Position numbers and translations under genes: made by a program. The notes beneath the pieces were generated by a model that was not told the origin of the DNA, made no database searches, and saw only the letters and a program-made list of their open reading frames with translations. From the IMG/VR virus record IMGVR_UViG_3300023115_001620, positions 1 through 64,000 of that record: a DNA stretch of 64,000 bases; one strand, 5' to 3'. Source of the stretch: a virus. Positions 1-64,000 of the stretch are shown here, one piece after another. Each line of letters begins with the position of its first letter. The stretch's first letter is position 1.

Positions 1-2
1 AT

Positions 3-563
3 ATGCGTGATGGTCTAGACTTTGATCGTTTATGGAACAACGTAAACAACTATCTAGCAAAGACACACAACGGGCTAGTAACGTTTATTGTTACTTTTAA
101 TATGTTGAGCTTGCCAAGTATTAAACGCTTGCTAGAGGGCATATATGCGCTGCAAAAGGCCCATAACGTGCGTAAAGTACGCAGAGACGATGCTACAGGC
201 AAACTAACATACTATGGTAATCATCGTGTGTTTGTTGATACACCTGCACTGCATCATCCTGCTTGGCAAAGTCTAAAACTTGCACCACAAGAACATTGGC
301 ATTATGCAGAATCTGCACTTGAGTTTATGAAAGCTCATCCTGACGGACAACGAGAAACACGATGGACAGGATTCAAGCCACACCAAATTGCTAGATTTGA
401 ACGTTCAATAGAATTTATGAAGGAAGGGTTTGCTACAGAAAAAGAACGCATAGATGCACAACAAAACTTTGTAAGATTTTTTACAGAGTATGACAAACGT
501 CGTGGCATAAGTTTTGAAAATACATTTCCTGAATACAAAGGATTAAAAGAAAAATGGAAATAG
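3..563 (+). CDS. Twitch-type radical SAM protein, C-terminal part (5' cut by window edge)
   Basis: Reads open from the left edge, so the first ATG at position 3 is probably internal and the CxxxCxxC half of the gene lies outside the window. What remains matches the C-terminal part of the 'twitch' radical SAM proteins common in T4-like marine phages: a VTFIVTFN strand, the AWQSLKL segment, and the near-terminal FFTEYDKRRG motif followed by FxxTFPE. The role of this phage family is not established; peptide or cofactor modification is a guess from the fold. It overlaps the next gene by 10 bases, so it heads or continues a plus-strand operon. Confidence 0.7.
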   Translation: MRDGLDFDRLWNNVNNYLAKTHNGLVTFIVTFNMLSLPSIKRLLEGIYALQKAHNVRKVRRDDATGKLTYYGNHRVFVDTPALHHPAWQSLKLAPQEHWHYAESALEFMKAHPDGQRETRWTGFKPHQIARFERSIEFMKEGFATEKERIDAQQNFVRFFTEYDKRRGISFENTFPEYKGLKEKWK

Positions 564-1816
564 ACAGACGAATTCATCCGCAGGAACTTGGACTGTTTAG
601 TAATGTATGTTTGGGAGATATTTGGTTCCCTCAACAGATTACTCCACAAATGGAAGGCTGGACTAGTGCATGGAAAGATTTATCAAAAACATTTTTTAAA
701 AAAGTAAAAACTCCTTACGCTGTATATTTTGGAGTGGGTTCTATATCTTGGTTAGAGTCTGAATATGCTTTAATGAATCCTAAAAATATCAGAGAATGTA
801 ATAAAAAAGGACTTAAGATATACTTATGGGAGCCATTGTCAACTTATAACATGCTAGACGAAGATGACAAGGAGGGCATATACACGTCTTGGTCCGACAC
901 AGACCTAGGAAACATTAGAGCATATGAACTTGATAGTATACAATACTATGCACAAATAAATGGCTTGACAAATGTGCAAGTGTATAGTCCTAGCTATAAT
1001 AGTAAATTATTTTTTCAAGATATATATCCTGAATTGCAAATAGATTGCACTCCTGTAGGATGGATTTATCCTGCCACTATTAATGTCCAAGAACAAGAAG
1101 GATATATGGATGCAGATAAGATTATAAAAAAGTTTTGGTGCGGCAACTGGCGTTATGCAAGTCATAGACATTGTGTTGCTAGTTACCTTGTACAAAAAAC
1201 CGACAGTTATAATTTAAGTTGGTTGTATGAAAGTAATGCAGAAATATTAGAACAAAATTCTACATTTAATCTGCCCAATAAAGATGATCTATATCGAGGC
1301 GCTGCAATCTTAGATACTATGGCACCTCTTAGTATGGATATAGACGTTGATAAAAAATTGAATAAAAACGAATATATAGACATACATATAGATACAAATC
1401 CTAAAAATGCATATGCAGAATGTTTTTGTGCTATTGTGAATGAAACACGTTACGCAGAGCCTACAGGTCTCTTGACAGAAAAGATAATGAATGCTATGCT
1501 TAATTATAGGCCTGTCATAATGGTAGGCCCGCCTGGTAATTTAGAATATATGCGAGCATGGGGATTTATGACATTCGATGAATGGTTCGACGAAAGTTAT
1601 GACTTAGAAAAGGATCATAGTAAACGTATGCAAAAGATATTTAGTTTAATAGACTGGATAAATTCAAAAAGCATAGATGACTTAAAAGAAATGTACATAG
1701 ATATGAATCACGTTCTATTACATAATAAAACATGGATAGAAGAACTACAAGAGCGTTTACTAGAAAAACCTATTACTAAAAATGAAATATTTAAGAGGAT
1801 ACGCTATGCTAATTAA
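554..1816 (+). CDS. Glycosyltransferase-like protein (FWCxNWRY / SEK-type family), copy 1
   Basis: 420 residues. A middle FWCGNWRY motif is followed by a C-terminal block NETRYAEP..LLTEK....RPVIMVGPPGNLEYMR..GF.TFDEWFDESYD. The E-x(n)-TEK and VGPPG arrangement resembles the donor-site signature of GT10-like (fucosyltransferase) GT-B enzymes, but the exact family is not certain. A clear paralogue lies on the other strand (20214-21389) and a more distant one at 2399-3352. It probably transfers a sugar to a phage or host surface glycan; substrate unknown. The start overlaps the preceding gene and is close to an AAAGGA-type site; the 3' end overlaps the acyltransferase start. Confidence 0.55.
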   Translation: MEIDRRIHPQELGLFSNVCLGDIWFPQQITPQMEGWTSAWKDLSKTFFKKVKTPYAVYFGVGSISWLESEYALMNPKNIRECNKKGLKIYLWEPLSTYNMLDEDDKEGIYTSWSDTDLGNIRAYELDSIQYYAQINGLTNVQVYSPSYNSKLFFQDIYPELQIDCTPVGWIYPATINVQEQEGYMDADKIIKKFWCGNWRYASHRHCVASYLVQKTDSYNLSWLYESNAEILEQNSTFNLPNKDDLYRGAAILDTMAPLSMDIDVDKKLNKNEYIDIHIDTNPKNAYAECFCAIVNETRYAEPTGLLTEKIMNAMLNYRPVIMVGPPGNLEYMRAWGFMTFDEWFDESYDLEKDHSKRMQKIFSLIDWINSKSIDDLKEMYIDMNHVLLHNKTWIEELQERLLEKPITKNEIFKRIRYAN

Positions 1817-2402
1817 AAATGCCAAACCACTAAAAATAATTGGATATGACCAAAGCATGCTTACACAAGATAGTATGTTTTACGGAAAAAACTTTGTCAA
1901 CGAAGATTGTAGCATCATGAGCCCACAAGAGTTCAAGCAATTACAAAGCAAAGATGATTTCCAGTATTTTATTGGATTTGCTCTAGATTTACAGGAGCGC
2001 AGCGAAACAATAGATTTACTTGATGAATACGATTGCGACTGTGTTACTTATATCCACGAAACTGCTGTTATACACGAAGGTGCTGTAATTGGAAAGGGTT
2101 CTTGTGTTGCCAACTTTAGTACAGTAATGCAAGGTGCAGTTGTAGGGAAACACTGTTTTATTGAAACATACTGCCTAGTTAGTCACGGTGTGAATCTTGG
2201 AGATAATTGTATGCTGCATAGCGGAACTATGATTGCAGGAAAAACTAATGTCGGTAGGAATTGTATGTTTAACTTTAGGAGTGGTGCAATAAACAAAATA
2301 GACATATGTGACAATGTTATTGTTGGAGCATTTTCTAACCTAACTAAAAGTGTTGACAAGGCAGGTGTGTATGTAGGTTCTCCTGCTAGAAAATTAAAAT
2401 GA
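1806..2402 (+). CDS. Hexapeptide-repeat (left-handed beta-helix) acyltransferase, NeuD/PglD-like
   Basis: 198 residues from the ATG at 1806, preferred over the in-frame ATG at 1782 because AAGAGG lies 7 bases upstream of 1806. The N-terminal third resembles the nucleotide-sugar-binding part of PglD/NeuD proteins. From about residue 75 there are imperfect hexapeptide repeats ([LIV]-G-x-x-[CSA]) such as AVIGKGSCVANFSTV and GDNCMLHSGTMIAGKTN, ending in the VYVGSPARKLK tail typical of sugar O/N-acetyltransferases. It would acetylate a sugar or nucleotide sugar using acetyl-CoA. It lies between two glycosyltransferase-like genes and ends in an ATGA overlap with the next start. Confidence 0.8.
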   Translation: MLIKNAKPLKIIGYDQSMLTQDSMFYGKNFVNEDCSIMSPQEFKQLQSKDDFQYFIGFALDLQERSETIDLLDEYDCDCVTYIHETAVIHEGAVIGKGSCVANFSTVMQGAVVGKHCFIETYCLVSHGVNLGDNCMLHSGTMIAGKTNVGRNCMFNFRSGAINKIDICDNVIVGAFSNLTKSVDKAGVYVGSPARKLK

Positions 2403-3352
2403 AGTATCTGAATATATGGAAAGATATCCATGTTTATATTCGTGAACACGGTATTGATAACTTTTTATCTAATTTACAAAATAACAAAGAAGAAACAATT
2501 TTAATGTGTGCAGAAGAGGCAAGTTTACATGCTGTCTCGAATGTAATAAAAAAATACAAATTAGGTCATGTCCATATGGTAAATGGTGGATACGATATTA
2601 ATTATTACAATAACGTATTTGCAGGACAAGACATTTCATATTCTATATGGCCCTTTTACTTTTTGTATGAAACTTTTTATCACAACAACTTTCATAATCT
2701 AAATTGTGACATAGAATGTTTGTTTTTGAATATGAATTATAGGCCTAGGTTGCATAGAAAAAAACTTATTGATAGGTTGGAATCTGCATGCATACTAGAA
2801 GAAAATTATTTTACATGGCATAATCCAGGATATAAAAAAACATTCCAACCAGACTTTGATGAAATAGATTACTATTGGAAATTTTGGAAACCTAGTACTG
2901 TGACCTTAGAATCGCAAAATTGGGATCAATATTCTCCTCCAATAGAAATGTATAAAAGTGCTATAAATCTAGTTACCGAATCGTTTTTACATTGTGGATT
3001 TATAACTGAAAAAACCTGGAATTCTATCATTTGCAAAAGACCATTTATTATACTAGGTGCTCCGGGTATACATAAACATTTACATAATTTAGGTTTTGAA
3101 TTTAGTGATAAAATAAATTATGACTTTGATAGTGTTGATGATACTGATACTAGAATTAATCTAATTGTACAAGAATTGGAAAGATTAAGCAGTTTAAATG
3201 TAAAAAATCTTTATGAAAGTACGATAAGCCTTAACGAACATAACTATAATAAAGCTATTGATATTATAAAAACTGAAGAACAATCTGTTTATGTAAAACA
3301 TCATTATAGTGAAATAATAAATAGAGCAAGGACAAAAGCACATGAGCTTTGA
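2399..3352 (+). CDS. Glycosyltransferase-like protein, divergent member of the same family
   Basis: 317 residues, very AT-rich and translationally coupled to the acyltransferase by ATGA. The C-terminal half carries VTESFLHCGFITEKTWNSI followed by RPFIILGAPGIHKHLHNLGF, the same E-x(n)-TEK-W ... PF-[IV]-[IL]-x-x-P-x arrangement as the proteins at 554-1816 and 20214-21389. The FWCxNWRY block of those two is not present. This motif resembles the donor-binding side of GT10-like enzymes; target sugar unknown. Context (acyltransferase before, aminotransferase after) points to assembly of a decorated glycan. Confidence 0.5.
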   Translation: MKYLNIWKDIHVYIREHGIDNFLSNLQNNKEETILMCAEEASLHAVSNVIKKYKLGHVHMVNGGYDINYYNNVFAGQDISYSIWPFYFLYETFYHNNFHNLNCDIECLFLNMNYRPRLHRKKLIDRLESACILEENYFTWHNPGYKKTFQPDFDEIDYYWKFWKPSTVTLESQNWDQYSPPIEMYKSAINLVTESFLHCGFITEKTWNSIICKRPFIILGAPGIHKHLHNLGFEFSDKINYDFDSVDDTDTRINLIVQELERLSSLNVKNLYESTISLNEHNYNKAIDIIKTEEQSVYVKHHYSEIINRARTKAHEL

Positions 3353-3938
3353 TGCAGTAGAACAATTTGAAAAAGAAATTGCAAGTTTCTACGGTGCACC
3401 GTATGCAGTAGCAACAGATAGTTGTACCCATGCAATTGAATTATGTTTGAGATATAAAAAAGTAAAACATACTGCATGTCCAAAACATACCTATCTTAGT
3501 GTACCAATGACTATGGAAAAATTAGGATTGCGTTGGAAATTACATGAAGCAAGGTGGAAAGAATACTATCATCTTGCTAATACAAACATAATAGATGCAG
3601 CAGTATATTGGAAAAAGCAAGGATATATACCTAATACCTTAATGTGCCTAAGTTTCCAATTCAAAAAACATTTGAGTTTAGGCAGAGGCGGAATGATATT
3701 ATGCGACAGTGCATTAGATCGTGCAGAGCTTATAAAAATGAGTTATGACGGTAGACATCGTAATGCCCCTTGGACAGAACAAGAAGTATACCAAATGGGT
3801 TACCATTATTATATGACGCCGGAAACAGCAGAATTAGGATTGGCAAAACTTAACGATGCTGCCTCGGCATACGCAAAAAATTGGTCGTGGTCTGATTATC
3901 CTGATCTGTCTAAGATGCCTCTTTTTAAGAATAAATAA
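3342..3938 (+). CDS. Half-size DegT/DnrJ/EryC1-type PLP aminotransferase
   Basis: 198 residues against about 370-400 for the family. The conserved PLP core is present: AVATDSCTHAIELCL near residues 22-36 (phosphate-binding part), NIIDAA at 82-87 (the Asp that binds the pyridine nitrogen), and SFQFKKHLSLGRGGMIL at 104-120, where Lys109 aligns with the aldimine lysine and GRGG with the family GEGG. Most of the C-terminal small domain is missing. It starts 11 bases inside the previous gene and there is no nearby second half, so this looks like a compact form and not a split gene. A role in amino-sugar formation is likely from family knowledge; activity as a mini-enzyme is unproven. Confidence 0.75.
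   Translation: MSFDAVEQFEKEIASFYGAPYAVATDSCTHAIELCLRYKKVKHTACPKHTYLSVPMTMEKLGLRWKLHEARWKEYYHLANTNIIDAAVYWKKQGYIPNTLMCLSFQFKKHLSLGRGGMILCDSALDRAELIKMSYDGRHRNAPWTEQEVYQMGYHYYMTPETAELGLAKLNDAASAYAKNWSWSDYPDLSKMPLFKNK
3930..3937 (+). promoter_or_regulatory. T4-late-like promoter motif AATAAATA
   Basis: AATAAATA matches the NATAAATA core of T4-type late promoters and lies 27 bases before the dehydrogenase start, overlapping the stop codon of the aminotransferase gene. It is followed by a small palindromic element (AATATACGCATATT) and then AGGAG. Confidence 0.5.
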
Positions 3939-3963
3939 TATACGCATATTATAGGAGTAACAA

Positions 3964-5193
3964 ATGAATATCGGTTTTATCGGTGTAGGTAAATTAGGCA
4001 TGCCTTGTGCAGAAGCAATTGCACAAAAAGGACATGATGTAACCGGATACGATGTAGTAAAAAGAAAAAGTAATTATATTACAATGTATCCTACAATTCA
4101 AGGTGCTGTTCAAGGCAGAGATATAGTGTTTATTGCAGTTCCTACTCCGCATGATCCTGATTATGATGGTCGAGCTCCTACAGCACATTTAGAACCCAAG
4201 GATTTTTCATATGATATTGTAAATGAAGTTATAGATGAAGCAAATAAACATATGACCAAAGATCAATTGCTTGTATTAATTTCAACTGTACTACCTGGCA
4301 CAGTACGTAGAGAATTTGTACCAAGAATTACCAATCCGAGATTTGTGTATAATCCATATCTTATTGCAATGGGCAGTGTAGCATGGGACATGATTAATCC
4401 AGAAATGGTCATGATTGGCACAGAAGACGGCGCAGAGAATGGTGATGCCAAAGAACTTGTGGACTTTTACAAAACTATAATGGAAAATGATCCACGGTAT
4501 GTTGTAGGCACATGGGACGAGTGTGAATGTATTAAGGTGTTTTACAATACCTTTATTAGTACAAAGATTGGTCTTGTAAACATGATACAAGACGTTGCAG
4601 AATCTCAAGGTAATATTAACGTAGATGTAGTGACTAAAGCACTAGCAGATAGCACAATGCGTATTATGGGTCCACAGTACATGACAGCTGGTATGGGCGA
4701 CGGAGGAGGCTGTCACCCTAGAGACAATATTGCACTAAGATATATGGCTCAAGAACTAGATTTAGGTTATGATATTTTTGATGCAGTAATGAATGCAAGA
4801 GAAATTCAAGCAGAAAATCTTGCTCTTAAATTAGTAGATTTAGCAAATGAATACAACTATCCTATCTATATACATGGCAAAGCATATAAACCTGGCGTAG
4901 AATATTGTGACGGTAGTTACAGTTTATTAGTAGGGCATTACTGTGAAAAGCACGGATTTGCACCTGTATATATTGATCCTTTAACAGGCGATAATAACGA
5001 ACCTAATGAACCGTGTATAATGTTAATGGCACATAGTCCTAGCACAACTTACAAATACATGCAAGAAGAAGGTGATAGTACGGATAAAGTATATTGCAAT
5101 ATACCGTCAGATAGTGTTATAGTTGATCCTTGGCGTAAATACCAAAATCCTAATTGCGAAGTAATTCATTACGGTAACACAAGAAATGTATGA
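3964..5193 (+). CDS. ugd: UDP-glucose/GDP-mannose 6-dehydrogenase family protein
   Basis: 409 residues. The N-terminal Rossmann fold starts with GFIGVGKLGMPCAE (GxGxxG). The middle domain has the family helix KVFYNTFISTKIGLVNM, and the catalytic cysteine lies in GGGCHPRD, corresponding to GG.CFPKD of UDP-glucose dehydrogenases. The C-terminal nucleotide-binding domain has HGKAYKPGVEYCDGS, the usual G.AFK....D.R.S region. The family oxidises the C6 alcohol of a UDP- or GDP-hexose to a uronic acid with two NAD+. GGAG at 3953 gives a good start; the gene overlaps the next by 8 bases. The particular sugar cannot be read from sequence. Confidence 0.85.
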   Translation: MNIGFIGVGKLGMPCAEAIAQKGHDVTGYDVVKRKSNYITMYPTIQGAVQGRDIVFIAVPTPHDPDYDGRAPTAHLEPKDFSYDIVNEVIDEANKHMTKDQLLVLISTVLPGTVRREFVPRITNPRFVYNPYLIAMGSVAWDMINPEMVMIGTEDGAENGDAKELVDFYKTIMENDPRYVVGTWDECECIKVFYNTFISTKIGLVNMIQDVAESQGNINVDVVTKALADSTMRIMGPQYMTAGMGDGGGCHPRDNIALRYMAQELDLGYDIFDAVMNAREIQAENLALKLVDLANEYNYPIYIHGKAYKPGVEYCDGSYSLLVGHYCEKHGFAPVYIDPLTGDNNEPNEPCIMLMAHSPSTTYKYMQEEGDSTDKVYCNIPSDSVIVDPWRKYQNPNCEVIHYGNTRNV

Positions 5194-5863
5194 TATTGTT
5201 TTTATATCATATCAAGAACCAAACGCAGATGAAAATTTTACAAAATTAAAACAACGGTTTCCTATGGTAAAACGTGTGCACGGTGTAAAGGGAATACATC
5301 AAGCACATATTGCCGCTGCCAAAAAATGTTTTACTAAGATGTTTTGGGTAGTTGATGCTGATGCACTTATTGCAGATGATTTTAATTTTGATTATGAGGT
5401 AGACGATTACAATTTAGAAACTGTGCATGTGTGGCGCAGTCAAAATCCTATTAATGATCTTGTGTATGGTTATGGCGGTGTAAAACTGTTGCCACGTAAA
5501 CTTACAATTAATATGGATATTAGCAAGCCTGACATGACTACTAGTATTAGTTCAAAATTTAAAGCAGTAAAAGAATTATCAAATATTACTGCATTTAATA
5601 CAGATCCTTTTAACACTTGGAAAAGTGCGTTTAGAGAGTGTGCAAAACTTAGTAGTAAAATAATTGATAGGCAGAAAAATGAAGAAACAGAACAAAGACT
5701 TGAAACGTGGTGTACAATTGGAGAACACAGACCTTATGGTTCCTATGCTCTTGCCGGTGCTAGGGCTGGCCGTGAGTTTGGCATTTCTAATAGTAACAGT
5801 TTACAACTTATAAATGACTTTGATTGGTTAAAGGAGCAGTTTAATGATAAAAACAGATCCTGA
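5186..5863 (+). CDS. GT-A-like glycosyltransferase
   Basis: 225 residues. DIVFISYQEPNADENF at the N-terminus, then RVHGVKGIHQAHIAAAKKC and WVVDADALI give the layout of a small GT-A fold, where DADA serves as the metal-binding DxD motif. The C-terminal part (YGSYALAGARAGREFG) is conserved among marine T4-like phage proteins of this type. Predicted role: transfer of a sugar from a nucleotide-sugar donor, consistent with the dehydrogenase immediately upstream (8-base overlap). Acceptor unknown. Confidence 0.6.
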   Translation: MYDIVFISYQEPNADENFTKLKQRFPMVKRVHGVKGIHQAHIAAAKKCFTKMFWVVDADALIADDFNFDYEVDDYNLETVHVWRSQNPINDLVYGYGGVKLLPRKLTINMDISKPDMTTSISSKFKAVKELSNITAFNTDPFNTWKSAFRECAKLSSKIIDRQKNEETEQRLETWCTIGEHRPYGSYALAGARAGREFGISNSNSLQLINDFDWLKEQFNDKNRS

Positions 5864-6302
5864 TCTAATTACAAATTTAGAGACTAATGCTCTTTGGTTA
5901 GTAATACATCCTGTCACTACTTTCGATAATGAAATACATGAAATATATCCCTGGGTACGTGCAGAAACAATTAATTTTTCAAAAAGAATATTACACTATT
6001 TAAAAAATGTCAAATATAAAGCTATTTCAGCACCTACCGAAGCAATAAGGTTTTTCCATAATTATCCTAATTTGGTTTCCTCTAGTCAATTGCAAGATTA
6101 CATGAAAAAACATAAACTTTCTAATATAGTTTATTGCGGATTTCACTATGGCTTTTGTATACTAAATGATGAAAAAGTTGGTATTAACAAAATGGAAAAA
6201 TACTATACTTGCTTTGTTAAAAAAGATATTTGCCAACTTGCTTGGGAAGCAGATTGGGAAGAATGCGATAAAAAAACAAGCAAAGTTGCACAAATAATTT
6301 AA
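5844..6302 (+). CDS. Uncharacterised protein, possibly isochorismatase-fold
   Basis: 152 residues, starting after AAAGGAG inside the end of the previous gene. ALWLVIHP near the N-terminus and KLSNIVYCGFHYGFCIL near residues 115-131 recall the first strand and the cysteine-bearing strand of isochorismatase/nicotinamidase-like hydrolases. The usual Asp and Lys of that catalytic triad cannot be placed, so this is only a fold guess. It sits between the glycosyltransferase and a methyltransferase in the same operon. Confidence 0.35.
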   Translation: MIKTDPDLITNLETNALWLVIHPVTTFDNEIHEIYPWVRAETINFSKRILHYLKNVKYKAISAPTEAIRFFHNYPNLVSSSQLQDYMKKHKLSNIVYCGFHYGFCILNDEKVGINKMEKYYTCFVKKDICQLAWEADWEECDKKTSKVAQII

Positions 6303-6310
6303 GGATTAAT

Positions 6311-6958
6311 ATGTCAATACATAACAGTGAGTTTTTTGATAACTTTGGACAAGTACTAAACAAATTTCCTGATTTATATCTTACAGATCTTTTTTCAAAA
6401 GGACAGATGGAATCTAAACGTTGGTTGGTTAATGAACTTGAAAAAATTAACCAACCATTAGGAACTGTGTTTTTATGTGCTGGTTGGTATGGCAGTTTGG
6501 CAACATTTCTATTTGAAAGTAAATTAGAAATAGAAAAGATTAGAAGTTTTGATATAGACAAGCATTGTGCAGCAATCGCAGAAACATTTAATCGCACAAA
6601 AACAATGGATAATTGGAAGTTTAAGGCTAGTACACTAGATATTTCAAAATTGGATTATCCTACGACTTACAGTACATTTAGATCAGATGGATCAAGTTTA
6701 GAACTTACAGAAATGCCAAATACAATTATTAATACTAGTTGTGAACATATTGACAACTTTGATGTATGGTTTAACAATATACCTGCAGGAACATTTGTTA
6801 TATTACAGTCAAATGATTACTTTGATTTACCAGAACACGTAAATTGCTGTATAGATTTAGAAGACTTTTCTAAAATGACACCTATGCATAAAGTATATTA
6901 TCAAGGGCAAATTGCACTATCTAAGTACAATAGATATATGCGTATAGGAATAAAATAG
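6311..6958 (+). CDS. Class I SAM-dependent methyltransferase-like protein
   Basis: 215 residues, with AAGGA five bases before the ATG. TVFLCAGWYGSLATFLF corresponds to motif I of the Rossmann methyltransferase fold in a diverged form, followed by KIRSFDIDKHCAAIAETFN (acidic residue after the second strand) and NTIINTSCEHIDNFDVWF. This arrangement recurs in T4-like marine phages. Substrate unknown; position suggests sugar or small-molecule methylation. A 64-base gap with a late-promoter motif separates it from the P450 gene. Confidence 0.6.
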   Translation: MSIHNSEFFDNFGQVLNKFPDLYLTDLFSKGQMESKRWLVNELEKINQPLGTVFLCAGWYGSLATFLFESKLEIEKIRSFDIDKHCAAIAETFNRTKTMDNWKFKASTLDISKLDYPTTYSTFRSDGSSLELTEMPNTIINTSCEHIDNFDVWFNNIPAGTFVILQSNDYFDLPEHVNCCIDLEDFSKMTPMHKVYYQGQIALSKYNRYMRIGIK

Positions 6959-6988
6959 TCACAAGCAGCTATACACGTTTCAAACCTC

Positions 6989-6996
6989 AATAAATA
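6989..6996 (+). promoter_or_regulatory. T4-late-like promoter motif AATAAATA before the P450 operon
   Basis: AATAAATA followed directly by CGTATATT, 27 bases upstream of the P450 ATG. It is the only clear promoter-like element between the sugar genes and the 7023-14050 cluster, which suggests that cluster is transcribed late. Confidence 0.5.
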
Positions 6997-7022
6997 CGTA
7001 TATTATTTACATAAGAGATAAA

Positions 7023-8270
7023 ATGCGAAAAAATGATTTTGAGATAGTAAATCCAGAATTTCTTTATAAAATGGACGAACACGCAGAATGCTTGTTTGCT
7101 ACAGAGCCTCGCGGTTTTTATTGGCACCCAGTATATAAACATTGGATTATATTCTCAATGGATAAACTTAAAGAAGCTTCTAAAATGAATGAGGATTTTA
7201 GTTTAGCAACCACGTCTCCTGCTCCTTTTGATCCAACACCCTTAGGCGGAATATGGAGAGCAGGATATGCACTTACTCTCCGAGAAGGCCCACATCATCA
7301 TTTAGCAAAGAAGCATAGTCTAGACTGGCTCAAGCGCAGATCTACCGACTTTACTAAAATCTTTACTAACAACTTAAATAATGCCCTTGATAGTATACAA
7401 AAGGGAAAATCTTTTAAAGCATACGATATAATTGGTAAAACAGTTACACATACACAGATACAAAGTATAGAATTTCCTTGGCATATACTAGATGTTAATG
7501 AGGAGTTTGTCAAGGATGCTTATTTTCAGTGGATGAAACCTGGCGGTGTTTTTAGCAATTTTAATCCTGATTTTGATTACGATAAACCTGTTGCAGAAAC
7601 AACTGAATTTTACAGCATGTTTGCACAAATAGTAGATAAAACAATTGACTATTATCATATTGATCGACCTGATGCAGACACAATGATTAACATGACAAAA
7701 AATCTTAGTGACAAGCAATCGGAATATAATGACAACCCTAAAAAGATGGCTTATATGCTTATACAATCATTATGGACTGTTGTAATACCTACATTTTCAT
7801 TAAGTTTATATCAAAATATCTTGATGAACTTTTGTAAATATCCAGAAATTGCTGCAAGAGTCAAAAACGATAGATCTCTTGTTCCTTCTTTTGCTCGTGA
7901 AAGTTTACGCTTAGGACCTATGAAAGGCGGCATAAGAGATATTACACGCACCTTAGATTATCATGGATACAAATTTGATAAAGGCGGCAGAATACTCCTT
8001 TATACATACGGAGCAAATAGAGACCCAAAATATTTTAAAGATCCACTTGAATTTAAATTAGAAAGAGATAATGAACCATTGCCTGTTACTCTAGCATACG
8101 GTCCGCATCATTGCACTGGTGATTTTCTTGTAAAACATTTTCTAGAAATTATCACTAACGCTGTATTAGATAGGTTTAGTGAATTTGAAATTACAAATCA
8201 ACCAGAACTGCTACCCGCTATGTTTGGTTCTACAACTGTGTATAAAGACCTTGAGTTAAAATTTTCATGA
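7023..8270 (+). CDS. Cytochrome P450
   Basis: 415 residues, the usual size of a soluble bacterial P450. Seen in order: LREGPHHHLAKK at 86-97 (helix C region, like D-x-P-x-H-xxx-[RK]); ESLR at 293-296 (the ExxR pair); ANRDPKYFKDPLEF at 331-344 (meander); and AYGPHHCTG at 358-366, with Cys364 as heme thiolate ligand and G360/G366 conserved. The I-helix, where AGx[DE]T is normal, reads VIPTFS at 254-259, so the acid of the acid-alcohol pair is absent. No membrane anchor. The start follows AGAG; the 3' end overlaps the next gene by ATGA. It probably hydroxylates or couples a small substrate with external electrons. A ferredoxin is encoded at 62929-63276. Confidence 0.92.
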   Translation: MRKNDFEIVNPEFLYKMDEHAECLFATEPRGFYWHPVYKHWIIFSMDKLKEASKMNEDFSLATTSPAPFDPTPLGGIWRAGYALTLREGPHHHLAKKHSLDWLKRRSTDFTKIFTNNLNNALDSIQKGKSFKAYDIIGKTVTHTQIQSIEFPWHILDVNEEFVKDAYFQWMKPGGVFSNFNPDFDYDKPVAETTEFYSMFAQIVDKTIDYYHIDRPDADTMINMTKNLSDKQSEYNDNPKKMAYMLIQSLWTVVIPTFSLSLYQNILMNFCKYPEIAARVKNDRSLVPSFARESLRLGPMKGGIRDITRTLDYHGYKFDKGGRILLYTYGANRDPKYFKDPLEFKLERDNEPLPVTLAYGPHHCTGDFLVKHFLEIITNAVLDRFSEFEITNQPELLPAMFGSTTVYKDLELKFS

Positions 8271-8782
8271 TAAAAACAAAACAATTATATAATGCAACCC
8301 ATGAGTTAATTACGTTTATACAGGAGTGTGATAAATTAGGATATAAAAATAATAACACATTAGAAGCAATGAAGTTTGATTGGTGTTTAGCAAATGGTGG
8401 ATCTTGGTATGCTACATTTGTTGATGATAAAATTGTTGGTATAAGTGGCTTGCACAAATTTGCTGATGGTTATCGTGCACTTTTTAGAGGCTGCCAGCTG
8501 CACCCTATTCCAGGAGGATTATCTAAAAATCATATGAATTGCTGGATGTTTTATTATCATTTACCTTTAGTTATAGATCGTGTAGACGGACCAATCTATA
8601 TTACAACCAACACAGATAACGATGCAAGTGGAAAAATGTTAAAATTAAATAAATTATACTCTATATTAGAAAAATCAGGCATAGTAGATTTTGTTGCTGA
8701 AGAAGAAGTGTTTTACACTAATCAAAATATATGGAAATTAAATAATAAAATTTATTTAGACGCAAGGAGTAAAGTAAAATGA
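8267..8782 (+). CDS. GNAT-like acyltransferase family protein
   Basis: 171 residues. WYATFVDDKIVGISGLHKFADGYRALFRG resembles the central GNAT strands (a protein reporting 'does this change what it sees', then the acyl-CoA binding turn), though the Q/RxxGxG/A loop is not clear. It is a known type in marine T4-like phages. Coupled on both sides by ATGA overlaps to the P450 and halogenase genes, which implies they work together. Could be an N-acyltransferase acting on the cluster's product; assignment is weak. Confidence 0.4.
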   Translation: MIKTKQLYNATHELITFIQECDKLGYKNNNTLEAMKFDWCLANGGSWYATFVDDKIVGISGLHKFADGYRALFRGCQLHPIPGGLSKNHMNCWMFYYHLPLVIDRVDGPIYITTNTDNDASGKMLKLNKLYSILEKSGIVDFVAEEEVFYTNQNIWKLNNKIYLDARSKVK

Positions 8783-9906
8783 AGATTGCAATTTTAGGCG
8801 CTGGCAGTGCCGGCATTCTTACTACTGGTTGTATCCTTAAAGATTTTAAAAACAGAAATATTGAATGTGAAGTTACCCATATTTTTGATCCTAATATTCC
8901 TATACTAGGAGTAGGAGAAAGCACAACATCAGAAGTGACATTTGCAATAGGACAAGCATTTAATTTTATTTTTGCTACTGAATCAGACGAAATAAAAAGC
9001 ACTACTAAGTATGGTACACACTATATTGACTGGAGAGAAAAAGACATAATTTTTCCTTTTCAATCAGGTTATCATGCTGTTCATTTTGATGCTAGAGACT
9101 TTGCAAAAATGGGACTAGAAAGATTAAAAAGAATATATCCAAATTATAAATTATTACAGGAAAGCTGGCAAGAGTCTAGTGCAGAAAATTATGATTATGT
9201 AATTGATTGTCGCGGACGTCCCCAAGATTTCTCAGATTATAAGGAATGTAATTTAATACTTAATAGTGCTTTAGTTTACGATGATCCTGAACCTAGTGAT
9301 TTTGGATTTACTAGACATGTAGCGCACAAATACGGATGGATGTTTGTAATTCCTTTAAAGCACAGAACATCACACGGTTTCTTATATAATAAAGATTTCT
9401 GCAATAGGCAGGAAGCAGAAGCAGAACTCATACGTATTACAAACGCAACAGAAAAAGATATTGAAAATTTTAGAACATTTACATTGAAGCCTTACTACTG
9501 TAAAAAGACAGTGAATGGACGTATGTTGAAAAACGGTAACAGAGCTGTATTTTTTGAGCCTATGAGTGCTAATTCTCTTTATATGGCTGTCAAAAATACA
9601 CAAATTTTATCTCAATATATGAGGGGAGAAATTAGTCAAGACGAAGCTAACAAATTGTGCATCCTAAACTATCGTGCAGTTGAAGATTTAATTAATCTAA
9701 TTTACCACGGTGGTTCTATATACGACAATGATTTTTGGCAGTGGACAAAAAAACGTGCTTCAAAAAATCTGCAAGAAACTGACGTCTTAAAAAGATATGT
9801 AAAAGATCAAGAAGATGAAATGTTTAAAACTATTACAGAAAGATTTATGGGGCACCATGTTTTACGATATGTAGACAAAGAATTTGAGTTTAATTATTTT
9901 GAGTAA
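8779..9906 (+). CDS. Flavin-dependent halogenase (tryptophan halogenase family)
   Basis: 375 residues, shorter than the usual 500 or so. FAD-binding GAGSAG at 7-12; GVGEST at 44-49, the family hallmark; TTKYGTHYIDW around 75-85, in which Lys77 aligns with the catalytic lysine that carries HOCl in PrnA/RebH; GWMFVIPL at 186-193, the WxWxIP motif with the second Trp replaced by Phe; and FFEPMSANSLYMA, matching the FVEPLEST helix. The family uses FADH2, O2 and halide to halogenate aromatic substrates, often tethered ones. Strong AAGGAG site and ATGA coupling to the gene before. Loss of the second Trp leaves open a monooxygenase-like role. Confidence 0.85.
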   Translation: MKIAILGAGSAGILTTGCILKDFKNRNIECEVTHIFDPNIPILGVGESTTSEVTFAIGQAFNFIFATESDEIKSTTKYGTHYIDWREKDIIFPFQSGYHAVHFDARDFAKMGLERLKRIYPNYKLLQESWQESSAENYDYVIDCRGRPQDFSDYKECNLILNSALVYDDPEPSDFGFTRHVAHKYGWMFVIPLKHRTSHGFLYNKDFCNRQEAEAELIRITNATEKDIENFRTFTLKPYYCKKTVNGRMLKNGNRAVFFEPMSANSLYMAVKNTQILSQYMRGEISQDEANKLCILNYRAVEDLINLIYHGGSIYDNDFWQWTKKRASKNLQETDVLKRYVKDQEDEMFKTITERFMGHHVLRYVDKEFEFNYFE

Positions 9907-9909
9907 ATT

Positions 9910-10674
9910 ATGTCTTTAAACACTTGGTATGATAATTTTGACGAACAATACTTCCGCGATATAATACACACAGGAGTAACAATACTTACGTCTGGCTCTT
10001 CGGGAGAACCTAAAGAAATTTACCAACCTCCAAGTAAAATCAATGCAGATGCAAAATTTGCAATAGATATTCAAGGTATAAATGTTACAAGTAGTGTTTA
10101 TACATGTTTGAACCCTGTAAGAGCAGGCGGCTTATTTGCGCAAACTATCCCTGCATTACTTGTAGGAGCAGATGTTGATCTAGATAAGTTTAATCCTTAC
10201 GAGTATGTTAGAGTTGCCAATAAATACACACACACGCATCTGACACCTAAACAAGCAAAAGCTGTGATGTTAACAAAGGGTTTTAGAGATCTCGATCTAA
10301 CGGGTAAGACTTTTTTGATAGGATCTGAACCTGTCACTTATGATATTATAGAGGCATTTGTACACAGAGGAGCAAAAGTAATTACAATTTGGGGAATGAC
10401 CGAAATAGGAGTCAATGCTATTATGGAGGTTTTTAATAGTATTGAAGATGTAAATAGTATGAAAGAAATCACGCCTAACAATTCGACAATTCTTGGCAGT
10501 ATTTTTAATTGTAATTGGCGTATCATTGATTCGTGTTTGTGGGTATGCGGAGATATATGTGTATACGACGGATGGTTTAATACTAATGATACTGTGATTG
10601 AAAAGGATGGATATTTGTTTTATACTGGTAGAAGTAACGCTATAGTAGATTTTGCTAATCCAAAAAAAGGTTAA
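9910..10674 (+). CDS. Truncated AMP-ligase (acyl-CoA synthetase / adenylation core)
   Basis: 254 residues, about half the size of ANL-superfamily enzymes. TSGSSGEPK at 27-35 is the AMP-binding P-loop, WGMTEIG matches YGxTE, and GYLFYTGRSNAIVDF is the GR hinge region. The usual 150-170 residues before the P-loop are missing and the protein ends just past the hinge, so the C-terminal domain with the catalytic lysine is absent. It resembles the central core of MenE-like (O-succinylbenzoate-CoA ligase) proteins. It may activate a carboxylate as adenylate without thioester transfer, or need a partner. Sits 3 bases after the halogenase and 1 base before the radical SAM gene. Confidence 0.8.
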   Translation: MSLNTWYDNFDEQYFRDIIHTGVTILTSGSSGEPKEIYQPPSKINADAKFAIDIQGINVTSSVYTCLNPVRAGGLFAQTIPALLVGADVDLDKFNPYEYVRVANKYTHTHLTPKQAKAVMLTKGFRDLDLTGKTFLIGSEPVTYDIIEAFVHRGAKVITIWGMTEIGVNAIMEVFNSIEDVNSMKEITPNNSTILGSIFNCNWRIIDSCLWVCGDICVYDGWFNTNDTVIEKDGYLFYTGRSNAIVDFANPKKG

Positions 10675-10675
10675 T

Positions 10676-12697
10676 ATGAAAATAAAAAATACATATGATA
10701 TTATTATAATGACAGAAGGAAGTGATCCTGTTTTTAATGTTGCAAGAGCATTAGGTGGGTACAAAATTGCTTCTGCACTGCGTAACGAAGGGTATAGTGT
10801 ATTTGTATTAAGTAACTTTTCTCACTTTATACAAAAAGGTAATATTAATCAAATCCTAGATAAACTGATAGGTGACAATACTTTGTGGGTAGGATTTAGT
10901 TCTACACTGTTTATGAGATCACAAAAAGATGTTTATAGAAAACGTCATACAAGAGATACAGCAAAACAGAATATGTTATGGCATTGGCCTACTAATGACA
11001 TTGATGTAAAATCAATGACAGATTACATACGTTCTAAAGGAATAAAAACTGTCTATGGTGGTATGATGGATGCACATCGTGTGCCATTAGTTAGTGATTG
11101 TATAGACTATTATGTAGTAGGAATGGGCGAACATGCAGCTTTACACATAACAGATCATATAAAAAATGGTACTATACTTAATTATAATCCTGCTTACGGA
11201 TTGAAGCCAAAAGTAATTGATTACGATCAAAGAGGAGAGCTTTTTGACTTTAGGAATGCGCACATAAATTATGTGCCAGAAGATTTTTGGAATCCAGAAG
11301 ATGGCATGGGTATAGAGTTTGGTCGAGGATGTATTTTTAGATGTAAGTTTTGTGCATATCCATTGATTGGTAAGAAGAAAGGAGACTTGTCCTTTTTAAG
11401 AGAAAAAGAACGGATAAAAGATGAACTAAAACAAAACTATGAATTATATGGCACTACTAAGTATGTAATTATAGATGATACATTCAACGAGCAAACAATA
11501 AAATTACAAGCAATAGCAGATGCTATAGATGAAATAGATTTGCCAGAACAGTTACAATTTGCAGCTTTTATTAGAATTGACTTAATAGCAAGATACCCTG
11601 AACAACTAGAACTACTTAAGAAAATAAATGTACGTGCTTGGTTTTTAGGTGTAGAAAGTTTAAATTATGAGTCAGCAAAAGCAATTGGAAAAGGATGTCC
11701 TAAAGAAGTTATATTTGAAACAATCAAAAATGCAAAAGAAAAATTTAACGGATCATTAAGTGTATACGGCAGTTTTATTGCAGGACTTCCGCATGATAGT
11801 AGAGAAACTATGGATAAATGGACTGCCGAACTTGTAGAGAACAAACATTTATTTGATGCATTTTCGTTTAGTCCTCTAGAACTAGGAACTGCATCTCTCC
11901 TTTCTAAAAATCCAGAACTATATGGATACACAATTGATAAATCTGCAGACACTGCAAACAAGTGGACAAACGAGCATTGGTCCGCAGATGAAACAGTGGA
12001 ATATGTAAAGCATTTGCAAAGCACAATTTTAGAGGACATCAGAGTGTCTACTTTCTTTTTGATGTTTTATCAATGTTTAGGTTTTACTTTTGATGAGCTT
12101 AGAGTAATGACATTCACAGAACTTTTTGCAAATAGTAAGGTTAGGAGAAAAGCTAGGCAGTATTTAGAAAAAAGTTATTATTCTAAAGTTGAAAACTTTT
12201 TAGGTGTAGAACCTACCCAACCTAATATCAAATACATGAAAAATCTATCAATAGAGCAAAGCATTAAAGACAGTTTGAAAGAAGAATTTTTACAAGTAAA
12301 AAATTTAGTAGATGTTCCTGAATTAGAAGTTCTCAAGGCAGTAGAGGATATTACAGAATGTAAAACTGCTAATGCTATTGTACAAAATGTTAAAAAAATT
12401 ATTGGCTGTGAAATTTATCCTAGCTTTTTTATTCAGGCTGCAGATAGTTATTTAAAACCTAGAACTGAATCGGGTGCTACTGGTATACAAATAGTGCTTA
12501 ACTTAGATGCTCCTATCACCTGGGACGAAGCAGTTGATGTATACTATGACTGTGCTGTATTAGATCTTAGCAACATGCATAGTATACAAACTGATAAAGA
12601 AGACAGGATTTTCTTACATATCACAATTTTAGACAAACCATATGAAGATGTGTTGCAAATTCTTAGTGAAAATGAAAGTGAGGTTTTTAATGTTTGA
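10676..12697 (+). CDS. B12-binding-type radical SAM enzyme
   Basis: 673 residues from the ATG at 10676, which follows AAAAGG and comes one base after the previous stop. The N-terminal ~190 residues look like a cobalamin-binding Rossmann domain (DIIIMTEGSDPVFNVARALGG; later VYGGMMDAHR and DYYVVGMGE). The radical SAM cluster motif CIFRCKFC has Cys219, Cys223 and Cys226, followed by YVIIDDTFNEQ and WFLGVESLNYESAKAIGKG, standard barrel motifs. About 230 C-terminal residues are unassigned. Such enzymes do methylations, ring contractions or other radical steps; the reaction here is unknown. Confidence 0.85.
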   Translation: MKIKNTYDIIIMTEGSDPVFNVARALGGYKIASALRNEGYSVFVLSNFSHFIQKGNINQILDKLIGDNTLWVGFSSTLFMRSQKDVYRKRHTRDTAKQNMLWHWPTNDIDVKSMTDYIRSKGIKTVYGGMMDAHRVPLVSDCIDYYVVGMGEHAALHITDHIKNGTILNYNPAYGLKPKVIDYDQRGELFDFRNAHINYVPEDFWNPEDGMGIEFGRGCIFRCKFCAYPLIGKKKGDLSFLREKERIKDELKQNYELYGTTKYVIIDDTFNEQTIKLQAIADAIDEIDLPEQLQFAAFIRIDLIARYPEQLELLKKINVRAWFLGVESLNYESAKAIGKGCPKEVIFETIKNAKEKFNGSLSVYGSFIAGLPHDSRETMDKWTAELVENKHLFDAFSFSPLELGTASLLSKNPELYGYTIDKSADTANKWTNEHWSADETVEYVKHLQSTILEDIRVSTFFLMFYQCLGFTFDELRVMTFTELFANSKVRRKARQYLEKSYYSKVENFLGVEPTQPNIKYMKNLSIEQSIKDSLKEEFLQVKNLVDVPELEVLKAVEDITECKTANAIVQNVKKIIGCEIYPSFFIQAADSYLKPRTESGATGIQIVLNLDAPITWDEAVDVYYDCAVLDLSNMHSIQTDKEDRIFLHITILDKPYEDVLQILSENESEVFNV

Positions 12698-12914
12698 ACA
12701 ATTATTTTACATATACTATTTTCCTGTAACTTTTTTTGCAATATATACAATTGAAAAAGAAGTAAAATGTAATACCTTTGTTGGTAGTGTTTGGAGTAGA
12801 GTTACCTTACTTGAGCGTTTAGTTGCATGTATGATACCTTTGTATAGAGAATTTATACTAATAATCTTGTATATCCAAAGCCGGAAACCTAGTTGGTTTC
12901 CTAAGCCTTTGTAA
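12690..12914 (+). CDS. Small membrane protein
   Basis: 74 residues from the ATG at 12690, 8 bases inside the end of the radical SAM gene; GTGAGG upstream supports this over the in-frame ATG at 12642. Two hydrophobic segments are visible, FYIYYFPVTFFAIY near the N-terminus and LVACMIPLYREFILIILYI in the second half. No family recognised. Its place inside the P450-halogenase operon could mean a membrane tether or export role, which is inference only. Confidence 0.5.
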   Translation: MFEQLFYIYYFPVTFFAIYTIEKEVKCNTFVGSVWSRVTLLERLVACMIPLYREFILIILYIQSRKPSWFPKPL

Positions 12915-12923
12915 GGAAACGCA

Positions 12924-13454
12924 ATGTCATATTATGAAAACGTCGACCTACCATCCTTTTTAAATTTGTATACCCAGCTACAACAGCTAGATGTTGAATG
13001 GACTGGAAATCAAATTTGTATGAATGCTCCGCAAAATTTAACTTATGATACTACATTTGGAGTTGGCAGATTATTAAAAGAGTACAAGTTTGGAGATAAG
13101 ATAGGACAAAATGAAGTAATTAAATCTTTAAAGGACGGAAATTGGCATTTGTGCGATATATTTGTAGATACACAATTTGAAGAATTATTTAATGCTGTTA
13201 AGTCTAGGTATAAAATAGGGAGGATACGTCTTATGAAATCGGCTCCTAATACTTGTTTAGCATGGCATCAAGATCCTGTACCTAGACTACACTATCCTAT
13301 CAAAACGCAGGAAGGCTGCTTAATGGTAATAGAAGACGAAGTAAGACACTTAGAACAAGATAAATGGTGTCTTACACGCACTACACACGCTCATACAGCA
13401 CTCAACGGCAGCAAAGAGGATCGTATACATATTGTTGCTGATATATTTCCATGA
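12924..13454 (+). CDS. Aspartyl/asparaginyl beta-hydroxylase-like (2OG-Fe(II)) protein
   Basis: 176 residues; AAGGAAAC precedes the ATG. RLMKSAPNTCLAWHQDPVPR supplies an HxD pair, and THAHTALNGSKEDRIHIVADI gives the distal His and the Arg that binds 2-oxoglutarate, the spacing seen in the Asp/Asn hydroxylase cupin family. The family hydroxylates side chains or small molecules using Fe(II), O2 and 2-oxoglutarate. It ends in an ATGA overlap with a methyltransferase, so it belongs to the same run of tailoring enzymes. Confidence 0.7.
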   Translation: MSYYENVDLPSFLNLYTQLQQLDVEWTGNQICMNAPQNLTYDTTFGVGRLLKEYKFGDKIGQNEVIKSLKDGNWHLCDIFVDTQFEELFNAVKSRYKIGRIRLMKSAPNTCLAWHQDPVPRLHYPIKTQEGCLMVIEDEVRHLEQDKWCLTRTTHAHTALNGSKEDRIHIVADIFP

Positions 13455-14050
13455 TATTTAGAAAAACTAATACATTTTCAATTTTTGATCAATTTGTAGA
13501 TGACTACAATGGCAAAACAATATTAGACTTCGGAGGTAACAGAGGTAATCTTATCGCTTCTAGCGAGGGTAAAATAAGTCAGGAAAACTATACTTGTTTA
13601 GATATAAGTAAACAAGCTCTTAGTGTTTTGCACAAGGATTTTCCTCTGGTCAAAAGTATTCATTGGAATAAATACCATTCTTACTATAATCCTACAGGAA
13701 ATATAAAAGAACCATTTCCTAAATTACAATTTTATGATATCGTATTTGCAAATAGTGTGTTTACACATCTAACTCTAAAAGAAACACTATATTGCTTAGA
13801 GCAAATTACACAATATACTAATAGAATAGCTTTTACTTATATAGATCCTAGTAACAATCAATTTTTAAAAAAATTCAATGAAAAGTATTGTAAATTGTCA
13901 TTTGATAATACCGATGAATCATATACAAACGACGAAAATGGAATATTTTGGAGTGCATTTAAGACAGAATATTTACTACATTTATTACCGCATACTAATA
14001 TTAAACATGGCAGTACTAATTGGTTTAACTTTATCGACATCACAATTTAG
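13451..14050 (+). CDS. Class I SAM-dependent methyltransferase
   Basis: 199 residues. TILDFGGNRGNLI is motif I (E/DxGxGxG-like), YTCLDISKQAL supplies the acidic residue after strand 2, and YDIVFANSVFTHLTLKETL is the strand-4 region with the usual 'FTH' turn. Small-molecule O- or N-methyltransferases often look like this. Coupled to the hydroxylase gene by ATGA and last gene of the tight 7023-14050 run. Substrate unknown. Confidence 0.8.
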   Translation: MIFRKTNTFSIFDQFVDDYNGKTILDFGGNRGNLIASSEGKISQENYTCLDISKQALSVLHKDFPLVKSIHWNKYHSYYNPTGNIKEPFPKLQFYDIVFANSVFTHLTLKETLYCLEQITQYTNRIAFTYIDPSNNQFLKKFNEKYCKLSFDNTDESYTNDENGIFWSAFKTEYLLHLLPHTNIKHGSTNWFNFIDITI

Positions 14051-14068
14051 TTATGTATCATAACTAAA
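14046..14068 (+). repeat. Perfect 10-bp inverted repeat, possible operator or processing hairpin
   Basis: TTTAGTTATG and CATAACTAAA pair perfectly around a 3-base loop. It overlaps the methyltransferase stop codon and lies just before a late-promoter motif. There is no T-run, so it is not a standard terminator. Confidence 0.5.
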
Positions 14069-14070
14069 TG

Positions 14071-14078
14071 AATAAATA
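14071..14078 (+). promoter_or_regulatory. T4-late-like promoter motif AATAAATA
   Basis: AATAAATA lies 24 bases before the ATG at 14102, and a strong AAGGAG ribosome site follows. Probably gives the two small membrane proteins their own late transcript. Confidence 0.45.
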
Positions 14079-14101
14079 TAAAGTATAAAAAGGAGATTAC
14101 A

Positions 14102-14320
14102 ATGACAACACTTACAGCACATCTTCATAAAGAAGGAGCAGGCGGCAATTATTTCGGACATTTAAAAATAGGGCTTAATATGATCATATGGTCTGCCGCA
14201 GTATTTGTTACAAGCACAATTCACGGAATTTTTCCGTTTTTATTAAACGATTCATCTATGTATTGTGCAAAAAAACTAGCAAGTTTAGTAGAGCAAACAT
14301 TTAGTCATCACGAGGCGTAA
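14102..14320 (+). CDS. Small membrane protein, HG-FPFL (DUF6356-like) family, copy 1
   Basis: 72 residues behind a strong AAGGAG site. A hydrophobic segment IGLNMIIWSAAVFVTSTIHGIFPFLL is preceded by HLHKEGAGGNYFGHLK. The same plan (H..-GYFKH, hydrophobic stretch, H-x-FFPFLFP) recurs in the next gene, so these are tandem paralogues. It resembles the small DUF6356 proteins of bacteria and phages. Function unknown; membrane location is likely. Confidence 0.55.
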   Translation: MTTLTAHLHKEGAGGNYFGHLKIGLNMIIWSAAVFVTSTIHGIFPFLLNDSSMYCAKKLASLVEQTFSHHEA

Positions 14321-14321
14321 A

Positions 14322-14594
14322 ATGAAGTTTGGAGATTTAGGCAAGTATGGATGGTTAGTGAACACTGAACATCTTAGAGAAGTCCGTAGTGGCTATTTTA
14401 AGCATATGTGGTATGCGATTAAAATTTCCTCTTGGGGATTACTTAATCCTATTACAGGTTATATTCATGCCTTTTTTCCGTTTTTATTTCCAAATACGCC
14501 GCATAGGATAGCAATGCGTACTGTTGAGATGGCCGAGGAAATGATAGCAGAATTAAAAGCTACAATTGAAGCAGAAGACGCTGCAAAGAAGTAG
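14322..14594 (+). CDS. Small membrane protein, HG-FPFL (DUF6356-like) family, copy 2
   Basis: 90 residues, one base after copy 1. SGYFKHMWYAIKISSWGLLNP and YIHAFFPFLFPNTPHRIA parallel the neighbour, with a longer charged C-terminal helix (MAEEMIAELKATIEAEDAAKK). Tandem arrangement and shared motifs suggest duplication. Last gene before the convergent terminator. Function unknown. Confidence 0.55.
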   Translation: MKFGDLGKYGWLVNTEHLREVRSGYFKHMWYAIKISSWGLLNPITGYIHAFFPFLFPNTPHRIAMRTVEMAEEMIAELKATIEAEDAAKK

Positions 14595-14613
14595 GCAAAA
14601 AAAATTTAGTCAT

Positions 14614-14640
14614 AAAAAAACGCCCAACGGGCGTTTTTTT
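14614..14640. terminator. Bidirectional intrinsic terminator
   Basis: CGCCC-AAC-GGGCG stem-loop flanked by seven A on one side and seven T on the other, between convergent genes ending at 14594 (plus) and 14651 (minus). The A/T flanks extend the stem and give a U-run in both directions. Confidence 0.9.
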
Positions 14641-14650
14641 ATCTTATGTA

Positions 14651-16117
14651 TTAATATAAGTCTATCCATCCTGCTGTGGAGTTTGAGACGCCGCCGCCGG
14701 CTAAACCTGTGTCACTTACATAGCCTACAAATTTTTGAGTATCTTGTAAAAACGCAAGCATTCCTTCTACAGGCGATGTTATTGCAGCATCACGTGTTGC
14801 TGCATCTGCATAAACGCCAGGTTTAATTGCACCTTGAACGTCTAGTGTTGCTGTAGGATTAATTGTGCCTATACCAAATTGTTGATCTTTCCATGAGTAG
14901 TAGTTTGCACCATTCGCAAAATCGGCAGTTGAAGTTGATGCAACAAGTATTGCATTTTCTCTTGCTTGGATAATACCTGTAATTAATTGACCATTTACAT
15001 CATCACGTGTAAATCTAATCATTCCATATGTTAAAGCTGTATTACCACTTAGATCTGCTTCGCTTGTTCTAATAAAGTCTAATTGACTTCTTTCGTTGAC
15101 TGCGTCAATTTTGATGACGCTTTGACTTGCATTTTCATTGTTACCAAATGTTACAATGTTTGTTGAAGATTGGTATGTAGGTGCTTTGATTGTGCCAGCA
15201 GTTCCGTCGATAATCATATCACTATCATCTGCAAATACAGAGCCAACAACATCACCGTAAAGTGTTGCAGTATCATGATTTAGTATGACATTCAGATCTG
15301 GACCAACGACTGTTCCGCGTATGGGACCATCTACACTACCAATAAATGTAGGAGTAGCACCGCCTTGAATTATGACTTGGCCGTTTTCGCCGCGCCTCAA
15401 ATCACCAGTAAAGTTATCTAGTACTGTATATGTATCTGTAGGATCTCTAACGTCTACCATTGCTGCTTTAGTAAACTCATCAATCATTAAGTTTCCTAAG
15501 CCATCATAAAGGCTACCGTAAAAATCACCTCTATGTGTATTTGTAACAGGATCGACAATAATTGTGCTGTCATTGCCTGCAATAGTTAGTGTATGTGTTT
15601 GTTCTTGCGATAAAATACGATCTGTAAGGGATGTTGCAGGAGTATTTGCCCATGCTGTACCGTCATAGTACATAATATCAAAGTTTTTTGGATTATCTAA
15701 AACTACGCCTGTTATATCGTCGATTGTAGTTAATGAATTGATTTTATTTGCAAGTGAATCAATACGTATGTTTTTCCAATTTAAACCGTCATAAGAAATG
15801 ATATCAAAGTTTTCTGAGTTTGAGACACTAAGATCTGTTAGGTCATCTAGTTCTAACGCAGACTGTCTATTGTTCCATTCGTTAGTTAATGAGTTGTAAA
15901 CAAGGACATCGCCGTCTTGCAAACCTGCTATGTCAGTATCAAGTAATCCTGCTACTGTGTTAGAAACTTCTCCAGATGCTGCAATAAGTATGCCACCTAA
16001 CGTGGATCCGTCACCCACATAAAGTGATTTTGTATCTGTAGCATAAATTAATTCGCCTTCTAACGGCGTTATTAGCTGACGTTCTGCATCAGTTCCACGT
16101 CTTAAACGTAATGCCAT
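14651..16117 (-). CDS. Tail fibre / baseplate-like structural protein
   Basis: 488 residues. The first 45 residues (LRLRRGTDAERQLITPLEGELIY then TDTKSLYVGDGSTLGG) match the N-terminal hub module found on many phage fibre and tropism-determinant proteins. The body is Asp/Asn/Thr-rich, beta-prone and repetitive: two copies of an [FY]DI-[IM]-[SY]YDG-x-x-W-x-N unit near residues 104-115 and 148-158, and many GDVVG/DGPIRG-like turns. The C-terminal 100 residues include GIGTINPTATLDVQGAI, a sequence seen in fibre-shaft or chaperone-like endings. Probably part of the virion adsorption apparatus. Which fibre it is cannot be decided here. Confidence 0.65.
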   Translation of the reverse strand: MALRLRRGTDAERQLITPLEGELIYATDTKSLYVGDGSTLGGILIAASGEVSNTVAGLLDTDIAGLQDGDVLVYNSLTNEWNNRQSALELDDLTDLSVSNSENFDIISYDGLNWKNIRIDSLANKINSLTTIDDITGVVLDNPKNFDIMYYDGTAWANTPATSLTDRILSQEQTHTLTIAGNDSTIIVDPVTNTHRGDFYGSLYDGLGNLMIDEFTKAAMVDVRDPTDTYTVLDNFTGDLRRGENGQVIIQGGATPTFIGSVDGPIRGTVVGPDLNVILNHDTATLYGDVVGSVFADDSDMIIDGTAGTIKAPTYQSSTNIVTFGNNENASQSVIKIDAVNERSQLDFIRTSEADLSGNTALTYGMIRFTRDDVNGQLITGIIQARENAILVASTSTADFANGANYYSWKDQQFGIGTINPTATLDVQGAIKPGVYADAATRDAAITSPVEGMLAFLQDTQKFVGYVSDTGLAGGGVSNSTAGWIDLY

Positions 16118-16147
16118 TCTATTACTCCTGAACTCTGTTGTTAAATA

Positions 16148-16155
16148 TATTTATC
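16148..16155 (-). promoter_or_regulatory. T4-late-like promoter motif GATAAATA
   Basis: Minus-strand GATAAATA, 30 bases before the start of the fibre-like gene and followed by an AGGAG site, as expected for a late structural gene. Confidence 0.5.
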
Positions 16156-16169
16156 TAATTCAGGTGATA

Positions 16170-16466
16170 TTATTTTCTTTTTTTTATAAATGATCGCACT
16201 TGCGATTTTACATCTTTAACAACTCTTTCCGAGTCAATTTTGAAGTCAACTTTTACAATTGCATCATCATATTCTTCAAAAAAAGCATTCAATGATTCTT
16301 CGGCATCATCAAATTCGGGACCTTTAATATCAATTTCCCATACATCACCGTTATCGAAATATACAACCGCAGAATTTAGATATTCAATAGGCACAGCTTT
16401 TATTTCTATATCTTCGAAAACTTCTGGCCAATGGTTGATAATTTCTTGCGGGAGCTTATCAGGCAC
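16170..16466 (-). CDS. Conserved phage protein of unknown function
   Basis: 98 residues, acidic, no membrane segment. Overlaps the preceding gene by 8 bases. The central part (VVYFDNGDVWEIDIKG, then EESLNAFFEEYDDAIVKVDFKID) is beta-alpha-like, and the C-terminus is basic (VRSFIKKRK). The type recurs next to fibre/structural genes in marine myoviruses, but no function is known. Confidence 0.5.
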   Translation of the reverse strand: MPDKLPQEIINHWPEVFEDIEIKAVPIEYLNSAVVYFDNGDVWEIDIKGPEFDDAEESLNAFFEEYDDAIVKVDFKIDSERVVKDVKSQVRSFIKKRK

Positions 16467-17034
16467 TTTCTGGAGACTTCGCTTTGGATGCTTTTTTCTT
16501 AGTAGGCACTAATTCTTCTGCTTGTTCTCTAAGAGCCTTTGCTTCTTTGAATAGTGCATCTGCTTGCGAACGATATTGAGCAGCCAAGTCTTCATTAGAT
16601 AAAACAGTATCATCAGAAACCTCTGCTACTACGTTAGCAGTTTCACCTGTAGCAGGTTTCGGCGCCAACTCTGCTACTGTAACACCTTCTTGCTCTGCAA
16701 TAATTTGATTAAGTTCTGCAAGATTAATAACACTTTTGGTAGTAGGAGTCATTTCAATTTGCTTAGTTTCTAGTTTCACCATTTTACCTGTTCTGTGAAA
16801 ACTTGCAAGCATATTTCTACCATCTGGTAGTGTTGTTCTTGCCATTGCATCAGCTAAATGAGTGCTGTCTTGGCCCGAAGCTGATTCTACTACTTTCATT
16901 AGTGCATCGTGATCTTCGGCATTTAGATTTTCTGTTGTAACTATTACGCAATTTTCTGGCTCGTTAGGTACAACTCTGTATGCTACAATTACTTTACGAC
17001 CGTTCGTAATTAATCTTCCTACATGTTTTAACAT
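16459..17034 (-). CDS. Conserved T4-like marine phage protein, unknown function
   Basis: 191 residues. The N-terminal 85 residues (MLKHVGRLITNGRKVIVAYRVVPNEPENCVIV ... MARTTLPDGRNMLASFHRTG, given in two parts) form a globular domain known from cyanophage hypothetical proteins. A linker follows, then a C-terminal helix rich in Ala/Glu (SQADALFKEAKALREQAEEL) and a Lys/Ser tail. Probably virion- or assembly-related by position. Confidence 0.55.
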   Translation of the reverse strand: MLKHVGRLITNGRKVIVAYRVVPNEPENCVIVTTENLNAEDHDALMKVVESASGQDSTHLADAMARTTLPDGRNMLASFHRTGKMVKLETKQIEMTPTTKSVINLAELNQIIAEQEGVTVAELAPKPATGETANVVAEVSDDTVLSNEDLAAQYRSQADALFKEAKALREQAEELVPTKKKASKAKSPESA

Positions 17035-17043
17035 TTTATCTCC

Positions 17044-17280
17044 TTAGGCAGCAGGTGCCTGTTGCTGTTGTGATGCTACAGCAGTTAGGAATGTATCTAG
17101 TTTTTGATACGTTTGGCCTACTGCAACCATTTCATTTGGCTTAAATGCGCCACGCTGGCTTGCAACATCAATAATACTTTTTAACGCTTGTAAATCATTT
17201 ACTGTTAAGTCTGGTGATGTAGAAGCAGGTGCTTCTTGTGTACCTTCGTTAACTGCTTGAGTTTCTACTTCGTCGCTCAT
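17044..17280 (-). CDS. Small conserved phage protein
   Basis: 78 residues: disordered acidic N-terminus, then a helical core LTVNDLQALKSIIDVASQRGAFKPNEMVAVGQTYQKL seen in T4-like cyanophages, and a Gln/Ala tail. Good AGGAG site. It precedes the 16459-17034 gene by 9 bases in the transcript; function unknown. Confidence 0.55.
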   Translation of the reverse strand: MSDEVETQAVNEGTQEAPASTSPDLTVNDLQALKSIIDVASQRGAFKPNEMVAVGQTYQKLDTFLTAVASQQQQAPAA

Positions 17281-17317
17281 ACTTTTATCTCCTATATAGT
17301 ATATATACGTAGTTTAT

Positions 17318-17599
17318 TTAGTTGTACTTTAAATGTGGACAAGCTAACATGAAATAACTCATTTCCTTGTTATCTTCAAATCCAACAGATATACAAATAC
17401 CTTTTTCTTTTTTAGAATTTACCGTAAGGCGTTTGCCTACGTAAAATCTCTTTTTACAATTTTTATTGATCCATTTTATTAAAGATCCTTCTAGATTATA
17501 TGTAGAAGGTATATCTACATATTCAAAATGCGGCGGAGCCACATCTAACCTTCTGATCCTTAATACATCTAATGGATTGATAGTTTTATTTTTTATCAT
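17318..17599 (-). CDS. Uncharacterised small protein
   Basis: 93 residues, basic, no clear family. Its start overlaps the end of the VWA/metallopeptidase gene by 4 bases (ATGA), so it is translated from that operon. Visible feature: mixed charged/aromatic sequence with KKRFYVGKRLTV in the middle and CPHLKYN at the end. Confidence 0.45.
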   Translation of the reverse strand: MIKNKTINPLDVLRIRRLDVAPPHFEYVDIPSTYNLEGSLIKWINKNCKKRFYVGKRLTVNSKKEKGICISVGFEDNKEMSYFMLACPHLKYN

Positions 17600-18939
17600 G
17601 CCGCTTCGTCGTAATGGACACTAGTGCCAAATGGTGATTGCAAATTTTTATCTGCGTTAGAATGAATTACGAAAACAGTTTCACAGTAATCTGGATCACC
17701 CCAGCTATCCCAAGCATAACCGTCTGTAAACATAATTAATTTTTTAGGTTGGATATCATTTTCTTTCATATAAGTCCAATTAACCATAAAGTCAGTGCCA
17801 CCACCACCATACACTTCGTAGTCTGTCAAATCCTCACCACCATCTGCTGTAAAGTCTTGCTCGTTATATACAGCAGTATCAAAACACCACAATTTGATTT
17901 TGTAGTCTTTGTACTGATCCATAATACCTTTGACTTCGCTAAGGAATATTTTTGCTTGTGCACTACCAATAGAGCCTGACATATCAATGCATACACATAC
18001 ATCAATTGTTTCGTCAAAGTTCATACCTGGAAGAACTGCTCCAGTATGCCAGCCTTTGCGTGAAGGACGCATAAATGTATAATCACTTTTAATTATTGAT
18101 TGAATTTGTTGTTGCAGGATTTCTCGCCAATTCATTTTAGGCTCAGTGAGCTCTTGAATCATGCGTTGAACACCTGCTGGAGTATTACCTGCGCCGGCTG
18201 CCTGTGCACTAGACAAAACGTTTTCTTTTATTTCGTCTTTGATCTTTTTAAGTTCTTCTTTAGAATACTTTGGTCTTTTGCTACTAGTGCCGTGACCATT
18301 TGAGTCTTTATCCTCGCCGTTGTCACCATCAGCTTCCCCATCTGCATCTTCTGAATCAAGATGCTCGTCTAGCATTTCACCTTCTTTGTCTAATTGATCA
18401 AGAAGTTCTTGTAACTCTTTTCCAGCTTCTTTAGCTTGCTCAAACAGTTTATCGTAAATTTCTTCTGACGTGTCTGCATCGTATTTAAAGTCTTGAAAGC
18501 AGTCTACAATGCTAGGCTTTTCGCCAATACGATCTCTTACAAGTAAGTTATTAACTTTGTAGTCTGCGGCAATATTGTAGAGCATAGGATTACGATCACC
18601 GCGACGTTCTAAGTGATCAAAAACCATATGTAATATTTCATGTGCAATAACAAATTCAATTTCTTTGTTTGTCATTGCATTAAAGAACTGGGTGTTGTAG
18701 TAAAGGTTACGACCGTCTACTGCGGCAGTAGGTAACCAATCGTCTGCTGCCAGTATTTGCAAACGTGTAGCCATATTACCAAAAAACGGATGCCTAAGTA
18801 GCAAACCTACTCGTGCAACAATAATGCGGTCATAAACTTCAACACGCATTTCTTCTAATTGTTCTGGAGTGATATTGGGGTCAGGTTGCCAGTTTTTTAG
18901 TTTACTAGCAGTTTTTTCTGTAGACATTTGCAGTACCAT
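17596..18939 (-). CDS. VWA-like protein with putative zinc metallopeptidase domain (DUF2201-like)
   Basis: 447 residues. N-terminal half: FVIAHEILHMVFDHLERRG holds the zinc-binding HExxH motif (HEILH). A central acidic low-complexity linker (EDADGEADGDNGEDKD) leads to a C-terminal VWA-like domain with VCVCIDMSGSIG (MIDAS DxSxS) and IMFTDGYAWDSWGD. This two-domain plan pairs with MoxR AAA+ ATPases, and such an ATPase lies directly upstream. Likely acts as a co-chaperone for protein remodelling. Start chosen at 18939 with AGAGGG four bases upstream; 18927 is possible. Confidence 0.75.
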   Translation of the reverse strand: MVLQMSTEKTASKLKNWQPDPNITPEQLEEMRVEVYDRIIVARVGLLLRHPFFGNMATRLQILAADDWLPTAAVDGRNLYYNTQFFNAMTNKEIEFVIAHEILHMVFDHLERRGDRNPMLYNIAADYKVNNLLVRDRIGEKPSIVDCFQDFKYDADTSEEIYDKLFEQAKEAGKELQELLDQLDKEGEMLDEHLDSEDADGEADGDNGEDKDSNGHGTSSKRPKYSKEELKKIKDEIKENVLSSAQAAGAGNTPAGVQRMIQELTEPKMNWREILQQQIQSIIKSDYTFMRPSRKGWHTGAVLPGMNFDETIDVCVCIDMSGSIGSAQAKIFLSEVKGIMDQYKDYKIKLWCFDTAVYNEQDFTADGGEDLTDYEVYGGGGTDFMVNWTYMKENDIQPKKLIMFTDGYAWDSWGDPDYCETVFVIHSNADKNLQSPFGTSVHYDEAA

Positions 18940-18972
18940 TTTACCCTCTACTTTGCTATTTTCTATACATAT

Positions 18973-19001
18973 AGTATAACACTATTTAATAGGATTGTCA
19001 A
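18973..19001 (-). promoter_or_regulatory. Sigma70-type promoter for the VWA/metallopeptidase gene
   Basis: Minus strand TTGACA (19001-18996), 17-bp spacer, TATACT (18978-18973). It falls between the MoxR-gene terminator and the VWA gene start, so the pair is separately transcribed. Confidence 0.8.
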
Positions 19002-19011
19002 CCAGAAAAAT

Positions 19012-19041
19012 AAAGAACGGGCTCAAAAGAACCCGTTCTTT
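19012..19041 (-). terminator. Intrinsic terminator after the MoxR gene
   Basis: AAAGAACGGG and CCCGTTCTTT form a perfect 10-bp stem with a 10-base loop just after the ATPase stop codon. In the minus direction the stem ends in T-rich sequence. Confidence 0.75.
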
Positions 19042-19047
19042 TCAACA

Positions 19048-20133
19048 TTATGCCGCTTGAGCAGCCTTAATGTACTTACCATAACGATCGTGGAACTCAT
19101 CAAAGCATTCTACTTCGTCAGGGTCAATGGGCAATGCATACTGTGTTAGTGCGAGCTTAATGCCCATTACAACTAGCTCAGTATCAAAATTGTCCATTGC
19201 AAATCGCAGGAAGTTGTTAACTTTCTCGTCAAACTTCTTGTCGCCTTTGTTATCAGCTTCTTTCAGTTCGTAGCACAAAGATACAGTTAAGGAATACATA
19301 GCACTGATTTCTTGTGACTGTATCTCTTTAACTTTTCCTGCAAGAATATCAGTTGGGTTAGGCATGCTCGACGCAACCTTGCGGTGAGCCATAAATTTGA
19401 CAGCCAAACCTTCGCCAACTGCACCACTAACTAAATCAGTAGTAGTGTTTTCGTCAATGTCGTCTTCAAGCAATTCGCTTACAAACGACCATGTACGAGG
19501 TGTTGCAAAAGAACGTGAAGGGGACTTTGGATCAAAGTCATACAAGTCCTTTTTGCTAAATTGTAAGAAACCTACAACGTCCTGATGTATTTTGTTATCT
19601 ACAGCCCACTCAAACCAGTCATCAAATGACACAACCATTTCTAAGTGAATAAAGCGGTTAGCCAGCGGAGCAGGCATACGATATGTAACACCCTTATCTG
19701 CGTCACGATTGCCTGCCGCAACAATAAGCACATTGTCAGGCAGTTTGTAGGTACCAACCTTACGGTTAAGAATAAGTTGATAAGCCGCTGCCTGTACAGC
19801 AGGTGCCGCAGAGTTCATTTCGTCTAAGAAAAGAACAATGTTATCATACTGTGCCGCAAACTCATCTGACGGTAGTTCACTTGGAGGAGCCCAAGCCATT
19901 GTACCTGCATTGCTATCAAAAAACGGAATGCCTTTGATATCAGTAGGTTCCCATAGACTCAAACGAACATCGATCAAATGTGAATTTGGAAGTCCATCTG
20001 TAATTTGCTTTACAATATCGGACTTACCAATACCTGGAGGTCCCCAAAGGAAGATAGGACGCTTCTTTTTAAGAGCATGTCTAATGCTTGCTTTTGCGCT
20101 GTTTGGTGTTACTGTACGAGTTGCAGTATCCAT
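19048..20133 (-). CDS. MoxR-family AAA+ ATPase
   Basis: 361 residues. Walker A GPPGIGKS near residues 31-38, Walker B IVLFLDEMN, sensor-1 VLIVAAGNRDADKG, and MPAPLANRFIHLE with the arginine finger, all typical of MoxR/NorQ ATPases. These ATPases work with a VWA-domain partner to fold, insert cofactors into or remove proteins from complexes; the partner is the next gene. It has its own TTGACT promoter upstream and a terminator downstream. The pair is known from T4-like cyanophages; its phage target is unknown. Confidence 0.85.
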   Translation of the reverse strand: MDTATRTVTPNSAKASIRHALKKKRPIFLWGPPGIGKSDIVKQITDGLPNSHLIDVRLSLWEPTDIKGIPFFDSNAGTMAWAPPSELPSDEFAAQYDNIVLFLDEMNSAAPAVQAAAYQLILNRKVGTYKLPDNVLIVAAGNRDADKGVTYRMPAPLANRFIHLEMVVSFDDWFEWAVDNKIHQDVVGFLQFSKKDLYDFDPKSPSRSFATPRTWSFVSELLEDDIDENTTTDLVSGAVGEGLAVKFMAHRKVASSMPNPTDILAGKVKEIQSQEISAMYSLTVSLCYELKEADNKGDKKFDEKVNNFLRFAMDNFDTELVVMGIKLALTQYALPIDPDEVECFDEFHDRYGKYIKAAQAA

Positions 20134-20182
20134 GAAAGTATTCCCTCTTGTGTTATCAGTGCTAATTTCTAACTATGTATAT

Positions 20183-20210
20183 ATAATAACATCATTACAG
20201 ATAAAGTCAA
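20183..20210 (-). promoter_or_regulatory. Sigma70-type promoter for the MoxR gene
   Basis: Minus strand TTGACT (20210-20205), 16-bp spacer, TATTAT (20188-20183), in the 80-base gap upstream of the ATPase start. Confidence 0.6.
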
Positions 20211-20213
20211 CCA

Positions 20214-21389
20214 TTAATTTAAAATAGGAAAATTATTTTTTCTATAGAAATCAACAGTTTGTAAATTATGGTCAAAAATATCTGCCATTTCTCGGTGTAT
20301 TTCTTTCATTTCTTCTATATTTAATGTGTCAATATAATCTATTAGATCGTAAATTTTTTCTAACCTTTTGAAATGATCTGTTTCTAAATCATAACTTTCG
20401 TCCCACCATTTATCGAATGTTTTGAATCCTAATTCTTTCAAATACTGTAGCGTAAAAGGTGGTGCAACTATCACAAAAGGTCTTCTACAACGGATAGGAT
20501 GTAATGCTTTTTCACTAAAATTTGCTTGTGGTTGTCCAAATCTAGTTTCAGTAATTATACCTACAAAGCAAGAAACAAGCGAATCATAAAAAACAGGATT
20601 ATATTTTGTTGTCATAGATTTTTTATTTTTAGGATAGTAAACGCTGTGATCGTTCGATACATTAGTTTTAGTTGCCATCTGATCTAAATAGAATTTTTCT
20701 TTATTAAGTACTTTGTTACCTTCGTGTAACACACTTAGATATTTTTCTTCTACGTCAATGCCGTCAATTTCTGGTGTTGTGAAATGCCAGCTGTAGTTAC
20801 CGTCTTTATTTGCCAAATAGCTCATAACAGCATGTCTTGCAAGAGTATATCTCCAATTTGCACACCAAAACTTCTTTGTAATACCTAAGTTGTTTGGCGG
20901 TATTCCTTTTTTTGTATTCATAATTGTTTGTAGAAATATGTCAAAACAAAAAATATTTAAATTTTTATATTTGTAACCAAAAAACTGACTAGCATTTCTT
21001 TCACATGTGTAGACATTTATAATAATACCCAGTCTTTCTGCAAGGTGTTGTATGACATCAAATTCATGACTATATAATTTATTATGTTCATCTTCGTTAT
21101 ATAATGTTTCTGTATAAAATGATCTATTACACTCTTTTTGTCCATCGACTAATTTATAAGTTGATAAAACTTCAAATAGATATATGTCAAGTCCTGTACT
21201 TGAAAGTTTTTTTAGCTTACTATGTGATAACAAATCATCTAAATTTAATTTGTTATGTGCTGTAGAAATGATATATGGACCTTTACTTGGCAATGATAAT
21301 TTTGCTGTCCTACCTAACAGCTTATTGTTTGACCTCATTTTAAAAGGAAAGTTAAAATAATATACCTTATCCATAAAATTAGGCATCAT
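20214..21389 (-). CDS. Glycosyltransferase-like protein (FWCxNWRY / SEK-type family), copy 2
   Basis: 391 residues, full-length paralogue of the plus-strand protein at 554-1816: LDIYLFEVLSTYKL matches LKIYLWEPLSTYNM, FWCANWRY matches FWCGNWRY, and TETRFGQPQANFSEKAL followed by PPFTLQYLKELGFKTF and WWDESYDLETDHFKR matches the other C-terminal block. It therefore likely uses the same donor type on a different acceptor. Ends the operon amidinotransferase, 2OG oxygenase, this gene, with a 4-base overlap. Confidence 0.55.
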   Translation of the reverse strand: MMPNFMDKVYYFNFPFKMRSNNKLLGRTAKLSLPSKGPYIISTAHNKLNLDDLLSHSKLKKLSSTGLDIYLFEVLSTYKLVDGQKECNRSFYTETLYNEDEHNKLYSHEFDVIQHLAERLGIIINVYTCERNASQFFGYKYKNLNIFCFDIFLQTIMNTKKGIPPNNLGITKKFWCANWRYTLARHAVMSYLANKDGNYSWHFTTPEIDGIDVEEKYLSVLHEGNKVLNKEKFYLDQMATKTNVSNDHSVYYPKNKKSMTTKYNPVFYDSLVSCFVGIITETRFGQPQANFSEKALHPIRCRRPFVIVAPPFTLQYLKELGFKTFDKWWDESYDLETDHFKRLEKIYDLIDYIDTLNIEEMKEIHREMADIFDHNLQTVDFYRKNNFPILN

Positions 21390-21889
21390 TTAGTCCCTGT
21401 TATTTGTAGAGTGTATCTCGGCAATATTCCTATATTACTTGCAGCGTGAGGAGTATCTCCGCTCCATAAGTAGTAATCTCCTGCACACCAATTTACAACT
21501 CCTATATTATCAATTTCAAAATAATGTCCGGATTGCCAATCTTCTAAAAAAACAATTGCTCTATAAACTTCATCACGATACAGATTAAATATACGACAGT
21601 AAGTTTCAAAGTGATCTGAGTGTACAGGCATAATTTCTAGTGTACACATTTTATAAAATACAAATCCTGGATTTTTAAGTTTTAGTTTATTTGATATATT
21701 GTATACCCACTCTGGCATTTGATTTTCTTGATTTGATTGACTGTACATTACTCCCGAAAAAGAGTCATGAGTATATCCTTGGCTACGCCATTCCTGTATT
21801 TCTGAATCTTTAATCGGCTGCCTAACATAAGGAAATGATTTATAAGCATCACTCCAATTTGCAGATATATGTCCTTTAGTGTATGTCAC
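21386..21889 (-). CDS. 2OG-Fe(II) oxygenase-like protein
   Basis: 167 residues. MPVHSDHFETY gives the HxD pair; HYFEIDNIGVVNWCAGDYYLWSG (one continuous strand region) leads to DTPHAASNIG with the distal His, and RYTLQITG gives the 2-oxoglutarate-binding Arg. This is the double-stranded beta-helix plan of small 2OG oxygenases that are abundant in marine T4-like phages. It overlaps the amidinotransferase end by 14 bases and the glycosyltransferase-like start by 4, so the three are co-translated. Substrate unknown. Confidence 0.65.
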   Translation of the reverse strand: MTYTKGHISANWSDAYKSFPYVRQPIKDSEIQEWRSQGYTHDSFSGVMYSQSNQENQMPEWVYNISNKLKLKNPGFVFYKMCTLEIMPVHSDHFETYCRIFNLYRDEVYRAIVFLEDWQSGHYFEIDNIGVVNWCAGDYYLWSGDTPHAASNIGILPRYTLQITGTK

Positions 21890-22859
21890 GCTCTAAATCC
21901 AATGTTACACAATGAAATCCACCGCCTAGTGTTCTTTGATGACGCATAGGAAGCATTGCACATTCTATATTATATTTTTCTAATTCTTTCCTAAGTGTGT
22001 GCTGATTTTCCTCTAACACAACTAAATTAGGATTTATGCTAAACAAGTTCATGTTTATCCATTTACTTGCATTACAGTAATCTGGAAAATGTCCTATGTC
22101 AGTAGGCTCCGGGCACCAAATTGCTTCCCATTTACTGAAAGGTAACGGAAGCTGATCTTTTGATTTTATTCTTTCAGGATTTAATAGCATTAAGCCATCT
22201 CTCAAAAACGCAATAGTACTATCTATATGAATATAGCTGTATATACCTTCTAGTGTATGGACATGTACATCTGAATGTTCTCTATTAAGCCATTCTTGTA
22301 ACATTTGTGCACCTGCTTTGTTGCCTGTATTACTAACCAGGTACAAAAGATCGTTGTTTGCACGGATAATATTTGCAGCGTCAAACATAGGATGTTTTTC
22401 TGTAAGAGCCAATTGATCAGGATTACCTATACACAGTTCATTGTACATATCTTCGTCATAGGTTCCATACTTGTGTATTGATATAGGAGCAGCAGCAGGT
22501 AAAAGATATCGCCATTCGTTCTTACGTGCTTCGAGAGACATTGGAGCAGCAAGCCTTCTGTCACCGTATGCAAATACTGTATCTCTAGGACAGTAATTAT
22601 AATATTCAACTTCTTGTGTAACAGTTGGGCGGACAACTTTGATGTTTAAATTTTTTAAAAAACTTGATAATATTTCTAAATCTTCATTTGCTTCTTGTAT
22701 GACTTGGTTAGGATAATTGCCTATTTTTATATTAGACACATCCTTTTTGTCTGCATAATTTACAGTGCGTAAACTTTTTGACATTGTAGGAATTTTTGCT
22801 CCATCTGCTACTCCTACAACAACTGTTTTCAATTGATCCCATTCGTTATATACGCTCAT
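21876..22859 (-). CDS. Amidinotransferase (glycine amidinotransferase-like, GME superfamily)
   Basis: 327 residues. NEWDQLKTVVVG at the N-terminus is the family opening; CPRDTVFAYGD carries the PRD motif; FDAANIIRANNDLLYLVSNTGN is the substrate-facing strand; HIDST holds the catalytic His; GGGFHCVTLD near the C-terminus carries the nucleophilic Cys. The family moves an amidino group from arginine to an amine (glycine, inosamine-phosphate or others) or hydrolyses it. Here it is coupled to an oxygenase and a glycosyltransferase-like gene, which recalls guanidino-sugar or guanidino-amine tailoring. Acceptor unknown. Confidence 0.8.
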   Translation of the reverse strand: MSVYNEWDQLKTVVVGVADGAKIPTMSKSLRTVNYADKKDVSNIKIGNYPNQVIQEANEDLEILSSFLKNLNIKVVRPTVTQEVEYYNYCPRDTVFAYGDRRLAAPMSLEARKNEWRYLLPAAAPISIHKYGTYDEDMYNELCIGNPDQLALTEKHPMFDAANIIRANNDLLYLVSNTGNKAGAQMLQEWLNREHSDVHVHTLEGIYSYIHIDSTIAFLRDGLMLLNPERIKSKDQLPLPFSKWEAIWCPEPTDIGHFPDYCNASKWINMNLFSINPNLVVLEENQHTLRKELEKYNIECAMLPMRHQRTLGGGFHCVTLDLERDIH

Positions 22860-23239
22860 TCTTTAGATTGCCTTTTCATCGCTTTGACTAACCCATACTT
22901 TCTAAGATCACCACTAAACAATGTAAGTTCAACAGCCTTTTTTTCATTTGTTACACTAATACTTCTATTAGTGAGATAATAAGGACAGTCTATGAATTGA
23001 TCTAAAAAAATAATTACTTGTGTAGTAAGTGGCATTTCTTTTGGATAAGGGATATCATATATAGCAAGATCGATTTTTTTTAATACATTGAAACCTTCTT
23101 CTGTAAGACGTAAACCACCTTTGCCTTTATTTCTTGTGTTTTGCCACCAGAGGGGCATATACGTTTTTATATTTGCTTCACTAGTAGATTGTCCTAGTTC
23201 TTTCAAAAATATTTTTGTATATGCTTCTTTCCAACTCAT
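22856..23239 (-). CDS. Conserved T4-like marine phage protein
   Basis: 127 residues. MSWKEAYTKIFLKELGQSTS, LRLTEEGFNVL and TTQVIIFLDQFIDCPYYL are segments conserved in cyanophage and pelagiphage proteins of this type. Predicted globular with a winged-helix-like middle (GGLRLTEEGFNVLKK). It overlaps its neighbours by 4 bases on each side. Function unknown. Confidence 0.55.
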   Translation of the reverse strand: MSWKEAYTKIFLKELGQSTSEANIKTYMPLWWQNTRNKGKGGLRLTEEGFNVLKKIDLAIYDIPYPKEMPLTTQVIIFLDQFIDCPYYLTNRSISVTNEKKAVELTLFSGDLRKYGLVKAMKRQSKE

Positions 23240-23523
23240 TCTTCAACTTTTTCACCTGTTGTGAGTTTGTAAACAACAAATTCGTCTGTGTTGAACATGT
23301 CATTTAATTTTTTAGCTAGATTATGTGCATGCCCAGGATTTGAAAAACTAGTCTTTTTATATTTTGGACCAGGATAATTTGTAAGAGCATTAGAGCTTTT
23401 TAAATTGAAGGGTGCATCTTGATAAAATACAGCCCAAATGGCTTCTGCTTGTAAAACTTGTTCGCTTCTATATGTTTTACTGTTTACCTTCTCAAGAAGA
23501 ATATTTGGCTTTGGTCTACTCAT
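23236..23523 (-). CDS. Conserved small phage protein
   Basis: 95 residues, basic. Conserved core AIWAVFYQDAPFNLK ... YKKTSFSNPGHAHNLAKKLN. No domain recognised; homologues are familiar from T4-like marine phages. It starts the minus-strand run toward the amidinotransferase and has a late-promoter motif 28 bases upstream. Confidence 0.5.
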   Translation of the reverse strand: MSRPKPNILLEKVNSKTYRSEQVLQAEAIWAVFYQDAPFNLKSSNALTNYPGPKYKKTSFSNPGHAHNLAKKLNDMFNTDEFVVYKLTTGEKVEE

Positions 23524-23550
23524 ATATACGTATCCTATTAACTACGTATA

Positions 23551-23558
23551 TATTTATC
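23551..23558 (-). promoter_or_regulatory. T4-late-like promoter motif GATAAATA
   Basis: Minus-strand GATAAATA, followed by TATACGTA and later GATACGTATAT before the ATG at 23523. A TACGTA palindrome also accompanies other late motifs in this window. Confidence 0.5.
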
Positions 23559-23581
23559 TCTTTTAGAGTTATATGAGCAGT

Positions 23582-23824
23582 TTATTCAAAACCACTGCCG
23601 TCCATTGTAATGTTAATTACTTCATCTGAGTTAGTATTTGATTCGGAAACAAGTTTTTCTAGATCGCCTTGTAGTCTACTCATTACAATACCAATAGTAA
23701 AAGCAAGATTTTTAGCTGTGTTTATATCCAGCTTAACTTCTTTGGCTCTACTATTTTCAGCACTTTTCACTTGTGTAATAAACTGTTGTAGTGGAATAGT
23801 GTTTAAAGGTTCAACGGTTGGCAA
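23582..23824 (-). CDS. Conserved small phage protein (probable TTG start)
   Basis: About 80 residues. The in-frame ATG at 23848 would overlap the previous gene by 38 bases and has no ribosome site, whereas TTG at 23824 has CAGGAG about 7 bases upstream and yields a start at LPTVEPLNTIPLQQFI, where relatives in T4-like phages begin. Helical (KLDINTAKNLAFTIGIVMSRL). Function unknown. Confidence 0.5.
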   Translation of the reverse strand: MPTVEPLNTIPLQQFITQVKSAENSRAKEVKLDINTAKNLAFTIGIVMSRLQGDLEKLVSESNTNSDEVINITMDGSGFE

Positions 23825-24284
23825 GGCTAAGCTCCTGACGCATTTCAATTTCAGTCTTAAAAGGACCTTTGTAATCGTAACGTTCTACTGTAATTTGTTT
23901 AGGACAAAAACTTTTAACCCAACCCTTGTCAAATTTAATAATATAATATCCTGCACAATAGTTGCTTTTAGATTTTTCGCTTTTGGTAAACAACGGCAAT
24001 TTACGTTTTACATCATACATAGAATTGTATGGACATACACTTGTAGGGAAACCATGAACAATATATTCAACTTCTTTCTGTGTTTCTTCTTTTTCAATGC
24101 CTACAAAAATTATATCACTGCCAAACTTTTTTGACATCTGCCGTTTGTTGTTAAAGAAGCAGGTTCCAGATGGCTCTGAAAACATGTAACGTTCATCATC
24201 CCAGCTTAGTGTTCCTAAACGTGTGCCTTCGTCTTCTACGATCCAAAATTTATCTTTTAGAATTGTTTTTGCTTTTATAGTCAT
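23811..24284 (-). CDS. Conserved T4-like marine phage protein
   Basis: 157 residues. It opens with KTILKDKFWIVEDEGTRLG; GYYIIKFDKGWVKSFCPK and ERYDYKGPFKTE lie further on. The pattern is a beta-rich domain shared with hypothetical proteins of cyanophages, always near the exonuclease gene. Overlaps the exonuclease start side by 4 bases. Function unknown. Confidence 0.55.
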   Translation of the reverse strand: MTIKAKTILKDKFWIVEDEGTRLGTLSWDDERYMFSEPSGTCFFNNKRQMSKKFGSDIIFVGIEKEETQKEVEYIVHGFPTSVCPYNSMYDVKRKLPLFTKSEKSKSNYCAGYYIIKFDKGWVKSFCPKQITVERYDYKGPFKTEIEMRQELSLANR

Positions 24285-25264
24285 TTAGGGTACCTCGCTT
24301 GTAATGGTTCTGCAAAAGATGCTGCCTGGTCTGCAATACGTTGCATATCCCACTTAGCACAAAATTTCATAAGACGCATACCTACTTGTGATATATTCTT
24401 TGGTTCTACTTCTGCAATAGTAGTATTAATTATCTCTCTAATATCTGCAGGTTGCGCAGTCAAATCACATAGTGTTACATTGCGGTTGTAGTCGTCCAGA
24501 ACACGGTGCTCAATATCATTATGATCAACCCAACGCTGTAGCATAAGATTATTCCAATTAAAACCTTTTGTATCTTTGTCTTCAAATGCTTCAAGTAATC
24601 CTACCTTGTTTTTTGTACCTTTCTTGCGAACGCCTGGATATGCACTAAACACATTATCACTTGTATCACCACGCATACATTTCTCAAATAGCATCCACTG
24701 CGGGTTAGGTGCACCTTTAGGCTCTTTAGTTTTCTTGTCAATTACTTCTTTGCCTTTGTCATCAAAGTAACCTTCATGTGTAATTGTAGTATTACTCACA
24801 CCGTTGTATTGTTTTACGTTAGGTGCAATAAGTTGTGCAAAGTCGCCGTCAGTAGAAATGATAACGTGATTGTCATTGGGATGTGCTTGTACCCAACCTG
24901 CAATAAGATCGTCTGCTTCTAGTTGCGGATGACGTATCATTGTACAGTTAGTCTTTTCGCCGATGAAATCTTTAAACTCGTCAAAGATTTGCCAAAACAC
25001 AGTATCTTCTTCTTGCTGTGCAGGAGTCATTGCATCACGAGTTTCTTGACGATTGCGCTTGTATGGCTCGTAATAATCTTTACGCCAACTGCGGCCTTCT
25101 AAACAAAACACAACATGATCTGCGTTAAAGTCTGTCCAAGCTTTTTTTACACTGTTAAGAGTAATGTGTAGTGCCATACCTACTTTAGTATCTAAGTCGC
25201 CACGTACTACGTGTCGTGCTCTAAAGAAAGTATTAGCAGTATCAACTAGTACATAAGTTGCCAT
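24281..25264 (-). CDS. rnh: RNase H / 5'-3' exonuclease (FEN family, T4 Rnh-like)
   Basis: 327 residues. YVLVDTANTFFRARHVVRG supplies the first metal-binding Asp; VFCLEGRSWRKDYYEPYKRNR matches the F-D/E-G-....R...Y..YK motif; PQLEADDLIAGW and VIISTDGDFAQLI give the acidic cluster; then CMRGDTSDNVFSAYPGVRKKG is the H3TH region. T4 Rnh removes RNA primers and flaps on the lagging strand during phage replication. Length is close to T4 Rnh (305). It overlaps the downstream glycosylase gene by 23 bases. Confidence 0.85.
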   Translation of the reverse strand: MATYVLVDTANTFFRARHVVRGDLDTKVGMALHITLNSVKKAWTDFNADHVVFCLEGRSWRKDYYEPYKRNRQETRDAMTPAQQEEDTVFWQIFDEFKDFIGEKTNCTMIRHPQLEADDLIAGWVQAHPNDNHVIISTDGDFAQLIAPNVKQYNGVSNTTITHEGYFDDKGKEVIDKKTKEPKGAPNPQWMLFEKCMRGDTSDNVFSAYPGVRKKGTKNKVGLLEAFEDKDTKGFNWNNLMLQRWVDHNDIEHRVLDDYNRNVTLCDLTAQPADIREIINTTIAEVEPKNISQVGMRLMKFCAKWDMQRIADQAASFAEPLQARYPK

Positions 25265-25655
25265 TTAGTTCCTCGTCTATATAACGTTTCAATTCATGGT
25301 CTCCAACATTTTCAGGTATCTCATTTTTATAAAATAAGCGATAACTGTCACTGCCGTATTTCCCAATTCCATATAACATTGTAGCATCTTCCTCGTCCCA
25401 TGTCAAGAAATCTTTTGTCATACGTTTCAAACGGTTATAACGAATATTCAACATACCTAGTGGTTGAATAATATTTTTTATAGTTTTTTCTGTTGTGTTT
25501 AAAAAATGTACAGGTGTTGGAGCCACGCTGAACAAGACTGGTAAAACTCTTTTTACTTGTTTACGATTTGTTTGATTCAAACAAATCACTCCTACCATAT
25601 GCTGCCATTTTGACTCTACTTGTTGTTGTACCATTAAGTCATCGAGCATATTCAT
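25242..25655 (-). CDS. MBD4-like HhH-GPD DNA glycosylase
   Basis: 137 residues, matching the catalytic domain of vertebrate MBD4. WQHMVGVICLNQTNRKQVKRV parallels the first helix pair, IIQPLGMLNIRYNRLKRM the middle, LYGIGKYGSDSYRLF the helix-hairpin-helix (MBD4 LHGIGKYGNDSYRIF), and VGDHELKRY the GPD catalytic Asp segment (MBD4 has PEDHKLNKY). The family removes thymine or uracil opposite guanine. No iron-sulfur Cys cluster is visible. It overlaps the exonuclease and oxygenase genes. In a phage it might repair deaminated or modified bases; that is inference. Confidence 0.75.
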   Translation of the reverse strand: MNMLDDLMVQQQVESKWQHMVGVICLNQTNRKQVKRVLPVLFSVAPTPVHFLNTTEKTIKNIIQPLGMLNIRYNRLKRMTKDFLTWDEEDATMLYGIGKYGSDSYRLFYKNEIPENVGDHELKRYIDEELNGNLCTS

Positions 25656-26325
25656 TCTCTTCCGTTATATTCTTCAATATATCTTCGTTTATAAAAGGTA
25701 TACACAATCCGTTTTCGTCTTCTCTGTGTAAAACGATATCAAATGCTATGCTTACTCTTGGTTCGTCTTGCGTATGCTCTGTTGTACAGTGTTCTAAATA
25801 TGTTGGAAAAAGTGTCACATTGCCCATTTTGTTAGGATCGGGATATACAACTTGATTATCATATGGACTAACATATAAAGTATAACTATCATAATCCTTA
25901 AGATGCATATTTCCGCTTATATATGTATCTGCGGTTGCGCCATGATGATGTGGTTTTATTTTATCACCTTTTTCTAAAATATTAAACCATCCTATAATAT
26001 TACAATTTCTTACCGCTGCACCTTTTTTAGTTACAAAATCTAGATACAACGCTTGTAAATAATTATATAGGGTTTGTAAAGATTCACACTGATCGCGATA
26101 GTTAAATAAATTGTAAGAGCCTAACCTAGCAGTAATTGTACTATCTGCTAATCCTGTATCTCCTACAGGATTCACAGGGTATTTCAAAAATTCGTCTTTA
26201 TTATCTAATAGCCAGTCATGTATAACTCCGCATTCTTGGAAATTAAATAATTCATTATACATAGGAATATGCCATGTAGGTGCAAATTCATTTGTAGGAT
26301 GCTTGCTACTAAAATATTTCAACAT
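25639..26325 (-). CDS. 2OG-Fe(II) oxygenase superfamily protein
   Basis: 228 residues. IGWFNILEKGDKIKPHHHGA supplies the first His pair (HHH region), YISGNMHLKDYDSYTLY the central strands, LFPTYLEHCTTEH the distal metal His (H after LE), and EPRVSIAFDIVL the 2-oxoglutarate-binding Arg. This type is common in cyanophages as putative 2OG oxygenases. Possible substrates: proteins, nucleic acids or small molecules. Starts one base after the upstream gene's last codon (shared base). Confidence 0.65.
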   Translation of the reverse strand: MLKYFSSKHPTNEFAPTWHIPMYNELFNFQECGVIHDWLLDNKDEFLKYPVNPVGDTGLADSTITARLGSYNLFNYRDQCESLQTLYNYLQALYLDFVTKKGAAVRNCNIIGWFNILEKGDKIKPHHHGATADTYISGNMHLKDYDSYTLYVSPYDNQVVYPDPNKMGNVTLFPTYLEHCTTEHTQDEPRVSIAFDIVLHREDENGLCIPFINEDILKNITEENEYAR

Positions 26326-26708
26326 TAAGAAACCTCACTCTTTCCTTTGTCTAATGGTACAACATTGATGTATCCTGCTCCCCTATCGGTATCCATACCT
26401 TCTTCTTGCAACATATTATACACAATGTCACGGAACCAACGATCTACAATTTCTTCTTCTGGATCATTTTCAACACCATAACCTGCTTCAATAAGTTGTA
26501 GAATAAAGTATTTGTTCCAGTCTAGCTCAAAGAATCCGTTGCGAACATTGTCTTCGTTTACTTTAACATCAAGTACATTTACCCAAGGCTCTTTGCGTCT
26601 AGTAGCATATTCCTTAGGATCTTTCTTTTTAAGAAGAGCCATTTCCTGCTCTTCTAGTTCTTTTTCTCTCTTACTGATACCAGTAATATCTTTTATAAAT
26701 TTTTTCAT
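26325..26708 (-). CDS. Conserved T4-like phage protein
   Basis: 127 residues. Lys/Glu-rich N-terminal helix, then the conserved core RRKEPWVNVLDVKVNEDNVR and NGFFELDWNKYFILQLIEAG, well known in cyanophage hypothetical proteins. Overlaps the next upstream small gene by 4 bases. Function unknown. Confidence 0.55.
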   Translation of the reverse strand: MKKFIKDITGISKREKELEEQEMALLKKKDPKEYATRRKEPWVNVLDVKVNEDNVRNGFFELDWNKYFILQLIEAGYGVENDPEEEIVDRWFRDIVYNMLQEEGMDTDRGAGYINVVPLDKGKSEVS

Positions 26709-26839
26709 ATTAAACCTTTTTCTCTTAACCTATTTGCAAGATCTTCAGGATTTTCAACATCTTTTTTTGCATTTATAGGAGCAGTCATAGCACGTTCATG
26801 CTGCTCATTTTTATATTTTTGTTTAGGTGCCCCAGGCAT
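26705..26839 (-). CDS. Small conserved-type protein
   Basis: 44 residues beginning MPGAPKQKYKNEQHERAM and ending ENPEDLANRLREKGLI. It starts 17 bases inside the end of queE. A much longer reading frame in the same phase runs back to 27241 but lies opposite queE coding sequence out of frame and is not convincing. The Pro/charged composition and conserved MPGAPK start support a short real gene. Confidence 0.5.
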   Translation of the reverse strand: MPGAPKQKYKNEQHERAMTAPINAKKDVENPEDLANRLREKGLI

Positions 26840-27719
26840 TTCCGAATAAGCTGATGTGTAATCTTGGTGTGAAACGCCATCCTCTCGCCATACATTCGTT
26901 CGCCACCTCTTGTACGTTAAGCGTATACTCTTCAGAACGTCCTCCAAGCGGCATAAGATATACTGGACACTCGATGCCGTTTTTGCGATATGCATCAACA
27001 GCCCTACCGGCTTCATCAATATCTGTACTGTCAGCAACAACAAATTTGAGATAGACTGAAGAATTCCGAAGACTAAAATAATCACTAACAACAGCAGGTC
27101 GGATAGCGTCCTCCCAAGATTCTCCACTAACGGAGAGCTTAGGCGAACATGAGAAAGTCCATTTAATTCTGCTCGTAGCATTGATATAGTTTCTAAGATC
27201 GTCGTGTAAAAATTGTGTGCTATTTGTTTCAAACGTGACATTTTTTAAGTCCTTCATTTTAGGATGTTCAAACAACTCTACATAAAGTCGTTGCCAAGCA
27301 AGTAATGGCTCACCGCCTGTAAGAATTAGATGTATATCTTGCCCGTTGTCTTGTGTCCATTTGCCTTCTGGCAGCAAACTAATCAAATGATCTACAACTT
27401 CGTCTACTTCTGCTAGTTTGTTGAAGTCTTTAAATTCTGGATAGATACTTGCATATGTGTCACAGCCTGTATGAATAATGGGCAAGTCTTCAAACTTTTC
27501 TGTTGTATTATGCACATCCTTTGCAATTAGTTCTGCAACTTCAGGATTGTGTCTGATTTTATTTTGTGTTTTTACTGCACGACTAGGTTCATCTCTTCCT
27601 AGTCCAAAGTTCATACAGCGGAAGTTACAACCAAATGTGCGCAAGAATACACTAGGTACTCCTACAAATTTGCCTTCGCCTTGCACACTATAGAATGCTT
27701 CTGAATATCTTAGTTTCAT
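26823..27719 (-). CDS. queE: 7-carboxy-7-deazaguanine synthase (QueE, radical SAM)
   Basis: 298 residues. EAFYSVQGEGKFVGVPSVF is the QueE opening, FGCNFRC gives Cys31 and Cys35 of the cluster, LILTGGEPLL is the SAM-binding GGE motif, and SPKLSVSG and LMPLGG follow as in QueE. The usual third cysteine at position 38 is Phe; a cysteine at 86, in HTGCDTYAS after a ~45-residue insertion, is the likely third ligand, as in other long phage QueE forms. QueE converts carboxy-tetrahydropterin to CDG. Neighbours small gene and folE lie just upstream in the same operon. Confidence 0.85.
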   Translation of the reverse strand: MKLRYSEAFYSVQGEGKFVGVPSVFLRTFGCNFRCMNFGLGRDEPSRAVKTQNKIRHNPEVAELIAKDVHNTTEKFEDLPIIHTGCDTYASIYPEFKDFNKLAEVDEVVDHLISLLPEGKWTQDNGQDIHLILTGGEPLLAWQRLYVELFEHPKMKDLKNVTFETNSTQFLHDDLRNYINATSRIKWTFSCSPKLSVSGESWEDAIRPAVVSDYFSLRNSSVYLKFVVADSTDIDEAGRAVDAYRKNGIECPVYLMPLGGRSEEYTLNVQEVANECMARGWRFTPRLHISLFGNAWGT

Positions 27720-27826
27720 AATGGCAGCCTTCCTGTATACAATTCAATTCCTAAACCTATCATGCCCATTATAAACACTGCTATAATAAACACTTGTGCC
27801 ATGCGCACTGCAATATAATCACCCAT
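27716..27826 (-). CDS. 36-residue membrane peptide between folE and queE
   Basis: Starts at ATG 27826 in a TAATG overlap with the folE stop and ends 4 bases inside queE (ATGA). CAGGAG in the end of folE lies about 11 bases upstream. The sequence MGDYIAVRMAQVFIIAVFIM continues as GMIGLGIELYTGRLPL, a single transmembrane helix. The exact fit between two genes, with coupling on both sides, argues that it is real. Function unknown. Confidence 0.55.
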   Translation of the reverse strand: MGDYIAVRMAQVFIIAVFIMGMIGLGIELYTGRLPL

Positions 27827-28509
27827 TAGCAACTAAACTCCTGCTGTAGTTTAATATTGTCAAAGAATTCTTTCTTTGTACCTGCATCATCCTTAAATGC
27901 ACCTTTTAGTACAGTTGTCTGTGTAAGTGAACTATGTGCCATAATGCCACGATTCTCACAGCAACCATGTGTTGCTTGAATGTATACACCTAAATGTTCT
28001 GCACCTGTTGCCTTTGCAATCTCACGTGCAATATCATTTGCAAGTTCTTCTTGTAGCGTACCACGGCGAGCGCACCACTGTGCAATACGTGTGTATTTAG
28101 ATAAGCCAATCAATTTGTCTGCGGCAATAATACCAATGTATGCTACACCGCCTACTGGTTGATGATGGTGACTACACATACTTTTTAGTTCTGAACGAAC
28201 AACTAGCATACCTTCGTAGCGTTCGTCTGAGTCATTTGGAAATGCTGTTGCACTTGGAATAGGATCATAACGTCCTGACATGATCTCATTAAAGTACATC
28301 TTAGCAAGACGTCTTGCTGTACCTTGTGAGTTAGGATCATTGTGTCGATCAATTACTAGTGCATCAAGCACACTTTCAAATGCTACTGTAGCATCATCAA
28401 TAAGTTGTTCTTTATCGCCCTTTTGTAGGACTTCTGAAATATTGTCGCCTGCCCAATAGCGAATGTTTGCATCTTGCAAACGGGCTTTAATCTGTTCTGC
28501 TTTGCTCAT
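27826..28509 (-). CDS. folE: GTP cyclohydrolase I
   Basis: 227 residues. SMCSHHHQPVGGVAYIGI with the zinc-binding Cys-His-His, ADKLIGLSKYTRIAQWCARRGTLQEEL and THGCCENRGI (second zinc Cys) reproduce the FolE active site. It opens GTP to 7,8-dihydroneopterin triphosphate, first step to folate and to 7-deazaguanines. Because queE follows in the same operon and a QueD-like and DpdA-like gene occur nearby, its role is most likely 7-deazaguanine supply. Own TTGACA promoter with an inverted repeat across the -10. Confidence 0.92.
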   Translation of the reverse strand: MSKAEQIKARLQDANIRYWAGDNISEVLQKGDKEQLIDDATVAFESVLDALVIDRHNDPNSQGTARRLAKMYFNEIMSGRYDPIPSATAFPNDSDERYEGMLVVRSELKSMCSHHHQPVGGVAYIGIIAADKLIGLSKYTRIAQWCARRGTLQEELANDIAREIAKATGAEHLGVYIQATHGCCENRGIMAHSSLTQTTVLKGAFKDDAGTKKEFFDNIKLQQEFSC

Positions 28510-28545
28510 TTAGTTCTCCGAGTTATCGACGTGGATGTCGTATAT

Positions 28546-28577
28546 CATGGTACAAGACATAATAGTATTGTACCATG
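28546..28577 (-). promoter_or_regulatory. 10-bp inverted repeat over the folE promoter (candidate operator)
   Basis: CATGGTACAA (28546-28555) and TTGTACCATG (28568-28577) form a perfect inverted repeat with a 12-base spacer. The upstream arm covers the -10 hexamer and the second arm lies just past the expected transcription start. Confidence 0.55.
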
Positions 28578-28595
28578 TATTTAGGTTTATGTCAA
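28567..28595 (-). promoter_or_regulatory. Sigma70-type promoter for folE-queE
   Basis: Minus strand TTGACA (28595-28590), 17-bp spacer containing CCTAAATA, TACAAT (28572-28567). The -35 lies at the very end of the upstream gene. Confidence 0.8.
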
Positions 28596-28616
28596 GTATT
28601 TTATGCAAAATACTTG
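28593..28616 (-). repeat. AT-rich hairpin at the end of the 28601-28807 gene
   Basis: CAAGTATTTT and AAAATACTTG form a perfect 10-bp stem with a 4-base loop over the stop codon of the gene and the -35 of the folE promoter. No T-run follows, so a terminator role is only possible. Confidence 0.4.
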
Positions 28617-28807
28617 TCTAACATATCTAATCTATCATTTGCAGCAGCCATACTATCTAGCTCTTTTTGTATAGTTTCAATAATATCAGAGTGCTCTCCA
28701 ATACCAACTACTTTCTGCATATAAACTTCAATATTAGTTTTATGCAACTCTAACTCTGCTTCAGCATGTTTACGAGCTGCGGTTATCATTTGCTCACGCA
28801 ATTCCAT
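28601..28807 (-). CDS. Small helical protein
   Basis: 68 residues from the ATG at 28807, chosen over 28843 because GGAAAGGA lies immediately upstream and it reduces overlap with the HIT gene to 14 bases. Predicted helices MELREQMITAARKHAEAELE and IIETIQKELDSMAAANDRLD. Known as a short conserved gene type in marine T4-like phages; function unknown. Confidence 0.5.
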   Translation of the reverse strand: MELREQMITAARKHAEAELELHKTNIEVYMQKVVGIGEHSDIIETIQKELDSMAAANDRLDMLDKYFA

Positions 28808-29189
28808 ATCCTTTCCTATAATTTCCTTTGCCCGGAATAACATTTCTAACTCCTCCTACGGGATCCGGACAATCATTATCCCGTCTGAAGATTAAGTGAA
28901 CGTGTGGATACATGCAAGTCTGTCCTGCACTATCTCCCATATTTAGGCCAACATTAAATCCAGTAATATCATTATTTGATGAATAAACATTGTCGTCGCC
29001 CATTGTAACTGCAAACTTAAAACATTTCATTACGTTATCAATGGTATTTGTTTTTGGCACAATTAACATGTGTCCTTCAGTCACTGGAAACTTATCTTTA
29101 AATACAACAAAATCTGTAGTCGTTAATTCAACGTCAGTCCAAGGAGCTCTACCTTCTTTTTGTGCTGCTTCTAAAGTATCAGTTCGCAT
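28794..29189 (-). CDS. HIT-family nucleotide-binding protein
   Basis: 131 residues. GHMLIVPKTNTIDNVMKC is the family's GH.LviPK helix start; GQTCMYPHVHLIFRRDND corresponds to the histidine triad HxHxH, with the first His replaced by Tyr and the nucleophilic central His kept (PHVHL). HIT proteins hydrolyse or transfer nucleoside phosphates. The Tyr form is frequent in phage versions. Separate TTGACT promoter upstream; it overlaps the small helical gene by 14 bases. Confidence 0.75.
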   Translation of the reverse strand: MRTDTLEAAQKEGRAPWTDVELTTTDFVVFKDKFPVTEGHMLIVPKTNTIDNVMKCFKFAVTMGDDNVYSSNNDITGFNVGLNMGDSAGQTCMYPHVHLIFRRDNDCPDPVGGVRNVIPGKGNYRKGYGIA

Positions 29190-29210
29190 ATTGTTTTCCT
29201 TATTTTTATA

Positions 29211-29239
29211 ATAGTAACATAAGTTAACCTAAAAGTCAA
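29211..29239 (-). promoter_or_regulatory. Sigma70-type promoter for the HIT gene
   Basis: Minus strand TTGACT (29239-29234), 17-bp spacer, TACTAT (29216-29211), in the gap between divergent genes. Confidence 0.65.
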
Positions 29240-29240
29240 G

Positions 29241-29248
29241 CATAAATA
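29241..29248 (+). promoter_or_regulatory. Late-type motif CATAAATA four bases before a start codon
   Basis: CATAAATA ends 4 bases before the ATG at 29253, which has no Shine-Dalgarno. With T4-like geometry, transcription would begin at the start codon. Confidence 0.4.
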
Positions 29249-29252
29249 CTTT

Positions 29253-29687
29253 ATGAATGATGCATATCGTGTAGCATTTTATGATGTAGTAAAAGAAACG
29301 CAAGCTACTTCAGGTTATAATTTACCTGAACACTTAGAGGCTTACGTTGTAATGCTTTTGGCACATCACATTGACCGTCCTGACTTTTTACCTGAAGATT
29401 CATTTGCACAAGCATATTTAAAACTGAACCGTCCTGCCGATTATACTGCTAAGGAACTTGGCGACACTTGTTTGTTTGTTACAGGTGTATTTCCTACTTA
29501 TGGTAGTAAACACGGTATTAATCGTCGATACTATCAAGATATAGGTATAGGATCATATGAAATGGTAGCAGAGGTTATGCACAAAGATTTGTTTTCACAA
29601 CTTGCTACACATTTTGATTTCCTAAGTAATTTTATTGAAATAACTACGCATTCTGCCAAACAGAAGCATAGTAACCTTTTCCATTAG
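29253..29687 (+). CDS. Conserved hypothetical protein, lone plus-strand gene
   Basis: 144 residues. YRVAFYDVVKETQATSGYNL, then ELGDTCLFVTGVFPTYGSKH and YYQDIGIGSYEMVAEV follow a pattern (LGD..LF.tG.FP......YY...G..aY) found in bacterial and phage hypothetical proteins. It is the only plus-strand gene between 14.6 and 59.9 kb. Its last 44 bases overlap the end of the convergent gene at 29644. No ribosome site; possibly leaderless. Function unknown. Confidence 0.6.
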   Translation: MNDAYRVAFYDVVKETQATSGYNLPEHLEAYVVMLLAHHIDRPDFLPEDSFAQAYLKLNRPADYTAKELGDTCLFVTGVFPTYGSKHGINRRYYQDIGIGSYEMVAEVMHKDLFSQLATHFDFLSNFIEITTHSAKQKHSNLFH

Positions 29688-30375
29688 TATCGCCACCTTC
29701 GTTGTCTATTTCTACACCGTCGTAAACAATCGAAGTAATAGTCTCTTCACCGTTATCATATTCGCTCAGATGAAACTCTAGTTTCTTAGGATCAAACTCT
29801 CCAACAGTTTCGATTACACCTTCAAAGAATGTACCTTTTTCACTAGAATACATTTGTGCAATATAATCCACATCCTCACCGGCATAGCATTCTTGTGAAT
29901 CGTATAGTTCAACTTCCCAGTCAGTTTCGTCGCCTATTTCGTCACACAGTTCTTGAACACCCTTACGAGACATAACTTCACGAACAAAAGGAGCATTGTA
30001 TTCAGCATTCTCAACTTCGTCGATGTCCATGTATGCACTACCAAACTCTGCACCATATTGATGTTCGTATTCTGTAGGTGCCTCATACCAGGATGACTTG
30101 TAATCATCTTTGCCGTAACTAGTTAAAAAGTCTGCTTCAGTTGGAACACTATCAATGTTTTCAAACTCGCATTCGTCCGTACTGTCGTCTACCATATAGG
30201 TAACAAAATCACTGTCACCGTGTTCTTCGCAAACTTGTGACCAAAAGTCGTGTGCTTCTTTCGTAATACTCATGTATGCTGCTTCACCACCATAGCCTGA
30301 GATATGTATACGATAATATCTTGGACCTTTAATTGTTTCTACTAACTCCTGATTTTCTTCACTGGTATAAGTCAT
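29644..30375 (-). CDS. Acidic conserved hypothetical protein
   Basis: 243 residues, strongly acidic (many DE runs) with YYRIHISGYGGEAAYMSITKE at the N-terminus and GKGYYASVWQNA at the end. No catalytic motif or membrane segment visible. Starts on the last base of the upstream stop. Acidic DNA-mimic behaviour is conceivable but unsupported. Confidence 0.5.
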   Translation of the reverse strand: MTYTSEENQELVETIKGPRYYRIHISGYGGEAAYMSITKEAHDFWSQVCEEHGDSDFVTYMVDDSTDECEFENIDSVPTEADFLTSYGKDDYKSSWYEAPTEYEHQYGAEFGSAYMDIDEVENAEYNAPFVREVMSRKGVQELCDEIGDETDWEVELYDSQECYAGEDVDYIAQMYSSEKGTFFEGVIETVGEFDPKKLEFHLSEYDNGEETITSIVYDGVEIDNEGGDTNGKGYYASVWQNA

Positions 30376-30569
30376 TATTTTATTCCTAGTTCTTTTTTAA
30401 GTTTTACTACCTGTCGTCTTCGTGCATGTATTTCTGCTTGAAGTCCTGAGATTAAATTACCCTTTGCTTTATTTTCGTGTGCTTCTTTGAGATCAGCAAT
30501 CTTACGATTAATACTGTCTTCTAAGCCTGCCAAGTATCGTAATCTATCTTCTCGTTTTGCGTTATCCAT
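30375..30569 (-). CDS. Small coiled-coil protein
   Basis: 64 residues, charged and helical throughout (RLRYLAGLEDSINRKIADLK, HARRRQVVKLKKELGIK). Overlaps the phosphoribosyltransferase end by 8 bases. No family recognised. Confidence 0.45.
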   Translation of the reverse strand: MDNAKREDRLRYLAGLEDSINRKIADLKEAHENKAKGNLISGLQAEIHARRRQVVKLKKELGIK

Positions 30570-31125
30570 TTACGTTCTCCCAAGGGTAAACTAACCAAAC
30601 ATCTTCTTCTGCTTTGTTAACTTCATGTACACTATAATCTACCTTGCCATCGAAGTCACTAGACAAGTTGTCTGTAATAGTAGCAAAGCGAACATTACTG
30701 TGCCATACAGTATTCCAACTTTCTGAATTTGGTAAACAACTAGATTTCCAATCTTCTTTTATCCAGTTGAACGTAGCACCAGTGTCGTTAATATCATCAA
30801 CAATCAAAATGTTTTTACGTCTACTAATATCCCAACGGCTTTTATACGTTTCTTGATCATCTAGAGGAACATAGCCAAAAGCATCTTCTGCCATCCAACA
30901 GTTGCTTTCACTTGCTTCACCGTCGTAGTTATCACGTAAACTTACCTTTAATGCTTCGCCACGTACACCTAACATATTACTAAGGATAGTAGCAGGAATG
31001 TTGCCGCCTCGTGTAATACCTACAATGTAGTCAGGCCGCCAGTTGTCTTTATACATCTGTAATACAATATTTGTGCAAGCACGTTCAATGTCTGCCCAAT
31101 CATAATAATGCTTTTTAATTTTCAT
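30562..31125 (-). CDS. Phosphoribosyltransferase (type I PRTase)
   Basis: 187 residues. YIVGITRGGNIPATILSNML is the pyrophosphate-loop region and NILIVDDINDTGATFNWI the PRPP-binding signature. The hood is unlike a specific purine PRTase, so the base it uses (hypoxanthine/xanthine or another) is not clear. Probably a purine salvage or nucleotide-pool function; could also handle a modified base. It overlaps the cupin gene's end by 11 bases. Confidence 0.8.
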   Translation of the reverse strand: MKIKKHYYDWADIERACTNIVLQMYKDNWRPDYIVGITRGGNIPATILSNMLGVRGEALKVSLRDNYDGEASESNCWMAEDAFGYVPLDDQETYKSRWDISRRKNILIVDDINDTGATFNWIKEDWKSSCLPNSESWNTVWHSNVRFATITDNLSSDFDGKVDYSVHEVNKAEEDVWLVYPWENVNG

Positions 31126-31564
31126 ATTTTTCTTTTAGGTACTGTTCGTGTTGCACCCATTCTCCTTTGCGTAAAAAACCCCAGTCTCTTAATTTAGGAC
31201 CTGGGATGAATATAGTCCATACATCAACGCCAGGTTCAAGCTCAACACGATGAAGGCTATGACAGCCGGCAAACCGTATCGTGCCTGCGCTACGCCAAAA
31301 TCTACCATTCGGCGTGTGTTCCCAATAACCACCTTTAATGATAAAAGTGATAAAAGGCCAAGGATGGTCATGTAAATCATCTAAATCTCCTTTATGAAAA
31401 TTATGTAAAAATATGTTGAAAGGAAACCATTTCCTATCTTTTAAGAACAAATAGTAACGTGTTAGATACGGCTCGTTTTCGTGCCTGTCCATAATTACTC
31501 TTTTGCGGCCTATTTTTTCTAAAAGTTGTAAAAATTTAAAACGGAATGTCTTCGTCATCTTCAT
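31115..31564 (-). CDS. Cupin-fold protein
   Basis: 149 residues. NIFLHNFHKGDLDDLHDHPW and FITFIIKGGYWEHT form cupin motif 1 (HxH...G), and CHSLHRVELEPGVDVWTIF is motif 2 with the last His. Present in many T4-like marine phages. Metal-dependent enzyme or sugar-binding protein possible; no specific function. AAAGG gives the start; both ends overlap neighbours. Confidence 0.6.
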   Translation of the reverse strand: MKMTKTFRFKFLQLLEKIGRKRVIMDRHENEPYLTRYYLFLKDRKWFPFNIFLHNFHKGDLDDLHDHPWPFITFIIKGGYWEHTPNGRFWRSAGTIRFAGCHSLHRVELEPGVDVWTIFIPGPKLRDWGFLRKGEWVQHEQYLKEKYEN

Positions 31565-31946
31565 GATTACCTTTGAAATCTTGATCTACCATTTTATAGA
31601 TAGTTTTAAAATTTTCATATGCTTTTTCAAGTGCAGGATAATGCATACACATTTTTTTGAGCTTTTCCGGAGAGGGCATATGGTCTTCAAATTCAACTTT
31701 ATTGAAAGTTATATTTGTCAAACCGTCAATAGTGCTATCTAATGATATTGTATCGTTAAGTGTGAATGTGCCATCGTTAATATCTACAACAAATGTATTA
31801 TCTGCACTAGAAGTATACATTGAATCTTTGTAAACTAAATTATCAAGGTCTATAGTTTCTACCATCAAGTCAGATAGTGTGATAGAATCTGAACCAGTAA
31901 GAGTTACAATGTCAACATCTGTATCATTATCTTTTGATTGTGTCAT
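31536..31946 (-). CDS. Conserved hypothetical protein with C-terminal phage module
   Basis: 136 residues from the ATG at 31946, which has GGAG 8 bases upstream (an upstream GTG at 31961 is less likely). N-terminal half is Thr/Asp-rich and beta-like (LTGSDSITLSDLMVETIDL). The C-terminal 50 residues, MPSPEKLKKMCMHYPALEKA followed by YENFKTIYKMVDQDFKG, are a compact helical module seen in other marine phage proteins. Function unknown. Confidence 0.5.
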   Translation of the reverse strand: MTQSKDNDTDVDIVTLTGSDSITLSDLMVETIDLDNLVYKDSMYTSSADNTFVVDINDGTFTLNDTISLDSTIDGLTNITFNKVEFEDHMPSPEKLKKMCMHYPALEKAYENFKTIYKMVDQDFKGNHEDDEDIPF

Positions 31947-32970
31947 ATAGTACTGCTCCACTGAAGAATTCTTTGTTTAGTTTAGTGCGTTGCTTGTCTA
32001 ATGCTACAAGAAAATCTTCATAGTTTTCCATATATTCTCTAATTTGTGAAACTACCTCTCCACGGTGTTTGCGATAGCTTGCAAAGTCTTCAGTCCATAC
32101 ACTAGGATATTTAAATTCAGACAGTGCCATTTCACTGTAGCTCAGTCTATCAGGTACCATAGGAATAGCATCTACTAATGCACCTTCATACCAGCTAATA
32201 CCAAGTGTTTCTTGTAAGTTAGAAGAGAACACCATCTTAGCTTCGCCTAGCAAGTTGTGATACTCATTCTTAGTAAGCTCACGTTCTTGACAAACTACAA
32301 ACTCGTATTCAGGAAGTTGTTCTGCTAGATCACGGAAAATATCAACTTGCTTCTCAGGAGCAATACGATGTGGAAAGAGAATAAGATTACGCTTTTCCAT
32401 ACCTTTGTAACTATCTAAACTGTTCTTTAGATACTCCATAGGCCAGCCTACACGATGAGTTTTATCATCATCTATATCTAAACTTTCAGCAAATAGATCT
32501 ATATGAAAGTCAGTTGCATAAAAATTATCATCATAACATTCATACATAGATTGTTCTGCATGACGTACCCAAGGCTTATCGCCAATTAGCCTACCAAGGA
32601 AATCATGAGGATCATAAGAACCAGCATGCCAAAGACCACCGACTCTAATGTCGACCCCAAGGAGCTCAGCCATGTAGCGCAACTGGATAACAGTTGGGTT
32701 CCACGCATCCGTATATAGGAAATAATCTCCATCATTCACTTCACCTTTACAAAACATTTCACCAATCTGTTCAAGTTGTTTTGACTTGTACACGTTAGTT
32801 CCGCCAAAATTAAGAAATGCCCCAGGCGTAGTTGCTTGAGGCGTTTCTCCACCGCTAATAACCTTTACATTTTGATTTGTAGCTCGTTGAAGCTGTAATG
32901 GAAGATGATCCTTCCATTGCTTAGTGTAACGTGTATCTACAGCCTCAATGTCTACAATGTAAATAGTCAT
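31927..32970 (-). CDS. GT-B glycosyltransferase (GT4-like)
   Basis: 347 residues. LILFPHRIAPEKQVDIFRDL is the start of the C-terminal donor domain, EYEFVVCQE the next strand, and MVFSSNLQETLGISWYEGAL the E-x7-E type donor-binding motif of GT4 enzymes. The N-terminal domain has GDYFLYTDAWNP and VGGLWHAGSYDP. Similar proteins occur in T4-like cyanophages. Being between genes for nucleobase metabolism, it could glycosylate DNA as T4 glucosyltransferases do, or a surface glycan; sequence alone does not decide. Confidence 0.65.
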   Translation of the reverse strand: MTIYIVDIEAVDTRYTKQWKDHLPLQLQRATNQNVKVISGGETPQATTPGAFLNFGGTNVYKSKQLEQIGEMFCKGEVNDGDYFLYTDAWNPTVIQLRYMAELLGVDIRVGGLWHAGSYDPHDFLGRLIGDKPWVRHAEQSMYECYDDNFYATDFHIDLFAESLDIDDDKTHRVGWPMEYLKNSLDSYKGMEKRNLILFPHRIAPEKQVDIFRDLAEQLPEYEFVVCQERELTKNEYHNLLGEAKMVFSSNLQETLGISWYEGALVDAIPMVPDRLSYSEMALSEFKYPSVWTEDFASYRKHRGEVVSQIREYMENYEDFLVALDKQRTKLNKEFFSGAVLYDTIKR

Positions 32971-33182
32971 TATCTTTTACCGCTATAATTTTTTCTTGTT
33001 TGATTGCGGTTTTTCATACGCAAGTAATTTTGATATTTTTGATAAGCCTGCCAGTTTTGGTCATGCTTGTTATACAAAGCCTTTTCATTAAAGACTTTGC
33101 CTTCGAAACGACAATAATCACGATAAGCATCTAAGTCGTTAAAAACTTTAGTATACGCTGCACGATTGAATTCGATTGCCAT
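32970..33182 (-). CDS. Small basic Tyr-rich protein
   Basis: 70 residues, basic and rich in Tyr/Asn/Lys (YCRFEGKVFNEKALYNKHDQ, then YQKYQNYLRMKNRNQTRKN). Starts where the glycosyltransferase start region ends (shared base). No family recognised. Confidence 0.45.
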   Translation of the reverse strand: MAIEFNRAAYTKVFNDLDAYRDYCRFEGKVFNEKALYNKHDQNWQAYQKYQNYLRMKNRNQTRKNYSGKR

Positions 33183-33200
33183 AATGTATTTTTCCTTTAA

Positions 33201-33668
33201 TTATTGTTTAGGATAAAAGATTGAACAGCCATTTTCATTATCTTCAGCTACGCTGATCTCTACAAAGCGGCCGGGATACTTTGCAGCGATTTCTTGATAC
33301 AAGTCATCTGCAATCATCTCACATGACTTGTGATTTAACTCTAGTACGCCTTCAACGTCATAGAGTCGTTGCATCCAGCGTTTAAACTGAATGAATTCAA
33401 TATCGCGATCGTTATGAAATACTTCAATACGAACACGAAAGTGAAAGATATGACGATGTGGAATACCAAGGAATGATACGTCATCCCAATCGCCAGTTGC
33501 TAATTTAGGGTCAGTGTCTGCACCTGGGTACATATGTACACCTTCTTTTGTAAAGGTTACCCAAATGCTTCGTTGAGCTTCGGTTATTGCGTTGTTAATA
33601 TTATCGTTCATTTGTTCTTCTTTCAATCTACGACCCATATAGTCCCAATATGATTCACGTTGTTGCAT
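33201..33668 (-). CDS. queD: QueD-like 6-carboxytetrahydropterin synthase homologue
   Basis: 155 residues from the first ATG; ATGs at 33638 or 33611 are possible. GIPHRHIFHFRVRIEVFHND corresponds to the GH.Y.l.v zinc-His strand of the QueD/PTPS family, IEFIQFKRWM to the DF..lk helix, CEMIADDLYQEIAAKYPG to the PT.E.la helix and ISVAEDNENGCSIFY to the v.E....a.Y end. QueD converts dihydroneopterin triphosphate to CPH4, the QueE substrate. Divergent, so assignment is moderate; a TTGACA promoter ends right at its first ATG. Confidence 0.55.
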   Translation of the reverse strand: MQQRESYWDYMGRRLKEEQMNDNINNAITEAQRSIWVTFTKEGVHMYPGADTDPKLATGDWDDVSFLGIPHRHIFHFRVRIEVFHNDRDIEFIQFKRWMQRLYDVEGVLELNHKSCEMIADDLYQEIAAKYPGRFVEISVAEDNENGCSIFYPKQ

Positions 33669-33675
33669 AGTACTA

Positions 33676-33704
33676 ATATACTTTCTTTATAAAGGTTTGT
33701 CAAG
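33676..33704 (-). promoter_or_regulatory. Sigma70-type promoter for the queD-like gene
   Basis: Minus strand TTGACA (33704-33699), 17-bp spacer, TATATT (33681-33676), partly inside the last codons of the upstream gene. The expected start point is at or just before the ATG at 33668. Confidence 0.7.
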
Positions 33705-34217
33705 AGCATATTCACTCCAATCTGTAAACTTTTGATCGTCCATTAGATTGTGCAGTCTGTGACACCATACACCTGGATTGGTTGCACGAAAGTCCTTGTC
33801 ATCAATCTTTAACATAGTATTGTAACCAAATTGTTTAATGTAGGGAATAGGAATACGCAGTTGCGGAATAAACAGATCTGTTTCAACCAGTCCAGTTTCT
33901 AATAGTGCTTCTGCATGATCGAGCGGCACATCAAGTGTACAAGGAATACCTTTGTCAAGAAAATACATTATCATATCTTCCCATTCGTCCCATGTGTCTG
34001 CATCTTCTGGAAAGTTTGTACCTGGACTAAATGAATGATTAGCACCAAAGAAAATATGTTCACATTCTTGTGTTGCAAAATGTTCAAACACTGTTTCAAT
34101 ATTTTGAACACCAGTTACAAATAGTGTTTTCTTTCCATAAACAGGTGTACGTTCTACTTCAATTCCAGTAAAGAACATAACATCGTCATGTTCGCCTGTG
34201 TCATAGTCTCTTTTCAT
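33687..34217 (-). CDS. Conserved hypothetical protein of the deazaguanine neighbourhood
   Basis: 176 residues. FVTGVQNIETVFEHFATQEC and HIFFGANHSFSP are followed by a helical acidic part and RIPIPYIKQFGYNTMLKIDD; the end includes NPGVWCHRLHNLM. Found in cyanophages in a similar place. No known catalytic motif. It lies between the queD-like and dpdA-like genes. Confidence 0.5.
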   Translation of the reverse strand: MKRDYDTGEHDDVMFFTGIEVERTPVYGKKTLFVTGVQNIETVFEHFATQECEHIFFGANHSFSPGTNFPEDADTWDEWEDMIMYFLDKGIPCTLDVPLDHAEALLETGLVETDLFIPQLRIPIPYIKQFGYNTMLKIDDKDFRATNPGVWCHRLHNLMDDQKFTDWSEYALDKPL

Positions 34218-34423
34218 TCTAATCCTAATTGTACAAGTTTAGAGTTAAGTTTATGAATTTCGTCTTTTAGATAAAGTTTCATAGTTTTCATTCTACGAAC
34301 TTCTTCTGATATAGTAATATTATTATATAATATTTCTATGTCACTGTCAAGTTTTCTGTGTCTTTTTTCTAGTTCAACTATACGGTTACGAATTTTGTCT
34401 TCTTCTGAATCATAATTGCTCAT
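34214..34423 (-). CDS. Small coiled-coil protein, DUF465/YdcH-like
   Basis: 69 residues. ELEKRHRKLDSDIEIL followed by MKLYLKDEIHKLNSKL matches the L..-HR-LD-x-I and LK..KL.LKDEI pattern of DUF465 proteins. Overlaps the dpdA-like stop by 14 bases. Function unknown. Confidence 0.5.
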   Translation of the reverse strand: MSNYDSEEDKIRNRIVELEKRHRKLDSDIEILYNNITISEEVRRMKTMKLYLKDEIHKLNSKLVQLGLE

Positions 34424-36089
34424 CCACTAGTTCCTCCAACTTAGTTTCATCTAAGATGTCTTCTTCTTGTTCAACAACTTCTTCTACTTCAAATAATGCA
34501 TTAAAAAATGTATTAGCATTTACAGTCTTTTTGCCAATTGCACCTCTAGTACCAGGTATAGCCATCCAAAATTTAGAGTATTCATCTATTTTTTGTAAGG
34601 CTTCGTCTTTATCTGTAATTGCAAAAATTTCATTTACAACATCTCTAAACAGAATTCTATCAAACTTTTCGTCTACTAACATTTTAGGAATCACACCGTT
34701 GTCGTATTGTCTGTTTGCTTCTTGTACAGCGTTTACATGACTCCATACGTTATGACCCATTTGTATAGCATAACTAAATGAGTCCCAGCTAGTCTTTCCT
34801 TCTTTACCTATCTTATTTAGGTCTCCAGGAGCATAAGTGCAAACGTCTGATACTTTGAGTTCGGCAGTAATCGGTGAGTCTTCAAAGTTTTTAAATATCC
34901 CATCTGATATAACAGTGTCTCTAAACAAGCGTTGATCTGTAGCATATTTTTTATCGTCAACTGACGGCACCATACGATACGTCCATTTGCTTCTGTCCTC
35001 AGTTTCGTTCTGAATGTAGATCTGTCCATTCGCGGTTGCCAAGAAAGGACTAGCACAGTCAAAAGTAATAGTAAAGTTTTCATTATAGTTTTTCCGCACA
35101 GCACGTTGAATGTCAGTAAGCAAACAAGCCCACTCTAGTTTAGATGTACCTAGAAAGTGCATTATATCATGCACACCTTTTTCAAGCAAACCGTCAAAGT
35201 GCAGTGTTACAAGTCTTTTTAGTACCAAGTGTACATCGCACATGTTCTGACCACCCATTGCCCAACCATTAAAATGGTTGTCTGGATACTTTGCAGGATC
35301 ACAAAAATCTTTCATCTGTGAATACCAGTCATCTGCTTCGTCGTGTGTTTCGCCTTGTAGAACGTTTAAGAACTTACAGTTGCCGTTACGATGCTTCATC
35401 CAATATTCGTTATTATACTTAGAAGCATTAACAGCATCTTGATATGTACTAATACCGGTCTTTTCTCTACCTGCTGGCGAGCGACAAACCCATGCTGGAA
35501 TATCAAGGATCATACCGTAGTCCATATATGCATCCATCCAACGGAGAACACCGTCACGCTTTTGCTGTGCCGCATCAAGTCTTGCTTGATATTGTTTAGC
35601 ATGATTAATTTTAGTTGTCTTAGGATTACCGTTTTTATCAAGTTTAGGATTGCCATGTTCGTCTAGTTGTTCAACTATTTCAATACCTTTTGCAACAGCT
35701 TCTGCCATACGAGCAGCAACTTCAGGACCATTAGGGTCACGCCATTCGCCTTCCCAAACACCTTTACCAATTTGGAAACCACCTGAGTCGCCAAGTATCC
35801 AACTATTTTCTCTATCTCTATTACGTACCATATCTTCTTTAGGAACATCTTTAGTTGTATCTAAATCAGCGTGTCCTGCTGAATATAGAGTCCACTGGTA
35901 CTGGAATTGACCTTCTTGTTTGTTAAGATAGTTTAAACTCTCTACACCGTGTGTAAAGTTAGATGGAATACGTGACTTATCTACATATTCGTCATAACGC
36001 TGTTTGCCTACGTAAGTGGCATAGAAGCCACTTAGTGCCGGGAGAAACCTTGCGTAATCATTCTGTGTTGCAGTTAAGTCTTTTTGCAT
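34410..36089 (-). CDS. dpdA: DpdA-like DNA deazaguanine transglycosylase (TGT fold)
   Basis: 559 residues. ILGDSGGFQIGKG near residues 98-110 is the DSGGFQ motif of tRNA-guanine transglycosylases; YGMILDIPAWV follows; KFLNVLQGETHDEADDWYSQ parallels the VQGG segment; and FNGWAMGGQNMCDVH matches G.aIGGL. Phage DpdA proteins use this fold to exchange guanine in DNA for a 7-deazaguanine. With folE, queE and a queD-like gene in the same window, this assignment is favoured over tRNA TGT, which is ~375 residues with a CxCxxC zinc site that is not seen here. Shares one base with the clamp gene. Confidence 0.75.
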   Translation of the reverse strand: MQKDLTATQNDYARFLPALSGFYATYVGKQRYDEYVDKSRIPSNFTHGVESLNYLNKQEGQFQYQWTLYSAGHADLDTTKDVPKEDMVRNRDRENSWILGDSGGFQIGKGVWEGEWRDPNGPEVAARMAEAVAKGIEIVEQLDEHGNPKLDKNGNPKTTKINHAKQYQARLDAAQQKRDGVLRWMDAYMDYGMILDIPAWVCRSPAGREKTGISTYQDAVNASKYNNEYWMKHRNGNCKFLNVLQGETHDEADDWYSQMKDFCDPAKYPDNHFNGWAMGGQNMCDVHLVLKRLVTLHFDGLLEKGVHDIMHFLGTSKLEWACLLTDIQRAVRKNYNENFTITFDCASPFLATANGQIYIQNETEDRSKWTYRMVPSVDDKKYATDQRLFRDTVISDGIFKNFEDSPITAELKVSDVCTYAPGDLNKIGKEGKTSWDSFSYAIQMGHNVWSHVNAVQEANRQYDNGVIPKMLVDEKFDRILFRDVVNEIFAITDKDEALQKIDEYSKFWMAIPGTRGAIGKKTVNANTFFNALFEVEEVVEQEEDILDETKLEELVDEQL

Positions 36090-36811
36090 TACTTACTCTG
36101 TGCTGGAAGTATATAATCGTATTTTGCCATTCCTGAATCAACTGTAATCATCATAGCGCCTTGGTCCGAAATGCTCATAGTCAAATCGCCATCTAAATTT
36201 AAGATGCTTTGTACTTGTGCAACAGGCCAACTCCAAGTGTGCTGTAAAGAACCCTCTACATCGTGTTGGAAAACAAACTCGCCTGCGTGTGTGCTTGCAT
36301 CACCAAAGCTAAAAACAAGATTACCATCAACAGTTTTAACATTAAATGTTGGTTCTTCTGAATGTGCAGCACTCATAAGCTTCATACGTGCAATTGCAGC
36401 TACACTAGGCTGTAGAGTAACATTCCAACTTGCACCTTTAAACTTAACGGTCTTAAGTTTTTCTTCAATAATTGCTTTGTTCATAAAGCGGTAATCGTTC
36501 TGGAAGTCACCAGTTGCATTTTCAAAGTGAATGTGTGTTGGAACTGTTTCGCCATTGCGTTCTGCTTGTACAACTTCAATTTTAGCATTGTCTTTGTACT
36601 CAGGGTTTTTCAAATGTAGCGCAAGTTTGTCTAAGTTTGGCATACCAAAAGTGCCTTCTGCCACTTTATGACCTGAAGTTGCGCTTAGAATTACGCTACG
36701 ATCATCTGCCATTGAGTCGATTGTTGTTTCGTCCTCGCCTGTAACTTTAACTAGACTTAGAAAACCAAGTGCATGTGTATGTGCAACAACGTCTTGTAAG
36801 ATATCTTTCAT
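36089..36811 (-). CDS. 45: DNA polymerase sliding clamp (T4 gp45-like)
   Basis: 240 residues, the size of T4 gp45 (228). Conserved features include LSATSGHKVAEGTFGMPNLDKLALHL, split here as LSATSGHKVAEGTFG and MPNLDKLALHL, then FKGASWNVTLQPSVAAIARM and the C-terminal MAKYDYILPAQSK strand. The trimeric clamp tethers gp43 and, in T4, also activates late transcription with gp33/gp55, which fits the NATAAATA late motifs here. Starts on the last base of the epimerase stop. Confidence 0.9.
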   Translation of the reverse strand: MKDILQDVVAHTHALGFLSLVKVTGEDETTIDSMADDRSVILSATSGHKVAEGTFGMPNLDKLALHLKNPEYKDNAKIEVVQAERNGETVPTHIHFENATGDFQNDYRFMNKAIIEEKLKTVKFKGASWNVTLQPSVAAIARMKLMSAAHSEEPTFNVKTVDGNLVFSFGDASTHAGEFVFQHDVEGSLQHTWSWPVAQVQSILNLDGDLTMSISDQGAMMITVDSGMAKYDYILPAQSK

Positions 36812-37599
36812 TATACTGTTTCTCCATTGAATAAATCTATTATATTATCATTACCTTCTTTTGTCAAGAAGTTTTGTATTTCGTATTTAGGTTTAAACCC
36901 AAGTGCTTTCATTTTCTCCATGTTTGCACAAGTCCATTCTCTTTCTCCTGGAGTATTTAGGCGAACAGGAAGTTTAGGCGCCAAGTCTTGAACACGCACT
37001 GGACGCCCTGTACCAATGTCAACAACACCATTGACATGTGGTGCATTTATGAGTATTTCAATTGCATCTAGCATATCTTCTAAATGAATGAAATCTCTAT
37101 AGTGCTTTGTTGTATATTCTAATGTACCGTTACGTAGTTTATTAAAGAACATATTCTTTCTAGGACAATTATCTGAGTACACAGTGTGGAAACGCATTCC
37201 TAACATTGTTCCTGCGTTATATCTTTCTGCAAGTTCTTCTAAAATATATTTAGAAGCTGCATAAGGATTTAAATCTGGTTCATAAGCACTTGAACTACTT
37301 GCATAAAGTATCCTTGTACCTTCATAATGTTCAAATAGTCTACGGCTTGCTTCAACATTATTCAACCAATATCCTGCAGGATCTTTAATACTTTCACGAA
37401 CACCGCTTTTGCCAGCAAGGTGAATAATTAAATCAAATTTTTCATTAAACTCACATGTTAATAAATCTTGAGTATTGTTAAGTTTGTCCCTATCCCAACC
37501 ATCTTTTAAGTCTATACCTACAACACTATAGTTTTTTGTAAGACGTGTAAGCAGATTGCTTCCTATGTATCCTCTATGACCTGTCAGCAAAATTTTCAT
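36811..37599 (-). CDS. NAD-dependent sugar epimerase/dehydratase (extended SDR)
   Basis: 262 residues. ILLTGHRGYIGSNLL is the GxxGxxG NAD site, IIHLAGKSGVRES the next conserved strand, SSSSAYEP and PYAASK supply Ser and YxxxK of the active site. Shorter than most GalE/RmlB proteins (~320). Acts on a nucleotide sugar. Overlaps the phosphomannomutase-like gene by 26 bases and lies with cytidylyltransferase, suggesting a sugar-nucleotide set. Confidence 0.8.
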   Translation of the reverse strand: MKILLTGHRGYIGSNLLTRLTKNYSVVGIDLKDGWDRDKLNNTQDLLTCEFNEKFDLIIHLAGKSGVRESIKDPAGYWLNNVEASRRLFEHYEGTRILYASSSSAYEPDLNPYAASKYILEELAERYNAGTMLGMRFHTVYSDNCPRKNMFFNKLRNGTLEYTTKHYRDFIHLEDMLDAIEILINAPHVNGVVDIGTGRPVRVQDLAPKLPVRLNTPGEREWTCANMEKMKALGFKPKYEIQNFLTKEGNDNIIDLFNGETV

Positions 37600-38281
37600 T
37601 AAGTATCCTCCATGTGTCCTTCCAGTGTTTCACATGATAATTGCAACCTTTTTTATTTGCGTTAGCTAAAGGTTGATCATTACCACCTAACTGCATTGCG
37701 TCACCAAAAAATATTAATGTATCATTACTGTCAAAATCATTTACTATTTGACTTTTATCAAAGCCCTTTGGCGAAATGTCAATACCTGTTTCTCCACCTA
37801 CCTTTGCTTCTAAGTATGGAAACATAATATTGAAACTGTGAGCAATTTTATATCGTTCAGCCTTTTTTGTATCATAACGTACATACTGTGCACGTTGTTC
37901 TTTGTCTGCACCTCTGCCAACAACACTAAAATTTACCATTCCTGGGCGATGTTCAAAATGTTGTCCTGTACGCAACGGAAATTCACTTTCAGTTAAACAT
38001 TGGGCAAGGAATGTGTGAGGTGTTTCTTCTAATATCCATTCATTTTGATGTACATTTGTGTCTTGCTCCCAAACATCGTTTCCGTTGCAATTATAAACTC
38101 TCACAGCAAGATTGTAAATAGACAAACCTACTTGTTCAACAGTTTTCATTTTATCAGAACCTGTAACCAAATAACATGAATTATGGCTGGCAAAGTTCTC
38201 AAACCATGCAGCAAAGTCTTTATCTATTTTTCCTCTGCTAGGAGTCAGTGTTCCGTCTACATCAAAAACAAATTTATTCAT
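37574..38281 (-). CDS. Eukaryotic-type phosphomannomutase-like HAD protein
   Basis: 235 residues. FVFDVDGTLTPSRGKID is HAD motif I, CYLVTGSDKMKTVEQVG resembles the VGGSD..K segment of PMM1/2, and GMVNFSVVGRGADKEQR, GETGIDISPKGFDKSQI and LIFFGDAMQLGGND match the PMM cap and motif IV in order. PMMs interconvert mannose-6-P and mannose-1-P, leading to GDP-mannose. A sugar-phosphatase activity is an alternative. Confidence 0.75.
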   Translation of the reverse strand: MNKFVFDVDGTLTPSRGKIDKDFAAWFENFASHNSCYLVTGSDKMKTVEQVGLSIYNLAVRVYNCNGNDVWEQDTNVHQNEWILEETPHTFLAQCLTESEFPLRTGQHFEHRPGMVNFSVVGRGADKEQRAQYVRYDTKKAERYKIAHSFNIMFPYLEAKVGGETGIDISPKGFDKSQIVNDFDSNDTLIFFGDAMQLGGNDQPLANANKKGCNYHVKHWKDTWRILNENFADRS

Positions 38282-38432
38282 TTACACAAATTGCCTTTTC
38301 ATCTTGATCAAATGTTGCTTCTAACACAGCTTGGTTTATTAGACACTGTTTTTGTGAATCATACCTGTTGAATTCTGTGACTTTGTATTCATTATACTCA
38401 GGTATAAAACTTAGTACAAATAGAATCCACAT
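38274..38432 (-). CDS. Small protein with N-terminal hydrophobic segment
   Basis: 52 residues starting MWILFVLSFIPEYNEYKVTE, then FNRYDSQKQCLINQ and a C-terminal Cys. The hydrophobic first ten residues could be a signal or anchor and the two Cys a disulfide in the periplasm. Starts in a TAATG overlap with the gene before and ends 8 bases inside the next. Similar short proteins occur in cyanophages. Function unknown. Confidence 0.5.
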   Translation of the reverse strand: MWILFVLSFIPEYNEYKVTEFNRYDSQKQCLINQAVLEATFDQDEKAICVNE

Positions 38433-38611
38433 TAGGTGTCTTTCTCTTCTTTTTGTTTTTTGCGTTTAGTATAAAAGCCACCTTTGAATTCAATATCTTC
38501 TGTTCTTTTACCACTTACACCTACTGTAATTTTTCCACCATTTTTTATATATTCATCTACTAACTTTTGTTCTTCGTCAGTTAATGATCGACTCACAGGA
38601 TTCATACTCAT
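38432..38611 (-). CDS. Small conserved basic protein
   Basis: 59 residues: MSMNPVSRSLTDEEQKLVDE, then YIKNGGKITVGVSGKRTEDI and a Lys-rich tail. SLT..E..L.DEYI..GGKIT.G is a recurring pattern in T4-like phage hypothetical proteins. Starts 4 bases inside the nucleotidyltransferase end (ATGA) and ends in TAATG with the next gene. Confidence 0.55.
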   Translation of the reverse strand: MSMNPVSRSLTDEEQKLVDEYIKNGGKITVGVSGKRTEDIEFKGGFYTKRKKQKEEKDT

Positions 38612-39024
38612 TTACTTTCTCTTTCTGCTACTCGCTTACGCAAGTCGCTACTGCTGAAGCGGTGATCTCGTTTGTTAAAGTGTAGCTGGATACCCCGCTT
38701 CTTGCAAATATCCTTGCCAGTAAAATCCTTTTCTCTATACTCTTCACCTAATATTCTAACATCAATATGATACATTGTCAAGATATCTTCTAGGTCTTTT
38801 TCAGATGTATATGGAATTATTTCATCTACGTATGCAACTGCTTTGAGTTGTGTGTAACGTTCTACTACAGTTTGTATAGGAGAATTCTTTTCAGGCCTGT
38901 CTACGTTAGGATCTACTTGTAATCCGCATATTAAGTAATCACATTGTTCTTTTGCTTCACGCAACATTTGTACGTGTCCTGCGTGAAGTAAGTCAAATGT
39001 TGAACAAGTAAATCCTACCTTCAT
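38608..39024 (-). CDS. Cytidylyltransferase family protein (TagD/GCT-like)
   Basis: 138 residues. MKVGFTCSTFDLLHAGHVQM gives the HxGH nucleotide-binding motif, YLICGLQVD the next strand and HRFSSSDLRKRV the RxSST-like end. Glycerol-3-phosphate cytidylyltransferases (about 130 residues) have this plan. It would make a CDP-activated polyol or sugar for glycan or membrane synthesis. Coupled to small genes on both sides by ATGA. Confidence 0.8.
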   Translation of the reverse strand: MKVGFTCSTFDLLHAGHVQMLREAKEQCDYLICGLQVDPNVDRPEKNSPIQTVVERYTQLKAVAYVDEIIPYTSEKDLEDILTMYHIDVRILGEEYREKDFTGKDICKKRGIQLHFNKRDHRFSSSDLRKRVAERESK

Positions 39025-39128
39025 CCTAGCTGCTCCCTTAGTTCTTCAAGAAGTTCTAATAGCTTTTGCATTAGTTCTTCGTCTTGTGTTTTTTCTGTAT
39101 CAAATTCTACTTCTACTTTTATTTTCAT
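39021..39128 (-). CDS. 35-residue acidic helical peptide
   Basis: Starts at ATG 39128 with ATGA coupling to the gene before and ends in ATGA coupling to the cytidylyltransferase. MKIKVEVEFDTEKTQDEELM then QKLLELLEELREQLG: one beta strand and an amphipathic Leu/Glu helix. The exact fit in a 100-base gap supports it. Function unknown. Confidence 0.5.
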   Translation of the reverse strand: MKIKVEVEFDTEKTQDEELMQKLLELLEELREQLG

Positions 39129-39532
39129 TGTGTTAGTCCTTGAACCAAATTCATAGCAACTGCTGTGCCGCTAATACTTGATCCTATCATAATTGCTCTA
39201 TCGCTCCAGCTCATTCCTACAAAGATCCATCCTATTGAACTGAGAATGTATGCTATTTGTCCATACATTGTGAATCCTGCACTAATTGAAAATACACCTA
39301 TCACAGCAAGTACCATACTTGCCCATTTTACATACCAGTCTACTGTGCCAGTAGGTGTTGTAGGTGTTAGATCTTCAACTTCGTGTTGTAGTTCTGCAAG
39401 CTCTTGTTTAAGACGTTTACGTTCTTTTGACAGTTCTGCTGCAAGTTGAGACGCACGATTTTCTCTAGATGCTTCTTTGTACTCGTCTTTTACCATTTGT
39501 TCGTGTTCTGTCACGTTAGTCTCCAAAATCAA
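39125..39532 (-). CDS. Membrane protein with N-terminal coiled coil
   Basis: 135 residues. Residues 20-52 form a charged coiled coil (AAELSKERKRLKQELAELQH), followed by two hydrophobic segments, WASMVLAVIGVFSISAGFTM and GQIAYILSSIGWIFVGMSW. Conserved next to gene 43 in marine T4-like phages. Overlaps the polymerase stop by 17 bases. Function unknown; a holin-like role is possible but not shown. Confidence 0.55.
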   Translation of the reverse strand: MILETNVTEHEQMVKDEYKEASRENRASQLAAELSKERKRLKQELAELQHEVEDLTPTTPTGTVDWYVKWASMVLAVIGVFSISAGFTMYGQIAYILSSIGWIFVGMSWSDRAIMIGSSISGTAVAMNLVQGLTQ

Positions 39533-42188
39533 ACAAACTTGAGAAAGTGTTGTGTTGTTTAGTATCTTCTAGTGGATAGTTAAGCACACCAATCAAGTTA
39601 TCTAGTTTATTATCAATAATAGTTTCCGCCATAGCCGCATCGTCAAACGGCAGTTCCTTAAACCATTCAGGCAAACGTAGCTCATCTGTTGGATAAGCAA
39701 CACTAGTATAGCCTAGTGGATTTGGTTTGAGTTTGCATACAATAACTTTCATACCATCTACAATCTCTTGCGAGTATTTGTCACCGTTCATACGTTTTAG
39801 TGTATTCCAGTTGATACTTGCTCTTACGTGACCAGGCATGTTTGCTTTGCCTTGTTTTTCTTCAAGACGTTGATAGTGTCCAATTTTGTTTGCACGTTTA
39901 GGCGAACCTTTTTCAAATCCTGGACGCTGTTCAAACTCTTTGCGGAACTCTGTAATACGCTGTAGCACATCTTCTTGTGATGCATCTGTAAGCACCATTA
40001 GTAGCAGTTCTTTTAGGAACTCCTGCATAAACACTGGAGTATCTGATCTACGCAAGTCCAAGCCCATTGCTTTTACTTTACCTGGCTTACCATCTGTGTC
40101 TGTTCTAAAGCCTTCGTTATCAACAACTAATGCTGCATATCGCTTCTTAGTAATGTACAGGCCTGATTGTGCAACAATTTCTCTACCTGCTGCAATAACA
40201 TCGCTCCTTGTCTTTGGACAGTGAAATGCTCTCAGCATAAAGTCTGGGAATGTTGTGTTTGCTTGTTCGCACACTTGATCATACAGTGTAATACACTTGT
40301 CTATGTTAAAGTCAAGTGCTCCACTTTCTACATCGTCTTTGAGAGCAGGCCAAGCACTAAAGTACACAGAGTCTGTATCACCATATATAACACTTTTGCC
40401 TGTGTGATCATATTCGCCTGTGATAACTTTGTTAACTTCAGCACTCATATGCTTAACAATTTGTCTACCAGTTAGTGTAGTTGACTGTCCTATCCTTTTG
40501 TCAAAAAATCTACAACCAGGATTAAGAATAGCTCCATAAAGTGAGTTAAGATTAATTTTCTTAACAAGTTGCCGCTTGTCCCAGTACTCAATCTCTGCAT
40601 CGTTCTTTGCATCTTTAGCTTTCTTCAGCATCTTCTGCATGTCTTTACGTTCTGCATACCAACGCTTTAGGATACCTGGAATGACACCTTCAAACTCTGT
40701 TGTAAAGATTGTACCATTTGCACTTAGCATCCAAGGCATTTGACTGTCAAAGATAAGTTGATAAATCTCTGCACCGCTTAGTACATCTGAACGTCCATCT
40801 TCCCAGTCAACTGTAAGTGCAACATCTTTGCGTTGCTCCATAACTGCATCATATTCTTCAACATTAAAGCGTCCTTCCCAGCTGCCTGCGAATGACTTTT
40901 TCTTTAGTGTAGTATCTTCGTGTACACGAGCATCTGTAATCTCAGGACGTATCTGTCCTACAATAGTTTCTGGAGCCATATTCAATGCACGAATCACTGA
41001 AGGATACAGTGAGTTCAAGTCCATTGAGCCAATGTATTTGTGCAAGCCCTTTTTAGGAAACGCAACATACGCACCTGCGGCTTGTGTGCTTTCAGTGTCG
41101 TCACGCTTTGGACGATTAGGTACTCGCAAATCTCTGTTGTGCGCTTCGTTGATAATACCTTGTTCTGTAACAGCAACAGCACCCATAGTTGTTTGCAGTA
41201 GAACAGTGTTTTCGTGTGCAATTGAATTACTTAGATCAATAAAGCGTAATTTTTTGTCAAGTTTGTCAAGTAGTGCAGTATCTTGAATGTTATATTCAAT
41301 GAACTTGCGGAAGTCATTATTATACAACTGGTCCAATGTGCCTTCATATGGCACCTTGTTTTCACCTACTTCAATCTCACCAATTGCATCCAAGCGATAT
41401 GAATGACGTTCTTCATATGTGTATTTGCGATACAGTTCTAAACTGTCCAAATGCACACGACCTACTAAGTCAAATGTTACTGCTTGTTTCCCATACTTTT
41501 CATATTCACGTTTCTTAGGCAACTGTCCCCACAAACAAAAACGTCTTGTGTCGTCTTTGCTTAGTACACGACTTGTTCTGTTTACAGTATACGGAATATC
41601 ATAACCTTCACTGTTCCAACCTGACAAAATATCTGCATCTTCAATAAGTGTTAAGAACGTGTCAATCATATCACCTTCACGTTCAAACAACATTACGTTA
41701 TCAATGCCTTCTAGTTCTTGTTTTGCTTGGTCCATTGTAAGTGTTTTAGGCGGAACAGCAAGACATACCATTGTTTCTAGCCACTGCAAATACACAGATA
41801 TAGATGTAATTGGCATAAAAGGATCTGCTGGATCAGCAAACCCGCGCTCTGGATCAAAGTCTGTCTCAATATCAAAGAACGCAATGTTTAGTTTAGGGGC
41901 GTCTTGATTTAGATAGTGTTCACTCAAACACTGAAAGATTGGATTGATGTCACTTTCAAATAAGTTTTTGCTTTTGTTAATAGCAACTTCTTTGCGAAAG
42001 TCTTTTGTATTTTTACAAACAATTCGTGTAAGGGGATCTCCGTACACACTTTTGTACTTGCCCTTAGGATCTTCATAGTAAAAAGTATATTTTGCTTGAT
42101 ATTCTTGATAGTGTCTTTTGCCGTCACGACGCTCCACGACACGGATAATATCTTGATCACGATCAAACATCGCATCAACGTATGGCAT
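39516..42188 (-). CDS. 43: DNA polymerase (family B, T4 gp43-like)
   Basis: 890 residues (T4 gp43 is 898). Exonuclease motifs NIAFFDIETDF, NSEGYDIPY and YNIQDTALL; polymerase motifs SMDLNSLYPSVIR (motif A), KKINLNSLYGAILNPG (motif B) and VIYGDTDSVYFS (motif C). The C-terminus NTFSSLFDFGD fits the clamp-binding tail of gp43. A good AAGGAG lies 9 bases upstream. It is the replicative polymerase, with clamp gene 45 about 3 kb downstream and clamp-loader gene 44 at the right edge. Confidence 0.97.
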   Translation of the reverse strand: MPYVDAMFDRDQDIIRVVERRDGKRHYQEYQAKYTFYYEDPKGKYKSVYGDPLTRIVCKNTKDFRKEVAINKSKNLFESDINPIFQCLSEHYLNQDAPKLNIAFFDIETDFDPERGFADPADPFMPITSISVYLQWLETMVCLAVPPKTLTMDQAKQELEGIDNVMLFEREGDMIDTFLTLIEDADILSGWNSEGYDIPYTVNRTSRVLSKDDTRRFCLWGQLPKKREYEKYGKQAVTFDLVGRVHLDSLELYRKYTYEERHSYRLDAIGEIEVGENKVPYEGTLDQLYNNDFRKFIEYNIQDTALLDKLDKKLRFIDLSNSIAHENTVLLQTTMGAVAVTEQGIINEAHNRDLRVPNRPKRDDTESTQAAGAYVAFPKKGLHKYIGSMDLNSLYPSVIRALNMAPETIVGQIRPEITDARVHEDTTLKKKSFAGSWEGRFNVEEYDAVMEQRKDVALTVDWEDGRSDVLSGAEIYQLIFDSQMPWMLSANGTIFTTEFEGVIPGILKRWYAERKDMQKMLKKAKDAKNDAEIEYWDKRQLVKKINLNSLYGAILNPGCRFFDKRIGQSTTLTGRQIVKHMSAEVNKVITGEYDHTGKSVIYGDTDSVYFSAWPALKDDVESGALDFNIDKCITLYDQVCEQANTTFPDFMLRAFHCPKTRSDVIAAGREIVAQSGLYITKKRYAALVVDNEGFRTDTDGKPGKVKAMGLDLRRSDTPVFMQEFLKELLLMVLTDASQEDVLQRITEFRKEFEQRPGFEKGSPKRANKIGHYQRLEEKQGKANMPGHVRASINWNTLKRMNGDKYSQEIVDGMKVIVCKLKPNPLGYTSVAYPTDELRLPEWFKELPFDDAAMAETIIDNKLDNLIGVLNYPLEDTKQHNTFSSLFDFGD

Positions 42189-42236
42189 TCAATTTTTCTC
42201 CTTCGTTGCTTATGGCCAACTTAACCATCTACATGC

Positions 42237-42473
42237 CTATGCGGCGAAATCATATAGCAATCCTGCTACATATATTATAGTTAGTCCAAAGTTCATTACG
42301 ACTAAACTTTTCTCCCTCCATAGGATACCAATAATCATCCATAGTGTGTTACTAATAATGAATCCCCAAACATAAAGAGGATAAACATTAAAAGCAGCAA
42401 GCGTAGCAGACAGTAATAAAGATACTGTGCTAAACCATGCTAACCACTGATAAGGTTTTGTTTTATTTGTCAT
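42237..42473 (-). CDS. Small three-helix membrane protein
   Basis: 78 residues, largely hydrophobic: WFSTVSLLLSATLAAFNVYP, LYVWGFIISNTLWMIIGILW and SLVVMNFGLTIIYVAGLLYD. Overlaps the DsbA-like gene end by 11 bases. Resembles small nicotinamide-transporter-like or generic phage membrane proteins; no firm family. Confidence 0.5.
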   Translation of the reverse strand: MTNKTKPYQWLAWFSTVSLLLSATLAAFNVYPLYVWGFIISNTLWMIIGILWREKSLVVMNFGLTIIYVAGLLYDFAA

Positions 42474-42723
42474 ATCCTAAAGTAGTAATGAGTGTTTCTA
42501 AATCGTCATACGCATCTGCATGCGAATCCCAGTCACGTTTCTGTGCAATCTTAATTGCTTTGTTAATAAGGCTAGGCTTGATATCTAGTTCTTCTGCAAC
42601 AGCCTTTACAGTTTCTTTTAATCCAGCATTTAAATCTTCTACTTCTTGTAATACTGTAACGCCTTCACGCACTAGACGTTCTAGTTTGGCTTTTTCTTCA
42701 GCACCATAGGTACGAGATCCCAT
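42463..42723 (-). CDS. dsbA: DsbA-like double-stranded DNA-binding / late transcription protein
   Basis: 86 residues. Helical, with KAVAEELDIKPSLINKAIKI comparable to the KDELGVDGKMFNRLLALYHK part of T4 DsbA, and an acidic tail. T4 DsbA binds DNA near late promoters. It is often found near gene 43 in marine T4-like phages. It has its own perfect TTGACA/TATACT promoter. Confidence 0.6.
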   Translation of the reverse strand: MGSRTYGAEEKAKLERLVREGVTVLQEVEDLNAGLKETVKAVAEELDIKPSLINKAIKIAQKRDWDSHADAYDDLETLITTLGYDK

Positions 42724-42758
42724 ATATAGTCTCCTTTTGAGTGTCTAACTTAGTATTA

Positions 42759-42787
42759 AGTATATGGTATATTTAGGAATTTGTCAA
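42759..42787 (-). promoter_or_regulatory. Sigma70-type promoter for dsbA-like gene and gene 43
   Basis: Minus strand TTGACA (42787-42782), 17-bp spacer containing CCTAAATA, TATACT (42764-42759); AAAGGAG precedes the ATG at 42723. Confidence 0.8.
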
Positions 42788-42795
42788 GTAATATT

Positions 42796-43707
42796 TTACT
42801 TTTTTTCGGCTAGTTTTGCATACAGCATATCTTTAATTGATTCGTACTGTTTGCCTTTATGCTTTGCATAACCTTGTTTTGCAAGTTTCTTTTTATCTTT
42901 GTGCGCACCCATCGCACCACTCTTGCGTAGGTCGTTTAGTTTTTGTGCATTTGGATCTCGTGGTTTGATTAGTCTAGGGTCTTTTGATTCAGTAGGTTCC
43001 ATTTCCATTCTTTTAAGTTGCATCATAACCTTTTGTGTTTGTGCTGGATCCATTTGCATAAGTCTTTGGAATGCTTCTGCCATTGAGTTCATTTCATTTC
43101 TGGTAAGTTGCTTACCAGATTTTGTTTTCTGTATTGCCATAGCTAACAATTTAGGATCACGCACACCTAAATCGCCAACTAATTTTTGGGGATTTACTGT
43201 TCCTTTAACTTTGCCTTGAGTTTGTTGTGATTGTTGATTAGTTGGAGCTGTTTTTAAACTTTGTTGAAAATTTCCTGCATTATCCATTCCGTGCTTGATT
43301 TGATTTTTGGCATATGACGCCATTCCTTTTACAGCATCTAATGGCCCTTCATCGATGTCTGCTTCGCCGACAAGTTTATCCTTTAATGGATGTGGTTGTT
43401 CTCCTGTTGTGCTAGGAGTGCTTGTCTTTGGCATAGGATCTTTACCCTTGGCTTGACCTGCGGATCCTGTTTTTTGTTTTTCGTCTACGCGAACACCTGC
43501 AAGTGCAGCAAAATCTGCAATGCTGTCAATACCTAGCGGCATTGAACCTTTTTCAACTACAGCACTTTCTTCTAGGTAATTCTTCGTTGGCGGTACGTTT
43601 GTAAGATCACCTCCGCCTTGAGCAGCTTGTTGAAGTTTTGCTAGATCTTCTCTTGGATCACTTGGGTCCATTTCGAAAAGTTTGTGCTGTAGTTTGTGCC
43701 AATCCAT
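42796..43707 (-). CDS. Probable virion-associated protein, low complexity
   Basis: 303 residues. N-terminus MDWHKLQHKLFEMDPSDPRE and later SIADFAALAG are conserved in marine T4-like phages; the middle is Gln/Lys/Pro-rich and probably disordered; the C-terminal 60 residues (KLNDLRKSGAMGAHKDKKKL, then YESIKDMLYAKLAEKK) are basic. Position among modular structural-type genes suggests a head-associated protein. Function unknown. Confidence 0.5.
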   Translation of the reverse strand: MDWHKLQHKLFEMDPSDPREDLAKLQQAAQGGGDLTNVPPTKNYLEESAVVEKGSMPLGIDSIADFAALAGVRVDEKQKTGSAGQAKGKDPMPKTSTPSTTGEQPHPLKDKLVGEADIDEGPLDAVKGMASYAKNQIKHGMDNAGNFQQSLKTAPTNQQSQQTQGKVKGTVNPQKLVGDLGVRDPKLLAMAIQKTKSGKQLTRNEMNSMAEAFQRLMQMDPAQTQKVMMQLKRMEMEPTESKDPRLIKPRDPNAQKLNDLRKSGAMGAHKDKKKLAKQGYAKHKGKQYESIKDMLYAKLAEKK

Positions 43708-43708
43708 A

Positions 43709-43823
43709 TTACTTCTTTGCCATCTTAGTTGCTGTTGCGTACATTACTGCTTCTGCATCTTTGCCATAACGATCTTTAAAATCGCCTTTGGCTTTCTTCA
43801 TGCCCTTTACGTACTTTTCTTTT
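43709..43823 (-). CDS. Frameshifted C-terminal module or 30-residue separate gene
   Basis: The -1 frame relative to the upstream gene reads EKYVKGMKKAKGDF then KDRYGKDAEAVMYATATKMAKK up to the stop at 43709. This VKGMKK...RYGK-x-x-E-x-VMYATATKMAKK module normally forms the C-terminus of marine phage proteins. It could be reached by -1 slippage on A9G at 43820-43828, or start alone at ATG 43801 (30 residues). A sequencing indel in the A-run is also possible. Confidence 0.55.
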
Positions 43824-44457
43824 TTTTTGACTCGTCTTTAGTTAATGATCTTTCTGCAAGTTTGGCATGTAGTCTTTGTTTGTAAGTATCGTTAGCACTT
43901 TCAGCATGCATTGCTGCCATATGCTTCTTGTACTTTTTAGTACCTTTTTTGTGAGGTGATTTACCTTCTGCTGCAACTGCTTTAATTTCTTTACCACAGC
44001 ACTCACATTTTTTACCAACTTCATTCATTGAATGCTTACCACCGCAATGTGAGCAGCTTGGTCCGCATCCACAAGATGCCTTTTCTGTTGCTTCTGTTAC
44101 TGCGTTGCAACTACAACCTTTACAGTCTGGAGGACATTTACAGTCTTCTGCTTTTACATCTTCTCCACAGCACTTAGATGAACAATGCTTACCTGCGCCT
44201 TCACCAAGTTCGCCTGTTGCTTGTTCATAATCTAAATGATGATATACTGAGCCTAAGTAGTCTGCTGCTTTTGTAATCTTAGATTGTACCCAACCTTCTA
44301 ATCCTTCTGCTTCAGAAACATTCTTTAGCATTTCGTGGAGTTTGATTGAATACTTTGCTATTTTGTATAGGTCTGCTCTGGCCATCTGCACTTCATGGTC
44401 TTTTTCAGCCATGTGAGCCATATCACCTAAGCCTTCACTAATTTCTTTATCTCTCAT
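43807..44457 (-). CDS. Cys-rich modular phage protein
   Basis: 216 residues in the zero frame. An N-terminal helical module (DHEVQMARADLYKIAKYSIK, then EGLEGWVQSKITKAADYLGS and VYHHLDYE) is common in marine phage proteins. Residues about 108-160 contain 17 Cys, in CxxC and CxCxx groups (HCSSKCCGE, CPPDCKGCSC, CGCGPSCSHCGG, CECCGKE), suggesting several zinc sites. The Lys-rich end meets A9G, where -1 slippage would give a 249-residue product. Function unknown. Confidence 0.6.
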   Translation of the reverse strand: MRDKEISEGLGDMAHMAEKDHEVQMARADLYKIAKYSIKLHEMLKNVSEAEGLEGWVQSKITKAADYLGSVYHHLDYEQATGELGEGAGKHCSSKCCGEDVKAEDCKCPPDCKGCSCNAVTEATEKASCGCGPSCSHCGGKHSMNEVGKKCECCGKEIKAVAAEGKSPHKKGTKKYKKHMAAMHAESANDTYKQRLHAKLAERSLTKDESKKKKST

Positions 44458-44478
44458 TGAGCTGCTCCATAATACGTA

Positions 44479-45384
44479 TTATAGTGTATTTATTTCTTTT
44501 AGTATTAATTCTGCTATTAGTTGATGTCCGTATTTTGTTGGATGATAGCTATATGGGTTAACAATTTTATTTTCTGCTAAAAATTTTATTCTATTTGTAT
44601 CTTCTTTGTAGGTTGAAGTATGATACTCTTTATCTAATTTTTTCATCCCAGCATTTTTACAAAGTATACTGCATATATCTCTAGGACTGCGATTATAAAA
44701 TAGCATATTATCTATTGTTTTGTTTTTATCTACACTTACTTCTTTGATAGTGGTTGTAACAGGGTGATCATGATCTTTTTGTCTACGATCTTTTTCAACT
44801 GTATATTCGTCTGTGCTGAAATTGGCTACAGCAGGGTGCGATTTTTCATAATCATGATGATTAAATGTGTCAAACCAGTAGTTTTTAATACCTAATGCTG
44901 CAAAGTAACTGTTAAAAAAATGCATTTCTTTTGCAAGAGCATGTACTTCATGATCATGATTATAAAAAAATCTCATCCATTGTTTTATAATGTAGTTTTC
45001 ATTGTTGACTACTTTTTGCCAACTGAATTTAGGATTAGGTAGAATTATATTTTTAAGATCCTGTGTTCTGTAGTCATATATTTCTGTTCTAGCAGTAGAT
45101 GTTATACCCCAAAGTACTATAATTTCGTCATACTTTTCTTTTATATTGTTAAATTCGTCACTTGGAAAAAAGTGTTTTGCAAATCTAAATTGTTTTTGAT
45201 TACTTGTTCCGCCTATACTAAAATTTAAAGTGTCTGCACTTAACTCTTTAGCGATAATTTCACGAAAAGTGCCTTCCGGCCTGTCCCATGTATTATAGTA
45301 TTCTTTTTCTGACATACCTTCATAATAGTATGTTCCTACACCCATGGTCCAGCTACAACCAAAGGTAATGAATAGTTTTTTCAT
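44479..45384 (-). CDS. SGNH/GDSL-like hydrolase
   Basis: 301 residues. LFITFGCSWTMGVG is block I with the nucleophile in GCSW; LNFSIGGTSNQKQFRF is block II with conserved Gly and Asn; EIIVLWGITSTAR corresponds to block III; and NPYSYHPTKYGHQLIAELIL supplies the catalytic His of block V. Such enzymes deacylate sugars or lipids. In a phage it may remove O-acetyl groups from a glycan. Coupled to the next gene by a 4-base overlap. Confidence 0.65.
   Translation of the reverse strand: MKKLFITFGCSWTMGVGTYYYEGMSEKEYYNTWDRPEGTFREIIAKELSADTLNFSIGGTSNQKQFRFAKHFFPSDEFNNIKEKYDEIIVLWGITSTARTEIYDYRTQDLKNIILPNPKFSWQKVVNNENYIIKQWMRFFYNHDHEVHALAKEMHFFNSYFAALGIKNYWFDTFNHHDYEKSHPAVANFSTDEYTVEKDRRQKDHDHPVTTTIKEVSVDKNKTIDNMLFYNRSPRDICSILCKNAGMKKLDKEYHTSTYKEDTNRIKFLAENKIVNPYSYHPTKYGHQLIAELILKEINTL
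44487..44494 (-). promoter_or_regulatory. T4-late-like promoter motif AATAAATA
   Basis: Minus-strand AATAAATA, 30 bases before the 44457 start. It overlaps the last codons of the SGNH-like gene and is followed by the 14-base palindrome ATAATACGTATTAT at 44469-44482. Confidence 0.5.
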
Positions 45385-45569
45385 TTTTTATTTTTGCTTT
45401 TTGATTTTTTCTTTTTGTGACCTAATACATTAATATCAACGTCTAATGCATTTTTTACAGTACCGTCTGGATTTTTCATTTGACGACTTACTAATCCACC
45501 CACAGGTGTAGCAACGCTTGCAACAGATCCCGCTGTTGTAGTTTCCTTTACTATTTCGTTCATCTTCAT
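45381..45569 (-). CDS. Small conserved phage protein
   Basis: 62 residues. TTTAGSVASVATPVGGLVSR is the conserved core of a short protein frequent in marine T4-like phages, ending in a Lys/Ser tail (KKKKSKSKNKK). ATGA overlaps on both sides. Probably virion-associated by neighbourhood; function unknown. Confidence 0.5.
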   Translation of the reverse strand: MKMNEIVKETTTAGSVASVATPVGGLVSRQMKNPDGTVKNALDVDINVLGHKKKKSKSKNKK

Positions 45570-45739
45570 TTTAAGTATTCCCTGTATGTTTTCCAGTAGT
45601 TTTGTCGTTCGTTAGTGCTGGCTCGCCGGAGTTCGTGTTCTTTTAACTTGGCAACATAATGACTTGTTTCTATGTCGCTAGTGTCTGGGAATAGTTCTAT
45701 GACTTTTTCTTTCTTCCACTCTTCATGTTTGCGCACCAA
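45566..45739 (-). CDS. Short protein with probable TTG start
   Basis: 57 residues read from TTG 45739 (GCGAGG 8 bases upstream) or GTG 45736: HEEWKKEKVIELFPDTSDIE then HYVAKLKEHELRRASTNERQ. It begins inside the last 43 bases of the ParB-like gene and ends in ATGA overlap with the next. No ATG in frame. Charged helical; function unknown. Confidence 0.4.
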   Translation of the reverse strand: MVRKHEEWKKEKVIELFPDTSDIETSHYVAKLKEHELRRASTNERQNYWKTYREYLK

Positions 45740-47265
45740 TGATACATCCTCGCTTTCTCACCTGAGCTATTCTTGGCTCTCTTTCTTAAACTTGTAACAC
45801 TACCATTGCAACTAGCACCTGCACGTTTTACACGCCCTGGTCTGCTTTTGCCTTTACGCTTACCGTCAGCAAAGTTTTCATTTATTCCAAGTTCATCAAC
45901 CATTATTTCTAACGCTGAATCTACATCATTTAAACCATTTTCTTCTTTTGTTTTCTCATACCAACTTCTTACAAAGTTTGATGCTGAGTGTCCATAAGTA
46001 TCTGGAGCCATCATCATTTGATAAAGAACTTGGTCAGGTGCTTCTCGTTGAGACCTTACAAACTTTCTAAGACTATCTAAGTCTGTACTTTCATTATATG
46101 CTACATCTGTTGCTGCTTTTGCTTTGGTAGCATCAGCAAAGTTTTCTATAATATGTGCTTCTAAATCAATGCCTGTATTTTTCTTAATATCTTTAACAGT
46201 ATAAGGCCAATCATCTTTTGAAACTTTTCTTCCTACTTTTAAAAGTGTGCTTAGAAGTTTAGGATATTTTTTATACAAGTTCATATTAAAAGTAATTTTC
46301 ACTGCATCATAAAAGTACGGTTCTAACTCGTTAGTTTCATGAGCCTTTTTTGCAAGACCTATAATTTTTTTATAAGAAGCTATGTCTTCTTTTGTTGCTT
46401 TTATTAACCCTTTTTTCTTACCGTCAGCAAAGTTTTCATCTATGTCTTCGTTTTTCTTACGTCCTGCACAATGAGCTTTTTGACTAAATCCTTTTGGATT
46501 AGAACAATTAATACTATCCTTGTACTTTTTGCTCCAACCTTCGTCTAGCATATCTTCCAATACATCGTCTGCCATATGTACACGAGCATACTCGGCACCT
46601 GCAAGACGCAAAGCATCGTACCTATGATGACCGTTAACTATGCGTCCCTTACGATCAATCTGTATGGGTGCATAATCATCCTTCAATACTCTTTCTAGCT
46701 GCTTTATTAATTTTTTGTAAGAGCGTTCTTTTTGAACTGTTCTTAACTGCACCAGTTTAACTCTGCCTAAAGGACCATAATTTTTTACCTGCGGAGGTGC
46801 TTCGCCACCTGTTGGTTCGTCGTCAAAATGTGCATCTTGATAGCCAGCAGCGCCTTGAACATCATATCCAATACGCTTCAATTGCTTCATTAGATATTTC
46901 ATTTCTTTCTTGCCTGCATACGGAGCAATTACAACGTCAGGTTCGTCGTAGTTTGCACCTTTGGGAACTGCTTTGAGATTTGCTAGATTAGTTCCTATTT
47001 TGTAGTGATCGTATGCAGTATCAGATTTTGTTAGAAATGTGTTTGGAGGATTAGGAATCAGTTGTCCTTCTGCTAAACCTAGATTATACAAAACATTTGT
47101 ACTTTTACCTTTAACTTTTTTACTCAAAGTTGGCGGCTTTCCGTCTTTGTCCACTTTGTTTCCAAATTTTGCTGCTTCACGAGATATAGAATTAGTGTCA
47201 ACATCTGCTGTTGTGTTGACACCCTTTACAATTCTACCATCTTCTAATAAATCTCTTATACGCAT
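45697..47265 (-). CDS. ParB-like domain protein with repeated ENFADGK modules
   Basis: 522 residues. After an N-terminal MRIRDLLEDG stretch, a ParB/Srx-like domain is visible near 195-235 (PIQIDRKGRIVNGHHRYDAL: the GHHR box). Then three ENFADGK/ENFADAT units divide the C-terminal half, with the cysteine modules INCSNPKGFSQKAHCAGRKK and SCNGSVTSLRKRAKNSSGEK followed by RMYHWCANMKSGRKKK. Such modules recur at the ends of marine phage proteins. Could be a head-packaged DNA-binding protein; function unknown. Confidence 0.6.
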   Translation of the reverse strand: MRIRDLLEDGRIVKGVNTTADVDTNSISREAAKFGNKVDKDGKPPTLSKKVKGKSTNVLYNLGLAEGQLIPNPPNTFLTKSDTAYDHYKIGTNLANLKAVPKGANYDEPDVVIAPYAGKKEMKYLMKQLKRIGYDVQGAAGYQDAHFDDEPTGGEAPPQVKNYGPLGRVKLVQLRTVQKERSYKKLIKQLERVLKDDYAPIQIDRKGRIVNGHHRYDALRLAGAEYARVHMADDVLEDMLDEGWSKKYKDSINCSNPKGFSQKAHCAGRKKNEDIDENFADGKKKGLIKATKEDIASYKKIIGLAKKAHETNELEPYFYDAVKITFNMNLYKKYPKLLSTLLKVGRKVSKDDWPYTVKDIKKNTGIDLEAHIIENFADATKAKAATDVAYNESTDLDSLRKFVRSQREAPDQVLYQMMMAPDTYGHSASNFVRSWYEKTKEENGLNDVDSALEIMVDELGINENFADGKRKGKSRPGRVKRAGASCNGSVTSLRKRAKNSSGEKARMYHWCANMKSGRKKKS

Positions 47266-47266
47266 T

Positions 47267-47512
47267 TTACCAAATCTTTACTACGTGAAAATCTGCAGGT
47301 CTTTGCAACTTTATTTCATTGCGTTTACCATCCATATCTACAAACACAAAATGTTTAGGCATTGTTTTTATTATTTTTTTGGCTGTATATGTTTGTGTTT
47401 TGAATTTTTCTGTTCTTGCACCATCCTGATGTACAGTTACTTCATCGGGAATTGTTATGATTAGCTCATATTCTTCTCGTGTTACTCTTTGCCACCAAGT
47501 CTTCAAGCTCAT
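47267..47512 (-). CDS. Conserved small phage protein
   Basis: 81 residues. MSLKTWWQRVTREEYELIIT and KTQTYTAKKIIKTMPKHFVF are conserved in T4-like marine phages; beta-rich. Overlaps its upstream neighbour by 4 bases. Function unknown. Confidence 0.55.
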   Translation of the reverse strand: MSLKTWWQRVTREEYELIITIPDEVTVHQDGARTEKFKTQTYTAKKIIKTMPKHFVFVDMDGKRNEIKLQRPADFHVVKIW

Positions 47513-47724
47513 TTTTTCTTACGTCCTCTAAAAGTATGTCCTGTCATATAAGGTTTTGAAAACCATAATTCAAACCATTCTTTGTCACCTGGTTTAATAT
47601 TTTGTTCTTTTTCTTTTTTCTTTAATTCAGTTGCAGTATGGCTCATATCTTCAAGAGTATACTCTGTGTAACCTTTGTATTCGTTTACACCTGCTAGTTT
47701 TTTAATATACTCTAGTTCATCCAC
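47509..47724 (-). CDS. Conserved small phage protein
   Basis: 71 residues. YIKKLAGVNEYKGYTEYTLE at the N-terminus and GDKEWFELWFSKPYMTGHTF near the end, with basic RGRKKK terminus. The combination is familiar from marine myoviruses. Overlaps the nucleotidyltransferase gene by 13 bases. Function unknown. Confidence 0.5.
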   Translation of the reverse strand: MDELEYIKKLAGVNEYKGYTEYTLEDMSHTATELKKKEKEQNIKPGDKEWFELWFSKPYMTGHTFRGRKKK

Positions 47725-49082
47725 GATAGATCACCTTGTTCTAAAGATTCTGCATACTTAGCAGCAAACTTCTCGCCGTGCTTTTCTATCCATTTTTTAA
47801 GTACAACTGCACCTAAGATAAGTGTTACAGCCATTGCAATAGTAAACTTGTTGTCGATAAGCATTTGTGTTGCTTCTTCGCCAATTTTATCTGTAACCCA
47901 TTCCCATCCTTCACTTATGGCAATTGCTGCTGCGCTACCACCTATGATATATTTTGCAAATTTCTTTAACAACCATTTTAATACAGGCCACGCACCTCTT
48001 ACAGCAATCCAACGAAGTATCCACATAACTGCTGCACCCACTGCTGGTGCAATTTCATCTAGTTGTTGTTCTTCTTTGACGTATTTTTCTTTTTTCTTTT
48101 CTTCGCCTTTGGTAAGTTCACGTTCTATTGTAGATAATGCCTCTTGTATATCCTCTTTGGAAACAACAAATCGTTTTCCTTTAGATGTTATTTGTTTACC
48201 AGCAATATATTTTAATAAAGCAGAAAGGTTTTCAACACTATCCTCTCTGTTTACGTAATCTTGGATCTGATCTTTGATATATTTTACCAAAGCCTGTTTG
48301 TCTAAAACTAAATCTGCTTCTGCTGTTACTAATTCTTTTTTAGACTTCCATGCATCCTTGTCGCCTTTTGCAGCAGCTTTTCTTCTCGCTGCTATTCTAT
48401 CTCTGATGCTACTTGGTTCGTCGAATTTTTCTTTTTTCTTTTTAATTGTAGCTCTTTTAGCTCTACTTGGAATACCAAAAGCCATTATTTCTTCTACAGG
48501 CTCAGTAATACCCATGCCTTTGCGTACAGCATCAAACATAGTTTTGGCTAGTTTAGGATTTGGTACGCCTTTTGCAAATGCTTCTATGTCCCCTGAAGCT
48601 GCTGCTACACGCATTTTGCTTGCACTCATACCGCTTACATCATCTGCATCTGGATCACGTTCTCCTGCACTTGCTACTTTGATTGAATTAAATTTAAACG
48701 GAACTTTTCCTGATTTGTCTGGTTGACCGTTGTATGTATTGAACAGTTTTTGGAAACCATCTACACGATCTGAACCTGCAATAAAAATTACATCAGTGTA
48801 ACCTAAACTTTGTAGCATTTCTAATGCTTGAACTGGTGTACGTACACTTTGATGTCCTATGTTTATTCCAGGAAAAAATTGTTTTGCGAACTTTAGTTTT
48901 GTTGGAAAGTCTAAAGGATCTGTTTTAGGTTTTTGGCTTTGAGATAAGAAAAGATAGTGGTCTCCTTCAAAAGACTCTATTGTACTAACTAACTTTGCAT
49001 GACCTACAGTGGGAGGATTCAGCCTACCAAAAGCTAGAACTGCTGTTTTTTTCGTTTCTTCAAACAGTTCCCGTAGTAGCAT
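47712..49082 (-). CDS. Nucleotidyltransferase-domain protein with membrane tail
   Basis: 456 residues. FGRLNPPTVGHAKLV (HxGH-like PTVGH) and VSGMSASKMRVAAASGD (the ISGT/S..R motif) identify an adenylyl-/cytidylyltransferase fold in residues 10-180. A charged middle follows. The C-terminus has hydrophobic stretches (VGAAVMWILRWIAVRGAWPV, IIGGSAAAIAISEG and TIAMAVTLILGAVVLKKWIE). The first residues MLLRELFEE parallel MRIRDLLED of the ParB-like protein. It may be virion-packaged; enzyme substrate unknown. Confidence 0.6.
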   Translation of the reverse strand: MLLRELFEETKKTAVLAFGRLNPPTVGHAKLVSTIESFEGDHYLFLSQSQKPKTDPLDFPTKLKFAKQFFPGINIGHQSVRTPVQALEMLQSLGYTDVIFIAGSDRVDGFQKLFNTYNGQPDKSGKVPFKFNSIKVASAGERDPDADDVSGMSASKMRVAAASGDIEAFAKGVPNPKLAKTMFDAVRKGMGITEPVEEIMAFGIPSRAKRATIKKKKEKFDEPSSIRDRIAARRKAAAKGDKDAWKSKKELVTAEADLVLDKQALVKYIKDQIQDYVNREDSVENLSALLKYIAGKQITSKGKRFVVSKEDIQEALSTIERELTKGEEKKKEKYVKEEQQLDEIAPAVGAAVMWILRWIAVRGAWPVLKWLLKKFAKYIIGGSAAAIAISEGWEWVTDKIGEEATQMLIDNKFTIAMAVTLILGAVVLKKWIEKHGEKFAAKYAESLEQGDLSWMN

Positions 49083-49429
49083 TAGTATGCTCCGTCTTTG
49101 ATTTGTTTCATCTCTTCAGAAAACAATTTTTTGACTAAAGCTTCTTTATCTTCATCCTTAAATATATTTTCAGATCTGCCAAGCTTGTATTCTTTGCAAT
49201 ACGATTCAATACCCCTATTGACACAGTCACCCATGCATTTTGATGCATTTACCTTTTGGTTTTTCTTATACATTTCCTGCATTTTTATTACAGCAGGAAA
49301 GAAATGTTTTCTATAAAACATAGGATCATTGCGCATATAGATAGCACAGTCGTCTACAGGACTGAAAGGCATTTTCTTATCAACTGCTTTTGCAAATTCT
49401 ACAAGTTTTACCATTTGCGGCAACTCCAA
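49082..49429 (-). CDS. Conserved phage protein
   Basis: 115 residues, helical. PFSPVDDCAIYMRNDPMFYR, FFPAVIKMQEM and KCMGDCVNRGIESYCKEY with four conserved-looking Cys. Regular small gene of marine T4-like phages, function unknown. Overlaps the upstream gene by 22 bases and shares its last base with the next start. Confidence 0.5.
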   Translation of the reverse strand: MELPQMVKLVEFAKAVDKKMPFSPVDDCAIYMRNDPMFYRKHFFPAVIKMQEMYKKNQKVNASKCMGDCVNRGIESYCKEYKLGRSENIFKDEDKEALVKKLFSEEMKQIKDGAY

Positions 49430-49971
49430 TATCTTGCCTTTGTTCTTGGACCTGGGTTATCGCAGTTGTGTCTTGCACGGAATGAACGTCTACGTGCCGG
49501 GTTTGATTTTTTAATCTTCATGTTAGGATCACCAAAGTTAACTTTTTTAACATTCTTAGTCTTTGGGTCTTTAACATATACTTTAAACTTTTTAACATCG
49601 CCACGCATAGGCTTGCCTAGTGGAACTTTACGGCCTTGGTATTCTGCTTCATCGATTTCATCTTCGTTAAACCACATTACACCGTACTCTAAGAAAAAGT
49701 CATCACCGTCGTAAGTTTCCTCTACAATGTCTTCCCCTAAATCTGTTGAAATTTCAATATCAAAGTCATCATAACCTTGTTCAAACATATAATTTGCTAA
49801 ACGATTTGCGTATTCGTCTGCTTCTTCTTCATCTAATTGGCGGGGGAGTGCTATTTCGTATACTGTAGCACCTTGCTCAGTTTCGTAAATTTCTTGTTCT
49901 GCAAAGATGCTTTCGTCTAATAGTTGCGCACCTTCTTGTTTTTCCATTACTACTCTTACAAAATGTTCCAT
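49408..49971 (-). CDS. Conserved phage protein with Cys/Arg-rich end module
   Basis: 187 residues. Acidic N-terminal domain (EEEADEYANRLANYMFEQGY) and a basic C-terminal module (VYVKDPKTKNVKKVNFGDPN, then SFRARHNCDNPGPRTKARYW and SCRKW) that occurs at the ends of unrelated marine phage proteins. AAGG gives the start. Probably virion or assembly related; function unknown. Confidence 0.55.
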   Translation of the reverse strand: MEHFVRVVMEKQEGAQLLDESIFAEQEIYETEQGATVYEIALPRQLDEEEADEYANRLANYMFEQGYDDFDIEISTDLGEDIVEETYDGDDFFLEYGVMWFNEDEIDEAEYQGRKVPLGKPMRGDVKKFKVYVKDPKTKNVKKVNFGDPNMKIKKSNPARRRSFRARHNCDNPGPRTKARYWSCRKW

Positions 49972-49980
49972 GATTTTACC

Positions 49981-50325
49981 TTAATGATTCAAAACAACAC
50001 TATCTAAGGTGCCGTCTGTCCAATTCATAATCTTTGCTCTAAGCCAAACATAATTGCCTGTTACACTTTTAATTTGACTATCTGTCTCTTGTTCAGCAAC
50101 AAGTGATAATACAGAAAACCAATCAGCGCCAGTTGGGTCAATCGCCAACGTTGCTTCTATAACTAATGTTCCGGTAAAGCCTGTATAACTATATTGAAGA
50201 GTATGTAGACCATCAGAGCGTCCATAATAGCCGTCTCCTTTGTATTTCTCTCCTGTGACACTTTCAATTGTGCTATCACCTGGATGAGTGTTGGTTGTTA
50301 AAATTGTTTCACTAGTTGCTGCCAT
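49981..50325 (-). CDS. Probable structural protein, beta-rich
   Basis: 114 residues. Ser/Thr/Gly-rich beta-type sequence (HTLQYSYTGFTGTLVIEATL, NYVWLRAKIMNWTDGTLDSV) like small neck or fibre-associated virion proteins. No Shine-Dalgarno; a GATAAATA motif ends exactly 5 bases before the ATG, so the mRNA may be leaderless. Confidence 0.5.
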   Translation of the reverse strand: MAATSETILTTNTHPGDSTIESVTGEKYKGDGYYGRSDGLHTLQYSYTGFTGTLVIEATLAIDPTGADWFSVLSLVAEQETDSQIKSVTGNYVWLRAKIMNWTDGTLDSVVLNH

Positions 50326-50326
50326 A

Positions 50327-50983
50327 CTAATATTTATCTAATTCTTGTTTCCAAACCAGTTTTTCAATTTTACGTATATTGTCACCGCATATCAATGTAA
50401 CTAATTGTAAAACTTTTTCATCTCTTACATAGAAATAGAGTCCATTTGCATAGCCAGAATTCAATAATGTTTCTAATGCAATTTTACCAACTTTGCTTTT
50501 ATCTTTATTGTTTTCTAACCACATGCCTAGTTCTTTAGATGCTTTTTTTCTGCCCAAAATACATCGAATAGAATATTTTGGCTTGTTACTAACAATAACA
50601 GTATGATCATTGCTTAACAAAAATTCTTTATCTTGCACACGAGGCTCAAAAAATTCTACATCTTTAGTTCTAAGCTTTCCGCCTAAACTAGTTAATAGGT
50701 TTTTGTTGTTAGAATATAGTATTAAACTATGACATGCACCTACTCTTACTAATACTTGGTCAGTGTTGGCTTTTAAATGATTGTAAATATCATTTGCATC
50801 AAAGAAATCGTTATTTGTAACCGGCAAATCAGTACGAAACAGAGTACGTTTTAAGGGTATACCGTTTTCATAGTCTGCATAAAGTCGATCTAAATGAGAA
50901 CGTGCATGACTTAAATCCCCTTTTTTCTGTAATTCTGTGCGAAAAATAGAGTTAAGGGAATTATGCAGTACAAGTTTGTACAA
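50327..50983 (-). CDS. Conserved hypothetical protein (non-ATG start)
   Basis: 218 residues read from TTG 50983; the frame stays open a little further upstream (HYGKY), so the true start is uncertain. VLVRVGACHSLILYSNN and YSIRCILGRKKASKELGMWL are distinctive. Basic, mixed alpha/beta. Function unknown. Confidence 0.45.
   Translation of the reverse strand: MYKLVLHNSLNSIFRTELQKKGDLSHARSHLDRLYADYENGIPLKRTLFRTDLPVTNNDFFDANDIYNHLKANTDQVLVRVGACHSLILYSNNKNLLTSLGGKLRTKDVEFFEPRVQDKEFLLSNDHTVIVSNKPKYSIRCILGRKKASKELGMWLENNKDKSKVGKIALETLLNSGYANGLYFYVRDEKVLQLVTLICGDNIRKIEKLVWKQELDKY
50331..50338 (-). promoter_or_regulatory. Late-type motif GATAAATA five bases before a start codon
   Basis: Minus-strand GATAAATA ends 5 bases before the ATG at 50325. 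With T4 late-promoter spacing, the first transcribed base would be the A of the ATG. Confidence 0.4.
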
Positions 50984-51011
50984 ATACTTTCCATAGTGAA
51001 GCTTATTTGAT

Positions 51012-53252
51012 TCACGCTGTTTCAGCTTCTTTCTCCTCTACAGAACTTGTACGGAGTGTAATTTTATCATCGTAATCAATTGTTAATTTACCACCATTTT
51101 GTAAGTCACCAAAAAGTATTTGTCTACTTAAAGGACGTTTAATTTCTTTATCAATTACACGCTGTAAAGGACGGGCGCCATTTTTTGGATCAAAGCCTTT
51201 GTCTACTAAGTAATCAAGTGCTTCGTCAGTTATTTTAATTTCAATATTTTTGTCTGACACCATGTTCTTTAGTTCTACTAGGAACTTGCCAACAATTTTC
51301 ATCATAACTTCTTTGCCCAACTTAGCAAATGTTATAATACCGTCTAGTCGATTTCTAAATTCAGGAGCAAAAAACCTCTTAATTTCAGTATCTTCATAAT
51401 CATAATCACTTTGGCTTTCAAAACCTATAGAATTTTTCTCTGCTTGAGCAGCACCTAGGTTAGTTGTAAGGATAAGTGTACAGTTGCGAGCATCTGCTTC
51501 TTTACCGTTTGATCCTGTGACTTTTCCGTTATCCATTACTTGTAACAAAATTTGAGATACATCTGGGTGTGCTTTTTCTATCTCGTCTAATAATAAAACA
51601 CAGTTAGGATATTCTTGTAATTTTGTAATTAATTGGCCTGCATTGTCTTCGTGACCAACGTAACCCGGAGGTGAACCAATTAGTTTAGCAACTGAATGTT
51701 TCTCCATGTATTCACTCATGTCAAAGCGCACAAGTTGTACACCAAGATTTTTAGCAAGTTGTTTTGCTGTTTCTGTTTTACCTGTACCTGTTGGACCCAT
51801 AAACACAAATGCGCCAATTGGCTTATCGTCTGGTTTTAAACCTGCTTGGCTTACAAGAATTTTATCAACAATACCTTCAATTGCTTCATCTTGACCATAG
51901 ACAACTTTCTTAAGATTGTCTTCTAGATTTTTTAAATTTTCTGTTTCACGTTGTGCAACCTGTTCTTCAGGAAGATTCAACATTTTAGATAGCTCATATT
52001 GAATGTTTTCTTCTGTAACAACTTTGTTTTCAGTTTGATCATTTACTTTAAAACGTGAACAAGCTACATCTATTAAATCAATTGCCTTATCAGGTAATTT
52101 TTTATCAGTTTGATATTTTACACTTAACTTTACTGCTGCTTCTATAGCAGAATCTGTAATAGTTGTTGCATGATAATCTTCATAATACTTTTTGATACCT
52201 TGTAAGATATCTTTTGTGGTTTCTGAACTTGGCTCACTGATAACAACACGTTGGAATCTGCGCATTAATGCACGATCCTTTTCAAAATACTTGCGATATT
52301 CTTCCCAAGTAGTGGATGCAACAACTTTTAAGTCACCTTTTGTTAATGCAGGCTTCAACATGTTAGCAAGGTCGTTGGAACTGCCACTACCGGCAGCGCC
52401 AGCACCGTTCATCATATGTGCTTCATCAACAAACATGATTGTTTTACCTTGTTTTGTAAGTGCCTGTAGTACAAGTTTAAACCGTTCTTCAAAATCACCG
52501 CGATACTTTGAACCTGCAAGCATACTGCCAATATCAAGATTATAAACTTTGTACTCTTTTAAGAACTCCGGTACATTGTCATTGACAATGTTAAATGCAA
52601 GTCCTTCTGCAATAGCAGTTTTACCTACACCAGGGTCGCCTACCATTAGTACATTGTTTTTGCTTCTACGTCCAAGTGCAAGAGCAAGGCTTTCTAATTC
52701 TTCTGAGCGTCCAATAATAGGATCAACTTTGCCTTTTTTCACTTCAGCGTTCAAATCTGTTGTAAAGTTTTTAAGGGCTCTACGTGCTTCGCTCGGCAAT
52801 TCTTCGTCTTCTAATTCATCCATAGTTTCGTCGACAAATGCGCTTAAACTTGCTTTATCAATGCCGCCTTTGTTCAGATAGAACACACTTACACATTTTT
52901 TCTCGTGTAAAACACTTAACACGACATCTGTAAGTTCAATAGTAGTCCTACCTGCAAACAAAACTTGGGTAAAGCCTCTGTTTAACACTCTTTCAACTGT
53001 AGAAGTTTTCTTAGGTTTATACTTTACCATATCTGTTTTAATATCGTCTAGTTCATTCTTGAGATAATGCTCAAGATTAGACTTGATATACTGAATATCA
53101 GCTCCAAAAGTTTCTAATAATTTACAGAAATTTTCGCTACAAAAAATTGCATACACAAGATGTTCTACAGTCACGTATTCATGCTGTAATTTTTTTGCAT
53201 CTTTAACTGCTTTATCAAATATTGCTTGTAGCTCTTTACTTGGTTCTACCAT
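51012..53252 (-). CDS. clpA: ClpA-like AAA+ unfoldase
   Basis: 746 residues from ATG 53252 (a GTG at 53264 is less likely, as AAAAGG lies against it). N-terminal Clp N-domain (HEYVTVEHLVYAIF), first AAA+ module with GDPGVGKTAIAEG, second with GPTGTGKTETAKQ and MDNGKVTGSNGK. The loop NSIGFES in the second module matches the IG[FL] loop by which ClpA and ClpX dock on ClpP, so it may feed proteins to the host ClpP protease. No ClpP gene is in the window. Followed upstream by dnaJ-like. Confidence 0.9.
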   Translation of the reverse strand: MVEPSKELQAIFDKAVKDAKKLQHEYVTVEHLVYAIFCSENFCKLLETFGADIQYIKSNLEHYLKNELDDIKTDMVKYKPKKTSTVERVLNRGFTQVLFAGRTTIELTDVVLSVLHEKKCVSVFYLNKGGIDKASLSAFVDETMDELEDEELPSEARRALKNFTTDLNAEVKKGKVDPIIGRSEELESLALALGRRSKNNVLMVGDPGVGKTAIAEGLAFNIVNDNVPEFLKEYKVYNLDIGSMLAGSKYRGDFEERFKLVLQALTKQGKTIMFVDEAHMMNGAGAAGSGSSNDLANMLKPALTKGDLKVVASTTWEEYRKYFEKDRALMRRFQRVVISEPSSETTKDILQGIKKYYEDYHATTITDSAIEAAVKLSVKYQTDKKLPDKAIDLIDVACSRFKVNDQTENKVVTEENIQYELSKMLNLPEEQVAQRETENLKNLEDNLKKVVYGQDEAIEGIVDKILVSQAGLKPDDKPIGAFVFMGPTGTGKTETAKQLAKNLGVQLVRFDMSEYMEKHSVAKLIGSPPGYVGHEDNAGQLITKLQEYPNCVLLLDEIEKAHPDVSQILLQVMDNGKVTGSNGKEADARNCTLILTTNLGAAQAEKNSIGFESQSDYDYEDTEIKRFFAPEFRNRLDGIITFAKLGKEVMMKIVGKFLVELKNMVSDKNIEIKITDEALDYLVDKGFDPKNGARPLQRVIDKEIKRPLSRQILFGDLQNGGKLTIDYDDKITLRTSSVEEKEAETA

Positions 53253-53270
53253 AGATATATACACCTTTTA

Positions 53271-54095
53271 TTATTTGTAAATCTTCTTTTTAAGATCTTC
53301 TATTTCTCTTAAAATACTTTCGTCTTCTATATTTGGTATACTTGCATCAATTTCCACATACAAATTACCTCTTTTGCCTGTATTAATGTTTGGAATACCG
53401 TATCCTGGTATGTTGAAAACTTGTCCTGATTTTGTGCCTTTTGGAATTTTTAATCTAACTTGCTTACCGTCTAATGTATTCATTATTATAACACAACCTA
53501 GCAATAAGTCAAATACATTTGTTACCTTTTTGGTAATTAAATTGTCATTATCTCTTTCCCAGTTATGTTGTTTTTTAACTCTAATTTTTACATGCAAATC
53601 GCCTCTTGGATATTGATGATATCCGTCGTCTCCTAATCCCTGATATCTAACTGTATCTCCGTTTTTTGCCCCAGGAGGTATACTTACTGTTACTGTTTCT
53701 AGTTTACCTGTTCTAGTTTGGTATTGAATGATTGCATCTTTTCCTTTTAAAACATCTTGCAAACTTATTTCTGCTTTTACATGTATATCACTATTTCTAG
53801 GAGTCTTAACATTTGCAAACCCCTGGCCAAATATATGATCAAAGGGTGTTCCTGCAAAAGGGTTACCTCCATTTCTAAATTGATTTGCGTTAAATTGGAA
53901 GTCTGGACCAGGATTGTCGTAGGCAGAACGTTTATCCGAGTTACTTAGTATTTCGTATGCTTCTGTAACACGTTTAAATTCTTCTTGGTTGCCTCCTCTG
54001 TCAGGATGATGTTGCATTGCCTTACGTTTGAAGGCTTTTTTTATTTCATCCTGCGAAGCAGTCCTTTGAACACCTAAAATAGAATAATAGTCCAT
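53271..54095 (-). CDS. DnaJ/CbpA-like co-chaperone
   Basis: 274 residues. J domain at 1-65 with YYSILGVQRTASQDEIKKAF and HPDRGGNQEEFKRVTEAYEI including the HPD motif; a Gly/Phe-Asn linker; then two beta-barrel C-terminal domains (ISLQDVLKGKDAII, VSIPPGAKNGDTVRYQGLGD, LKIPKGTKSGQVFNIPGYGI). No CxxCxGxG zinc finger, so CbpA-type. It would stimulate host DnaK. A 10-bp inverted repeat and a GATAAGTA motif surround the start, and no ribosome site is visible. Confidence 0.9.
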   Translation of the reverse strand: MDYYSILGVQRTASQDEIKKAFKRKAMQHHPDRGGNQEEFKRVTEAYEILSNSDKRSAYDNPGPDFQFNANQFRNGGNPFAGTPFDHIFGQGFANVKTPRNSDIHVKAEISLQDVLKGKDAIIQYQTRTGKLETVTVSIPPGAKNGDTVRYQGLGDDGYHQYPRGDLHVKIRVKKQHNWERDNDNLITKKVTNVFDLLLGCVIIMNTLDGKQVRLKIPKGTKSGQVFNIPGYGIPNINTGKRGNLYVEIDASIPNIEDESILREIEDLKKKIYK

Positions 54096-54122
54096 ACAAT
54101 TACTTATCGCACGGACTATTAT
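54084..54122 (-). promoter_or_regulatory. 10-bp inverted repeat over the dnaJ start, with GATAAGTA between arms
   Basis: ATAATAGTCC (54084-54093 on plus) and GGACTATTAT (54113-54122) pair perfectly across 19 bases. The downstream arm covers codons 1-4 and the late-like motif GATAAGTA (54101-54108) lies between, 5 bases before the ATG. Confidence 0.5.
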
Positions 54123-54138
54123 GTACTATAAGTAGTGA

Positions 54139-54567
54139 TTACTTACCTTTAGCAGAATATGCATTAGCACCAAAGAATGCCATTACAATCGCTGCAACAG
54201 AAACAAAGTATGTCGCTGCCATTGATCCTAGCACAGTTGCAGAATTATCAAGATTGAAATAACTTGCTGCAACAACTGCAAATGGATATAATAACATACC
54301 AAACAGAGCAAACCATGCCATAGAACGCTGTGCATCACGCATAGCATCTTGGTCCTCTAGTTCTTTACGTTTGAATTCTAAATGCATCTCCATTTCTTGT
54401 TTTGAAATATGACCGTCACCGTTCATATCTGCACTTGCTGGCAATGCACCGTTATCAATAGTCATTTTTCTTTCATATGATATTTCGGGAGCCGGAGCAG
54501 GGGCAGGTGCCGCTGCTGGTTCAGCTGCTGGGGTGCTTTCTAGTTCTTCTGGTTTTTTACGTGGCAT
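54139..54567 (-). CDS. Membrane protein with EF-hand calcium-binding loop
   Basis: 142 residues. Pro/Ala-rich N-terminus, then DMNGDGHISKQE at about 47-58, a complete 12-residue EF-hand loop (D-x-N-x-D-G-x-I-x-x-x-E). A charged helix follows, and two transmembrane segments, SMAWFALFGMLLYPFAVVAA and TYFVSVAAIVMAFFGANAY. Shares one base with the gene before. Probably a Ca2+-responsive or Ca2+-stabilised envelope protein; role unknown. Confidence 0.65.
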   Translation of the reverse strand: MPRKKPEELESTPAAEPAAAPAPAPAPEISYERKMTIDNGALPASADMNGDGHISKQEMEMHLEFKRKELEDQDAMRDAQRSMAWFALFGMLLYPFAVVAASYFNLDNSATVLGSMAATYFVSVAAIVMAFFGANAYSAKGK

Positions 54568-54983
54568 TATTTTCCCTCCTTAATAAGTGTGTCGATCTTA
54601 TGCCCATTTTGTTCAATTTTTCTTTCATTTACTTCTGGTGTTGCATCAAAGATAATCTTTTCAATCTTTAATCCTGGTATTCTTTCGTTAGGTACATAGC
54701 GCCATATATAGTCGCCATCAAATTCACCACCTTTTTTGTGTATACCAAATACAGTTTCTGTATTACCTATTTTAACTATTAGTGCTCTTTCACCGTCTAG
54801 TATAACTTTGTCGCCTTCTTTGAATGCTGGATTCATTTTGAAAGCCATGCCCTTTGCTATTTTAGTTGCATAATCTTTAAACATTAGTGTTACAACTAAT
54901 GCAACTAATGCTGCAATAAAAGGTGTTGCTAATTCTGCTAATTCAAGTCCTACGCCTCCTGCACTCATTATTTCATTTTCCAC
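54567..54983 (-). CDS. Membrane protein with MscS-like beta domain
   Basis: 138 residues from GTG 54983 (GGAG 7 bases upstream); ATG 54968 is possible. One or two N-terminal hydrophobic segments (ATPFIAALVALVVTLMFKDY), then FKEGDKVILDGERALIVKIG and YIWRYVPNERI, which resemble the beta domain of MscS channels (F.vGD.i...g..G.V..I... PN..l). Much shorter than MscS (286), with too few helices for a full channel. Function unknown. Confidence 0.55.
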   Translation of the reverse strand: MENEIMSAGGVGLELAELATPFIAALVALVVTLMFKDYATKIAKGMAFKMNPAFKEGDKVILDGERALIVKIGNTETVFGIHKKGGEFDGDYIWRYVPNERIPGLKIEKIIFDATPEVNERKIEQNGHKIDTLIKEGK

Positions 54984-55335
54984 GTTTCTTCTCCAATGCT
55001 TTTAGTCTAGCATCTAGCTCAGGCCAAACTTCAAATTCATATAATTCTTTTGGAGGGTGACTATTAGTCTCTAGTTCACGTATACGTGCTTCTAGATCAT
55101 CAATTTTTTTAGTTACTTTTGGATATCTTTTGCGCCATGCCTCTGGATCGTCTTGAAGGAAGTCCCAACCAAAACGATCTACTAGACTATCTAGTAGTGC
55201 ATCAAATTTAGACATTAAGTATAATGCTGCGTGTGTGTTTCTAAACCACGCTAAAAATGCTGCGCCCAACAGCGATCCAGCTATTGCTGTGTAAATCCAC
55301 AGCGTATCGCCGAACATACGACTAATCATTTCCAT
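54973..55335 (-). CDS. Membrane protein with C-terminal coiled coil
   Basis: 120 residues. One hydrophobic segment, LWIYTAIAGSLLGAAFLAWF, then a soluble part with VTKKIDDLEARIRELETNSH and WPELDARLKALEKKRGK helices. GGAGGG gives the start. Known as a small conserved membrane protein in marine T4-like phages. Forms an operon with the two preceding-described membrane proteins at 54139 and 54567. Confidence 0.5.
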   Translation of the reverse strand: MEMISRMFGDTLWIYTAIAGSLLGAAFLAWFRNTHAALYLMSKFDALLDSLVDRFGWDFLQDDPEAWRKRYPKVTKKIDDLEARIRELETNSHPPKELYEFEVWPELDARLKALEKKRGK

Positions 55336-55354
55336 TAGCTACCCTCCGCTAATG

Positions 55355-55362
55355 TATTTATT
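55355..55362 (-). promoter_or_regulatory. T4-late-like promoter motif AATAAATA
   Basis: Minus-strand AATAAATA 19 bases before the ATG at 55335, likely driving the three membrane protein genes. Confidence 0.45.
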
Positions 55363-55363
55363 C

Positions 55364-56884
55364 CTATTTTTGTAAAACTTCGTTACCTATTACAACTCTG
55401 TCTATAGCAGTTTTGTGGAATATTTCCCATGCGTTACTTTTATATCCTGCAATGGGTTTTGTATTGACATTTAAACTTGTGTTTAACAGCATAGGTATTC
55501 CTGTTAGCTTTCTAAATTCTTCTATAAGTTCAGCATACAGTAAATTTTCATTACCTACAGTTTGTATACGACAAGTACCGTCTATGTGTGTAATTGGTTT
55601 AAATTTTTGTTTATCTCTAACTTTTTGAACATAAAGCATGTAAGGACTAGGTTCATCCCATTCAAAATATTCATTTGTATAATCAAGCAATATTGATGCA
55701 CCGAAAGGTCTATATGGTTCTCTAAATTTAACTTTGTTATTAATTATATCTTTTCCGTCTTTAACACTAGGGTTCATTAAAACTGATCTATTTCCTAGTG
55801 CCCTTGGACCTATTTCACCTTTGCCTTGATACCAGCCTACAATTTCTCCTCTAGCAAGTCTTTCTGCTGTTTCTTTAATAGTTTTAGAACTTGCAACCGT
55901 GTTAGGTTCTTGATCATCTTGCCAAAATGGGAATCCGTCAGTATCAAAAGGTTCAGCATCGTATATTTGTCTTAATACTTCTATACATCCTAAACTTAAT
56001 CCATCGTCTGGAGAATGCGGAGGTATATGAATATTAGGAATAACTTCTTTAATTTTAGTATTAATAACTGTATTTTGTGCGATTCCGCCTGAATATGTAA
56101 TTATTTCGTCCGGATTACAAAATTTTAAAAAATAGTTAGGATAAATTTTTTCTAAATGATCATGTATTGTACGCAACCAGTCTACCCATTTGCTTTCTTC
56201 TAAATTATTAGTACCTTTGTAAGCATACCATTTTTGTATGTTTAGAAGTTCTGCAACATCGTACATACCACAATGAGAAATTTGTTTATAAAACTCAACA
56301 TCAAAATTTCCGTAGGATTTTAGCCCCATTAATTTGCCTGCATGATCTAGCAAATAACCCTTCATACCTACATGCGAACCTATAGTACCAAAGTAGCGAC
56401 CAATACTTTCTGCTTCAGACAACTTGGCATAATGAAATACTTTTTTGTTTTTATAAATTGTATGCGAACGTTCATCATCACCAAAACCGTCAAAAACAAA
56501 GTCTGTTGTAGACTCAATACCCATAGGCCAGCAACTCATTACATGTGCATAATGATGATCTATTCTATAAATTGGACATTTAACATGATCCCAGTGAGGG
56601 TAAGAATGGTTAAGTAATTCATACGGAGCATCGTAATCATTTACTGATATACAATCATAGTTTTTATCGTCAACGACAATTCCTATTGCATCTATATCAG
56701 CAACATCAATATTCCATTCTTCTAAAACAAACAACCAATCATAAAGATTAGCAAAAGAATGATGTTTAATTTGTGTGTTTCGTTCTGTCTTTCTATATTT
56801 GACAGTAGTGCCTATAGACAAAGATATGTTTGTGTCATGTTCACACAATCTAAGCCCTAGGAAAACGGACTTATTATTAATCAT
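55364..56884 (-). CDS. Carbamoyltransferase (NodU/CmcH/TobZ family)
   Basis: 506 residues. N-terminal Kae1-like domain: YRIDHHYAHVMSCWP (metal-binding HHxxH), FVFDGFGDDERSHTIY, YSGGIAQNTVINTKI and IPPHSPDDGLSLG. C-terminal YrdC-like domain: GWYQGKGEIGPRALGNRSVL, the family signature, then KFREPYRPFGASIL and NTSLNVNTKPI. Family enzymes transfer carbamoyl from carbamoyl phosphate via carbamoyl-AMP to hydroxyls of sugars or antibiotics. It lies next to lysis genes, with an 8-base overlap with the spanin. Confidence 0.88.
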   Translation of the reverse strand: MINNKSVFLGLRLCEHDTNISLSIGTTVKYRKTERNTQIKHHSFANLYDWLFVLEEWNIDVADIDAIGIVVDDKNYDCISVNDYDAPYELLNHSYPHWDHVKCPIYRIDHHYAHVMSCWPMGIESTTDFVFDGFGDDERSHTIYKNKKVFHYAKLSEAESIGRYFGTIGSHVGMKGYLLDHAGKLMGLKSYGNFDVEFYKQISHCGMYDVAELLNIQKWYAYKGTNNLEESKWVDWLRTIHDHLEKIYPNYFLKFCNPDEIITYSGGIAQNTVINTKIKEVIPNIHIPPHSPDDGLSLGCIEVLRQIYDAEPFDTDGFPFWQDDQEPNTVASSKTIKETAERLARGEIVGWYQGKGEIGPRALGNRSVLMNPSVKDGKDIINNKVKFREPYRPFGASILLDYTNEYFEWDEPSPYMLYVQKVRDKQKFKPITHIDGTCRIQTVGNENLLYAELIEEFRKLTGIPMLLNTSLNVNTKPIAGYKSNAWEIFHKTAIDRVVIGNEVLQK

Positions 56885-57350
56885 TGAATGGGTTTAAGTC
56901 TATACCTTTATTAAGTTGAGCTTCTCTTGCAGCATCTTCTTCTTCTTCAGCTTGACGCTGTGCTTCTGCTTCATCAAGAGCTTTGTTTGCTGCTTTGTAA
57001 TAGTTTTCATATGCAACAATAATCTGTTGTTGTTGCTGTACTAACGCACGAATGTCTGAAAAGTTTAATCCTAAAGCTCCATAACCGTCACCGGTTAGTG
57101 CATAGAAGGCAAATGCCTTGCCTTCGCTTTCAATACGAGCTTTTACTTCTTCGATATTATTTTCGTTAATAACAATCCACTCAATACGGCGCATGTTGAC
57201 TTCGTCAACTGGCGGTAGCACCAATTCCGGTTTATCAATCGGTTTGCTGGTTATTTGTATTACTTGTGGGGTCGTTGAGCATGCCGCGAGACTTATAAGT
57301 ATCATAAAGCCAAGGGCACTCTTTGTTAAAAGACCTTGCATTTTCTGCAT
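56877..57350 (-). CDS. Outer-membrane spanin-like lipoprotein (Rz1-like)
   Basis: 157 residues from ATG 57350 (GAGG 9 bases upstream; ATG 57359 is too close to it). Signal peptide with lipobox LISLAACS, then a Pro/Val stretch (KPIDKPELVLPPVDE) and a coiled coil with Gln/Ala repeats. Its start lies inside the i-spanin gene in another frame, the classical Rz/Rz1 overlap. Longer than typical Rz1 proteins. It would fuse outer and inner membranes at lysis together with the inner spanin. Confidence 0.7.
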   Translation of the reverse strand: MQKMQGLLTKSALGFMILISLAACSTTPQVIQITSKPIDKPELVLPPVDEVNMRRIEWIVINENNIEEVKARIESEGKAFAFYALTGDGYGALGLNFSDIRALVQQQQQIIVAYENYYKAANKALDEAEAQRQAEEEEDAAREAQLNKGIDLNPFND

Positions 57351-57738
57351 TTTTCTCATCCTCTGTTAGTTCAGCACCACTTAATAATTCAAAGCATCTG
57401 CCTGCATTTATACTACCTCTATTTACCGCTCTTTCAATTGCTGCTGGGTTAGCTATGGCTGCTGCGGTCATATCAATATCTGCTAGTTTATTTGCTAGTT
57501 CTTGATTTTGTCTACGAATATTAGCAAACTCAGTGTTTACTTTTTTTAATTCTTCATTAGCGGCAGCAAAATCCGCCGCCATTGCCTTGATTGTTTCTTC
57601 GTTTGTGGCAACTGCCAGTTCAAGTTTAGCATTGTTTTCAGTTAGTACAGCAATAGTCCGTTGTGTATCAGTGTAATACCAATATCCTATACCACCCATA
57701 GTCATTATAACAATTAAAAGCATTCCTGACAGTTTCAT
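57235..57738 (-). CDS. Inner-membrane spanin-like protein (Rz-like)
   Basis: 167 residues. Single N-terminal membrane segment MLLIVIMTMGGIGYWYYTD, then a periplasmic coiled coil (ENNAKLELAVATNEETIKAM, AANEELKKVNTEFANIRRQN), and a C-terminal part with two Cys (GRCFELL, KECPWLY). Overlaps the Rz1-like gene by 116 bases, as in Rz/Rz1 pairs, and follows the endolysin by 3 bases. Predicted to span the periplasm in lysis. Confidence 0.7.
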   Translation of the reverse strand: MKLSGMLLIVIMTMGGIGYWYYTDTQRTIAVLTENNAKLELAVATNEETIKAMAADFAAANEELKKVNTEFANIRRQNQELANKLADIDMTAAAIANPAAIERAVNRGSINAGRCFELLSGAELTEDEKNAENARSFNKECPWLYDTYKSRGMLNDPTSNTNNQQTD

Positions 57739-57741
57739 AAT

Positions 57742-58590
57742 TTAACCCTCAAACATTAATTTAAGACTTGCAGGACCCATAATACCGTCTGCTGTTAGAC
57801 CGTTTTCTTCCTGCCAAGCTTTTACGTGTGCTTCTGTGCCTCTACCAAAGACTCCATCTGCACCAATTTCTAATTCTTCTTGCACTGCACGTACTGTTGG
57901 TCCTTTTGATCCTAAACGCACTGTTTCGTACACAATAGCAGCTGGTTCCCAGTCGCCGCCTAGCACTTCCATAGCGTGTTTGTAATGCTTTTCACGATCT
58001 TCTAAACCAATGTAACCACCGTTGATACGTTTTGTAGCACCTTTGATGTCCATTGCATCTGCATACTTATTTAGACCATTTGTATCCCAGAACCAGCAAG
58101 CACTATCTAGTGCGCCTTTTTTGGTGCGCACATATTCTACTGCTTCTTCGGGTGACATGTCAACTTCTTCGCCAAACTTCGTATAGTTGTAACGACCTGT
58201 AAGTTGTAGAATGCCGCCGCCTCTAAATGTCCAGCCGTCGCCTGAATCAATATCGCCATTGTCCATTCTGTTTGCATAAATTACATTTGCAATCTTGCGT
58301 GGTTGTCTGTGATATTCTTGAGCATCTCTACCTGCCCTTTCAAAATATTTTGGAAATATTGCGTTAAGTGCTTTTGCACTATAATTTAAATTTTCACTTA
58401 GTACTTTAAAATTGTTTGATTCATGTCCACACTGTGCAATAAACATCGCTACACGCTCTGCAGAGTCAACCTCCCAAAGAGGAAGTATTTCACACATTGC
58501 ATCGTACCAATCTTCTGCTTCTTCGTTTCCGCGAAGCAATTCTATCACCATTTCTTCGGTGAATTCAAAGCCAAAATCTTCTGCTGCCAT
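57742..58590 (-). CDS. Endolysin: GH19 chitinase-like muramidase with peptidoglycan-binding domain
   Basis: 282 residues. Residues ~45-200 form the GH19-like catalytic domain: FIAQCGHESNNFKVLSENLN with the catalytic Glu, GRGGGIL-like segment FRGGGILQLTGRYNYTKFGE, and ALDSACWFWDTNGLN. Residues ~215-280 form a PG_binding_1 domain (LGSKGPTVRAVQEEL, ADGVFGRGTEAHVKAWQEEN, GLTADGIMGPASLKLM). No signal peptide, so it needs a holin; none is certain here. AGGA gives the start. Cuts cell-wall glycan at the end of infection. Confidence 0.88.
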   Translation of the reverse strand: MAAEDFGFEFTEEMVIELLRGNEEAEDWYDAMCEILPLWEVDSAERVAMFIAQCGHESNNFKVLSENLNYSAKALNAIFPKYFERAGRDAQEYHRQPRKIANVIYANRMDNGDIDSGDGWTFRGGGILQLTGRYNYTKFGEEVDMSPEEAVEYVRTKKGALDSACWFWDTNGLNKYADAMDIKGATKRINGGYIGLEDREKHYKHAMEVLGGDWEPAAIVYETVRLGSKGPTVRAVQEELEIGADGVFGRGTEAHVKAWQEENGLTADGIMGPASLKLMFEG

Positions 58591-58601
58591 TTTTTTATCC
58601 T

Positions 58602-59321
58602 TTATACTACAATCCTTTCAAGAACAAGAGTGTGCCCCTCATTTTCGAAAGTTAACTTACGCCCATATTTAGTAATATTGTAGTCGCCTATATACTTTGT
58701 AAGAAAAATAATTTCTGCAAAGTCGTCAGCGTTAAAAGATTCTGTAATAGAATCCAGTGTTTCTTGTGTCGGCCCTATATCTTTAAATTCAAATGCTATT
58801 GGATCTGCATATGCTTTTTTAATAACAAGCATATTGTCTTCCATATACACTTCTTCTACAAAACTTTTATCAAAAAAGTTTTTGTAATTTTGTAATCTTG
58901 TTTCTTGTATTGCAACGTCATAATCGTCTGCGGTTGTTGGCAGAAATTCTTGTAAATTTTCTTGTGAAAAACTTTGGCTCTTAAAGTTTTTGTAATATCT
59001 GAATCTCATATCATTAGTGTCAGCAAGTTTTGATACACCATCTATCAATTCCATTATATTGTCTGACGCATCATCAGTTCTTTCAATTTCTACAAAAACT
59101 TTGTAAGTACCGTCGCTAGTTTCTCCCGAAGTAGCGTCAGCATCTAAAACAAATGAATAACCTCTTTCAAAAAAGTTACTCATGTCAGTTGCCGATTCGC
59201 CTGTTTTTGTACTAAATGCTATTGTGATAATATCAGAGTCGGAGCCCATCTTACTTTTATATGAATCTATTTCTACAACCTTATCGACAAGGTGTTGTAA
59301 ATCTCCTGTACGCAAAGTCAT
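58602..59321 (-). CDS. Conserved hypothetical protein, possibly structural
   Basis: 239 residues, acidic. ERGYSFVLDADATSGETSDG and YKVFVEIERTDDASDNIMEL belong to a beta-rich N-terminal half; the C-terminal half has FVEEVYMEDNMLVIKKAYAD and HTLVLERIVV. Similar to T4-like marine phage hypothetical proteins near the upstream gene. Shares one base with the 59321 gene. Function unknown. Confidence 0.5.
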   Translation of the reverse strand: MTLRTGDLQHLVDKVVEIDSYKSKMGSDSDIITIAFSTKTGESATDMSNFFERGYSFVLDADATSGETSDGTYKVFVEIERTDDASDNIMELIDGVSKLADTNDMRFRYYKNFKSQSFSQENLQEFLPTTADDYDVAIQETRLQNYKNFFDKSFVEEVYMEDNMLVIKKAYADPIAFEFKDIGPTQETLDSITESFNADDFAEIIFLTKYIGDYNITKYGRKLTFENEGHTLVLERIVV

Positions 59322-59830
59322 TATTCAGCTCCCTCTGGTGCTTCTGCAGCCAGTTCGTCTGCTTGCTGCGCTTCTGGTGCAGGTGCCATTGTATCAGCAG
59401 TTGCAGACATGTCGTCTAAATAACCTGTATATATGTCAGCAATTAGTTTCTTTGGCATCATTATTTCAACTACCCATATAGGATGTCTGTCTAGTTTACC
59501 TTTTTTAGTACCTGGGCGAATATCATCTGGCGATTCAATTTTACGTGGTAATATTAAAGACGTCTTTTTGTATTTTACTTTACAGTCATAATCTATAAGA
59601 CGCTTTCCGCCCATTGGATCTGGCATTTTATCTTCAGGCCAATAAAAGCTGCATGTTACCCAATGCCGTCCAATGTTTGGTCCTTCTGCTAGTTCTCCAT
59701 CTTCCCAATTTTTATACACATAAAGGTCTAAATGGTCAAGCACTCTCTCAAAATCTTTTAACACTTTGAAAGCTGTATTAGAATCATAGATTGATTCTAT
59801 GTTTTTGATTATGTCTAATGAATCATGCAT
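59321..59830 (-). CDS. Conserved hypothetical protein
   Basis: 169 residues from ATG 59830 (ATAGG upstream); a GTG at 59845 is in frame. Helical start (SLDIIKNIESIYDSNTAFKV), then a domain with GRHWVTCSFYWPEDKMPDPM and GGKRLIDYDCKVKYKKTSLI, known in marine T4-like phages; Ala/Glu-rich disordered end. Preceded by a late motif. Probably virion or assembly protein. Confidence 0.5.
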   Translation of the reverse strand: MHDSLDIIKNIESIYDSNTAFKVLKDFERVLDHLDLYVYKNWEDGELAEGPNIGRHWVTCSFYWPEDKMPDPMGGKRLIDYDCKVKYKKTSLILPRKIESPDDIRPGTKKGKLDRHPIWVVEIMMPKKLIADIYTGYLDDMSATADTMAPAPEAQQADELAAEAPEGAE

Positions 59831-59852
59831 ATTGAAACCTATCACTTTATAT

Positions 59853-59860
59853 TATTTATC
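59853..59860 (-). promoter_or_regulatory. T4-late-like promoter motif GATAAATA
   Basis: Minus-strand GATAAATA, 22 bases before ATG 59830, in the divergent gap next to phoH. Confidence 0.5.
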
Positions 59861-59924
59861 TGAAAAGACTACTTATGATTTTTTTGTAAAGAGAAAACAA
59901 AGTGTTTTTTATAGTATTCAAACT

Positions 59925-59932
59925 TATAAATA
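59925..59932 (+). promoter_or_regulatory. T4 late promoter TATAAATA for phoH
   Basis: Exact TATAAATA, 63 bases before the phoH ATG, the only perfect T4 consensus copy found. A strong GGAGG ribosome site follows at 59982-59990. Confidence 0.65.
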
Positions 59933-59995
59933 CATTTGTAGAGCAAGTGTGTTCTACACACTGCGTTCTACTCCACATCCAAAGGAGGACACTTA

Positions 59996-60718
59996 ATGGG
60001 TGCAAAGAGAAAGGCTGCCCGGCAGTCAAAAAATAACTATAGTAATGTAGTTAACGTCAACTTTACAACACAAAAACAACAACAAGTAAAAATACTTCCA
60101 AGAAATAGAAATCAAGAACAATATGTACTTCAATTGTTAGACGAAACCAAAGACATAGTATTTGGAATCGGTCCTGCAGGTACGGGTAAAACACTACTTG
60201 CAGTACAGGTCGCAGTTAAACTATTCAAGGAAGGGCAAATTGATAAGATCATTGTTACAAGACCTGCTGTTAGCGTAGATGAAGACTTAGGCTTCTTACC
60301 AGGAACACTAGAACAAAAAATGGCTCCATGGACTAGACCTATATTTGACGTACTAAGAGAATATTTCAATGCAAGAGAAATAGAAGGCATGATCGAAGAG
60401 GGTATAATTGAAATAGCGCCACTAGCATATATGAGAGGTAGAACTTTTAAAAACAGTTTTATACTTGCTGATGAAATGCAGAACGCTACTCAAAATCAAA
60501 TGAAAATGCTACTTACACGTCTAGGCGAAGGCTCTATGATGGCTGTAACAGGCGATCTAGCTCAAGCAGATAGACTAAAGGATAATGGTCTAATAGACTT
60601 TACAGACCGTCTTGCAGAAGCAAATTTATCTCATATAGATATTGTAAACTTTGGACAAGGAGATATAGAAAGACACGAAGCTGTAAAAGAAGTTCTCAAG
60701 ATTTATGGTGATGAATAA
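59996..60718 (+). CDS. phoH: PhoH-like ATPase
   Basis: 240 residues. GIGPAGTGKTLLAVQVA is Walker A, KIIVTRPAVSVDEDLGFLPG the family-specific segment, FILADEMQNATQNQMKML Walker B and sensor, and MMAVTGDLAQAD the next strand. PhoH-like proteins are frequent in marine phages; a role in RNA metabolism or phosphate stress is proposed for the family but unproven. Strong AAAGGAGG site. Its last 23 bases overlap the convergent deaminase gene. Confidence 0.92.
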   Translation: MGAKRKAARQSKNNYSNVVNVNFTTQKQQQVKILPRNRNQEQYVLQLLDETKDIVFGIGPAGTGKTLLAVQVAVKLFKEGQIDKIIVTRPAVSVDEDLGFLPGTLEQKMAPWTRPIFDVLREYFNAREIEGMIEEGIIEIAPLAYMRGRTFKNSFILADEMQNATQNQMKMLLTRLGEGSMMAVTGDLAQADRLKDNGLIDFTDRLAEANLSHIDIVNFGQGDIERHEAVKEVLKIYGDE

Positions 60719-61136
60719 CTGTAATATTTGACTTCTCTAAAAATTTAATTCCCTGTGTACTACGATATTCATTTTTGTAGTACACAGTTGATATACCACT
60801 TTGATAAATGAGCTTGGAACACTCTATGCAAGGTGAGTGTGTGATAAAAATAGTTGCCCCTTCACCGCTTTCAGAAGATCTGGCAAGTTTAGCAATCGCA
60901 TTTGATTCTGCGTGAAGCACTTCCTTTTTGCTTTTGGTAATAGTATTACCCCATTCGTCTTCACCGTACCATTCCTCACAGCAGTTATCCCAGCCACTGG
61001 GCATACCATTGTAGCCAATGGAGATAATACGATCATCTTTTACAACAATCGCTCCTACTTGTAGACGTTTGGCACTACTTAGTTGTGCAAAACGTTCAGC
61101 AACGTCCATATATGCATTTATAAACTTACTTTTCAT
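60696..61136 (-). CDS. cd: dCMP deaminase (cytidine/deoxycytidylate deaminase family)
   Basis: 146 residues. VLHAESNAIAKLARSS is the zinc-binding HAE motif and THSPCIECSKLIYQSG the PCxxC motif. SAKRLQVGAIVVKDDRIISI and GYNGMPSGWDNCCEEW are typical of dCMP deaminase/ComE proteins. Makes dUMP for the thymidylate synthase encoded about 450 bp further upstream in the same operon. Overlaps phoH (convergent) and the next small gene by 11 bases. Confidence 0.9.
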   Translation of the reverse strand: MKSKFINAYMDVAERFAQLSSAKRLQVGAIVVKDDRIISIGYNGMPSGWDNCCEEWYGEDEWGNTITKSKKEVLHAESNAIAKLARSSESGEGATIFITHSPCIECSKLIYQSGISTVYYKNEYRSTQGIKFLEKSNITVIHHHKS

Positions 61137-61362
61137 TATTTTCTTTCTTTAGCAAGTACAACAAATATTCGTTTTGCGTATAATTTAAAGTCCAACTACG
61201 TCCTTGTATTGGAGGTCTGCCAGTTTCGTCAAAATATATGTGTAATTCTATATATTTTTTTAACCATATACGTTTTTTACTAAAACTACTTTTGACAGGC
61301 AACCAAGCAAATTTTTCTTTAGGCTCCTCTACTCTATCAAAGAATGCACTTATATGCTTCAT
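61126..61362 (-). CDS. Small conserved basic protein
   Basis: 78 residues: FAWLPVKSSFSKKRIWLKKY and YFDETGRPPIQGRSWTLNYT are conserved in marine T4-like phages. No membrane segment or catalytic motif. Overlaps both neighbours (11 and 4 bases). Function unknown. Confidence 0.5.
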   Translation of the reverse strand: MKHISAFFDRVEEPKEKFAWLPVKSSFSKKRIWLKKYIELHIYFDETGRPPIQGRSWTLNYTQNEYLLYLLKKENNEK

Positions 61363-61580
61363 CCTATTCCTAATAATCTAAGTATAATAGGCAAACCAAA
61401 TATAAAAAATAATAAAAGATAAAAATTAAATTTTAAGCGTGTAAGTTCTCGCTCTAGTTTTAAAATTTTAAATGCTGCACCTTCAACATAGCGTTCCCAG
61501 TCATCCATTTGCATTGTTTTACGAGCAACTTCTTTTGCTTCTCGTTGTAATTCGTAGTTTTCTTCGTCGTTATTAAACAT
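61359..61580 (-). CDS. Small membrane protein with N-terminal coiled coil
   Basis: 73 residues. Charged helix (NYELQREAKEVARKTMQMDD) followed by a single C-terminal hydrophobic segment FNFYLLLFFIFGLPIILRLL. Tail-anchored layout. Lies one base after the thyA stop. Function unknown. Confidence 0.5.
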   Translation of the reverse strand: MFNNDEENYELQREAKEVARKTMQMDDWERYVEGAAFKILKLERELTRLKFNFYLLLFFIFGLPIILRLLGIG

Positions 61581-61581
61581 G

Positions 61582-62466
61582 TTATACCGCCATTGGTGCT
61601 TTAATACTATCCATTGGAGTATAATTTATAAGTTTATACTGATCTGGAGTAGTTTTTACAAGTTCATCTAAATCTGTAAATGCAGGCATTATCAAACTAG
61701 GTCCGCTTTGAGGAGTTCTTGTAATTTGTTCCTTAACTTGTTCCATATGATTTTGATAGATGTGACAATCGCCACCAGTCCATACAAAATCACCTACTTT
61801 TAAATTAAGCAACTGTGCAAACATATGCGTCAATAAACTGTAACTTGCAATGTTAAATGGAACACCTAAGAACATATCTGCTGAACGTTGATATAATTGA
61901 CAACTTAGTTCACCGTCTTGTATATGAAACTGGAATAGTGTGTGACAAGGCGGAAGTGCCATGACATTTACTCTATCAGCATTCCACGCACTTACAATGT
62001 GACGTCTACTATCTGGGTCATAATACATATTTTCAAGCACTTCTGCAATTTGGTCGACAAACCCTAGTTGTGCATCCCACTTACGCCATTGGTGTCCATA
62101 TACAGGGCCTAGGTCTTTAGTTGTATCGTCGTTGATATACCCCAAATCTTTACCTTGTGCATCTGCATTAGCAGTCCAAATGGTTGTTTTGCCTACAAGT
62201 TCTTCTCTCGGCTTGCCATAGTGTATTTCAGCAAGTCTACGCTCGTCACTAGATCCTTCTAGCATCCAAAGTAGCTCGCTTACTACACTCTTCCATGCAA
62301 GCTTCTTTGTTGTTACAGCAGGGAATTCATTCCGCAAATCAAAACGCATTTGATAGCCAAAAACACCTCGTGTGCCTACACCTGTTCTATCACTGCGATC
62401 ATTACCGTTTTCTATTATATATTTTAGTGCATCAAGATACTGTTTCACGTTTACTCCAAATTTCAA
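61582..62466 (-). CDS. thyA: Thymidylate synthase (ThyA type)
   Basis: 294 residues. DRTGVGTRGVFGYQMRFDLR, VSELLWMLEGSSDERRLAEI, the active-site segment LPPCHTLFQFHIQDGELSCQ with nucleophilic Cys, QRSADMFLGVPFNIASYSLL and GDCHIYQNHMEQVKEQ complete the ThyA fold. Converts dUMP to dTMP with methylene-tetrahydrofolate. Overlaps the DHFR gene by 35 bases, as the frd-td pair of T4 is adjacent. Confidence 0.95.
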   Translation of the reverse strand: MKFGVNVKQYLDALKYIIENGNDRSDRTGVGTRGVFGYQMRFDLRNEFPAVTTKKLAWKSVVSELLWMLEGSSDERRLAEIHYGKPREELVGKTTIWTANADAQGKDLGYINDDTTKDLGPVYGHQWRKWDAQLGFVDQIAEVLENMYYDPDSRRHIVSAWNADRVNVMALPPCHTLFQFHIQDGELSCQLYQRSADMFLGVPFNIASYSLLTHMFAQLLNLKVGDFVWTGGDCHIYQNHMEQVKEQITRTPQSGPSLIMPAFTDLDELVKTTPDQYKLINYTPMDSIKAPMAV

Positions 62467-62929
62467 ATGTCACGCCATCCTTTTCTTCACACCAAGATCT
62501 TTCAAATAATGTTTCGATCTTTTTTAATGGTAGATGCGTGTCGCATTCATATTCTCCTGGAATACGACTTAAATAAAATTCGTCAATTACTCCTAGTGTT
62601 TGTTCAATAATGTTTGGACCACCAATGATCCAGGTAATTAAACCAGGTGATTCTATTTCTAAACTGCGTACACCTGCACATAGATCGCCATTAATATAAC
62701 CATGTGCTCCAGGATAATCAGTTTCTTTGCTAGTTGCTAGTACATTTACACGTTTAGGCAAAGGTCGAGGCATGTGAGGATCTTTCCAAGTGGTAGATCC
62801 CATTACAACAATATGTCCTGCTGTGTTGTCTTTAAACCATTTTAAGTCTGTGCTATTGTGTGGCCATGGTAGTGTACCATCTTTACTTACTCCACCTTTA
62901 TCATCACACGCTAAAATTGCACGTATCAT
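62432..62929 (-). CDS. frd: Dihydrofolate reductase
   Basis: 165 residues. AILACDDKGGVSKDGTLPWP has the substrate Asp/Pro-Trp region; IVVMGSTTWKDPHMPRPLPK is the NADPH-binding helix; and LITWIIGGPNIIEQTLGVID the GG motif. Restores tetrahydrofolate used by the adjacent thymidylate synthase. Shares one base with the ferredoxin stop. Confidence 0.92.
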   Translation of the reverse strand: MIRAILACDDKGGVSKDGTLPWPHNSTDLKWFKDNTAGHIVVMGSTTWKDPHMPRPLPKRVNVLATSKETDYPGAHGYINGDLCAGVRSLEIESPGLITWIIGGPNIIEQTLGVIDEFYLSRIPGEYECDTHLPLKKIETLFERSWCEEKDGVTFEIWSKRETVS

Positions 62930-63276
62930 TAAACATCTCCTTCCCCTGCTGCTGGACTTAGAAGTTCTAATTTGTTAGGCACATCTTCCCAATCAACTGC
63001 ATCGGGTAATGAGCCTTTTGATTGTGTAATTACAGGCCAAATATTTGCATAGCGGTCGTTTATTTCAATCCATTTTATTCGTTCTGGTTCTGACAAGTCA
63101 CTGTCTGCAACAATAGCATCAATAGGACATTCTGGAACACAAACTCCGCAATCTATACATTCGTTAGGATTGATTACTAAAAAGTTTTCACCTTCATAAA
63201 AACAGTCTACAGGACATACTTCTACGCAATCAGTATGTTTACACTTAATACAATTTTCTGTAACTAGATATGTCAT
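62929..63276 (-). CDS. Ferredoxin (FdxA type, 3Fe-4S/4Fe-4S or 2x4Fe-4S)
   Basis: 115 residues. [20 protein letters not shown] and [19 protein letters not shown] carry two cluster-binding sets, the first with the Cys-Ile-Lys-Cys..Cys...CP spacing of bacterial 7Fe ferredoxins. The 55-residue C-terminal extension is as in FdxA. A soluble electron carrier. It could supply the phage P450, radical SAM or QueE enzymes, which is inference from their presence. It lies between clamp-loader and DHFR genes, sharing a base with each. Confidence 0.9.
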
Positions 63277-64000
63277 TATATCCTCGCAAGGCGAATTAAT
63301 GTCGCCGCTAAATTAATTTCAGGATCCACAACAAGCGTGTGATCAACCATTCCTTGTTTAATTGTTAGAACTGCTGTATCTTGTTTTTCTTCGTCACCGA
63401 ACAATTCAATGTTATCATACAGCCAACGATACACTTCTTCCATCTCTTCTGGACGGATGGCTCCGCACAAGAGTTTACGTGCTTCTTGAATCTTGCCTGC
63501 TTTAAACAGTTCAACCATTTCAAGTTTCCAGTCGCTTTCGCCAGTGTCACCTTCATTAGGTTTGTTCAATACACCGTCAACGCTATTCATTTGTACAGTG
63601 TTGATACACTTACGCAAGTCTGGGTAAGTTGCTTTTACGTATGTATCAAGTGTATCCAAATCAGGAGTAACACCTTCAGTGATAAGAATTTCAGCAACTC
63701 TAGCTGTGAACTCAGTTTGGTCAATTTTAGCAATGTGGAAACCTTGACACCTACTGTGCAAAGCGGGTATAACACGATTTGGATAGTTACAAGTAAGAAT
63801 AAAACGAGCAGTAGTATGATACTCCTCCATAACACCACGCAGTGCCGCTTGAGCGTTTGGAGATAAGTAGTCAGCTTCATCTAATAGTACCACCTTAAAC
63901 TCGCCAAATGGAATCATTTGAACAAAGTTTACAATTTTATCACGTACATCGTCTACTGAGTTTGTACGACTTGCGTTTATTTCTAGTATGTCTAGGTCAT
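63276..64000 (-). CDS. 44: Clamp-loader large subunit (T4 gp44-like), 5' end beyond window
   Basis: About 241 C-terminal residues are visible; the frame stays open to the right edge ([20 protein letters not shown]). [20 protein letters not shown] is Walker B and following helix, [20 protein letters not shown] includes sensor 1 and the SRC arginine finger, and the C-terminal helical collar follows. Opens the gp45 clamp for loading at primer ends. The Walker A part lies outside. Confidence 0.93.

Follow-up and report, generated by a model that had tools for sequence, protein, structure and literature searches.

The window analysed here comprises bases 1-64000 (64 kb) of the 91,022-base virus record IMGVR_UViG_3300023115_001620, whose T4-type DNA polymerase best matches those of Sinorhizobium phage Phosso (50%) and Agrobacterium phage Atu_ph07 (46%). 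An alphaproteobacterial host is possible for this phage. At positions 7023-14050, with a tail protein gene as neighbour, eight plus-strand open reading frames follow one another with ATGA overlaps or near-zero spacing and encode, in order, a cytochrome P450, a GNAT-fold protein, a short halogenase-family flavoprotein, a half-size AMP-ligase, a radical SAM protein, a small hydrophobic protein, a 2OG hydroxylase, and a methyltransferase (A to H; Table 1). The original prediction of eight consecutive plus-strand genes of tailoring type is borne out in coordinates, strand, spacing, and Pfam families, and its view of a phage-borne, probably also co-transcribed, set of natural-product-type tailoring enzymes is supported. 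The unit extends further, as two linked small DUF6356-like genes (I and J, 14102-14594) belong with the cluster, giving about ten genes in total. These clustered, apparently co-transcribed genes of biosynthetic type in a phage genome fit the description of a phage-encoded biosynthetic gene cluster. Elsewhere in the window, on the minus strand, a Nol-like carbamoyltransferase (55364-56884; PHROG 1e-168) and a cytidyltransferase-like protein (47712-49082) represent further surface-chemistry genes.

Table 1. Genes, domains, and promoter-like motifs of the operon region, with positions in the window
Feature	Position	Strand	Evidence or remark
Late-promoter-like motif of T4 type, ATAAATA	6990-6996	+	26 nt before the first ATG
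A, cytochrome P450	7023-8270	+	Pfam PF00067, 4e-11
B, GNAT-fold acyltransferase	8267-8782	+	AF2 model, pLDDT 87; Foldseek
C, short flavin-dependent (tryptophan) halogenase family protein	8779-9906	+	Pfam Trp_halogenase PF04820, 5e-31
D, minimal AMP-ligase (ANL) half-domain without C-terminal lid	9910-10674	+	Pfam AMP-binding, 1e-10
E core, radical SAM protein of B12-type families	10676-12205	+	Pfam Radical_SAM, 2e-15; CxxxCxxC at 219/223/226
E C-terminal domain, about 160 aa	12206-12697	+	Encoded by a gene of its own in five contigs
F, small hydrophobic, probably membrane protein, 74 aa	12690-12914	+	Conserved in several lineages
G, 2OG-Fe(II) oxygenase, Asp/Arg hydroxylase family	12924-13454	+	Pfam Asp_Arg_Hydrox, 3e-10
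H, class I SAM methyltransferase	13451-14050	+	Pfam Methyltransf_12, 2e-8
Second late-promoter-like motif	14072-14078	+	Upstream of gene I
I, small DUF6356-like membrane protein	14102-14320	+	4.8e-5, just under the curated cut-off
J, paralogue of I	14322-14594	+	In IMG/VR almost always only with this cluster

Sequence features of the encoded proteins

Alignments with related clusters on other IMG/VR contigs (designated by L numbers) reveal both conserved and unusual active-site features. In the P450 (A), the heme cysteine (Cys364) and the ExxR motif (293-296) are among the invariant residues. The I helix, read by eye from the alignment, carries the equally invariant sequence VVIPTF, in which the threonine is kept and a proline occupies the usual acid position. 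An acid-alcohol pair in the I helix is usual, yet not universal, among P450s, and its absence from A counts against a role in a tailoring pathway. The protein also weakly matches ApyO. For B, the top Foldseek matches of the AlphaFold model are GNAT acetyltransferases (best E 7e-6).

The third protein (C) contains a PF04820 domain with GxGxxG, and relatives of it occur in isolated T4-like phages. Because its catalytic lysine is invariant (Lys77, equivalent to PrnA K79) but the active-site glutamate is replaced by serine (EPMSANS) and WxWxIP reads GWMFVIP, with loss of the second tryptophan, its sequence makes halogenase, oxygenase, or weak activity all possible for this halogenase-family member. 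The gene is optional in the cluster, being absent from L021, L022, L029, and L032 (L021 and L022 are near-identical), and it has a history of its own: the P450 tree groups the window with L013 (94% identical), whereas the halogenase tree groups the window with L004 and L006 (support 0.70) and L013 with L009 (support 0.985), a conflict which indicates that the halogenase gene has been exchanged between variants. Such an optional, recombining gene would fit a peripheral decorating step. The original expectation of a halogenated product thus retains the catalytic lysine in its favour but is weakened by the two lost residues and by the four cluster contigs that lack the gene.

Assignment of D to the AMP-ligase family holds, with the correction that the predicted core covers no more of the large domain than its ATP-binding half, matching positions 168-357 of the AMP-binding profile. 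The sequence keeps the ATP-binding motifs A3, A5, A7, and A8 (TSGSSGEPK, GMTE, TND, and GR), and in all 11 aligned rows it stops at the A8 hinge, so that the C-terminal lid with the A10 lysine is absent. Since the lid of AMP-ligases bears the usual catalytic lysine, adenylation by D stays a predicted activity, which likewise counts against a tailoring pathway.

E combines the CxxxCxxC motif with similarity to models of B12/radical SAM families (PhpK, HpnJ, and, weakly, ApyD). No DxHxxG was seen in its sequence, and family membership suggests that it would bind cobalamin. The family is wider among viruses, with 336 relatives in an IMG/VR scan; among the 80 listed, those outside the cluster are about 30-36% identical. 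The C-terminal domain forms its own gene in L004, L006, L021, L022, and L029, and no counterpart was found in L020; an HxD/H pattern is present in eight of nine rows, and HxD is lost in the window. For a possible second 2OG domain at this end of E, hhalign and a PDB search gave no confirmation, and no profile match was found. A defence-system reading was set aside, PADLOC having yielded only a weak radical SAM match (PDC-M51A, 1e-11).

In G, the HxD...H triad is present and HxD...H...R is invariant; three contigs (L021, L022, and L029) encode G on the opposite strand, and none was found in L020. The methyltransferase (H) is present in all clusters whose contig extends that far.

Conservation, selection, and late-promoter motifs

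Scans of IMG/VR with the halogenase, P450, AMP-ligase, radical SAM protein, J, and a 100-aa protein that heads the operon in other lineages retrieved largely the same contigs. The P450 turned up on 20 contigs, on two of which the protein is identical to that of the window, and 19 contigs carry the AMP-ligase; contigs that break off within the cluster account for the differences, and on uncut contigs the two genes co-occur. About a dozen other diverged viral lineages preserve the order A-B-(C)-D-E-(G)-(F)-H-(I-J), with P450, GNAT, AMP-ligase, radical SAM, and methyltransferase genes present wherever the contig spans the locus. Chance is excluded by this recurrence. The same independent contigs rule out misassembly, which the original prediction had raised as a possible origin of the segment.

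Among the 50,697 phage records of INPHARED, no match was found for the P450, E, J, or the 100-aa head protein. Two pattern scans of GTDB genomes, which reach close relatives only, found no relatives of the P450 or of the radical SAM protein and, at that range, gave no sign of a bacterial origin.

Genes surrounding the cluster vary, with tail genes in L004, L018, L020, and L029 and replication genes, including UvsX, in L032. The sugar genes at 554-6958, once proposed to supply the scaffold, accompany the cluster only in its closest variant, L013 (checked for the neighbours at 554-6302), and that proposal is not upheld. A pathway that decorates tail fibres or the host surface with an unusual sugar, lipid, or glycan is suggested by glycosyltransferase-like and sugar-nucleotide genes near several loci and by the small membrane proteins that accompany the unit; however, the sugar genes of the window are shared with L013 alone, the glycosyltransferase neighbours vary, the unit of L032 lies among replication genes, and P450, AMP-ligase, and halogenase are atypical of glycan pathways, which together render this explanation improbable. 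As a separate observation, a FabF-like beta-ketoacyl synthase is encoded at most 1 kb after the cluster in L004 (16397-17605; Pfam 4e-41) and L006 (16486-17709). In L022 and L029, the P450 gene directly follows an extended array of genes of radical SAM, PP-loop, and SGNH-like types (66-10014), and the last radical SAM gene of the array overlaps its start.

Between the window and L013, dN/dS is 0.07 for the P450, 0.07 for the GNAT protein, 0.10 for the halogenase, 0.14 for the AMP-ligase, 0.08 for the E core, 0.14 for G, 0.22 for the methyltransferase, 0.08 for I, and 0.05 for J, while the C-terminal domain of E is relaxed (0.50). The operon is under purifying selection and its function is maintained; gene decay, the other doubt attached to the original prediction, is ruled out by values of 0.05-0.22, apart from that one domain.

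The motif ATAAATA is rarer in the window than expected by chance (14 found against 33 expected), and 12 of the 14 sites lie at most 80 bases upstream of a start. Either ATAAATA or TATAAAT, the latter being the T4 late-promoter query of Sullivan 2010 (PMC3037559), precedes the operon head in 10 of 10 lineages as against 1 of 68 internal starts (Fisher p=9e-12, an approximate value, as the rows have common ancestry), and also precedes gene I in seven of nine. L014, L018, L022, and L029 have no motif before the P450; there, an upstream gene runs into or up to it. The motif suggests that the operon would be expressed late in infection.

This timing bears on DNA hypermodification, or another modification of nucleic acids, as the purpose of the operon. 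QueC-like or other PP-loop genes stand alongside the clusters of L010, L013, L014, and L018, and base-modification pathways of phages include enzymes of the GNAT, radical SAM, and 2OG types; yet the motif is of the late rather than the early kind, no SGGxDS PP-loop motif was found in the 91-kb record, and P450 and AMP-ligase are not known from DNA-modification pathways. Such a role therefore appears very improbable.

A candidate tailoring pathway and its alternatives

The enzyme families of the operon act on activated acids, amino acids, or peptides. Our preferred reading, to which we assign about an even chance, is that the operon represents a phage tailoring pathway that is expressed late, is maintained by selection as one unit, and acts on an acid-type substrate. 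In the scheme that we infer, with substrate, order of steps, product, and localisation all conditional, transcription would proceed late from the T4-type promoter, D would activate a carboxylic, probably amino-acid-like, substrate, B would transfer an acyl group, the P450 and G would oxidise the substrate, E would add a methyl group or rearrange carbon, H would cap the molecule, and, in some lineages, C would halogenate or oxidise it. The three small membrane proteins (F, I, and J) may keep the pathway, or what it produces, at the envelope, and the host would supply cofactors and electron donors. Against this scheme, neither a carrier protein or synthase core nor an exporter or self-resistance gene could be recognised, and late expression with tail-gene neighbours suits virion modification equally well.

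The main rival holds that the enzymes modify a ribosomal peptide or a virion protein, in a RiPP-like or tail-protein maturation. It takes this place because distant relatives of C and E adjoin Cys-rich peptides and SPASM maturases in other phages (L056, L063, L066, and L075, where a Cys-rich 128-aa protein, a PapB/CcpM-like SPASM maturase, and a 2OG-like protein are found). The late promoter and the nearby tail genes are compatible with it, as is the apy RiPP pathway, which unites P450, B12-radical SAM, and methyltransferase (PMC10635010) and whose ApyO and ApyD are the weak matches noted above. The 100-aa protein with a conserved C-terminus (L008:7930-8232 and equivalents) also points in this direction: it heads the operon in about eight lineages, occurs only ever directly before this P450, and has the near-invariant end GWxI(S/T)F(S/T)PETADL. 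However, it is predicted to be well folded and ferredoxin-like (pLDDT 92) and is absent from the window, L013, L014, L018, L022, and L029; its predicted fold and patchy presence across lineages speak against a simple RiPP precursor, and a short precursor peptide does not accompany each maturation set, so far as the operons examined show; a tail protein would be another candidate substrate. No peptidase or leader-binding domain was recognised, and an AMP-ligase would be unusual for a RiPP-like pathway. A free small molecule, to which we give about even odds as the substrate, is favoured over a peptide or virion protein, a possibility that seems rather less likely than not.

Most metabolic genes of phages occur singly and enhance the metabolism of the host. 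The conserved operon suggests that several related T4-like marine phages make or chemically modify a molecule, and if the tailoring reading is true, lytic viruses would run specialised chemistry of their own during virion assembly. Two of its enzymes also lend themselves to testing, namely the adenylating enzyme of half the usual size and the P450 whose oxygen-activation site is unusual. Only tentatively can one go further and propose a virus-specific late pathway without cellular counterpart, in which a minimal adenylating enzyme that has no lid and an unusual P450 would help to make a new molecule that is oxidised, acylated, methylated, and sometimes halogenated. That the pathway is wholly new is no more than a possibility, given that cellular relatives were sought by close-match scans only.

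Relation to described systems

Phage tryptophan halogenases are known from cyanophages, Pelagibacter phage HTVC008M, and VirX1 (PDB 6qgm), and C belongs to the same family (PHROG 2928, 1e-62). C is shorter than these proteins and lacks the active-site glutamate, and their genes have replication or structural genes as neighbours, with neither a P450 nor an AMP-ligase nor this radical SAM protein. Biosynthetic clusters in phages, reviewed in PMC10452541 with reference to Dragos 2021, are described as rare and as mostly bacteriocin clusters of temperate phages. These share with the present operon the clustering of several specialised-metabolism-type genes in a phage, whereas here the genes form a late operon of T4-like phages and encode tailoring enzymes only. 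Phage halogenases and phage biosynthetic clusters are thus already known, and the present combination is not described there. The literature searched contained no phage paper combining these enzyme types, in line with the earlier statement that no described T4-like phage operon with such a set was known.

Relative to the apy pathway, the operon lacks an MNIO and any recognised precursor of equivalent role, shows weak family matches only, and adds GNAT, AMP-ligase, halogenase-like, and 2OG enzymes. A likeness in logic, pairing a flavoprotein with a radical SAM enzyme, exists with the maturation of quinohemoprotein amine dehydrogenase (QhpD/QhpG). The phage relatives on L056-type contigs match QhpG and LodB models, whereas C of the window matches QhpG at E 0.02 only and keeps the halogenase lysine.

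These L056-type contigs (L056:3804-9604, L063, L066, L068, L075, L064, and L069) carry a phage cluster in its own right, in which a Cys-rich protein of 128-134 aa with a tail-protein-like start, a CACACW end, and no INPHARED match accompanies a PapB/CcpM-like SPASM radical SAM protein, a halogenase-like flavoprotein, a B12-type radical SAM protein, and 2OG-like proteins. This cluster looks like a system for peptide or virion-protein maturation.
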